NCBI GenBank assembly: GCA_017651315.1
Contig: JAGCDE010000002.1
Span: 1 to 36,253 of the forward strand
Direction: 5' to 3'
DNA from: Bacteroidaceae bacterium
GTDB lineage: Bacteria; Bacteroidota; Bacteroidia; Bacteroidales; Bacteroidaceae
DNA length: 36,253 nt
Shown here: positions 1-36,253 of the stretch, piece after piece
How positions within the stretch are numbered: the first letter of the stretch is position 1
Layout of the letters: each line of letters opens with the position of its first letter
The notes under the pieces: model-generated
Database searches by the model: none
The model's input: the letters and a program-made list of their open reading frames with translations, nothing else
Told to the model about the DNA's origin: nothing
Translations under genes and position numbers: made by a program

Positions 1-261
1 CTCAATAAAGTCCAGCAGTCTGTGTGTGCCGAAATAGATGTTGTCCAAACTGACATACAGCACATCTGTAGTGTTTGTGGGCCCAAACACCTGTAGGATA
101 CGTTGCGTCATTAGTGTGGTCTTGCCAACACCTTTTTGTCCTTTAATCATCAGCAGCCGTTCTTCCCAGTCTATTTCATTCATCAGATTTCTGACGAAAT
201 CCAGGTTTACAGTCTGCATTCTGTTAAGGTGCCTTTTAATGAGTGATTCCATTTTTTTCAT
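1..261 (-). CDS. AAA family ATPase, N-terminal part (cut by window edge)
   Basis: The first 87 residues of a protein that continues beyond the left edge. A Walker A P-loop, GQKGVGKTT, lies near residues 38-46, after a start of the form MKKMESLIKRHLNRM and a predicted strand (ERLLMIKG). A following LYVSLDNIYF stretch fits the next core strand. This arrangement is typical of the large Bacteroidales group of ATPases with a C-terminal DUF4143 domain, but that domain is outside the window, so the subfamily is inferred. I chose ATG 261; ATG 252 in the same frame is possible. A consensus promoter sits about 20 bp upstream, so the gene is probably expressed on its own. The cellular role of such ATPases is not established. 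Confidence 0.8.
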   Translation of the reverse strand, partial: MKKMESLIKRHLNRMQTVNLDFVRNLMNEIDWEERLLMIKGQKGVGKTTLMTQRILQVFGPTNTTDVLYVSLDNIYFGTHRLLDFIE

Positions 262-281
262 TTCAATTACATTTCAGGATG

Positions 282-312
282 CGAATATAAACAGAAGTGT
301 TTAATGTACAAA
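282..312 (-). promoter_or_regulatory. Bacteroidetes-type promoter for the AAA ATPase
   Basis: On the minus strand TTTG (309-312) is followed after 19 nt by TATATTCG (282-289), one base off the TAnnTTTG -7 element. The predicted transcription start near 275 leaves a short leader before ATG 261. Confidence 0.55.
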
Positions 313-556
313 ACATATTATGCAAATATTTGTTCTGTACACAATACATTTCTGTGAAAAATGGTGTGATCTTACCTTATAGTGTTTTGTGGATTAAACA
401 TTATATATGTAAATCTGTTGTTTCTATTAAACATTTTATCTGGAGGTTGTGGCGTTCCGGTCTGTCAGGTTCTACCTTCACAATAATAGCAAACCGTATA
501 ATTATCCGGTATAACATTATTTAATAGAGCGATTGTTGAAAACTTATTCATACTGA
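313..556. other. AT-rich intergenic DNA, nothing recognised
   Basis: This part of the 262-755 gap lies between two divergently oriented genes. I see no convincing ORF, RNA gene or strong inverted repeat in it. The short ORFs it contains are rich in rare residues and have no Bacteroidales-like start context. Confidence 0.5.
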
Positions 557-588
557 TGTGCATGTTTAAGGGAAAAGCCGTAATTTTG
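557..588 (+). promoter_or_regulatory. Promoter for carAB leader
   Basis: TAATTTTG at 581-588 is a perfect TAnnTTTG -7 element. TGTG at 557-560, 20 nt upstream, is a three-of-four match to the -33 TTTG. Transcription would begin near 592-596, giving a leader of about 160 nt before carA. Confidence 0.6.
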
Positions 589-592
589 CGGC

Positions 593-679
593 ATGTTAAG
601 AAAAAAAGGAAATATAGGTTGTCCACTAAAGCATAAGCAGACCGGTGGAAATAATGTTTCCAAGAGGAATATTTTTTAG
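593..679 (+). CDS. Possible 28-residue leader peptide
   Basis: An open frame from ATG 593 encodes 28 residues, beginning MLRKKGNIGC and ending KRNIF. Its TAG stop (677-679) abuts the first base of the terminator stem at 680. The ATG lies at or next to the predicted transcription start, so translation would have to be nearly leaderless. A random ORF of this length is not rare. The placement of its stop is the only reason to list it. Confidence 0.25.
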   Translation: MLRKKGNIGCPLKHKQTGGNNVSKRNIF

Positions 680-716
680 AAGGAGGAATTGTTGTTTACA
701 GTTTCTCCTTTTTTTT
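680..716 (+). terminator. Intrinsic terminator in the carA leader (candidate attenuator)
   Basis: AAGGAGGAA (680-688) pairs with TTTCTCCTT (702-710) with one G-U, the loop is 13 nt, and six T follow (711-716). It lies between the promoter and carA (ATG 756), so it cannot end an upstream gene and is placed as an attenuator. An upstream hairpin, GGAAA/TTTCC at 647-661, could compete with it, because TTCC (658-661) is also complementary to GGAA (685-688). A U-rich tract (671-677) precedes the stem. Confidence 0.6.
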
Positions 717-755
717 ACTCTGTGATTGAATAGTTTAACACAATAAATAAAGAGA

Positions 756-1817
756 ATGACAGTATCACTGATTTTGGCCGACGGCACCTGCTTTAAGGGT
801 GAGTCATTCGGATACGGGCAGCCAGTAAGCGGCGAGCTTGTATTCAATACTGCAATGGCCGGTTATCCTGAGATCCTGACAGAGCCTGCATCACGCGGAC
901 AGCTCATTGTAATGACCTATCCGGTCATAGGTAACTACGGCATCCAGCCCATGACTCCTGATGAGTACGGGCTGCCTACCAACGCCGAGAGCGAGCACGC
1001 ACAGGCACGCGCCCTGATAGTAAGTGACAAGAGTGATTTCTACAGCCATTGGAACGCTGCCGAATCACTTGAGGAGTGGATGAAGCGTGAAAAGGTGGTA
1101 GGCATAGAGGGAGTTGATACCCGTGAGCTTACCAAGCATATCCGCAATCACGGCAGCATGACCGCCAAGATACTGTTTGACGGAAAGCAGAAACCAGCTG
1201 AGTATGCATACACCAATATGCTGCCCGAGGTATCGGTCAAGGAGCCTGTTACATACAATGAGGGTGGTTCCAAGACCGTGGTTCTGGTAGATTGCGGCGT
1301 CAAGGCCGGTGTGGTGCGCTGCCTTATCAATGAGGACCTCAAGGTAGTCCGTGTGCCCTGGAACTATAACTACTCAAAGATCAGGATGGACGGTCTGGTG
1401 ATATCCGACGGTCCCGGTAACCCCAGTTACTGCAGTGAGGTGGTTACAGCCCTGCAGAAGTTCATGGCTAAGAATGACACCCCGATACTGGGTATAGGTA
1501 TGGGTTGCCTGCTGTTAGGCTTGGCCGGCGGTATGGATACTTATAAGCTCAAGTTCGGTCATCACACCCAGAACCAGCCGGTACAGTTGGTGGGTACGGA
1601 CCGCTGCTACATAACCACTCAGAACCATAACTACGCCATCCGTGAGGATTCGGTTGTAGGCCAGTGGAAGGTTTATCTAAAGAACCTGAACGACGGATCG
1701 GTAGAGGGAATCTACAATACCCGCAAGCCTTGGGTGGGCGTGATGTTCCACTCGGAGTCAGATCAGGTACGCACTGATGCTGAGTTTATTTATGATGATT
1801 TTGTTTCAAAACTCTAA
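756..1817 (+). CDS. carA: Carbamoyl-phosphate synthase small chain, glutaminase site altered
   Basis: The small subunit normally hydrolyses glutamine and passes ammonia to CarB for pyrimidine and arginine synthesis. All 353 residues align with CarA: an N-terminal domain (FNTAMAGYPEILTEP, near residues 30-44), the DTRELTKHIR segment, and a class I amidotransferase domain (VLVDCGVKAG, ISDGPGNP, KFGHHTQNQPV, TQNHNYAI). The nucleophile elbow is abnormal. Canonical GICxGxQLL reads GIGMGCLLL here, so the catalytic Cys position is Gly248, and the His/Asn and Gln that follow are Cys and Leu. The final motif HPEA is HSES, which keeps the His and Glu. The reading frame is intact and carB follows after 12 bp. 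Either CarA is now structural and the enzyme uses free ammonia, or it is a diverged paralogue. Expression is probably controlled by the leader terminator at 680-716. Confidence 0.93.
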   Translation: MTVSLILADGTCFKGESFGYGQPVSGELVFNTAMAGYPEILTEPASRGQLIVMTYPVIGNYGIQPMTPDEYGLPTNAESEHAQARALIVSDKSDFYSHWNAAESLEEWMKREKVVGIEGVDTRELTKHIRNHGSMTAKILFDGKQKPAEYAYTNMLPEVSVKEPVTYNEGGSKTVVLVDCGVKAGVVRCLINEDLKVVRVPWNYNYSKIRMDGLVISDGPGNPSYCSEVVTALQKFMAKNDTPILGIGMGCLLLGLAGGMDTYKLKFGHHTQNQPVQLVGTDRCYITTQNHNYAIREDSVVGQWKVYLKNLNDGSVEGIYNTRKPWVGVMFHSESDQVRTDAEFIYDDFVSKL

Positions 1818-1829
1818 CACCCTAAGGAT

Positions 1830-4800
1830 ATGGCATTGAAGAAGTATAAGAAAGTGCTGCTGCTTGGATCTGGCGCACTCAAGATAGGTGAGGCAGGCGA
1901 GTTTGATTACTCCGGTTCACAGGCTCTTAAGGCCCTGAAGGAGGAGGGCATAGAGACCATCCTGATAAATCCCAACATCGCTACCGTACAGACCAGCGAG
2001 GGTGTTGCAGACAGAGTCTATTTCTATCCCGTAACCCCGTTCTTTGTAGAGAAGGTGATTGCCAAGGAGCGTCCCGATGCGATCCTGCTGGCTTTTGGCG
2101 GTCAGACCGCTCTGAACTGCGGTGTGGCTTTGGAGCAGAACGGTGTTCTGGCCAAGTATAAGGTTAAGGTGCTGGGTACCCAGGTCAAGGCCATCATGGA
2201 CACCGAGGACCGTGACCTCTTCATTAAGCGCCTGGATGAGATAGGCGTGCAGACCATCAAGAGTCACGCTGTAGAGACTATGGACGATGCACGCGCAGCT
2301 GCACGTGAGCTGGGTTATCCGGTTATCATCCGTTCCGCATATGCCCTGGGCGGTCTGGGCTCGGGTTTCTGCGACAATGAGGAGGAACTCAACCGTTTGG
2401 CCGAGAAGTCATTCTCATTCTCACCCCAGATTCTGGTTGAGAAGAGCCTCAAGGGCTGGAAGGAGATTGAGTTCGAGTGCGTGAACGATAAGAGCGGCAA
2501 CTCAATCATAGTCTGCTCGATGGAGAACTTTGACCCATTAGGCATACATACCGGCGAGAGTATCGTGGTTGCTCCTACACAGACCCTTACCCATCACGAG
2601 GTGCAGAAACTGGAGGAGCTGACCATCCGCATTGCCCGCCACGTGGGTATAGTAGGTGAGTGCAACATCCAGTTTGCATTCGATCCCCAGAGCGAGGATT
2701 ACCGCGTTATTGAGGTTAACGCCCGCCTGAGCCGCTCATCGGCCTTAGCATCGAAGGCTACCGGTTATCCTCTGGCATTCGTAGCCTGCAAGCTGGGCCT
2801 GGGCTATAACCTGTATGAGCTTAAGAACTCCATCACCAAGGATACTACCGATTTCTTCGAGCCGTCAGTTGACTATGTTGTATGCAAGATTCCGCGCTGG
2901 GATTTGAGCAAGTTCCATGGCGTGGATCGTGAGATCGGCTCATCAATGAAGTCCGTAGGTGAGGTTATGTCTATCGGCCGCAGCTTTGAGGAGGTTATCC
3001 AGAAGGGTATCCGTATGATTGGTCAGGGCATGCACGGATTCGTGGAGAACAAGAGCATCAAGTTTGCCGATCTGGACAAGGCGCTCAAGGAGCCTACCGA
3101 CAAGCGTCTGTTCGCTATCAGCCAGGCATTCAGCGAGGGTTACACCATAGACCGCATCTATGAGCTGACCAAGATTGACAAGTGGTTCCTGAACCGTCTG
3201 AAGGGTATTGTTGACCTGTCCAGGCAGTTGCATAAGGTTAAGGGCATAGAGGCTCTGGGCGAGGATATGTTACGCAAGGCCAAGAAGATGGGATTCAGCG
3301 ATTTCCAGATTGCCCGTGCCACAGGTGAGGAAAAGAAGCTGGGTTCACAGGCCAGCCTGCTGGCAGTACGTAACAAGCGTAAGAGCCTTGGCATCGTACC
3401 CTACGTTAAGCAGATAGATACCCTGGGCGGTGAGTATCAGGCCAAGGAGAACTACCTGTACATGACTTATAACGGTTGCGCTCACGATATACCGTTCTTT
3501 GATGACAAGAAGTCCATCATCGTTATCGGCTCCGGTGCATACCGCATAGGTTCATCGGTTGAGTTTGACTGGTGCGGCGTTCAGGCCCTGAACACCGTCC
3601 GCAAGGAGGGTTACCGCAACATAGTTATCAACTGCAATCCTGAGACCGTAAGTACCGACTATGACGTTACAGACCGTCTGTTCTTTGATGAGCTCACTTT
3701 TGAGCGGGTTATGGATATCATAGAGCTGGAGGATCCCTACGGTGTGATTGTATCAACCGGCGGACAGATTCCCAACAACCTGGCCATGAAGTTGGACGCC
3801 ATGAACGTGCCTATCTTAGGTACAAGCGCCAAGGACATTGATAACGCCGAGGACCGCGAGAAATTCTCGGCCATGCTTGACCGCATCGGTGTGGACCAGC
3901 CTGAGTGGAGCGAGCTTACCTCTATGAAGGAGATAGGCAAGTTCATTGATAAGGTGGGATTCCCCGTACTGGTACGTCCCTCATACGTGCTCTCAGGTGC
4001 TGCCATGAACGTGTGCAGCAACCAGGAGGAACTGGAGCGTTTCCTGCAGCTGGCTGCCGAGGTATCAAAGGAGCATCCTGTTGTAGTTAGCCGCTTTATT
4101 GAGAACGCCAAGGAGGTTGAGATGGATGCCGTTGCCAAGGACGGTGAGATAATTGCCTACGCCATCAGTGAGCACATTGAGTTTGCCGGCGTACACTCAG
4201 GTGATGCTACCATCCAGTTCCCGCCACAGAAGCTTTACGTTGAGACAGTCAAGCGTATCAAGCGCATCAGCCGTCAGATTGCCAAGGAACTGCATATAAG
4301 CGGTCCTTTCAACATCCAGTATCTGGCCCGTGAGAACGATATCAAGGTTATTGAGTGTAACCTGCGTGCTTCCCGTTCATTCCCGTTCGTGAGCAAGGTG
4401 CTCAAGATCAACCTTATCGAGATAGCAACCAAGATCATGCTGGGCATACCTGTAGAGGCACCCGAGAAGAGCCTGTTCGATATTGACTACGTCGGTATCA
4501 AGGCATCACAGTTCTCGTTCAACCGTCTGCAGAAGGCTGATCCGGTGCTTGGCGTTGATATGGCTTCTACGGGTGAGGTGGGCTGCTTAGGTGATGACCA
4601 GCGTTTTGCCATCCTGGAGTCAATGCTGTCAGTGGGTTACCGCATCCCCAAGAAGAACATACTGCTCTCTACCGGTACAGCCAAGCAGAAAGCAAGTATG
4701 CTTGATGCAGCCAGGATGTTGAGCAGCAACGGATACAACATCTATGCCACAGGCGGCACATCAAAGTACCTGGAGGAGAACGGTGTACCCAATACCCGCG

Positions 4801-5057
4801 TATATTGGCCCAGCGAGGAAGGACAGCAGCCGCAGGCTCTTGACATGCTGCACAACAAGGAGATAGATATGGTAGTGAACATACCTAAGGACCTCACTCA
4901 GCATGAGCTCACCAACGGTTACAAGATCCGCCGTGCCGCCATTGACCTGAATATTCCGCTGATTACCAACGCCCGTCTGGCCAGCTCGTTCATCAATGCC
5001 TTCTGCACGGTTGACATTAATGACATACCCATCAAGAGTTGGGACAGTTTCAAGTAA
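1830..5057 (+). CDS. carB: Carbamoyl-phosphate synthase large chain
   Basis: Makes carbamoyl phosphate from bicarbonate, ammonia and two ATP in the cytoplasm. The 1075 residues are full length for the family. There are two homologous ATP-grasp halves. The first starts at VLLLGSGALKIGEAGEFDYS and carries RSAYALGGLGSG near residue 167. The second starts at IIVIGSGAYRIGSSVEFDW near residue 567 and carries VRPSYVLSGAAM. An oligomerisation region lies between them. A C-terminal MGS-like allosteric domain (LLSTGTAKQKASMLDAARML, then YATGGTSKYLEENG) is where UMP and ornithine bind in the E. coli enzyme. No damage is visible in the synthetase sites, so the protein could make carbamoyl phosphate from ammonia even if CarA is catalytically dead. 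The codon use is GC-rich compared with the EPS genes. Confidence 0.97.
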   Translation: MALKKYKKVLLLGSGALKIGEAGEFDYSGSQALKALKEEGIETILINPNIATVQTSEGVADRVYFYPVTPFFVEKVIAKERPDAILLAFGGQTALNCGVALEQNGVLAKYKVKVLGTQVKAIMDTEDRDLFIKRLDEIGVQTIKSHAVETMDDARAAARELGYPVIIRSAYALGGLGSGFCDNEEELNRLAEKSFSFSPQILVEKSLKGWKEIEFECVNDKSGNSIIVCSMENFDPLGIHTGESIVVAPTQTLTHHEVQKLEELTIRIARHVGIVGECNIQFAFDPQSEDYRVIEVNARLSRSSALASKATGYPLAFVACKLGLGYNLYELKNSITKDTTDFFEPSVDYVVCKIPRWDLSKFHGVDREIGSSMKSVGEVMSIGRSFEEVIQKGIRMIGQGMHGFVENKSIKFADLDKALKEPTDKRLFAISQAFSEGYTIDRIYELTKIDKWFLNRLKGIVDLSRQLHKVKGIEALGEDMLRKAKKMGFSDFQIARATGEEKKLGSQASLLAVRNKRKSLGIVPYVKQIDTLGGEYQAKENYLYMTYNGCAHDIPFFDDKKSIIVIGSGAYRIGSSVEFDWCGVQALNTVRKEGYRNIVINCNPETVSTDYDVTDRLFFDELTFERVMDIIELEDPYGVIVSTGGQIPNNLAMKLDAMNVPILGTSAKDIDNAEDREKFSAMLDRIGVDQPEWSELTSMKEIGKFIDKVGFPVLVRPSYVLSGAAMNVCSNQEELERFLQLAAEVSKEHPVVVSRFIENAKEVEMDAVAKDGEIIAYAISEHIEFAGVHSGDATIQFPPQKLYVETVKRIKRISRQIAKELHISGPFNIQYLARENDIKVIECNLRASRSFPFVSKVLKINLIEIATKIMLGIPVEAPEKSLFDIDYVGIKASQFSFNRLQKADPVLGVDMASTGEVGCLGDDQRFAILESMLSVGYRIPKKNILLSTGTAKQKASMLDAARMLSSNGYNIYATGGTSKYLEENGVPNTRVYWPSEEGQQPQALDMLHNKEIDMVVNIPKDLTQHELTNGYKIRRAAIDLNIPLITNARLASSFINAFCTVDINDIPIKSWDSFK

Positions 5058-5083
5058 GCTATCCCGGCTCTTGATGGGTATGT
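5023..5083. repeat. Long inverted repeat across the carB stop codon
   Basis: ACATACCCATCAAGAG (5023-5038) is perfectly complementary to 5068-5083. The pairing extends inward (5039-5044 with 5062-5067, two G-U) to about 22 bp with a 17-nt loop that holds the TAA stop (5055-5057). The left arm encodes DIPIKS near the CarB C-terminus. Confidence 0.85.
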
Positions 5084-5092
5084 ACCTTGTCT

Positions 5093-5117
5093 GTCCCCCT
5101 AAATCCCATAGGGGGAC
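5093..5117. terminator. Hairpin between convergent carB and DUF4249 genes
   Basis: GTCCCCCTA (5093-5101) and TAGGGGGAC (5109-5117) form a perfect 9-bp stem with a 7-nt loop. It lacks a long T run on either strand, so it may be a weak bidirectional terminator or an mRNA 3'-end stabiliser. Confidence 0.5.
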
Positions 5118-5137
5118 CTGGTCACTTAGCTCGCGGT

Positions 5138-5965
5138 TTATTGTTTTACTGTCACCTCTGTTATGCCGTAGCCGAACCAGTAGCCTATGGCACCTTCCAG
5201 ATTCCCTTTCAGTTTGTTGGAATAGGGCAGAATGACTACCGGGCTGAAGAGCTGTGCCTCACTGTATTTGCTCCAGTACTCGTATGAGTCATATCCTATT
5301 GAGGCCATCTTGATGCGGACAGTGTTGCCTGTGTGATAATAGGGGGTCTGGTCAACCAGCGGATTGCTTATTCCGCGGTTTATGACGATCATCTCATCCT
5401 GGCGGACAAGCTCACTGTCATAGAGGTTGCCCGATGAAGCAATGTATGTGGAGTCAATGCCTGTTTCCTTGCTGAAAAACTTGTAGTATGTATGCTTGCC
5501 CGGGGTGGGGACTACATGGACTTTAATGGAGCAGAGTGTGTCGGATCCGGCTTTTCGGTCAACGACGATTGAGTCCATCATGCCTGGTTCCGGTATGGTG
5601 GTTGTGCCGGTGGCATGCATGTCATGCCATCGGATATCGAGTTGGTATGTGCCGCCTGTCTCGCCTTTTAGATTGGGATTGGTATAATACATACCCAGAA
5701 AATACTTGTTGGTGAAATGTGGTTGAAGCTTGTATTCAGTTCCCTGATATGTTACGGTGACTTTGGAGTTGAGAGCTATATGGCTGATGAAATCCTGAAG
5801 GGTCTGCTCTGAGAATGTGTCGGTGACGGATGATGTCACGAATACTACGGGAGCTTCACCGTTCTCAATCCAGCCTTCCACGACAAGCTGATCCTGACTT
5901 GGCTCATGCTTTGTGCATCCTGTCAGAATGAGGAGAAGGGATAATATGTATAATCGGTGTATCAT
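5138..5965 (-). CDS. DUF4249 family lipoprotein
   Basis: A 275-residue predicted outer-membrane or periplasmic lipoprotein. The signal peptide MIHRLYILSLLLILTGC ends in a lipobox (LTGC), so Cys17 would be lipidated. After it comes a DUF4249-like pattern: LVVEGWIENGEAPVVFVTSS near residues 28-47, a beta-sandwich-like body, then a C-terminal YWSKYSEAQLF and a closing NLEGAIGYWFGYG. Proteins of this family are habitually encoded right after a TonB-dependent receptor in Bacteroidetes. I infer that they work with it in ligand capture, but the ligand is unknown. Only 1 nt separates the receptor stop from this start, so translation is probably coupled. A similar pair lies at 32287-35833. Confidence 0.85.
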   Translation of the reverse strand: MIHRLYILSLLLILTGCTKHEPSQDQLVVEGWIENGEAPVVFVTSSVTDTFSEQTLQDFISHIALNSKVTVTYQGTEYKLQPHFTNKYFLGMYYTNPNLKGETGGTYQLDIRWHDMHATGTTTIPEPGMMDSIVVDRKAGSDTLCSIKVHVVPTPGKHTYYKFFSKETGIDSTYIASSGNLYDSELVRQDEMIVINRGISNPLVDQTPYYHTGNTVRIKMASIGYDSYEYWSKYSEAQLFSPVVILPYSNKLKGNLEGAIGYWFGYGITEVTVKQ

Positions 5966-5966
5966 A

Positions 5967-7982
5967 TCAGAATCGGCAGAAATAGCTTATCGAAGGAATT
6001 ACCGGTACTATAAACTGAGCGTAATCGTATTTGACAGTCTGCTTGTCAGTGTCAAGGTTCAGGTACCCCATGAGTTTGTTGGGGAACCCGCAGGCGTTAT
6101 ACAGGGATAGGTTTATACCGTGACTGTATTTTCCGTGACTCCTGAGATTGTAGGTGGCTGACAGGTCAAGCCGTGTCATGGGCGGCAGATATGAAGAGTT
6201 GTACTCGTCGTAATAGATTATTACTGTGTTGGATACTATGTAAAGATTTTTGGCTGGCGTGTAAGGGATTCCTGAAGCGAGCAGGAACATCCCGCCCAAG
6301 TCAAACCGTCCGGCCTTGTAAGAGACGACGGCGTTGAACTCATGCCTGCGCTCAAATGATGAATGAAACAGTTTGGGGTAGTTGATACCATCGCCCTCAC
6401 GTAGGGATTGGTTGTAGGAGTAGCCCAACCATCCTGTAAAACCGCCGGCTTGCTTGGTGAGCATCAGACTTACTCCGTAGTTATAGCCGGAACAAATCAG
6501 GATGTTGTCCTCAAGACGGTAGGGGTGGGACATGATATCATAGAAAAAACCAGTGTATTCAATCTGGTTCTCAAGGCGTTTGCCATAAGTCTGGAACGTT
6601 AAGGCATATTTGCCGTTAAGGAACTCCAGGTCATAGGATAGTGTGGCAAAGAGTGATTTCTGGGGCTTGAAGTAGTGTCCTGATGCCACATAGAACTCTA
6701 TCGGGAGTCCTATGTTGGTCATGCCGGTCTGTGTCAGATACTGGTGCTTGACTCCTGATTCGAATGTTATGTTGCCGCGGCGGAACATGTCGTATTCGAG
6801 AGTGAGGGCGGGATCTGCATTGATGTCCTTGTAATGGCCATATTCACGATAGCCGGTAATGAGCAGAGTGGGGGTGATGCTGAGGCCGCCTGAGCGGAAA
6901 GTGCGGTTGATGACGGCATTGGCCTGGAACACCTGCTGAGTCTCCTGGACGGCTGTTTCGGGCTTGTTCAGACTCATTTCAGGACGTTGTGGAAGGATGG
7001 AGTAGTATGAGGCATCGGCCAGAATGCGGAATCTCAGCGGGAGCTGGACATCGGTCTTGATACTGTATTGGGTCAGGTATGATCTCAGTTTGCTGGTTAT
7101 GTTATCCTGTAAGATTGTGGATTCAAGCGTGCGTCCGGTTACAAATGCCGATGTTGAGGCACGGAGATGAGGTGAATTGTGCCGCCACCTCAATGAAGCG
7201 AAACCATTGTCCCATGATCCTGATACGCTCATCTTGTTTTTCCCGTATTTGGTGCTGCCTTCGTCAAAGCTGTAGAATATGTTAATATCCAGCTTGTTAT
7301 GTTGGTCAAGCTGATGAAGCAGGGTTAAGTTGAGGTCAGTAAACCCGAAGGTGACGGGGTTGTCGTCATACATAAGCACGTTACCATATACTGCGTTCAT
7401 GAATGTACGTCGGGCCGACACGGTGAGCGCAGTCTTGCCGCCAAAAGGTACGTTAAGGCTGCCCTGGGCCGAAATGATGCCGAGCATGCCTACACCGGAC
7501 ATGTGGTCAGGGATGGTGTCGGCATGGTCAAGAGATAGCTGAGCGGCCAGGAAAGGGGCGTAAGTGGAGGTGCTGAACCTGACTTGCGGCACATGGTCCT
7601 GGTTGAAGATGGAGAAGAGTCCTAACAGATGCGTTACACTATAGACCGGGACATCGGATAACGTAATGAGGTTTTGTGAGGTTTCACCACCCTGGACGTG
7701 CATCCCGCTTTCACATCCGTTGATTGTGGTTACGCCGGGAAGGGACTGGATATACTGCATGGGGTCAGTGTAGCCGAACAGTTTGGGGTAAGTCTCCATC
7801 TTCTTGGAATCTATCCTGATGCCCTGTACCATCGTGCCGGATATGGCAGATACGTTGCGGTGTTCAGTAAGTGTTATCTCGTCAAGGGTGTAGTTTAAAT
7901 AAACCGTATCCTTCTGGGCAAAACCCCAAATAGATTGAAACGTCAGGCTTATTAAAAAGAGTATCTTTATTTTACAGGTCAT
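5967..7982 (-). CDS. TonB-dependent outer-membrane receptor
   Basis: A 671-residue predicted 22-stranded beta-barrel importer powered by TonB-ExbBD. A signal peptide (MTCKIKILFLISLTFQSIWG, then FAQ) is followed by a short strand, DEITLTEHRNVSAI, and a plug domain. The plug shows DPMQYIQSLPGV, MHVQGGETSQNLITL and DVPVYSVTHLLGLFSIFN at about residues 77-130. The barrel ends in Phe (SISYFCRF), as expected for BAM recognition. The N-terminal carboxypeptidase-regulatory-like domain present in the second receptor of this window is missing here, so the protein is shorter. The GCESGM insertion in the plug is unusual. The gene heads a two-gene operon with DUF4249. The substrate cannot be deduced. Confidence 0.9.
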   Translation of the reverse strand: MTCKIKILFLISLTFQSIWGFAQKDTVYLNYTLDEITLTEHRNVSAISGTMVQGIRIDSKKMETYPKLFGYTDPMQYIQSLPGVTTINGCESGMHVQGGETSQNLITLSDVPVYSVTHLLGLFSIFNQDHVPQVRFSTSTYAPFLAAQLSLDHADTIPDHMSGVGMLGIISAQGSLNVPFGGKTALTVSARRTFMNAVYGNVLMYDDNPVTFGFTDLNLTLLHQLDQHNKLDINIFYSFDEGSTKYGKNKMSVSGSWDNGFASLRWRHNSPHLRASTSAFVTGRTLESTILQDNITSKLRSYLTQYSIKTDVQLPLRFRILADASYYSILPQRPEMSLNKPETAVQETQQVFQANAVINRTFRSGGLSITPTLLITGYREYGHYKDINADPALTLEYDMFRRGNITFESGVKHQYLTQTGMTNIGLPIEFYVASGHYFKPQKSLFATLSYDLEFLNGKYALTFQTYGKRLENQIEYTGFFYDIMSHPYRLEDNILICSGYNYGVSLMLTKQAGGFTGWLGYSYNQSLREGDGINYPKLFHSSFERRHEFNAVVSYKAGRFDLGGMFLLASGIPYTPAKNLYIVSNTVIIYYDEYNSSYLPPMTRLDLSATYNLRSHGKYSHGINLSLYNACGFPNKLMGYLNLDTDKQTVKYDYAQFIVPVIPSISYFCRF

Positions 7983-8015
7983 ACTTCAAGCGTTGAACGT
8001 CATTAAGAAACAATC

Positions 8016-8025
8016 GGGCCGGCCC
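8016..8025. promoter_or_regulatory. Palindrome GGGCCGGCCC, possible operator of receptor operon
   Basis: A perfect 10-bp palindrome, flanked by CAAT on one side and ATTG on the other with offset. It lies about 35 bp upstream of the receptor start and downstream of a weak -7 candidate. A DNA-binding protein here would block the receptor operon. This is inferred from position alone. Confidence 0.3.
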
Positions 8026-8185
8026 AAATTGCTTTTGACCCGATAAAGTTACACATTTCAATGTAGAATCTGACTGTCACGGCCGGATTTTGCATTTTGA
8101 AGCATCATTGCCAAGGCTGCCTTTTTTGAATCTGTTCTGATTTGTCCCGTGAAATCTCTTACACCCTCTGTTCGTCTGGCTTGTC

Positions 8186-8198
8186 GAAAACGTTTTTC
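8186..8198. promoter_or_regulatory. LacI-family-like operator dyad
   Basis: GAAAACGTTTTTC has a central CG inside a 10-bp AAAACGTTTT palindrome, the form favoured by LacI/GalR-type regulators of carbohydrate genes. It lies about 110 bp upstream of the GH5 promoter. No regulator gene is in the window. Confidence 0.3.
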
Positions 8199-8306
8199 AG
8201 TCAAAATGAACATCCATTATTCCTTCAAAACTATGAAAATAGAGGGAAAAAGAGCCAATAATCAACTTTGTGGAACATATTTAAACAGATTCTAAGTGTA
8301 TTGCTA

Positions 8307-8314
8307 TATTTTTG
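8307..8314 (+). promoter_or_regulatory. -7 element of the GH5 gene promoter
   Basis: TATTTTTG matches TAnnTTTG. No good -33 TTTG is at the right distance. Transcription would begin near 8320, inside the longer upstream frame, which rules out a start at 8268 and supports ATG 8331. Confidence 0.5.
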
Positions 8315-8330
8315 CGTAAATTGTCTGGTT

Positions 8331-9671
8331 ATGAAAAGGTATTTGTTATTGATTGCATGTCTGTCAGCATTATTTATCCAATTGATGCAGGCCCGGGAGT
8401 TTGAAAAAGCATCGGATGCAGTTGTCAACATGCGTGTCGGTTGGAATCTGGGTAATACTTTGGATGCCAATTCAAATGATACTGCGAATATGTGGATTGA
8501 AAGATGGCGTAACCGGACCCCGTCCGATTATGAGACAGCATGGGGGCAGCCTGTCACAAAACCTGAACTTTTCGCAATGATGAAGGAGGCAGGTTTCAAT
8601 GCAATCCGTGTTCCTGTCACGTGGTATCCTCACATGGGACTCAAGACAAATCCCAATTCCCTGATATGGAACAAGACAAAGAACCCGATAGGTGACAAGG
8701 TGGATGCAGCATGGATGAAGCGTGTACACGAAGTGGTGGATTATGTCGTCAGCCAAGGAATGTACTGTATTGTGAATGTGCATCATGATACCGGCAGTCA
8801 TTCTACGGCTTGGGTCGTTGCCGACAAGAGAGACTATGAAGCCACAAAAGCACGGTATGAGTCCCTTTGGACACAGATAGCCGAGGAGTTCCGTGACTAT
8901 GACAGTCTGCTCCTGTTCGAGTCCTACAACGAGATACTTGACAGATACGGCTCATGGAACTATCCTTCTTCTAAACTTGATGGAGGATACGACGCGAAAG
9001 TGGCGGAATCCGCTTATGACGCAGTGAACGGATACGCCCAGTCATTTGTGAATGCCGTACGCGCGACCGGTGGAAACAACAGGAGCCGTAATCTGATTAT
9101 AAACGATTATGCAGCAAGCAGTTGTTCCGGAGGTGGCGAACATTCGACGGAACCGTTCACCCGCTTCAAGTTACCTGATGACCCCGATGACCCGGATCAC
9201 AATCATCTGATATTGGAGTTGCACTATTATATTTATCTGGATAATTTGGGCTCGGCCAAGACTAAAGCCAATGATATGCTGAATGAATACCGTGAGAGAT
9301 TCATATGGGGCATGGGTATCCCTGTGATAATAGGTGAATGGGGTACGCTCGACAGTGATGAGATGGATGTGCAGACTGATCCCAGATATGAGCAGTTCAT
9401 GGATTACTGTAAATATTTCGTAGCGCAGGCCAAGAAGAAAAAGATAGCGACGTTCTATTGGATGGGGCTCTCCGACAAGGAGTCCCGCAGCGTGCCTGAG
9501 TGGAGTCAGCCGGGACTGAAAGATGCCATCATAACCGGCTACTACGGCAAGAACGGCTATGTGGCAGGTGTGGAATCCATAAGGGAAACTGACAGCAGAC
9601 CTTCATACGCCGATTACTGGCTGCCCGGCGGAATCGTAATACGCAACGGAAGGAAATACCTTGTCAGATAG
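8331..9671 (+). CDS. Secreted GH5 endoglucanase/hemicellulase
   Basis: A 446-residue (beta/alpha)8-barrel glycosidase, probably cleaving beta-1,4-glucan or a related hemicellulose. A signal peptide (MKRYLLLIACLSALFIQLMQA) directs it out of the cytoplasm. GH5 landmarks are in order: VGWNLGNTLDA (36-46), GFNAIRVPVTWYPH (88-101), NVHHD (149-153), FESYNEI with acid/base Glu201, ELHYY (296-300), and IIGEWG with nucleophile Glu336. The motif set is closest to subfamily GH5_4 as I remember it, but the usual NEP is NEI here, so the subfamily is left open. There is no carbohydrate-binding module and no lipobox. The 3' end overlaps the converging GH13 gene by 8 bp. Confidence 0.9.
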   Translation: MKRYLLLIACLSALFIQLMQAREFEKASDAVVNMRVGWNLGNTLDANSNDTANMWIERWRNRTPSDYETAWGQPVTKPELFAMMKEAGFNAIRVPVTWYPHMGLKTNPNSLIWNKTKNPIGDKVDAAWMKRVHEVVDYVVSQGMYCIVNVHHDTGSHSTAWVVADKRDYEATKARYESLWTQIAEEFRDYDSLLLFESYNEILDRYGSWNYPSSKLDGGYDAKVAESAYDAVNGYAQSFVNAVRATGGNNRSRNLIINDYAASSCSGGGEHSTEPFTRFKLPDDPDDPDHNHLILELHYYIYLDNLGSAKTKANDMLNEYRERFIWGMGIPVIIGEWGTLDSDEMDVQTDPRYEQFMDYCKYFVAQAKKKKIATFYWMGLSDKESRSVPEWSQPGLKDAIITGYYGKNGYVAGVESIRETDSRPSYADYWLPGGIVIRNGRKYLVR

Positions 9672-11337
9672 TCCACTTGAAGATCACGCCCGACAGAGCC
9701 GGGATATTGAATCTTATGGGAAGGTCGGCGTCAAGGTCGGCCTTCATCTTCTGTCCGGTAAGGAGTTCCGTGAAAAGACATCCCCGTTTCTCCCTGAGTA
9801 CCATGTAATCGAATGCATGCTTAGGGATAACGACGGCCGAACGGAGCGGTTTGTCGCCGAAGTTCACGACAACGAGCAGGGAACACTTGCCGTCACTGCG
9901 CAGAAAGGCGTATTCCTGATGCGGGTTGAAGTCTTCTGAATAAGGGTTTACGTACATCAGGTCAAAGAATCTGCCATCGGATATGGATTTTTCGGATGTG
10001 CATATTTTCAAAAGAGAAGTGTAGAAACGTCTTAGTTCAATCTCATCTTTCGTCAGCAACTGGTCATTCCATTGGCCGTCATTGTAGAGACGCCGAAGCT
10101 TGTCCGGTGCCCAATAATCGAATATGGTGGTTCTTCCGTCCAGTCCGCTGAACCCCTCGCTGTCCATTCCAGGCTCTCCTATTTCCTGACCGGCATATAC
10201 CATCACGGGGCAGCTGTCCATGAGTGCAGAAACAATCATGGGAGCACGTCCCTTCAGGGCGTTTCCGGCAAAGAAGTCCGATGCGATGCGCTGTTCGTCA
10301 TGGTTTTCCATGAAGTGAAGCATGTGCTTCCCGTTTTCACCGTTTTTCTGCCAGCAGCGTGTGATTTCCGTGGCCGGTTGGTAACCGGTGGTGACTGCCC
10401 TAAGCGTATCGTAAAGTCCCACCTTATCATATATATAGTCGAATCCACCGAAGTTGATGTATCGGGAGTAGGAACCGGGGTTGTAGATTTCGGCTATGAA
10501 TTCGATTGCGGGGTGTCTTTCCTTGACGGAGCGGATGGCCCAATGCCAGAATTCAACAGGCACCATCTCGGCCATATCACAACGAAATGCATCTATGTCT
10601 CCGGATGCCCAGAAAAGCAGTATGTCGCGCATCTTGAGCCAGGTGTCCGGAATAGGGTCGAAGAAGGTTGTCCCACCTCCTTGGTAATCGACTCCGTAAT
10701 TCAGTTTTACTGTTTCGTACCAATCTGATTTTGAAGGTGTTGATGAAAATCTGTCATTGCCTGTCGCCTTGGCTGGAAACTCGGAATAATCACCCCAGTC
10801 AATCTCTCCCGAGAGCGGTTGTCCTGTGATGTAATAGTAATTATTTCCGGGACTGAAGGCAAGGCTGGAATCATCGGTTTCCCCAAGGTCGGCAACCCCT
10901 CCCGGACGCGAAACCGAACGGTATTCACGGGCCACGTGATTGGGCACGAAATCCATTATGAATTTCATTCCGGCTTCATGGACTCTTCGGACCAGTCCCT
11001 TGAACTCCTGCATCCTGTCCGGGACTGATTCGGCCAGATCGGGATCGATGTCGTAATAGTCGCGTATGGCGTATGGTGAACCGGCCTCACCCTTAACTGT
11101 GGAGCGATGGGATTCCGGGATGCCTGATTCGCTGTAACCGGTTCGCGACGCATGGGCGATAAGCCCAGTGAACCAGATATGGGTTATACCCATCGACTTG
11201 AGCTCCTTGAGAACGGTGGGAGTATAGCTGTTCATCTTGCCGCATCCGTTTTCCGTTATGGAGCCGAAAGGCACGTTCCTGTTTGTGCTGTTACAGCATA
11301 CTCTGGTGAAAATCTGATAGATAACCTTTTTGCCCAT
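9664..11337 (-). CDS. GH13 alpha-amylase family glycosidase, cytosolic
   Basis: A 557-residue glycosidase acting on alpha-glucans or their oligosaccharides. All GH13 core regions are present: region I DFVPNHV (129-135), region II DAFRCDMAEMV with nucleophile Asp254, region III FIAEIYNP with acid Glu283, and region IV FMENHDEQR with Asp347. A C-terminal beta domain follows (FLRSDGKCSLLVVVNFGD). There is no signal peptide (MGKKVIYQIFTRV), so it is probably cytoplasmic and processes imported or stored malto-oligosaccharides. The insertion between regions I and II (GETDDSSLAFSPGNNYYY) and the EYSEF/WYETVKLNYGVDY segment recall amylases that also act on small linear substrates. It follows fabD on the same strand but is separated from it by an intrinsic terminator. 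Confidence 0.9.
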   Translation of the reverse strand: MGKKVIYQIFTRVCCNSTNRNVPFGSITENGCGKMNSYTPTVLKELKSMGITHIWFTGLIAHASRTGYSESGIPESHRSTVKGEAGSPYAIRDYYDIDPDLAESVPDRMQEFKGLVRRVHEAGMKFIMDFVPNHVAREYRSVSRPGGVADLGETDDSSLAFSPGNNYYYITGQPLSGEIDWGDYSEFPAKATGNDRFSSTPSKSDWYETVKLNYGVDYQGGGTTFFDPIPDTWLKMRDILLFWASGDIDAFRCDMAEMVPVEFWHWAIRSVKERHPAIEFIAEIYNPGSYSRYINFGGFDYIYDKVGLYDTLRAVTTGYQPATEITRCWQKNGENGKHMLHFMENHDEQRIASDFFAGNALKGRAPMIVSALMDSCPVMVYAGQEIGEPGMDSEGFSGLDGRTTIFDYWAPDKLRRLYNDGQWNDQLLTKDEIELRRFYTSLLKICTSEKSISDGRFFDLMYVNPYSEDFNPHQEYAFLRSDGKCSLLVVVNFGDKPLRSAVVIPKHAFDYMVLREKRGCLFTELLTGQKMKADLDADLPIRFNIPALSGVIFKWTI

Positions 11338-11349
11338 ATTTGCTTCCGT

Positions 11350-11386
11350 AAAAAAAGGACGGCCAAATCAGGGAGATATGACCGTC
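11350..11386 (-). terminator. Intrinsic terminator downstream of fabD
   Basis: On the minus strand GACGGTC pairs with GGCCGTC (one G-U), giving a 7-bp stem between 11358-11364 and 11380-11386. Seven or more T follow (11350-11356). It closes the fabD transcript 18 nt after its stop and separates it from the GH13 gene. Confidence 0.75.
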
Positions 11387-11403
11387 ACTAATGAAAAGTT
11401 TTC

Positions 11404-12264
11404 TTATTTCTGGATTCTTTTGATGAGGTTGGTGAGGACTGTGCCCGGGCCGCACTCCGTGAACTCTGTCGCCCCGTCGGCAATCATGTTCAGGACACTC
11501 TGTGTCCAGCGGACCGGAGAGTTGAGCTGGGTCACAAGATTCCGGCGTATCTCTTCGGGATCGGTGTGTGGCATGGCATCGACATTCTGGTAGATGGGAC
11601 AGACCGGCTTGTTGAAAACGGTCTCGCTGATGGCTTTCTCCAGTTCATCCTTTGCCGGAGTCATGAGGGGTGAGTGGAAAGCACCGCCTACGGTAAGCGG
11701 GAGGGCGCGCTTGGCACCGGCTTCCTGCATGAGAGGGCATGCTGCAGAGATAGCCTCCTTGGAGCCGGAAATAACCACCTGTCCGGGACTGTTGTAGTTG
11801 GCCGGGACCACTACCAGGCCCTTTTCGTTCAACTGTGCGCATATCTCCTCAATCTTTTCATCGGCCAGTCCGATGATAGCTGCCATGGTGCCCGGAATCT
11901 TCTCGCAGGCTTTCTGCATGGCACCGGCACGTTGTGCCACAAGTCTCAGACCGCTTTCGAAAGAAAGCGCACCAGAGGCGACAAGCGCGGAAAACTCTCC
12001 GAGCGAGTGTCCGGCAACCATGTCGGGACGGAAACCGTCGAGTGACTTGGCCACAGCTACAGAGTGTATGAAAACGGCAGGCTGGGTGATGTCGGTACGG
12101 CGGAGGTCCTCTTCAGTACCGTTGAACATGATGTCGGTAATCTTGAATCCGAGGATTGAATCGGCCTCGTCAAAGAGCTTTCTTACGAGGTCATTCTGCT
12201 CGTAAAGGTCTTTTCCCATTCCGGGAAACTGGGCACCTTGGCCGGGAAATACATACGCTTTCAT
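11404..12264 (-). CDS. fabD: Malonyl-CoA:ACP transacylase
   Basis: Moves malonyl groups from CoA to acyl carrier protein at the start of fatty-acid elongation in the cytoplasm. The 286 residues are close to the usual 300. Motifs: FPGQGAQFPGMG (6-17), the nucleophile elbow AGHSLGEFSAL with Ser87, the QRAGAMQKA segment (111-119) with the Arg that binds the malonyl carboxylate, and the catalytic His in GGAFHSPLM (His197). It ends normally in LTNLIKRIQK. It stands alone rather than in a fab cluster. It has its own promoter at 12339-12346 and terminator at 11350-11386, and a dyad in its leader. Confidence 0.95.
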   Translation of the reverse strand: MKAYVFPGQGAQFPGMGKDLYEQNDLVRKLFDEADSILGFKITDIMFNGTEEDLRRTDITQPAVFIHSVAVAKSLDGFRPDMVAGHSLGEFSALVASGALSFESGLRLVAQRAGAMQKACEKIPGTMAAIIGLADEKIEEICAQLNEKGLVVVPANYNSPGQVVISGSKEAISAACPLMQEAGAKRALPLTVGGAFHSPLMTPAKDELEKAISETVFNKPVCPIYQNVDAMPHTDPEEIRRNLVTQLNSPVRWTQSVLNMIADGATEFTECGPGTVLTNLIKRIQK

Positions 12265-12307
12265 AATTTCATTAGGATATCTTAACGTTAATCATTACCT
12301 TTGCAGG

Positions 12308-12320
12308 CCGTCAGTGACGG
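12308..12320. promoter_or_regulatory. Dyad in the fabD leader
   Basis: CCGTCAGTGACGG is a perfect 6+1+6 palindrome, about 45 bp upstream of the fabD start and just downstream of its predicted transcription start near 12332. The position suits a repressor operator. No regulator is identified. Confidence 0.35.
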
Positions 12321-12338
12321 AGTGCGTCTTTTCTGCCG

Positions 12339-12346
12339 CAAAATTA
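12339..12346 (-). promoter_or_regulatory. -7 element of the fabD promoter
   Basis: The minus strand reads TAATTTTG, a perfect TAnnTTTG. No -33 TTTG is visible at 19-21 nt. The predicted leader is about 68 nt. Confidence 0.5.
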
Positions 12347-12374
12347 GTGTTTTTGGGCGACACTGACTGCATTT

Positions 12375-12405
12375 TTTGTTTTTTTGAGTACTGGCACAAT
12401 ATTTG
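12375..12405 (+). promoter_or_regulatory. Promoter of the exopolysaccharide operon
   Basis: TTTG (12375-12378), 19 nt, then AATATTTG (12398-12405), one base off TAnnTTTG. Transcription near 12412 gives a 30-nt leader before ATG 12442. It also argues against the TTG start at 12403. Confidence 0.6.
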
Positions 12406-12441
12406 CGCGCGCGTTGCGTTAGTATATTAAAGCGAGACAAA

Positions 12442-13095
12442 ATGTTGAATTATAATATAAACAGATATTCCGCTCCCCTCAGAAAGCTGGAGCATTATGA
12501 TGCGATGGATGGTTTTCAACTGGCAGTAAAGAGGGTTTTCGACATCATTTTCTCAATAATCGGGCTCATCCTGTTCTCGCCGCTCCTGTTGATTTTTTCC
12601 GTAATACTGGTTTTCAGCAAGGGGCCTGTGATTTTTAAGCAGGAACGTATCGGTTACAGAGGCAAGCCTTTCATGATTTACAAGTTCAGGACAATGAGGA
12701 CCGATGCCGAGGATGACGGAATCCCCCGTCTTGAAGTGGAACGCAACAGGTATCTGACTCCCTTCGGCCGTTTCCTCCGTTCTCACCATCTTGATGAACT
12801 GCCGCAACTCTGGAACGTGCTCAGGGGTGACATGTCCTTCGTCGGTCCCAGACCTGAGAGACAGTATTTCATTGACCAGATCAACCGTGAGACCGATGAC
12901 TACCGCTACATCTATCTGATGCGTCCCGGGGTCACATCCTACGCTACAATCTACAACGGTTATACCGACACAATGGACAAGATGCTCAAGAGGCTTGAGT
13001 ACGACCTTGACTATCTGGACAACCGTTCCCTGTTACTGGATCTGAAGATCATTTTCAACACTGTGTTCTCAGTGTTCAGCGGAAAGAAATTCTAA
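12442..13095 (+). CDS. Initiating sugar-phosphate transferase (bacterial sugar transferase family)
   Basis: Starts repeat-unit synthesis by moving a sugar-1-phosphate onto undecaprenyl phosphate at the inner membrane. The 217 residues correspond to the minimal monotopic core, without the N-terminal four-helix and CoA-binding region of WcaJ-type enzymes. Motifs: KRVFDIIFS (30-38) leading into one re-entrant membrane helix (39-59), FKQERIGYRGKPF (65-77), IYKFRTM (79-85), the catalytic DE pair in HLDELPQLWNVLRGD (Asp118/Glu119), and MSFVGPRPER. ATG 12442 is chosen because it lies just downstream of the predicted transcription start. It is the first gene of a six-gene run and 13 bp precede the export gene. 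The sugar is not predictable. Confidence 0.93.
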   Translation: MLNYNINRYSAPLRKLEHYDAMDGFQLAVKRVFDIIFSIIGLILFSPLLLIFSVILVFSKGPVIFKQERIGYRGKPFMIYKFRTMRTDAEDDGIPRLEVERNRYLTPFGRFLRSHHLDELPQLWNVLRGDMSFVGPRPERQYFIDQINRETDDYRYIYLMRPGVTSYATIYNGYTDTMDKMLKRLEYDLDYLDNRSLLLDLKIIFNTVFSVFSGKKF

Positions 13096-13108
13096 TTCCC
13101 AATCTCTT

Positions 13109-15586
13109 ATGAGAAAATCACTCTTATTGGTTTTGCTCATGTCAGCCGTATCGGTATCCTCATGGGCACAGATGTCCGAAGACAGAATCATCCAATATGT
13201 TCTTGAGCAGCAGGAGAAAGGCATGTCCCAGGAACAGATAGTCTATAATCTGAGCCGCAGGGGAGTCTCCATTCGTCAGCTCCAGCAGATGCGTGACAAA
13301 TACGAGAAACAGCAGGCTACCGGTGTGCTCGGCAACACGATACCCTCGACAAATGCAACAAACCAGAGGACCAGGACCGGCGACCAGACGCTGAACCTTG
13401 TCCAGGAGAATAACGGAATGAACAATCTGACGGAGGCGGAACGGCTCCAGCAGATGCGTGACGAGTCAATGTTCCTCTTTACCGACTCCCTGGAGCTGCT
13501 AAGGCAGCAGCTGTTCCCGTACAAGAGGGAGATTTACGGTCACAACGTGTTCAGCAACAAGAATCTCTCTTTTGAACCGAGCATGAACCTGCCCACTCCC
13601 CAGAACTACCGCCTCGGTCCGGGAGACGAGGTCATCATTGATGTATGGGGAGCCTCCCAGAACACCATACGGGAAGTCATCTCTCCCGACGGCAACATCA
13701 TTGTGGAGGGCATCGGGCCGGTTTATCTGAACGGACTCACCATCCAGGCTGCCGACAGATACATAAAGAAGGAGTTGAGCCAGATCTATTCCGGACTCGA
13801 CAATGCGAATTCAAACATCAAGCTCTCCCTTGGACAGGCCCGTTCAATACAGGTGAACGTTCTGGGAGAGGTGGAGAATCCCGGGACATACGTCATGTCC
13901 TCGTTCGCCACGCTTTTCAATGCCCTATATATGGCGGGCGGCGTGACAGAGATAGGTTCCCTGCGTGATGTCAGGCTCTACCGCAACAATAGGGAGATAG
14001 CCAAGGTGGACCTTTACGATTATCTCCAGAACGGAGTGCTCAAGGATGATATAAGGCTGGATGACAACGACGTGGTGATGGTATCATCGCATTCCATGCT
14101 TGTGAACATAAGCGGCCGTGTACGCCGCCCCATGTTCTACGAGATGAAGAGCGGGGAGAGTGTCTCCACTTTGATTGAATATGCTGGTGGACTGGAATCC
14201 GATGCCTACAAGAAGGATATACGTCTCATACGCATGGGCGAGTTCCAGCGTGAGATATACACTTTGAACAGGGAGCAGCAGGAGAGTTTCCTGCTTGCTG
14301 ACGGTGACTCCCTTTATGTGGATTCCATTCAGGTCACATTCTCCAATATGGTGGAGGTGAGGGGGGCTGTCTTCCGTCCGGGACAGTTCCAGATAGGTTC
14401 CGGCATCTCCACGGTGCTTGACCTGATCGAGGCTGCCGGTGGTCTGCGCGAGGAGGCATTCCCCACGAGAGCCCTGCTGAGCCGCACCAATCCGGACAAG
14501 ACGCTGGATAATCTTTCCATTGACCTCAAGGGGCTCACTAACGGTACGGTGGCCGATATCCCCCTCAGGAACAACGATGTCCTGTTCATCCCGAGCCTGT
14601 TTGACATAGGCGAGGTCAAGACCGTGAGCATTTACGGCGAGATTCTCTTCCCGGGCGAATATAGGTATGCCGACAACACGGCCATAGAGGACCTTATACT
14701 TCAGGCAGGCGGCCTTAAAGAGACCGCATCGGTCTCCAAGGTGGATGTCGTGCGCCGCAAGAGCGACAAGAACGCCATCGAGAAGAGCGATGAGCTGTCG
14801 GAGACATTCTCGTTCACAATCGACGAGAACCTCTCGATCGGTGACAATGACTTCAGGCTCCAGCCTTTCGATGAGGTGTATGTGCGCCGCAGTCCCGGAT
14901 ATGCCTTGAACAGGCGTGTCATAGTGGAGGGTGAGGTGGTCTTTCCCGGTTTCTATTCGCTCTCCGCGAACAACGAACGTCTCAGTGACATCATTGCCCG
15001 TGCGGGAATGTTCAGCAACCAGGCCTATCCCGCAGGTGCCCGCCTGGAGCGCAGGATGACCGACGAGGAGAGGGTGAGGATGCGCAAGACGGTGGAGACC
15101 CTCTCGGCCAACGACTCCGTGGCCCTTGCCAAGACACTTGAGAAACTGATGGAATCCACTACGTTCGATGTGGGCATCAATCTTCAGGCCGCCGTTGACA
15201 AACCGGGCGGAGAGGCCGATATAGTCATGCGTGACGGAGACCGCATAATCATCCCCCCGTTCACCAACACTGTCAAGATAAACGGAGAGGTGATGTTCTC
15301 CAACACCACGCCTTTTGTGAAAGGCAAGAACCTGAATTATTATATCGACAAAGCCGGTGGATTCACCCAGAAGGCCATGAAGAACAAATGCTACGTGGTC
15401 TATATGAACGGTTCCGTGTCAAGGGGCAGGAAAACGTCGTCAAGGCTTATCCAACCCGGTTGCGAGATAATCGTTCCCTCCAAGCAGAAGCGTGAAGGCA
15501 TGAGCACTACCGAGATTCTCAGCCTTAGCTCTACATCGGCCTCACTGGCTACGGTAGTGTTGGCGCTCATCAACCTTCTGAAATGA
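13109..15586 (+). CDS. Polysaccharide export protein with multiple SLBB domains
   Basis: A Wza-related outer-membrane export protein of 825 residues, about twice the size of E. coli Wza. A signal peptide (MRKSLLLVLLMSAVSVSSWA) is followed by a helical region holding two LQQMRDxxxx segments (58 and 113). A Poly_export domain follows (YRLGPGDEVIIDVWG, near 167-181). Then come six SLBB-like units starting at VNVLGEVENPGTY, VNISGRVRRPMFY, VEVRGAVFRPGQF, VSIYGEILFPGEY, VIVEGEVVFPGFY and VKINGEVMFSNTT, each followed by a (A/G)GG or AG turn. A C-terminal hydrophobic helix (SLATVVLALINLL) could anchor it. There is no lipobox Cys, unlike Wza. Its stop overlaps the start of the co-polymerase gene by 4 nt. 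Confidence 0.93.
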   Translation: MRKSLLLVLLMSAVSVSSWAQMSEDRIIQYVLEQQEKGMSQEQIVYNLSRRGVSIRQLQQMRDKYEKQQATGVLGNTIPSTNATNQRTRTGDQTLNLVQENNGMNNLTEAERLQQMRDESMFLFTDSLELLRQQLFPYKREIYGHNVFSNKNLSFEPSMNLPTPQNYRLGPGDEVIIDVWGASQNTIREVISPDGNIIVEGIGPVYLNGLTIQAADRYIKKELSQIYSGLDNANSNIKLSLGQARSIQVNVLGEVENPGTYVMSSFATLFNALYMAGGVTEIGSLRDVRLYRNNREIAKVDLYDYLQNGVLKDDIRLDDNDVVMVSSHSMLVNISGRVRRPMFYEMKSGESVSTLIEYAGGLESDAYKKDIRLIRMGEFQREIYTLNREQQESFLLADGDSLYVDSIQVTFSNMVEVRGAVFRPGQFQIGSGISTVLDLIEAAGGLREEAFPTRALLSRTNPDKTLDNLSIDLKGLTNGTVADIPLRNNDVLFIPSLFDIGEVKTVSIYGEILFPGEYRYADNTAIEDLILQAGGLKETASVSKVDVVRRKSDKNAIEKSDELSETFSFTIDENLSIGDNDFRLQPFDEVYVRRSPGYALNRRVIVEGEVVFPGFYSLSANNERLSDIIARAGMFSNQAYPAGARLERRMTDEERVRMRKTVETLSANDSVALAKTLEKLMESTTFDVGINLQAAVDKPGGEADIVMRDGDRIIIPPFTNTVKINGEVMFSNTTPFVKGKNLNYYIDKAGGFTQKAMKNKCYVVYMNGSVSRGRKTSSRLIQPGCEIIVPSKQKREGMSTTEILSLSSTSASLATVVLALINLLK

Positions 15587-16689
15587 CCGCTATGGAAAAA
15601 GAAAAGAAACCTGTTATAAAGGAACAGGACATAATGGAGTTGTTATCAACTCTCTGGAAAAACAAAAGATTTATCATCAGGTTCACTCTTCTGTTTTTTG
15701 TTTTCGGTGTGGTGCTGGCTGTGACATCGGTAAAGAAATATACTGTTGAGGTAATGGTTGCACCTGAAGCTTCTGATGGTGCTTCCCTTGCAGGTAATCT
15801 GGGCTCTTTGGCTTCAATGGTCGGTATTGATTTGGGAGCTGCATCAGGGGATGCCATATATCCTTTGATTTATCCGGATATAGTCACTTCGTTGCCGTTC
15901 CTGACATCAATGATGGATGTCAGGGTCAAGACACAGGACGGAGTTGACACCACATACTCATATTATCAGGCAAAACTTCAAAAGAAATATTGGTTCAGTG
16001 AGGTTCTCAAGGCCCCAAAGAAGGGATTGATGAAACTGGCCTCCCTATTTAAGAAACAACAGCCGTCAGGTGGAGATCCTTATGTGTTTGATCCGTATCG
16101 TCTGTCAAAACAACAACTTGGCCAGGTTGAGACTCTAAAGAACAAAACTACCATTTTTGTTGACAAGAAGACTGAGGTGATAACTCTTTCTTTCACAGAT
16201 TCTGATCCAGAGGTGGCAGCTGTCATGGCAGAGACAATGGAGAAGTTTCTGGAAGAAGCCGTTACCGAATACAGGACCAAAAAGGCCCAGAAGGATTGTC
16301 AATACATGGAGAAACTGTATCTTGAGTCAAAGGCGGAATACGAAAAGATACAGCGTGAATATGCTGAATATGTAGATCACAACAGGAATATAACGTTGGA
16401 AAGCGTGTTGATAGAAAGACAGCGTCTTGAAGAAGAAAAGGAACTGAGAAATACATTGTATTCCCAATGGGCACAGCAGTTAATGGTTTCTCAAGCGAAA
16501 TTACAGCATAATACACCTGTGTTCACAACTTTAAAACCAGCTTCCGTACCGGCCCAACCGTCATCAATAAGGCGGTTGTTAGTGATTTTCTTATACGGTT
16601 TTACCGGTCTGGTCATAGCTGTGTTATTTGTTTTGTTAAGGAAACCGTTCCATCAGATATTAGATAAGATGAAAGGTTCTGAAAAGTGA
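15583..16689 (+). CDS. Wzz-type polysaccharide co-polymerase (chain-length determinant)
   Basis: A 368-residue inner-membrane protein that sets polymer length. One membrane helix lies near residues 29-49 (FIIRFTLLFFVFGVVLAV). A periplasmic domain rich in coiled coil follows (YRTKKAQKDCQYMEKLYLESKAEYEKIQREYAEYV, about 229-263), then a proline-rich stretch (PASVPAQPSSIRR) and a second helix near 335-356. It ends soon afterwards, with no Walker motifs or tyrosine cluster, so the BY-kinase part of Wzc is absent. The ATG at 15583 overlaps the previous stop (ATGA). ATG 15592 is an alternative. Base composition shifts toward AT from here on. Confidence 0.9.
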   Translation: MTAMEKEKKPVIKEQDIMELLSTLWKNKRFIIRFTLLFFVFGVVLAVTSVKKYTVEVMVAPEASDGASLAGNLGSLASMVGIDLGAASGDAIYPLIYPDIVTSLPFLTSMMDVRVKTQDGVDTTYSYYQAKLQKKYWFSEVLKAPKKGLMKLASLFKKQQPSGGDPYVFDPYRLSKQQLGQVETLKNKTTIFVDKKTEVITLSFTDSDPEVAAVMAETMEKFLEEAVTEYRTKKAQKDCQYMEKLYLESKAEYEKIQREYAEYVDHNRNITLESVLIERQRLEEEKELRNTLYSQWAQQLMVSQAKLQHNTPVFTTLKPASVPAQPSSIRRLLVIFLYGFTGLVIAVLFVLLRKPFHQILDKMKGSEK

Positions 16690-17876
16690 TTTACTTTTGC
16701 TTGTTCATAATTCTGCTCGTACCAGTCATCCGGTATGATTTGTGCGCTAAAAGGGGAGGTGAGAATATATGGTTCTATTCTTCTCTTTTTCTGCTTATTA
16801 TGATTGCTGGATTACGTTATAGGGTTGGAGGGGACACACTGGTTTATATGGCGGACTTCAACAGTTGCCCAAAGCTGGATGAAATCAAGTATTTTGATTT
16901 TGAGACAGCCCGGTTCAATCCGTTGTGGTATTTGTTCAATGCTTTATGCCGTTCAATTAACGACAGTTTCACGTGTTTTCAGATTATTCATGCTGTTATT
17001 GTTAATTGTACATTTTTCCATTTCTTCCGCAAGTATTGTCCCCGCTATTATTTTTCAGCTATACTGGTCTGGTATGTAGGTTACTGGTGTTATTTCAATA
17101 TGGAAATTCTGAGAGAAGTCCTATGTATCTGCATCCTATTGTGGTCAACCGAATGGCTACTGGAAAAGAAACTCCTCAGATACTATATTTTTTGCATAAT
17201 AGCCTTGTTCATACACTACTCCGCTATTGTAATGACAATATTTCCCCTGTTATATCTCATATTCCGCCGTCCGAACTGGATTTTTCAGTTGGTTCTCCTG
17301 TTTGGTGTAATGTGTCTCACTGCAATGATTAATCTTCCTTCCTTGATCGTAAGTGTCTTTTCGCTCGATGACCAGTTATTGACCATTATCGAAAACTATC
17401 TGCAGGTAGATTCCAGGAACCTGACAGGAATGCTTTTCGAAATATTCAAGTATCTTCCAGTCCTTGGGATTATATGGCTGAGAGAGCGCAACGGAATGGA
17501 GGACGAATTTGATTTTGTACCCATAGTTTCATGTATGGTGGTATTTACAGGCATGGCAACATATCTTGGGGTGGCTGGAAGATTCCTGAATTATTGTGCA
17601 CCGTTCTTTATTATTACTTTTGTCAATACATTATATGATTTTCTTACTGAACAGGAGTGGAAGTCCAGGAATATATCGGCATTAGTGACTTTTTCCGTAT
17701 TGATAGTACTGACTTTCAATTACAGTGATTATTATCTGAAAGACAGGTCGGATGTATATCCTGACACCCGTTCCTATTCCATTTTCTTGCCATACCATTC
17801 GGTGATAAATCCTGTTGTTGAAAATAAGAGGGAGGGATATGTCGAGAATCTGCATGACCTTTCAATTTTCTTCTAG
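16686..17876 (+). CDS. EpsG-family polysaccharide polymerase
   Basis: A 396-residue multi-pass membrane protein with roughly ten or more hydrophobic helices. It carries the EpsG-like signature AGLRYRVGGDTLVYMADF (residues 41-58), where an Arg and an Asp lie close to the membrane surface. Such proteins are placed as Wzy-like polymerases that join flipped repeat units in the periplasm. It sits between the co-polymerase and a glycosyltransferase, as expected. The start is GTG 16686, overlapping the previous stop as GTGA. No other in-frame start exists before the second helix. Sequence conservation in this class is low, so the polymerase role is inferred from topology and neighbours. Confidence 0.85.
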   Translation: MIYFCLFIILLVPVIRYDLCAKRGGENIWFYSSLFLLIMIAGLRYRVGGDTLVYMADFNSCPKLDEIKYFDFETARFNPLWYLFNALCRSINDSFTCFQIIHAVIVNCTFFHFFRKYCPRYYFSAILVWYVGYWCYFNMEILREVLCICILLWSTEWLLEKKLLRYYIFCIIALFIHYSAIVMTIFPLLYLIFRRPNWIFQLVLLFGVMCLTAMINLPSLIVSVFSLDDQLLTIIENYLQVDSRNLTGMLFEIFKYLPVLGIIWLRERNGMEDEFDFVPIVSCMVVFTGMATYLGVAGRFLNYCAPFFIITFVNTLYDFLTEQEWKSRNISALVTFSVLIVLTFNYSDYYLKDRSDVYPDTRSYSIFLPYHSVINPVVENKREGYVENLHDLSIFF

Positions 17877-17879
17877 CGA

Positions 17880-18830
17880 ATGACTGCAATTATTCTTATC
17901 AACTGGAACGGTGCCGATGACACCATAGAGTGCCTCAGATCATTGGACAAGGCACAGGGAGAATTCATGGTTATTGTGGCCGACAACGGTTCTTCCGATG
18001 ACAGTCTTGAAAGGATAGAGCATGTCATTCATGGACTCTCCTGTAAGGTTGAACTGTTACCTCTCGGTCATAACTGGGGATTCGCGGCAGGAAACAACAA
18101 GGCAATGGAATACGCCCGCAGGTACAATCCTGACTCATACATGTTGCTGAACAATGATACGGAAGTTGAACCGGACTTCCTGCTAAAGCTCCGGGAATAC
18201 AGGAAACTGCATCCTGATGTCAGGATTATTGGACCTATGGTCTGTTACTGGTCTGACAGGGACCGGATCTGGTCCTGCGGCGGCAGGCTTTCGTTCGGTT
18301 CGCGTATAGCCCTCTTCAGGAATTGTACCGTCGATACCTTGGAGTCCAGGAATCCGTTGAAGGTTTCTTTCATCTCCGGGTGCGCACTGTTTGCCGATGC
18401 ATCACTTGTGGATTCTGACGGGCATCTGCTCACTGAGCGGTTCTTTTTCGGTGAGGAGGACTTCGAGTTCGCTCACAGGATGAGACGCAGTGGTGAAAGC
18501 ATGGCCATTCTTCCAGAATCAGTCATATATCACAAGGTTGGTTCATCGGCCAGAAGAATGTCCGGTAGGGCGAAACTTGGACGTGATTACATATATTATT
18601 TAGGCAGGCTCATCGTTATAAAGGACTTTTACAACCCTGTCAGTGTAGCTCTCATACGGCTGTTGAGTCGCCGTCGGTGCAAGAGTTATTTCATTCAGGA
18701 CGGTTTGGACAAGGACAGTGCAAGCCGGCTTGTTTCAAGGCTCATGCGGGATGCAAGGCGAAAAGATGGCATCAGCTATGATGATTTCCGGTCGATAGTC
18801 ATTGAAGGAATATTCTTTGACAGTATTTGA
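17880..18830 (+). CDS. Family 2 glycosyltransferase (rhamnosyltransferase-like)
   Basis: A 316-residue GT-A fold enzyme that adds a sugar to the growing lipid-linked repeat on the cytoplasmic face. Motifs: TAIILINWNGADDTIECL (2-19), VADNGSSDDS (nucleotide binding), GHNWGFAAGNNKAM, the metal-binding DxD equivalent in LLNNDTEVEPDFL (near 93-105), SGCALFADASLV and FFFGEEDFEFAHRMR, which carries the ED base motif. The order matches WbbL-type rhamnosyltransferases, but donor and acceptor are unproven. The start lies 3 nt after the previous stop. The stop overlaps a possible TTG start of the flippase gene. Confidence 0.92.
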   Translation: MTAIILINWNGADDTIECLRSLDKAQGEFMVIVADNGSSDDSLERIEHVIHGLSCKVELLPLGHNWGFAAGNNKAMEYARRYNPDSYMLLNNDTEVEPDFLLKLREYRKLHPDVRIIGPMVCYWSDRDRIWSCGGRLSFGSRIALFRNCTVDTLESRNPLKVSFISGCALFADASLVDSDGHLLTERFFFGEEDFEFAHRMRRSGESMAILPESVIYHKVGSSARRMSGRAKLGRDYIYYLGRLIVIKDFYNPVSVALIRLLSRRRCKSYFIQDGLDKDSASRLVSRLMRDARRKDGISYDDFRSIVIEGIFFDSI

Positions 18831-18835
18831 AAACT

Positions 18836-20062
18836 ATGGAAAAGGGAAGGAAACAGGTCATTGTATTGTATGCGGCTACATTTCTCGGGGCTATCCTGAA
18901 TTTTGTGGCTTCCAAGGTCAATACAGACTTCCTTTCCCCTTCAGACTATGGTGATGTAAAATATGTGCTCAATGCCATTCAACTTGTTTCTTGGGTGGTG
19001 CTGTTCGGATGGTTCCTGTCCGGTAGCCGTCTTCTTGCCTTATCTGATGACAGACAAAACAGCGCTAGAATAAGGGGGGCCTTGATAGTATTCCTGTTAT
19101 TTTCAATGGTAATGCTAATGATAGCAACATTCATTGTGGGACTTTTCCATAATAACAGGCCGGAGGTCAGGATCCTTTTTTTCTGTTCGCTTCCAGTGTG
19201 TTTCTATCCACTATTGACAAACTATATGAATACAACAGCACAGGGCGACAATCATATAGGAAGGCTCGCACTTGCAAGGTTGTTACCTGTATTGTGTTAT
19301 ATACCTGTCGCTTTTTATATATATAATAGATTCAGTGCTGATTCCCGGACGGTACTTTGGTTACACTGGGGTGTCTGTTCACTGGTACTTGTCATAATTG
19401 TTTTTTCCACAAGACCTTCATTTGTTAACCTTAAACCCGTATTTGATGCTATAAGGAAGGAAAACCGTGAATATGGTATTCATCTATATTGGGGGTCATT
19501 AGCTATGGTTGCAACCAATTATTTGGCAGGTGTGACATTGGGACTGTTTAACAAGGATAATACTGATGTGGGCTTTTATACTTTAGCCTTATCTTTTGCT
19601 CAACCGCTATCATATCTTCCCGGAATAGTAGGAACTACATATTTTAAACGTTTTGTGCATGAAAAAAGCATTCCAGGTAAAGTCTTTCTCATTACTGTAT
19701 TTTTGACTATAGTCTCATGTCTCGGATTTATAGTGCTGGTTCATCCCGTGATGAGACTGTATAATGAATCATACGGAATAGTAGCTGAATATGCTTCATG
19801 GCTTGCTGTAGGTTTCAGTATTCATGGTGTGGGCGATATGATTAACAGGTATCTGGGATCACATGGCCAAGGTATGAGTATTTTGAATAGCAGTATTGCC
19901 TGTGGACTTGTGAAAATCGCTGGATTTACATTGTTTGTGTGGATATGGGGTATAGACGGAGCTATTGTAACCAATATAATCGGTTCGTCAGTTTATTTCA
20001 TTTGTATATATCTGTTTTATAGAAGATACATTGAATCAGGAAAGATGGTCAATGAGGGTTGA
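18836..20062 (+). CDS. Polysaccharide flippase (Wzx-like, MOP superfamily)
   Basis: A 408-residue protein with about twelve hydrophobic segments, fitting the oligosaccharide flippase family that turns the undecaprenyl-linked repeat across the inner membrane. The first helix (VIVLYAATFLGAILNFVASK) and the phrase NTDFLSPSDYGDVKYVL match the family start ("lspedyG"-type). I chose ATG 18836, 5 nt after the previous stop. TTG 18827 would overlap that stop as TTGA and add three residues. It is the last plus-strand gene of the run. Its 3' end overlaps the opposing glycosyltransferase gene by 27 bp, so no terminator space exists between them. Confidence 0.9.
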   Translation: MEKGRKQVIVLYAATFLGAILNFVASKVNTDFLSPSDYGDVKYVLNAIQLVSWVVLFGWFLSGSRLLALSDDRQNSARIRGALIVFLLFSMVMLMIATFIVGLFHNNRPEVRILFFCSLPVCFYPLLTNYMNTTAQGDNHIGRLALARLLPVLCYIPVAFYIYNRFSADSRTVLWLHWGVCSLVLVIIVFSTRPSFVNLKPVFDAIRKENREYGIHLYWGSLAMVATNYLAGVTLGLFNKDNTDVGFYTLALSFAQPLSYLPGIVGTTYFKRFVHEKSIPGKVFLITVFLTIVSCLGFIVLVHPVMRLYNESYGIVAEYASWLAVGFSIHGVGDMINRYLGSHGQGMSILNSSIACGLVKIAGFTLFVWIWGIDGAIVTNIIGSSVYFICIYLFYRRYIESGKMVNEG

Positions 20063-21076
20063 GAATACCTTTTCAGGACTGAATTCGGATGCTTTCCTCA
20101 GACAATCTTTTTTCATCGCTAAAACGACATGCGGATTACTCTGTATTTTTTCCAAAACTCTTTCCATCATATTGAAATCGTCAAATGCGAAACCTAATCC
20201 GGTCTTTCCGTCTTCAATGACATCAGAGAAACTTTCCCAACGTGACGCGAGAACGGGGAGACCAGCGGCGTATGCATCAATAATAGTACCAGGAACTCCT
20301 TCTGTATAGAATCTGGTTGGAAACAGAAGCATAAAATAGTCTTTAAGAACAGATACGCTTTTGTCAGATTCAACGAATCCTTTGTATTGTATATAATCAG
20401 GACACGATGCTATGAATGAAGTGAACCATTCCTGGTCTGAAGGCCATATTGGGCCATAAATGTCCAGTTTAAAAACGGTTTGTCCTTGCTTGTTGTTTAT
20501 TCTACATATGACTTCTGCCGCCTCGGCTAATCCTTTGCCTTTCATTACACGTGAGAAAGTACAGAGTTTTATGGGGTATTGGAGGGGGGGGATGTTTGTA
20601 AAACTTACTGGATTCAGCTTTTTGCTGTTGGGCATAAGATATATATTTTTATAGTTGCACTCAAGAGCTTTCTTCATTGTGACTGTCTCTACATAGATTC
20701 CATCTAATAGGTGTAGCCATCTGGAAAGAAAATAGCGCTTTTCAATAAATGAGGGTAACCACCCTCCTATTACTGCATAGTGAAACTTAGTCATGGTGAA
20801 AGGGTGGATGACTGCAATCAGGAACATTATGTATCTTAGCCCTTTGTAAGCGGGTAATATAATAAAATTGTCACATTTCCTGATTTTGCCGAATAGATGG
20901 TATGGAATTCTGTATAGTGCATTCCAGCCTCCACTTGTGTCTATTCTCAAAATCTGGTCGGGGCCAAACTTTTCTTCAAGAAAACCGGTTAAGACCTCTG
21001 TTTTTATGGTCTGTCCGTTCAACAGAAGTTTATCTTGTCCAAAGTGACCGACAATGCATATTTTTCCTTTTGTCAT
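20036..21076 (-). CDS. Family 4 glycosyltransferase
   Basis: A 346-residue GT-B enzyme of the EPS pathway. The N-terminal domain opens with ICIVGHFGQDKLLLNGQTIK. The C-terminal donor-binding domain shows LCTFSRVMKGKGLAEAAEVI (near 171-190), KLDIYGPIW, YIQYKGFV and the GT4 signature PTRFYTEGVPGTIIDAYAAG with its EGVPG...E-like loop (near 255-274), then GLPVLASRWESFSDVIEDG. The final Glu of the usual EX7E motif is replaced by Asp in the IIDAYAAG segment. It is translated from ATG 21076, which shares its A with the stop of the truncated acetyltransferase (TGATG), so the two are coupled. Confidence 0.9.
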   Translation of the reverse strand: MTKGKICIVGHFGQDKLLLNGQTIKTEVLTGFLEEKFGPDQILRIDTSGGWNALYRIPYHLFGKIRKCDNFIILPAYKGLRYIMFLIAVIHPFTMTKFHYAVIGGWLPSFIEKRYFLSRWLHLLDGIYVETVTMKKALECNYKNIYLMPNSKKLNPVSFTNIPPLQYPIKLCTFSRVMKGKGLAEAAEVICRINNKQGQTVFKLDIYGPIWPSDQEWFTSFIASCPDYIQYKGFVESDKSVSVLKDYFMLLFPTRFYTEGVPGTIIDAYAAGLPVLASRWESFSDVIEDGKTGLGFAFDDFNMMERVLEKIQSNPHVVLAMKKDCLRKASEFSPEKVFSTLIDHLS

Positions 21077-21342
21077 CAGTTGGTGATGTTATGTGAACTG
21101 TAAATATTGTAACTGTGTCCCAAGTAAAATCCTTTTCCTATATCGCTATTATATCCAATCTCAATATAATGTTTTGAAGCGTGTTTTGTCATCAGAAATC
21201 TGATCCAGGCAAGTTCGATGGAGATTATGGTGGTATTGGCCCTACGTAATAGACGATGGAGTCTTGTTGAATATCTGACGGCTTTGCTTTTTCCTCCATA
21301 TCTTGACAGGTTTGCATTAAATAATGTCTTGATTTTGTCCAT
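21076..21342 (-). pseudogene. Truncated serine-acetyltransferase-like gene
   Basis: An 88-residue product resembling the N-terminal part of the serine O-acetyltransferase-like enzymes found in Bacteroidales polysaccharide loci. A helical region (MDKIKTLFNANLSRYGGKSK onward) leads to IEIGYNSDIGKGFYLGHSYN, where a left-handed beta-helix should begin. The gene stops after SHNITN, so the hexapeptide repeats that hold the catalytic His and the acetyl-CoA site are missing, and no remnant follows. The stop overlaps the next start as TGATG, so it may survive as a coupling peptide rather than an enzyme. ATG 21342 is used because the upstream TTG at 21402 precedes the predicted transcription start. Confidence 0.65.
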
Positions 21343-21365
21343 TGTTTGAAAAAAACATTTATTCA

Positions 21366-21397
21366 ATTGCAACAAACGATTATGTTGCTTAATTTTG
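21366..21397 (+). promoter_or_regulatory. Promoter for the GT2 gene at 21457
   Basis: ATTG (21366-21369), 20 nt, then TAATTTTG (21390-21397), a perfect -7. Transcription near 21404 places a long hairpin in the 5' leader. Confidence 0.6.
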
Positions 21398-21399
21398 TA

Positions 21400-21431
21400 C
21401 AAATTAAAAAATAATAATCCAAAGCAGCAAA
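21400..21431 (-). promoter_or_regulatory. Promoter for the minus-strand transferase pair
   Basis: On the minus strand TTTG (21428-21431), 20 nt, then TTAATTTG (21400-21407), one base off the -7 consensus. Its -7 lies 3 bp from the opposing -7 element. Confidence 0.5.
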
Positions 21432-21447
21432 GAATTGGATTATTATT
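21410..21447. repeat. 13-bp perfect inverted repeat in the divergent promoter region
   Basis: AATAATAATCCAA (21410-21422) is mirrored exactly at 21435-21447 with a 12-nt loop. In the plus transcript it forms a hairpin ending 9 nt before ATG 21457. For the minus promoter it covers the spacer and brackets the -33. Confidence 0.8.
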
Positions 21448-21456
21448 AGCGTGAAT

Positions 21457-22245
21457 ATGGTTGAAGGATTAGTTTCTATTATAACAACATTGTATGATTC
21501 CGGTGACTTTATTGGCAGAACGATAGAGTCCGTCTTGGCGCAGACCTACACCAATTGGGAGATGATCATAACTGACGATTGTTCCAAGGATAATGGTCCT
21601 TCAATTGTGGAGTCATACGTTGCAAAGGATACAAGGATACGTCTTATAAGACTTGAAAAGAACGGTGGTCCCGGTGTGGCCCGTAATATTTCCATCCAGA
21701 ATTCTAAAGGGAGGTACATCGCGTTCCTGGATAGTGATGACTTATGGAGTCCGGATAAACTTGAGCGTCAGCTTGAGCTGATGGACAGTACAGGTTGTGG
21801 CGTTGTTTATTCCAGCTATTACACATGTGATGAGAAAGATCATATAACAGGTCTTGTAAAGTGTCGTAGCAGGATTCCATATTGGCGTATCGTTTGTGAC
21901 AATGCGATAGGTTTTCTTACCATGATGTATGACACGAAGGCGACAGGAATCGAATTGCTTCCGGAGATACGCAAACGTCAGGACTGGGGACTTAACATAA
22001 AACTGTTAAGAAAATGCCGTGTGGCTTACGGAATCAAGTATCCCCTTGCATCATATCGTATCCGTCATGGCTCTGTTTCAAGTGGAAAGTTTTCACTGAT
22101 AAAGTTCAATGTGGAGATATACCGTCAGGTGTTGGAATACTCCAGGAACAGGGCATTGCTTACGTTCCTGTTTGTGTTTCTTCCTTTCTATTTTGGAAAG
22201 AAACTGCTGAATTTCTTTAAAACGTTGTTTTTCAGGCAGAGGTGA
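21457..22245 (+). CDS. Family 2 glycosyltransferase
   Basis: A 262-residue GT-A glycosyltransferase of the EPS locus. Motifs: VSIITTLYDSGDFIGRTIES (near 6-25), QTYTNWEMIITDDCSKDN, NGGPGVARN and the metal-binding FLDSDDLWSPDKLERQL (near 92-108), followed by KRQDWGLNIKLLRKC, which holds the catalytic QDWxL motif. The C-terminus is hydrophobic and basic (LLTFLFVFLPFYFGKKLLNF), suggesting membrane association. I chose ATG 21457; GTG 21451 is in frame. It is transcribed away from the truncated acetyltransferase/GT4 pair, with its own promoter and a leader hairpin. The donor sugar is unknown. Confidence 0.9.
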   Translation: MVEGLVSIITTLYDSGDFIGRTIESVLAQTYTNWEMIITDDCSKDNGPSIVESYVAKDTRIRLIRLEKNGGPGVARNISIQNSKGRYIAFLDSDDLWSPDKLERQLELMDSTGCGVVYSSYYTCDEKDHITGLVKCRSRIPYWRIVCDNAIGFLTMMYDTKATGIELLPEIRKRQDWGLNIKLLRKCRVAYGIKYPLASYRIRHGSVSSGKFSLIKFNVEIYRQVLEYSRNRALLTFLFVFLPFYFGKKLLNFFKTLFFRQR

Positions 22246-22260
22246 TTCTTAACTTTTTGA

Positions 22261-23235
<975 letters not shown>

Positions 23236-23258
23236 TTCAGAAAGGTTTATCTTGCTAG

Positions 23259-23288
23259 AAAGGCCCTCATGACGAGGGCTTTTCTTTT
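23259..23288 (+). terminator. Intrinsic terminator after the esterase gene
   Basis: AAAGGCCCTC (23259-23268), a 5-nt loop, then GAGGGCTTTT (23274-23283), a 10-bp stem with one G-U, followed by CTTTT. It lies between convergent genes and probably also helps end the minus-strand SGNH transcript. Confidence 0.8.
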
Positions 23289-23301
23289 AATGGATTCCGG
23301 G

Positions 23302-24228
23302 TTATTCAGGAATAATATGTTTATTCCTAATATCGTTAATCAGATTACGGGTAAATTCATCGGCACCTTTGGCATTCAGATGTGTTCCGTTAACAAACAG
23401 CAGATTGTTGTGGTTAAATTTGGGACTGTTGGAATAATTGAATAACGTTATATTTTCTCTCAGGCTGCATAATGACTTAATGGTGTCAAGGACAGTATCA
23501 TCTTGTCCATACCACATTGGTGAAACAACGAGTATAGTTTCTATGTCTCGGGTTTTGTTAAGGAACTTATTGAAATACTTCAATTTTAATGAGTCATAAT
23601 CATACCCTTCCTTTGAATCGTAACAGATATAGTCTTTCTTTATTTTAATGGTGTCCATTTCCTGGTCTATTGGACGAAAACCTTTTATGCCGGAACTGAA
23701 TGAAATATTAAGGAAAAATGCTACAAAGTTTTGAAGAAAGGAAGAATTGTGTCTATATAAACCGGAAAGTATTTTGTATCGTTCGGTTTTGTCATAATCT
23801 TGGAAAATACTGTCAATACCCTCCCTGTTGCAATAGTTCTTTAACAGTGTCAGACTTTTATGTGTGTCATTTCCTTTAAGATAGTCAAAATCGGGGGTTA
23901 TTTCATAAATAATCAATTTGGGGGTGTGTCGCTCCAATAACAGCAGGAGTCTGCCATAATTCAGTGTTATGCCGCATCCTGATTCTCCGCAGTTGTAGCA
24001 GGACAATCCTAATGAATCTGTTATCATCTGTGCATTGTAATGGTTCTCAGCCCTTGATGAACCAAGTATGATAATGTCATCGGCCACTTTATTGCAAATA
24101 TAATTGTTCCGGCCTGTTCCTCCGATGTCTATTCTGCTTTCGATATGGTCAAAAGCCAATCCCCATGCTAAATCCACAGCTGTCAGTATAGCCAGGAAGA
24201 TAACGGTTTTTAATATAAATCTTTTCAT
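23302..24228 (-). CDS. SGNH-like protein partnered with MBOAT acyltransferase
   Basis: A 308-residue protein with one N-terminal membrane helix or signal anchor (FILKTVIFLAILTAVDLAWG). A periplasmic SGNH-like domain follows, with block I IIILGSSRAENHY (Ser58 the likely nucleophile) and block V VNGTHLNAKGADEFT. The usual DxxH is NxxH (Asn280, His283), so the catalytic Asp appears replaced. Proteins of this type sit next to MBOAT acyltransferases and transfer acyl groups to an exported polysaccharide in the periplasm, as AlgJ/AlgX or DltD do. The start at 24228, 5 nt after the MBOAT stop, is preferred over the longer frame beginning inside that gene. Its role in EPS acylation is inferred from the pairing. 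Confidence 0.8.
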   Translation of the reverse strand: MKRFILKTVIFLAILTAVDLAWGLAFDHIESRIDIGGTGRNNYICNKVADDIIILGSSRAENHYNAQMITDSLGLSCYNCGESGCGITLNYGRLLLLLERHTPKLIIYEITPDFDYLKGNDTHKSLTLLKNYCNREGIDSIFQDYDKTERYKILSGLYRHNSSFLQNFVAFFLNISFSSGIKGFRPIDQEMDTIKIKKDYICYDSKEGYDYDSLKLKYFNKFLNKTRDIETILVVSPMWYGQDDTVLDTIKSLCSLRENITLFNYSNSPKFNHNNLLFVNGTHLNAKGADEFTRNLINDIRNKHIIPE

Positions 24229-24233
24229 GCTAA

Positions 24234-25649
24234 TCAGAAATTTGCGTAAATGAATTGGTCGGAACTTAACACACCCATTGAGAGTATCATTATCATGAGT
24301 AGCAAGTATGTTCCCCATCTTACGATGAGGAGTGTGCTGTCCATAAGCTTGAGCCTGCCAGGAAAGAATTCATCTCTCATGTCTTTCAGCAAAAGGAACA
24401 GAATGCCAATGATTGAAAATGGTAGGTTGGGGATCAGGTCAATGTAAACCGACATGGGTTGGGCAGGGTCAATAATCCGTCCTATTACATTGCATGCATC
24501 GGTCAGTGTGGGCATACGGAAAAATAACCATGCAAAATTGACCAGCATGAAGGTCACAATGATTCTCGCTGATTTGCCAAAAAATCCTGTATTACATTTA
24601 TGGAACCCGAACATCTTTTCAAGTATCTGACAGACACCGTGAATACATCCCCATACGATAAAAGTCCAGTTTGCCCCATGCCAGATACCGCTGACGGCAA
24701 AAGTCACGAAAATGTTCCAGTAGTTGCGCGCCTTTGAGCACCTGCTTCCGCCCATAGGAATATAGATGTAGTCCTTGAGCCATGTGGAGAGTGAAATATG
24801 CCATCGATGCCAGAAATCCGTGATACTTGTGGCGAAATAGGGACGGCAAAAGTTTTCTGTCAGTTCAAAACCGAGAGTCTTGCCAACACCAATGGCCATC
24901 AGTGAGTATCCGGCAAAATCCGCATAGATCTGGATTGTATAAAGTATGCTTGCTGTGAGGCAGGAAAGGCCTGTGTAGTTTTCATAGTTTGGCAACACAG
25001 TATCTACATATAGTGCAAGGCGGTCGGCAACCACAACTTTCATGAACATTCCCCATAGTATAATTTTCAAACCTTCAACAGCCTTGCTATAATCAAAGAA
25101 TGTACGTAACTTTTTCAACTGGGGGATGACAAGGGATGCCTTGTTTATAGGACCGGAAAGAATGCTTGGAAAGAAAGAAATGAACAATGCGTAGATCAGG
25201 AGATCACTTTCGGCCTCTTGCCGCTTATAGTAAACATCCCATAAGTAGCCCAAGGCTTGGAATGTGTAGAATGAAATGCCAATTGGTATTGCCCAGTTCA
25301 TGCCTTGCAGATGGAAATTCAAGCCGATGACAGACAATGCGTTTCTGATAATTTCATTAATGAAATTAAAGTATTTGAAGAAAAGTAGCGGAAACAATGT
25401 CAGTATGACGCCAAAAGTAAGGATTTGCTTGGGATGCTTTGATTTTGGTATAATTAATGCCGAATAGAATGTAATAAGTGTCACCCCCATCAAAATTATA
25501 GCATACACAGGTTCCCATTGTATGTATAATAGGTAGCTAACACATAGCAAATATATGTTGCGTACTTTATTATGTCGTGCAGGTATGACATAGTAAAGCA
25601 GAAATATGAGAGGAAAAAGTATGATGAAACTGATGGAGTTATAAATCAT
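24234..25649 (-). CDS. MBOAT family O-acyltransferase (AlgI-like)
   Basis: A 471-residue polytopic inner-membrane protein that moves acyl groups, usually acetyl, from cytoplasmic acyl-CoA toward a periplasmic acceptor. The AlgI signatures are clear: SFFPSILSGPI (158-168), YADFAGYSLMAIG (242-254), TDFWHRWHISLSTWLKDYIY (277-296) and the invariant His324 in VSGIWHGANWTF. Length and motif order are normal. It is translated just ahead of the SGNH gene and the two form the acylation module of the EPS locus. No clear promoter is present in the 42 bp separating it from the antiporter gene upstream, so read-through from that gene is possible. Confidence 0.93.
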   Translation of the reverse strand: MIYNSISFIILFPLIFLLYYVIPARHNKVRNIYLLCVSYLLYIQWEPVYAIILMGVTLITFYSALIIPKSKHPKQILTFGVILTLFPLLFFKYFNFINEIIRNALSVIGLNFHLQGMNWAIPIGISFYTFQALGYLWDVYYKRQEAESDLLIYALFISFFPSILSGPINKASLVIPQLKKLRTFFDYSKAVEGLKIILWGMFMKVVVADRLALYVDTVLPNYENYTGLSCLTASILYTIQIYADFAGYSLMAIGVGKTLGFELTENFCRPYFATSITDFWHRWHISLSTWLKDYIYIPMGGSRCSKARNYWNIFVTFAVSGIWHGANWTFIVWGCIHGVCQILEKMFGFHKCNTGFFGKSARIIVTFMLVNFAWLFFRMPTLTDACNVIGRIIDPAQPMSVYIDLIPNLPFSIIGILFLLLKDMRDEFFPGRLKLMDSTLLIVRWGTYLLLMIMILSMGVLSSDQFIYANF

Positions 25650-25691
25650 ATTTTATTATTTAACTGTTTGTATGATAATATTTTATTTTTC

Positions 25692-27731
25692 TTACATTCT
25701 CAGCATCTTGAGGAAGTCACGTTCCGTGCGGAGCGTGGCTTCTTCTTTTCCCTTGACGGTCTTGGTCTCGGGGAACAGGAGCATGGTGGAGAAATCGGTA
25801 TCCGGCATGTGTATGCGTTCGTACAGATGGCGGAACGAGCGGCCGGCATGGCTCTCGCTGTCGCGCGGGCCGACAATCATGAGCAGATGGTCATTACGAA
25901 GACCGCTTATCACCCAGTGCATGTCGGCAGTCTCACTGACTTCGTTGTATGATACCCGTCCGCTGGAGAAGTTCAAACCTGTACCCCGTACAGCCGAAAC
26001 GGGCTGGTCCTTGCCGTAGAACTCTGTGGCGCAGCCTATGGCCATGCTAAGGCGGTAGATACTCCTCATGCATTTCTCGAAAGCCTCGTCCTGAAGTACC
26101 GGGCCGGGAACGAGGACAACGATGCGCCTGATAGTGTTCAATGGCGTGATGAAGCGCTGCAGCACTATCTGTCCGTGAAAACCGTCATTGAGCGGAATGA
26201 TGATGTTCTCCAGGTATGGAAGGTCTATGCTGGGCCTGAGCGGCAACCCCATGAGCAGACTGTCGGTCTCGAATTCATCCGAGGCGTGAAGGATGCTGTC
26301 AATGATGTTGCTGCCCAGACGGTTGTGGGTTACAAACGGGATGTCGGCCGATGCCGCTATCTCCTGGGCCTCCTTAAGCCTTCCTTTGCCGTCCTGCATG
26401 TATTTGGGGGCATGTTCTCCGGTTACGGTCACGTAGAGTCCAACCATGTCGCGGTCATTGCGGTCATAGAGCGTAATGGCGGTGTCCATGATGGCGCGTA
26501 GGGTGTTGGATCCTGTGAGCATGACGAGCAGGCGGTTGTCATGCGGCTCGTCGTCTTGCTGGTCCTGATGCAGGGAAACCGCGCCGTTTTCAGTGATAAT
26601 ATTGCTCAGGATACATGAGAACAGCACAATCAGGACTGTAGTCCCGAGGGTGGAGTTGTCCATCAGACCTCCGGCGAAAGCTCCCATCGCTATGGCCAGT
26701 GCACCGGCGGCATGGGACTCGCTGAGGCCGAATATTATGAGCCGGTCATTGCGGGTGAGCCTGTTCGCCCTCTGGACGAACAGCGCGACAACCCATTTGC
26801 CGAGCGTACCTGCTGTGAAAAGGACGGCGAATACTGTTATGAAGAGCCATCCTTCGGACAGTCCCGAGAGATCGATCATCATTCCAGTCCCGAGGAGGAA
26901 TAGGGGAACGAACAGTGTGTTGCCCACAAAATCCAGGCGGTTCATCAGGGGCGATGACTTGGGGATATAGCGGTTCAGCACTATTCCTGCCAGGAAAGCG
27001 CCGACTATTGAGTCCAGGCCGATAAGTTGGGCAAGACCGCAACTCAGGGCAAGCAGTATCATCACGAACAGGAAATGTGAGAAACTGTTGGTCTCCCTGT
27101 TGAAGAATGTGCGTGCCATGCGGGGGTAAAGCAGTATCACAGCCGATAAGTACACCGCAATCCTGAGTGTGAACCACAGGGGGTTGAACCGGCTGTCACC
27201 GTGGGTTGACATCATGATGGCATAGACAACCAGGGCCAGCAGTATGGCAATCAGGGCACCTGATACTGATATGGTCACGCTTTGTCTCCTTCCAAGTCCG
27301 TATCGGCTGATGATAGGATATGAGATAAGGGTGTGGGAACCCATGATGCAGGCCAGGATTGCCGATGTCTGAACCGTCAGATTTAGCATGATGATACAGG
27401 AGACATAGCACAGGAGCCAGGGTACGGCGAATGTGAGCACTCCGAATGTGATGCCCCATACCTTGTTGCGCTTCATCTCTTCCAGGTCAATCTCAAGTCC
27501 TGCAAAGAACATAATGAAAAGCAGGCCGATACGGCTGAAAAACCGGATTTCCGGCGTTATGTGCAGTATATTGAGAAATCCGGGGCCGATAATGGCTCCT
27601 GTCAGTATCAGACCGGCAATCTGGGGGAACCTGAGACGCTTGCACAGTATCGGCACGAACAGAACGAGTGTCAGGACCGCGAAACAGATCCAGATGTTGT
27701 CAGTCAATGGAAACAGCTGTTGAAAACTCAT
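25692..27731 (-). CDS. CPA2-family cation:proton antiporter with cytosolic regulatory domain
   Basis: A 679-residue protein. Residues 1 to about 390 hold around twelve membrane helices of the Na+/H+ exchanger fold, including RFPQIAGLILTGAIIGPGFL (29-48), LLFIMFFAGLEIDLEEMKRN, the SGALIAILLALVVYA helix and LIGLDSIVGAFLAGIVLNRY with the conserved Asp of the CPA2 ion site. From about residue 400 a soluble region with LLVMLTGSNTLRAIMDTAITL and a repeat-like RRIVVLVPGPVLQDEAFEKCM resembles two universal-stress-protein-type domains. It likely exchanges K+ or Na+ for protons at the inner membrane. The gene is divergent from the helicase, with 86 bp between them. Confidence 0.9.
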   Translation of the reverse strand: MSFQQLFPLTDNIWICFAVLTLVLFVPILCKRLRFPQIAGLILTGAIIGPGFLNILHITPEIRFFSRIGLLFIMFFAGLEIDLEEMKRNKVWGITFGVLTFAVPWLLCYVSCIIMLNLTVQTSAILACIMGSHTLISYPIISRYGLGRRQSVTISVSGALIAILLALVVYAIMMSTHGDSRFNPLWFTLRIAVYLSAVILLYPRMARTFFNRETNSFSHFLFVMILLALSCGLAQLIGLDSIVGAFLAGIVLNRYIPKSSPLMNRLDFVGNTLFVPLFLLGTGMMIDLSGLSEGWLFITVFAVLFTAGTLGKWVVALFVQRANRLTRNDRLIIFGLSESHAAGALAIAMGAFAGGLMDNSTLGTTVLIVLFSCILSNIITENGAVSLHQDQQDDEPHDNRLLVMLTGSNTLRAIMDTAITLYDRNDRDMVGLYVTVTGEHAPKYMQDGKGRLKEAQEIAASADIPFVTHNRLGSNIIDSILHASDEFETDSLLMGLPLRPSIDLPYLENIIIPLNDGFHGQIVLQRFITPLNTIRRIVVLVPGPVLQDEAFEKCMRSIYRLSMAIGCATEFYGKDQPVSAVRGTGLNFSSGRVSYNEVSETADMHWVISGLRNDHLLMIVGPRDSESHAGRSFRHLYERIHMPDTDFSTMLLFPETKTVKGKEEATLRTERDFLKMLRM

Positions 27732-27776
27732 CTTGGCTTATTATGCTACGAAGATATAAATAAATCCCTGTTTTTG

Positions 27777-27784
27777 TAACTTCG
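27777..27784 (+). promoter_or_regulatory. Possible -7 element of the helicase gene
   Basis: TAACTTCG, one base off TAnnTTTG, 33 bp before ATG 27818. A mirror candidate for the antiporter, TATCTTCG on the minus strand, lies at 27749-27756. Neither has a -33 TTTG, so both are weak. Confidence 0.3.
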
Positions 27785-27817
27785 CATCCGTAAAGAATCA
27801 GAATCTGTCTTTTTTTC

Positions 27818-30142
27818 ATGATCATTGATTACCAGCAGGAGTTGAATCCCAGCCAGTGCGATGCCGTGCTCTATACAGAGGGCGACAGCATGGTGATTGC
27901 GGGAGCCGGTTCCGGAAAAACACGTGTGCTCACGTACAAGATAGCCCACCTGCTTGAGGAGGGGGTTGACCCTTGGGCGATACTGGCTCTCACCTTCACC
28001 AACAAGGCGGCCGGCGAGATGAAGCAGCGCATCGCTGCGAGAGTGGGGGAGAACCGCGCCAGGTATCTCTGGATGGGTACTTTCCACAGCATATTCAGCC
28101 GCATCCTCCGCAGTGAGGCGGACAGGATAGGATATACACCGGACTTTACCATCTATGACCAGACTGACAGCCAGAACCTGGTCAAGTCTATCGTGAAGGA
28201 GATGCAGCTGGACGACAAGACATACAAGCCAAACGTGGTTCTGAACCGCATCTCGAATGCCAAGAACCGGCTCATAACTGCATCGGAATATATCCGGAAC
28301 GCCGATATCTACAAGCATGACCAGTTCAAGCGCATACCGATGACCGGCAAGATATTTGAGCGTTACGGGCAGCGCTGCCGCCAGTCGGATGCCATGGATT
28401 TTGATGACCTGCTGCTCAACACCTTCCTTTTGTTCAGGGACCATCCCGATGTGCTGGAGCATTATGGGACAGGATTCCGGCATATCCTGGTGGATGAGTA
28501 CCAGGACACCAACTACGCGCAGCACTGCATAGTGTGGCAGCTCACGCGCCATGGTGCCAGAGTGTGTGTGGTTGGCGATGACGCGCAGAGCATCTACTCC
28601 TTCCGTGGCGCCAACATTGACAACATGCTCAAGTTCTCCAAGCTATATCCCGACTCAAGGCTGTTCAAGCTGGAGCGGAACTACCGTTCCACCCAGACCA
28701 TTGTGGAGGCGGCCGGCAGCCTTATCTGCAAGAACCACGCCCAGATACCCAAGAAAGTGTTCTCGGAGAACGAGCAGGGTGACAGGATAAAGGTCCTCCG
28801 CGCCCATTCGGACTTAGAGGAGAGCGAGATGGTGGTGAACCGTCTCGTGGATATGCACACCTTCAAGGATGTGCCATGGCGCGAGATGGCCATACTCTAC
28901 CGGACCAACGCCCAGTCGCGTCCGCTTGAGGAGGCTCTGCGCAAGCGCGGCTTACCATATAAGATCTATGGCGGACTGTCGTTCTACCAGCGCAAGGAGA
29001 TTAAGGATGTGATAGCCTATTTCCGCATGAGCGTGAACCCCAACGATGAGGAGGCGTTCAAGCGCATCATCAACTACCCGGCACGCGGAATAGGCCAGAC
29101 CACAGTAGGCAAGATAGTGTCAGCGGCAATGGAGAGCGGTGTGAGTCTGTGGACGGTGCTCTGCAGTCCGTCGGAATACGGTCTTGATGTCAATTCCGGC
29201 ACTGCCTCTAAGTTGTCGGCATTCAGGGCCATGATAGAGGGTTTCATGGCCGAGGCCGCCACAGCCACGGCAAGCGACCTGGCTGCAAGCATAGTGGCCG
29301 GAACCGGCATAATGCGTGACCTCAAGGCCGATACCACGGTGGAGGGCGAGAGCCGCCGGCAGAACGTGGAGGAACTTATGGCGAACATTGCGCAGTTCTG
29401 TCATGACCGCATGGAGGAAGGAAGCGGGAATTGCCGTATGACCAACTATCTGAGTGAAGTCTCGCTTATGACCGACCAGGATAATGAGACTGATGAGGAT
29501 CTGGAGAAAGTCACGCTCATGACCGTACATTCAGCCAAGGGTCTGGAATACGATGCTGTATTTATCGTAGGTCTTGAGGAGAACCTGTTCCCGAGTGACA
29601 TGAGCGGTGATGACGAACGTCAGATAGAGGAGGAGCGCCGTCTGATGTATGTGGCCATGACCCGCGCCCGCAAGCATCTGACACTGCTGTACGCCACCAC
29701 ACGGTTCAGGTACGGCAGTGTGGATTACTGCTCTCCGAGCCGTTTCCTCAGGGATATTGACCCGCGCTATCTGAATATGTCTTCAGGAGGAGAAAAGTCA
29801 TCCTGGACCAACCGCCCGGGTCCATCGGCGTTTGGGGATTCCAGACCTCTGTTCCAACGTTATCAGGACAGGAAACCGCCTGAACCGCCGAAACCGGTCT
29901 CCAAGCCGTGGCAGCAAGGCAAGTTCCAGAAAGTGACGGAGTACATGCTCAGGGACTCTGCACCGGCACAGTCAACAGCCCTGAATGTTGGCGATGTGAT
30001 AGAGCACGAGCGTTTCGGCATAGGCAGCGTTGTTTCCTTGGAGGGGTACGGTGAGAACGCCAAGGCCCGCATCCGTTTCCAGAACGTGGGCGAGAAGACC
30101 CTCCTCCTCAAGTTCGCCCGTTACAAGCTCCTGTCACAGTAG
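27818..30142 (+). CDS. UvrD/PcrA-type 3'-5' DNA helicase
   Basis: A 774-residue superfamily 1A helicase for repair and replication-fork processing. The motifs are complete: Q motif LNPSQCDAV (9-17), motif I AGAGSGKTRVLTYK (28-41), Ia LTFTNKAAGEMKQRI, II VDEYQDTNYAQ, III GDDAQSIYSFRGA, IV FKLERNYRST, V TVHSAKGLEYDAVFI and VI RLMYVAMTRARKHLTLLY. The C-terminal tail, after a Pro-rich linker (DRKPPEPPKPVSKPW), is a Tudor-like module (VGDVIEHERFGIGSVVSLEG) that in PcrA contacts RNA polymerase. Length and layout favour PcrA/UvrD over Rep. Translation starts at ATG 27818. The gene is monocistronic. Confidence 0.95.
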   Translation: MIIDYQQELNPSQCDAVLYTEGDSMVIAGAGSGKTRVLTYKIAHLLEEGVDPWAILALTFTNKAAGEMKQRIAARVGENRARYLWMGTFHSIFSRILRSEADRIGYTPDFTIYDQTDSQNLVKSIVKEMQLDDKTYKPNVVLNRISNAKNRLITASEYIRNADIYKHDQFKRIPMTGKIFERYGQRCRQSDAMDFDDLLLNTFLLFRDHPDVLEHYGTGFRHILVDEYQDTNYAQHCIVWQLTRHGARVCVVGDDAQSIYSFRGANIDNMLKFSKLYPDSRLFKLERNYRSTQTIVEAAGSLICKNHAQIPKKVFSENEQGDRIKVLRAHSDLEESEMVVNRLVDMHTFKDVPWREMAILYRTNAQSRPLEEALRKRGLPYKIYGGLSFYQRKEIKDVIAYFRMSVNPNDEEAFKRIINYPARGIGQTTVGKIVSAAMESGVSLWTVLCSPSEYGLDVNSGTASKLSAFRAMIEGFMAEAATATASDLAASIVAGTGIMRDLKADTTVEGESRRQNVEELMANIAQFCHDRMEEGSGNCRMTNYLSEVSLMTDQDNETDEDLEKVTLMTVHSAKGLEYDAVFIVGLEENLFPSDMSGDDERQIEEERRLMYVAMTRARKHLTLLYATTRFRYGSVDYCSPSRFLRDIDPRYLNMSSGGEKSSWTNRPGPSAFGDSRPLFQRYQDRKPPEPPKPVSKPWQQGKFQKVTEYMLRDSAPAQSTALNVGDVIEHERFGIGSVVSLEGYGENAKARIRFQNVGEKTLLLKFARYKLLSQ

Positions 30143-30172
30143 GGACCTGCTGTGTACTTCCGGAGGTTTTTC

Positions 30173-30307
30173 TTAGTCTTCTTCGTAGCCCCGTTTGGCG
30201 ATGGCCGGATTCCCGAAAAAGGAATCGCCGGACGCGCAGATGATGGTGCCGTTTTCCAGTTCGATCTTGACGGTCAGGGTCTCAGGTTTGATATATTCTG
30301 CTTTCAT
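30173..30307 (-). CDS. Small 44-residue Bacteroidales protein
   Basis: The product begins MKAEYIKPETLTVKIELENG and ends in KRGYEED. I recognise the pattern (MKxxYIxPxxxxVxIE at the start, a short Ser/Gly-rich middle, and an Arg-Gly plus acidic tail) as common in tiny Bacteroidales genes of unknown function. It has no signal peptide. The start lies 14 nt after the stop of the fimbrillin-like gene, so the two are probably co-transcribed. I prefer ATG 30307 to an upstream in-frame start at 30355, which would overlap that gene. Confidence 0.6.
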   Translation of the reverse strand: MKAEYIKPETLTVKIELENGTIICASGDSFFGNPAIAKRGYEED

Positions 30308-30321
30308 ATTCTTGTCGTTTA

Positions 30322-31112
30322 TTAAGGTTCGGCTGGGATAATGAGGGAATTCCACTGATCGTAGAAGTCTTTGCCGTTCCTGTGCTTCATCTTGTCCATC
30401 CGGACATTGATGACATTCGTCTTGTTGAAGCCAAAACCGTTTTTCATGTCCAGCGGGATGAAAACCTCTTCGACATTCTCATAGGTGCCATTTTCGTACG
30501 CATCGGCATTTCTCCTGTCCAGGATACTCTGCAGGATGACATTCCTGTTCCACTCTTCATCCGTCGGAACGATCATGCTGAGCATCTTGTCGCTCATCCA
30601 GTCGTCATTGTCCGTTGACAGAAGTCCCTCAAAGACATCGGAATACATCTCCTTTGCCTCTTTAATGTCTTCTTCTTCGGATTCTTCGTCCAGGCCCATG
30701 AAGTCATAGAATGTCGGCGAACTGTCGGTGTGGTATTCGAAAGCCTGGCAGGTGACGCCGATGTAGCTGTTTTTCAGCGGGTGTCCCGCGGTGCCGTCAG
30801 AATCCCACGCAACAGGTTTGTGCGGCATGATCAAGACTTCGCCGATCAGGTTCTCGTGTCAATCCATTTGTTGGAGGCTCCCTGAATGCCCACCATATTG
30901 AAGGAAGTGACTTCGGAAATCTCTGTGCCGCGGGTCTCGCCATTGTTTACAACCTGGACGATAAAAGGTTTTCCCGTGATTTGGACTTCTTCAGATTCGG
31001 AAGGGCTAACCACGCTGGATTCCTCTTCCGTACAACCCGCCATGGTCGCGGCAACCGCACAAAGAGCGGCAAATCCAATGACTGATGGCCATACTTTTCT
31101 CGTTAAACACAT
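30322..31112 (-). pseudogene. Fimbrillin-like lipoprotein gene broken by a frameshift
   Basis: The first frame (31112-30846) encodes 88 residues: a lipoprotein signal with lipobox MAGC (Cys27) and a fimbrillin-like opening, FIVQVVNNGETRGTEISEVT, then SFNMVGIQGASNKWID, where it goes out of frame and stops. The rest continues in another frame (ENLIGEVLIMPHKPVAW onward, 30834-30322), ending with EVFIPLDMKNGFGFNKTNVI and LIIPAEP. Restoring one base between about 30848 and 30860 would join them into one protein of about 265 residues. The joined shape fits FimA/Mfa-like surface lipoproteins. The acidic middle (GLDEESEEEDIKEAKE) is unusual. A natural mutation, a sequencing error, or phase variation could explain it. 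Confidence 0.7.
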
Positions 31113-31245
31113 AGTATTTTCTTGTTAACTCCCCCCAAAATAGTGTTTTTCATTAATAAATCCGAACAGTCAAACGGATTTGCGGATGTGAAGGCCGTTT
31201 TTGTTGTTTTTAATTGCATTCGTCTGCTTTTACCAGGAATCTGCA

Positions 31246-31253
31246 TATATTTG
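31246..31253 (+). promoter_or_regulatory. -7 element for the membrane protein gene at 31284
   Basis: TATATTTG is a perfect TAnnTTTG. TCTG at 31223-31226, 19 nt upstream, is a three-of-four match to the -33. The transcription start would be near 31260. Confidence 0.55.
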
Positions 31254-31283
31254 TGAATCAAAACCAATTCAGTTATTGTCAAT

Positions 31284-31970
31284 ATGGAACAACTTAGAAA
31301 AGATGCTGCCGGACTGGCTGTCTGGAATACCGTGACTCCTGTGGCCGCTGTTATACTGGCAGTTTTTGCACTCAATGTTTTTTGTAAATCAGGTATGAGG
31401 AATGGAATCACATGGTATGTGGTTTTCCTGCTGTTTACCGAAATACCCTTGTTCGTGTTCTATTTCTCCCGCTGGTTCAGCTTCCTGAACAGTTTAAAGA
31501 CCGGCTACGAGGGTAATGACACCATGAGGAATGCCGTACGGATGGGTAATATAGCTACAGCGTTGAAGTTAGGCTGTTTCGCCTTGGGAGCGACGGCATC
31601 GCTGGTAATAGTGACGGGAAATACAGGATATAATGGAACGATAACAGCTTCGGAGACAGGAATCATGCCAACCGGCGTTATCCAGCAGATTATTGAATCT
31701 GTCATGTATGCCATAGTCATCCTGTTTTCCATCATGTTCCTTTTCTTTAGGGAATTGACTGAAAAGAAAAGTGAAATGCGGATTCTGACAGTTGTCCAGA
31801 TTTTACTGATGGTCGTGTGGTGTAGATTAACCATAAACTCCCAATCGCCAGTCTGGGGAATATTCCATATATTAATATTGTTGAATGAATTCCTTTTCCT
31901 TTGGAAAATATACAAAGGGTATGAATTTGTGAACCAGAAAGAAAAAGGCTCTGAAGAGAAGCCGGAATAA
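31284..31970 (+). CDS. Unknown six-helix membrane protein
   Basis: I do not recognise the family. The 228-residue product has six hydrophobic segments near residues 13-33, 44-62, 90-110, 138-155, 165-183 and 188-209, with a charged C-terminal tail (KEKGSEEKPE). There is no signal peptide, no enzyme motif and few Cys or His. The loop between helices 3 and 4 (GNTGYNGTITASETGIMPTG) is Gly/Thr rich. A good promoter directly upstream and normal codon use support a real gene. It stands alone: the fimbrillin-like gene is divergent and tandem repeats follow the stop. Confidence 0.75.
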   Translation: MEQLRKDAAGLAVWNTVTPVAAVILAVFALNVFCKSGMRNGITWYVVFLLFTEIPLFVFYFSRWFSFLNSLKTGYEGNDTMRNAVRMGNIATALKLGCFALGATASLVIVTGNTGYNGTITASETGIMPTGVIQQIIESVMYAIVILFSIMFLFFRELTEKKSEMRILTVVQILLMVVWCRLTINSQSPVWGIFHILILLNEFLFLWKIYKGYEFVNQKEKGSEEKPE

Positions 31971-31985
31971 TGGAATGCCGTGCGA

Positions 31986-32234
31986 TTCCCCGGACACTAC
32001 GACACGGAATCGGGCCTACAGCATATTCTCGCTGACTAAGCGTCCATGAAAATGGGCATTACGGCGGTTTCCCCGGACACTACGACACGGAATCGGGCCT
32101 ACAGCATATTCTCGCTGACCAGGCGTCCATGAAAATGGATATTCCGGCGGTTTCCTTGGACACTATGACACGGAATCGGGCCTACAGCGTATTCTCGCTG
32201 ACCAAGCGTCCATGAAAATGGGTGTTCCGGCAAA
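31986..32234. repeat. Three tandem 83-bp repeats
   Basis: Near-identical units start at 31986, 32069 and 32152, each opening with TTCC(CC/TT)GGACACTA and containing CGGAATCGGGCCTACAGC and GCGTCCATGAAAATGG. The period of 83 shifts the frame each time, so the array is not one coding repeat. In the frame running from about 31971 the first unit reads RFPGHYDTESGLQH, which resembles the RHS core motif FPGQYYDxETGLHYN. The array occupies most of the 316-bp gap between convergent genes. Confidence 0.85.
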
Positions 32235-32286
32235 TCCTGACAGTTTTGCACGATGGTCCTATGGCACAGGCTGGCCGATTTTTATG

Positions 32287-33414
32287 TCAGAACGGGGCTT
32301 TTATGGTTTTGGTGTATCTCCGGGAAGAGTATGTACCCAGTATTCCCGCACCTCCCTTCACATTGCTTATCACTGTCACAGGCTCGGACATGAGCGTCAT
32401 TTCGGCATCTTCAAAATCCCGGGAGCTCTTGTGGTACAAATAATAAGACGAAGAGAGTGTGTGTAGGATGATGTTGGCTGAATAGACCAGGTCACCGTAT
32501 ATCTGCCCTGATGTGGTCAGATAGTTGCCGTAGTAATATGGGGCGTAACCGCCGTCGCCGGAATTAATGTAGAGAGAATCGGTGGAATAGAGCACTCCGT
32601 TCACGGTATCGGGACGTTCCATCAATATCTCGAAGGTGAGGCGGCTGCCGTCCCTGATGTGCTGGTCGGGGAATATGAAGCTTTCCTGCCCGTATTTGAA
32701 TTCATCGTCGCTCTCAGTCTCCTCGAGAAATGACGTGGCGGCATCGCTCTGGTCCAGCAGGATTCTGGTCCTGGCCGGAATCTGGTAGTGCAGCGGCACT
32801 GTTACAGTATCTAACGGCCCTCCCTCATAATGGTCCGTGACAAATGTTATTGTAGGCATTATAGTGAGGTAATAATAGTCCGGATGGTCTTTGAGACCGT
32901 CAATCTCAATCTCTACCACCCATGTGGAGTCAATCCTGCTGTCATCGAATGAAGGGTCATCATCATCGAACAGCTCGCCGATGGTCTTGCGGGGCGAGTA
33001 CTGCTTGCGGTAGCCGGTGATGAGACATTCGCTTGGTACGGGGACGGTGTCGGTGGCACTGACGCCCGGATAGTCAGGATGGTTTGCGGTTATATGTACG
33101 ATATCGCCGGCATGCACGGTACGCCCGTCGGAATAGACCTGTCCTTCCGCGTCCCATGATGCCCGGCGCGATTCACCGTTTATCTCCACATCCACTGTGG
33201 TGCGGTCATCAAGACTTTTATTTGACAGGAAGAAATCCAGGAAGAACACGCTGCGGCTCACGTGCATGACAGGAGACTCGCCGTCCCGGACAATGCAGTT
33301 CATGACGAGCATGGGCTTGCTGTCGGGGCCCTTGTACTCTATGTCCTTGGTGCATGCCGCTGCCAGCATAATGATTAATCCTAATGCGGCTGTCTTTATT
33401 GTCGGATGTTTCAT
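32287..33414 (-). CDS. DUF4249 family lipoprotein
   Basis: A 375-residue lipoprotein, larger than the copy at 5138. The signal peptide ends in a lipobox (LAAAC, Cys21). The family-like opening PMLVMNCIVRDGESPVMHVSRS is followed by a beta-rich body, an acidic insertion (ELFDDDDPSFDDSRID) and the C-terminal SSSYYLYHKSSRDFEDAEM and GGAGILGTYSSRRY segments. I use ATG 33414, 4 nt after the stop of the TonB receptor; the longer frame from 33531 would overlap that gene by more than 100 bp and lacks a signal at its start. It presumably acts at the outer membrane with the receptor. The ligand is unknown. Confidence 0.88.
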   Translation of the reverse strand: MKHPTIKTAALGLIIMLAAACTKDIEYKGPDSKPMLVMNCIVRDGESPVMHVSRSVFFLDFFLSNKSLDDRTTVDVEINGESRRASWDAEGQVYSDGRTVHAGDIVHITANHPDYPGVSATDTVPVPSECLITGYRKQYSPRKTIGELFDDDDPSFDDSRIDSTWVVEIEIDGLKDHPDYYYLTIMPTITFVTDHYEGGPLDTVTVPLHYQIPARTRILLDQSDAATSFLEETESDDEFKYGQESFIFPDQHIRDGSRLTFEILMERPDTVNGVLYSTDSLYINSGDGGYAPYYYGNYLTTSGQIYGDLVYSANIILHTLSSSYYLYHKSSRDFEDAEMTLMSEPVTVISNVKGGAGILGTYSSRRYTKTIKAPF

Positions 33415-33418
33415 AGGG

Positions 33419-35833
33419 TCAGAATGAGAGGGTGTAACTGAGGGCGGGAAGGATGGGGAAGAGGGTGAGCTGCCTGAGAGTGCGGTACTCGCTGTACTCA
33501 CCGTTCTTAAAATCGCCTTCGGAATATACATAGACCAGGAAGGGGTTCCGGTTGTTGTAGGCGTTGTATATGCTCAGGTTGAGGGTGCGCTTCAACTTCT
33601 CTCCGAACTTGCGGTGCCAGTTGAATCCCAGGTCAAGCCGATGGGTGGGGTTGAGCCTGAAATTGTTACGGTTGTCGTAGTATCCTAATGTGCTTATGTC
33701 ATATTCACTGTCTGAAATAAGCTGGGCGCCATCGTAGTATTGGGTATAGATGGTGCCGCAATTACCGGTCTCGTATATCCAGGTGGCGGACATGTCGAAC
33801 CTGTCGCTGAACTTGTAGTTGCAGGTGATATCAACCTTGTGACGCCGGTCATATTTTGAATCGAATGTGCGGCCTCCGTTCAGCACCATCCCCGGACGGT
33901 CAAACCGGCGCTGCGAGTGGCTCCAGGTATATGACAGCCATCCGTTCAGCTTGCCTATGGAGCGTTGTGCCATGAACTCCACGCCGTAGCTCCAGCCCTT
34001 GCCCATGGCCACCTTGTTCTGCCAGTCGGTATCACCGGTCATGTATGTGGAGCCTTCCTTGTACTCAAGCAGGTTGTCCATGTGCTTGTAGTATCCCTCA
34101 AGCGTGAAATCGGCCTTGTTCTCCATGCTGTAGGAGAGGCCGGCTGCCCACTGGTGAGAATGCTCGGGCGTTATCTTGTCGGTCACGGGAACCCACAGGT
34201 CTGTGGGCAGGTTTATCATGTTGTTGGAGAGAAGGTGCACGTACTGTGTCATGTAGGCGTATCCTGTCTTGAATGAGAGGTCGTCGGTTATGAGGACCCT
34301 GGCGCTGAGCCTTGGCTCGATGGAGTTGTAGAACCGGCCGTTCACGCTGAATGCCGCATAGCCCGCTCCGATGTTCGTCTTGACGGCGTCAGTCAGCTCG
34401 ATGTCATCCTCCACGTAGAGCTGGACCTCATGGGCGGGAATATCCTTGCTGCCGAATGTCTGGTGGACATCATAGGTGGAGTCGTTCTCCTCGGTGCCGC
34501 TCATGCTGATGCTCATGGCATCCGGCCTGAAGCGGTGGCTCGTGTAGCTGACTCCGAAGCGCAGGTCCTGGCGGAAGGAGGGGGAGTAATGGAAATCAGC
34601 CCTTCCCGACAGGTCATAGATTCCCGAGCGCATCCTGATTCCAGCCTTGTTGGAGTAGGTGTTGGTGCGGTCCTTCTCGTTTATGTCTATTCCCATCCTG
34701 TGGCGGTAGCGGGTGAAGTTGGCACTCAGGTCCATGAAGAGCTTTGGACCCAGCACATGGTTCCAGCGTAGGGCAGCCACGGCGTTTCCCCAGTGCCAGT
34801 CCAGCTTGGTGTTGTTCTTGTAGAACCCGTCGGCATCCTTGTATTTGAAGTATATGTCATCGTCACCGCTGTACCAGCTCAGATAGAGACGGTCTCTGTC
34901 ACTGAACTTATGGTTCAGCTTGACATTGAAGTCATAGAAATAGTATCCCATGCTGATATCCTCGGCATCGGCGTATCTGATTGCACGGTTGAGCGCAAGT
35001 GCGGCGTTGAGCATGATGTCGGAGTAAGTGCGGCGGGCCGATATGTTGATGGAGGTCTTGTCCTTGATGATGGGACCTTCCAGATTTATCTTGGAGGAGA
35101 TGAGCCCGGTGGAGACATTGCCGTGCCAGTTCTTCAGGTCACCGTCCTTCATGCGGATATCTACCACCGATGACAGACGACCGTAGTAATGGGCGGGGAA
35201 GCTGCCCTTGTAGAGTGTCACATTCTTAATGGCATCGGGGTTGAATACCGAGAACATGCCGAACATGTGGTTCACGTTATACACCGGGACACCGTCAAGC
35301 AGCAGCAGGTTCTCGTCCGGATTACCTCCGCGGACATACAGCCCGGCTGTAGCCTCGGTCCCGGCCATCACTCCGGGGAGCAATTGGAGGGCCTTCAGGA
35401 CATCGGTCTCGCCGAACATGGCGGGGACAGCCTTGATCTGTTCAATGGGGATATCCACAGCACTCATCTGGGAGCCTCTCACTCCCAGTATCTCACGGTT
35501 TCCCACAATAGTGACCTCATCAAGCTGCTCAATGGTCCGGACATCTATATTTATAATGGTGTCCGATTCCAATGTGAAGGAGAGCGTGAGAGGTTTGTAG
35601 CCCACATAGCCGGTGCGCATCTCTATCCGGCCGTCCGGAAGCGTGAGCGAGTAGAATCCGTATTCGTTGGTTATGGCTCCACGGCCGCTGTTCAGGTCAA
35701 GCACTGTGGCTCCTATCAATGTCTCTTTGCTTGAAGAATCCGTGATGTAACCGCTTACGGTATGTCTGGTCTGTGCCTGCAGAGCGGCTGTCGGGATTGT
35801 CAGGAGAAGTAGGGCGACTGAAAATAGTTTCAT
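33419..35833 (-). CDS. TonB-dependent receptor with N-terminal carboxypeptidase-like domain
   Basis: An 804-residue outer-membrane importer. A signal peptide (MKLFSVALLLLTIPTAALQA) leads into a carboxypeptidase-regulatory-like beta-sandwich (HTVSGYITDSSSKETLIGAT, then GAITNEYGFYSLTLP, about 24-105). A plug domain follows (IPIEQIKAVPAMFGETDVLK, LQLLPGV, GLYVRGGNPDENLLLLDGVP, about 127-240), then a long barrel ending in YTLSF. The sequence resembles the receptor at 5967 in VPVYNVNHMFGMFSVFNPD, so the two are paralogues, but this one is full length. Only 52 bp separate its start from tRNA-Gly, and they are largely taken up by the tRNA terminator. I see no TAnnTTTG promoter there. Confidence 0.93.
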   Translation of the reverse strand: MKLFSVALLLLTIPTAALQAQTRHTVSGYITDSSSKETLIGATVLDLNSGRGAITNEYGFYSLTLPDGRIEMRTGYVGYKPLTLSFTLESDTIINIDVRTIEQLDEVTIVGNREILGVRGSQMSAVDIPIEQIKAVPAMFGETDVLKALQLLPGVMAGTEATAGLYVRGGNPDENLLLLDGVPVYNVNHMFGMFSVFNPDAIKNVTLYKGSFPAHYYGRLSSVVDIRMKDGDLKNWHGNVSTGLISSKINLEGPIIKDKTSINISARRTYSDIMLNAALALNRAIRYADAEDISMGYYFYDFNVKLNHKFSDRDRLYLSWYSGDDDIYFKYKDADGFYKNNTKLDWHWGNAVAALRWNHVLGPKLFMDLSANFTRYRHRMGIDINEKDRTNTYSNKAGIRMRSGIYDLSGRADFHYSPSFRQDLRFGVSYTSHRFRPDAMSISMSGTEENDSTYDVHQTFGSKDIPAHEVQLYVEDDIELTDAVKTNIGAGYAAFSVNGRFYNSIEPRLSARVLITDDLSFKTGYAYMTQYVHLLSNNMINLPTDLWVPVTDKITPEHSHQWAAGLSYSMENKADFTLEGYYKHMDNLLEYKEGSTYMTGDTDWQNKVAMGKGWSYGVEFMAQRSIGKLNGWLSYTWSHSQRRFDRPGMVLNGGRTFDSKYDRRHKVDITCNYKFSDRFDMSATWIYETGNCGTIYTQYYDGAQLISDSEYDISTLGYYDNRNNFRLNPTHRLDLGFNWHRKFGEKLKRTLNLSIYNAYNNRNPFLVYVYSEGDFKNGEYSEYRTLRQLTLFPILPALSYTLSF

Positions 35834-35845
35834 CCTATGTTAAAC

Positions 35846-35870
35846 AAAAAAAGCAGCTCATACTGCTGCT
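35846..35870 (-). terminator. Intrinsic terminator of the tRNA operon
   Basis: On the minus strand AGCAGC, a 7-nt loop, then GCTGCT (stem arms 35852-35857 and 35865-35870), running into seven T (35846-35852). It lies 16 nt after tRNA-Gly and 13 bp before the TonB receptor start. Confidence 0.8.
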
Positions 35871-35885
35871 GTAACTGATTTCTTG

Positions 35886-35992
<107 letters not shown>

Positions 35993-36113
35993 TGTCTCTG
36001 CGCCTCGGCAAAGTGAAAGCGAGCTTTCCCTCTGCTCTCGGCTTGTGCGACAATTTCCCGCAGGCTCACTTGGAGGCTTTGGTCAAAATTCCAGAAAAAT
36101 CAAAGTGCTTTTG

Positions 36114-36197
36114 TGAAGAGAATGAGACTCGAACTCACACGACATAACTGTCACTACCCCCTCAAAGTAGCGCGTCTACCAATTCCGCCATCTCTCC
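36114..36197 (-). tRNA. tRNA-Leu (GAG)
   Basis: Class II tRNA of 84 nt on the minus strand. Acceptor GGAGAGA/TCTCTTC (one G-U), anticodon loop TTGAGGG giving GAG, a long variable arm, T loop TTCGAGT, discriminator A. CCA is not encoded. The D loop reads AATTGGTAGAC, normal for leucine tRNAs. Confidence 0.93.
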
Positions 36198-36204
36198 AGA
36201 GAAG

Positions 36205-36253
36205 TGCCCAGAACAGGACTCGAACCTGCACACCTCGCGGCACACGCACCTGA
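36205..36253 (-). tRNA. tRNA-Leu (CAG), 3' part only (cut by window edge)
   Basis: The minus strand shows TCAGGT (anticodon CAG probable), a class II variable arm (TGCC-GCGA-GGTG), T arm GCAGG-TTCGAGT-CCTGT, acceptor 3' strand TCTGGGC and discriminator A. The 5' half lies beyond the right edge, so the anticodon call assumes a standard loop. Seven bases separate it from the next tRNA-Leu. Confidence 0.8.

Follow-up and report, generated by a model that had tools for sequence, protein, structure and literature searches.

The carbamoyl-phosphate synthase (CPS) encoded near the beginning of the window, meaning the whole stretch of 36,253 nucleotides analysed here (G000:C52:1-36253), possesses a small subunit, CarA, without the glutaminase nucleophile. 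This Cys-less CarA is confirmed as a feature shared by almost the entire sampled genus and is under selection. Judged from its sequence, the enzyme is likely to be an ammonia-dependent bacterial CPS in which the use of glutamine has been given up. The initial annotation had already proposed the use of free ammonia, and this putative function gains strength from the loss of Gln273, the intact large subunit CarB, and 12 genomes in which no other CPS was found. The window is derived from a draft genome of 2.69 Mb (59 contigs, 83% complete), and the genus sample contains 37 genomes, all of them drafts, 31 of which are 76-90% complete.

Glutaminase site of CarA and intact CarB

The carA gene (positions 756..1817, + strand) is an open reading frame of 353 residues with the sequence and domain order of a CarA (Pfam PF00988 and PF00117), scoring 370.5 bits in TIGR01368 against a cut-off of 307.35. 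Since the score lies above the cut-off, automatic annotation would label the protein as glutamine-hydrolysing. In E. coli CPS, Cys269 and His353 are described as essential for glutamine hydrolysis (PMC6245113). In the alignment to E. coli K-12 CarA (L233), from which the residue numbering is taken, the nucleophile elbow of the window CarA (1491..1514, + strand; GGT ATA GGT ATG GGT TGC CTG CTG, codons 246-253) reads G-I-G-M-G-C-L-L. Cys269 is replaced by Gly248, Leu270 by Met249, His272 by Cys251 (codon 1506..1508, one position before the lost Gln273), and Gln273 by Leu252. Simultaneously, H332-S333-E334-S335 (1749..1760, + strand) aligns with H353-P354-E355-A356, and only the adjoining Pro and Ala are changed. 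The catalytic Cys-His-Glu triad is thus incomplete, with Gly at the position of Cys269 and with the His and Glu present. The initial annotation had read the elbow as GIGMGCLLL, with Gly248 in place of the Cys and Cys and Leu at the next positions, and HPEA as changed to HSES; both readings are borne out by the alignment.

Beyond those changes, Ser47 is replaced by Ala45 (codon 888..890, + strand), Asn240 by Asp218, Asp244 by Asn222, and Gly313 by Asn292, the latter located in the stretch QNHNYA (residues 289-294; 1620..1637, + strand). Gln273, Ser47, and Gly313 of E. coli CarA are presumably the glutamine-binding residues, Ser47 being a glutamine contact, and all three are exchanged in the window CarA (Leu252, Ala45, and Asn292). 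With Gly, Asp, or Glu in place of the Cys across the genus, and with an altered glutamine pocket, the protein would be unable to form the glutamyl-thioester.

The carB gene (1830..5057, + strand) begins 12 bases past the carA stop and encodes the large, synthase subunit of 1075 residues, recognized by Pfam and by TIGR01369 with 1509.1 bits against a cut-off of 1027. Both ATP-grasp halves contain their catalytic residues. Of 33 selected positions of E. coli CarB, 28 are identical in all 19 CarBs of the clade, including the gate residues Cys232, Ala251, and Ala314, and the remaining five vary in normal CarBs as well. The full length and these residues agree with the initial description of CarB as intact, and the clade CarBs are changed at five columns that are conserved elsewhere. 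With its sites intact, CarB would combine NH3 with bicarbonate at the cost of two ATP to give carbamoyl phosphate, and CarA would be retained as a structural, perhaps ammonia-entry, subunit.

In positions 1-6000 of the window, no Rfam match reaches the gathering score. Other parts of the window were read by eye from the translations. Positions 12403-22245 contain an exopolysaccharide-type cluster with a sugar transferase, export and chain-length proteins, polymerase-like and flippase-like proteins, and glycosyltransferases. Two similar gene pairs, each consisting of a small lipoprotein-like and a TonB-dependent-receptor-like gene, are situated near both window ends (5138-7982 and 32287-35833). 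Positions 1-261 on the - strand hold the start of an ATPase-like gene with the P-loop GQKGVGKTT, cut off by the contig start.

Conservation, selection, and origin in the genus

In a genome search, the Cys-less CarA type (62-100% identity) is found in 34 of the 37 genomes and is not seen in the other three searched (G004, G010, and G014). The gene is full length in 32 of the 34; in G035 the reading frame is broken, and in G026 the contig end leaves residues 1-240 only, so that the elbow is not readable. All 33 readable elbows lack the Cys and carry Gly, Asp, or Glu at position 248, which rules out a sequencing error or the oddity of a single genome. Among 109 other aligned CarAs, Cys269 is present in 107, and the two exceptions (L079 and L109) had been taken out ahead of that count. 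In the clade alignment (n = 32, with G035 dropped and G026 unreadable), Cys251, Leu252, Asn292 in place of Gly313, His332, Ser333 in place of Pro354, and Glu334 are each invariant (32/32), and the position of Asn240 is changed in 28 members and that of Ser47 in 26 (Ala in 26, Ser in 6). Over 77 columns conserved in normal CarAs, the number of departures is 11-16 in clade members, no more than 6 in normal CarAs, 5 in L079, and 17 in L109. The changes are not significantly enriched in the pocket, where 4 of 12 conserved columns are affected compared with 9 of 65 other conserved columns (p 0.11).

The median dN/dS of the Cys-less clade is 0.074 for carA (N-terminal part 0.089, GATase domain 0.060) and 0.035 for carB, as calculated from 27 equally long carA sequences of the clade and from pairs with dS 0.1-1.5, the most divergent members lying outside this set. 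By comparison, the second carA of the genus has a median of 0.036 and Bacteroidaceae carA one of 0.026 (GATase part 0.015), and the Cys-less carA therefore evolves at two to three times the dN/dS of Cys-bearing carA. The Cys-less carA is under purifying selection, which is relaxed but has not decayed the gene, and a dN/dS of about 0.07 rules out a recent pseudogene. The raised ratio, a roughly threefold faster change of CarA than of CarB along the stem of the clade, and the broken frame in G035 would suit a CarA that is a non-catalytic leftover, decaying or only regulatory, with carbamoyl phosphate made by CarB alone or by a different pathway. Such a role is improbable, however, given that both halves of CarA have a dN/dS far below 1, that 32 of 34 carA genes are full length, and that carA adjoins carB in all 21 Cys-less loci read.

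The fixed residues around the lost Cys admit two further readings. A displaced nucleophile, namely Cys251, three residues further along, in a rearranged site together with His332 and Glu334, would still hydrolyse glutamine or another amide; the invariance of all three residues (32/32) and the lower dN/dS of the GATase domain than of the N-terminal part accord with it. Nevertheless, this arrangement has a low probability. Triad amidotransferases are described as having a conserved G-X-C-X-G elbow (PMC5871853), the positions of Gln273, Gly313, Asn240, and Ser47 are changed as well, and position 248 tolerates Gly, Asp, and Glu. Furthermore, many other columns of the clade are invariant, and one invariant Cys is thus weak evidence. 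In the other reading, to which a very small chance is given, the GATase pocket with its fixed Cys251, His332, Glu334, Asn292, and Ser333 has been re-purposed to bind or cleave a non-glutamine nitrogen donor or a signal; if so, the enzyme would be a CPS that takes a new donor or acts as a new nitrogen sensor. Loss of glutamine use in favour of ammonia remains the preferred interpretation.

In the CarA tree, the Cys-less CarAs form one clade (16 of 67 rows, SH-aLRT 100), which matches the expectation in the initial annotation of a clade with conserved Cys loss. The clade sits in a starred group (99) that otherwise consists of 19 Bacteroidaceae-type CarAs, its exact sister not being resolved. The partner CarBs likewise form one clade (15 of 46 rows, support 100) in a similar group; both trees were built from sequences other than eukaryotic ones. 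The stem of the clade measures 1.03 changes per column in CarA and 0.17 in CarB, under different models for the two trees. Under one model the CarA/CarB ratio of the stem is 3.45. The 40 branches that lie outside the clade, counting those common to both trees with a CarB length of at least 0.03, have a median of 1.12. The largest ratio outside the clade, 4.53, belongs to the Cys-less L109, the next is 2.06, and the Cys-less L079 has 1.47. Within the clade CarA is still somewhat faster (median 1.94 over 8 branches). The origin of the clade was thus marked by a phase of rapid change that CarA underwent and CarB did not.

In 10 of the 21 Cys-less loci, a PurF gene of about 626 codons lies directly upstream of carA in the order purF-carA-carB. 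The same order exists in relatives with a Cys-bearing CarA, including Bacteroides finegoldii (elbow GICMGNQLL), and is therefore ancestral. Together with the placement of the clade, this gene order suggests that an ordinary Bacteroidaceae purF-carA-carB locus encoded the family's native CPS and that its glutaminase was most likely lost in a single event at the base of the genus. Ammonia could conceivably be supplied to CarAB through contact with a separate glutaminase or amidotransferase, such as the adjacent PurF. This is very unlikely, since the arrangement is shared with Cys-bearing CarAs, and in the window genome the divergent PurF gene is absent upstream of carA and an ordinary-type PurF is encoded on another contig. 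As a special ammonia donor, the upstream protein of about 626 residues was rejected, being a divergent PurF in the ancestral gene order. The Bacteroidaceae PurF beside carA (L158:7280-9157 and relatives) falls below every Pfam cut-off in the two tested (L158 and L061). In the genus, the carA-adjacent PurF and the ordinary PurF occur in largely complementary sets of genomes, G011 containing both and G018 neither.

Among the 80 loci listed, two more Bacteroidales CarAs lack the Cys, each beside a full-length CarB. In L079 (9983-11074), the elbow is GIGMGNLLL and the triad His is Tyr; it resembles the window CarA in the changes of Cys to Gly and of Gln to Leu. In L109 (6732-7838), from goat rectum, the elbow is GLGTGYHLI and the triad His is Asn. 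A clade of the genus with L079 is not rejected by CarA (p 0.21) and is rejected by CarB (p 4e-60); for L109 the values are p 0.15 and p 2e-7. As the constraint tests on CarA do not reject, the independence of the three losses is carried by CarB and the unconstrained CarA tree. L079, L109, and the genus apparently represent separate losses of the Cys, with a transfer of carA alone as another possible route. When 393 genomes of the order were scanned with a pattern for similar Cys-less elbows, 36 matched, and among the 30 loci listed only the one in the window is a carA; as the pattern demands a Met directly behind the lost Cys and overlooks many replacements, this result does not indicate rarity. 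No report of a bacterial Cys-less CarA was found among the titles and abstract openings listed for open-licence papers. Among the other loci, L082 (6718-14295) has the arrangement carB-carA-carB, with two different carB genes flanking one Cys-bearing carA. Several genomes of the family genera g8 and g17, 90-99% complete, are without any CarA match, and possibly CPS is absent there or was missed by the first-look filter.

Second CPS and nitrogen cluster

A second carA, of approximately 45% identity, is present in 20 of the 37 genomes, and all 20 copies have the Cys and a normal pocket. The initial annotation had considered a second canonical CarA elsewhere in the genome; it exists in these 20 genomes, including near relatives of the window genome, but none was found in the 83%-complete assembly of the window. 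The second CarB has a separate ancestry, and its grouping with the partners of the Cys-less CarAs is rejected with p 3e-67 (p 0.037 for CarA). GltB, found in 21 of the 37 genomes, lies about 8 kb away on the same contig as the second carA in 14 of 20 cases and on another contig in four (G026, G028, G030, and G036), and it was not found in G004 and G035, both of which have the second carA. Three loci (L040, L044, and L051) show the order gltD-dapF-dapL-carA-carB, with dapL assigned by NCBIfam and gltD and dapF by eye. In L197 (G024), gltB, GSIII, asnB, AmtB, PII, pyrG, and purF share the contig of the second carA, and in L198 (G036) the order of the cluster is as in L197, but carA is on another contig. 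AmtB is present in 23 of 37 genomes, comprising the 20 with the second carA together with G000, G002, and G034. The window genome carries on contig C24 purF, pyrG, PII, and amtB, then an unrelated frame of 547 residues instead of asnB, and then the contig end. In G014, which has no detected Cys-less carA, a second divergent carB lies without an adjoining carA (L192:5682-8909). In G018, rated 100% complete, short gltB fragments in two frames are located at a contig end (G018:C22:50-776; L190), and neither AmtB nor the second carA was found; the nitrogen cluster there may be decaying, or the assembly may be broken.

The Cys-less CarA is the only CarA in 16 genomes. For four of these, the absence of a second CPS is unreliable, given AmtB in G000 and G034, AmtB, GltB, and a second carB in G002, and the gltB fragments in G018. 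In the other 12 (G001, G005, G008, G013, G015, G016, G017, G019, G020, G021, G022, and G023), none of the second CarA, the second carB, GltB, and AmtB was found, the carB of G005 being two pieces of one gene. These genomes are 76-98% complete (G016 98%, G021 97%, and G023 96%) and, as related species, are not twelve independent cases. Carbamoyltransferases are encoded in these genomes, with at least two OTCace_N proteins in 11 of the 12, two each in G016, G021, and G023, and one in G013 (77% complete).

Gene content and position suggest that species lacking the nitrogen-scavenging cluster would rely on the Cys-less CPS alone. The other species would in addition possess a glutamine-dependent CPS whose genes are linked to those of GOGAT and, where the contig could be read, to those of GSIII, AmtB, and PII. 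The two enzymes may serve as a pair, one suited to ammonia-rich and the other to ammonia-poor surroundings. In Prevotella ruminicola 23, amtB, glnK, and asnB are reported to be clustered, with GSIII-2, gltBD, and dapF nearby, and to be strongly induced under limiting ammonium, while GS-GOGAT transcripts are reported as high in non-limiting ammonium (PMC5552732). Because of the latter, the regulation of the second CPS pair cannot be deduced directly from that species. If the proposed functions are correct, the genus would contain a natural isozyme pair in which the choice of nitrogen donor could be tied to the ammonia supply.

Comparison with known carbamoyl-phosphate synthases

The E. coli CPS is reported to need very high, likely unphysiological, ammonia (PMC6245113), and the Cys-less enzyme would thus have to use ammonia better, a property beyond what a sequence can reveal. 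Rumen ammonium is given as typically 4-70 mM (PMC5552732), at which an ammonia-dependent CPS would be workable, the link of the genus to such habitats being an assumption. The triad His and Glu, invariant in 32/32, count against the ammonia reading, as they are needless in a dead glutaminase; human CPS1 keeps both too. One review extends glutamine as the donor to all bacterial CPSases. If ammonia use is true, bacteria would have undergone the switch known from land vertebrates as well, apparently on several occasions within Bacteroidales. The label "glutamine-hydrolysing" would then be wrong for almost the entire genus, with possible consequences for metabolic models of nitrogen use.

With the glutamine-dependent CarAB (CPS II), the window enzyme shares the subunits, the gene order, the TIGR01368 and TIGR01369 families, an intact CarB, and often purF-carA-carB, but it lacks the nucleophile Cys and its pocket is changed. 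In the case of the frog and Alcolapia CPS, which represent the transition from CPS III to CPS I, glutamine use is described as weakened or lost via binding residues (PMC7657897, PMC4655335). These enzymes keep the triad Cys, whereas the CarA of the genus has lost both the Cys and a binding residue.

Human CPS1 is reported to have Ser (Ser294) for the catalytic Cys and to depend on external ammonia, along a path that perhaps skips the old glutaminase site (PMC4655335). Two apparent resemblances to it were discarded. Human CPS1 as the best PDB match is no evidence, since a Cys-bearing relative matches CPS1 better, and Gln272 of the window at E. coli Gly293, considered as a CPS1-like tunnel block, has Gln or His commonly at its position in Cys-bearing CarAs. 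In the alignment, human CPS1 equals the window CarA in Leu at Gln273, Ala at Ser47, and Asn at Asp244, and the HxE pair is kept in both. The hallmark of an ammonia-dependent CPS, a glutaminase-like part without the catalytic Cys, is present in both, but the replacement is Ser in CPS1 and Gly, Asp, or Glu in the genus. CPS1 is one fused chain that needs N-acetylglutamate and serves the urea cycle, whereas the window encodes a bacterial two-subunit enzyme that is no CPS I by descent, with separate carA and carB genes and a clade that falls with the CarA and CarB of Bacteroidaceae. Ammonia is the established donor of CPS1 and the predicted one of the genus enzyme, and the Cys-less CarAB is, on the best reading of the sequences, convergent in form with vertebrate CPS I.
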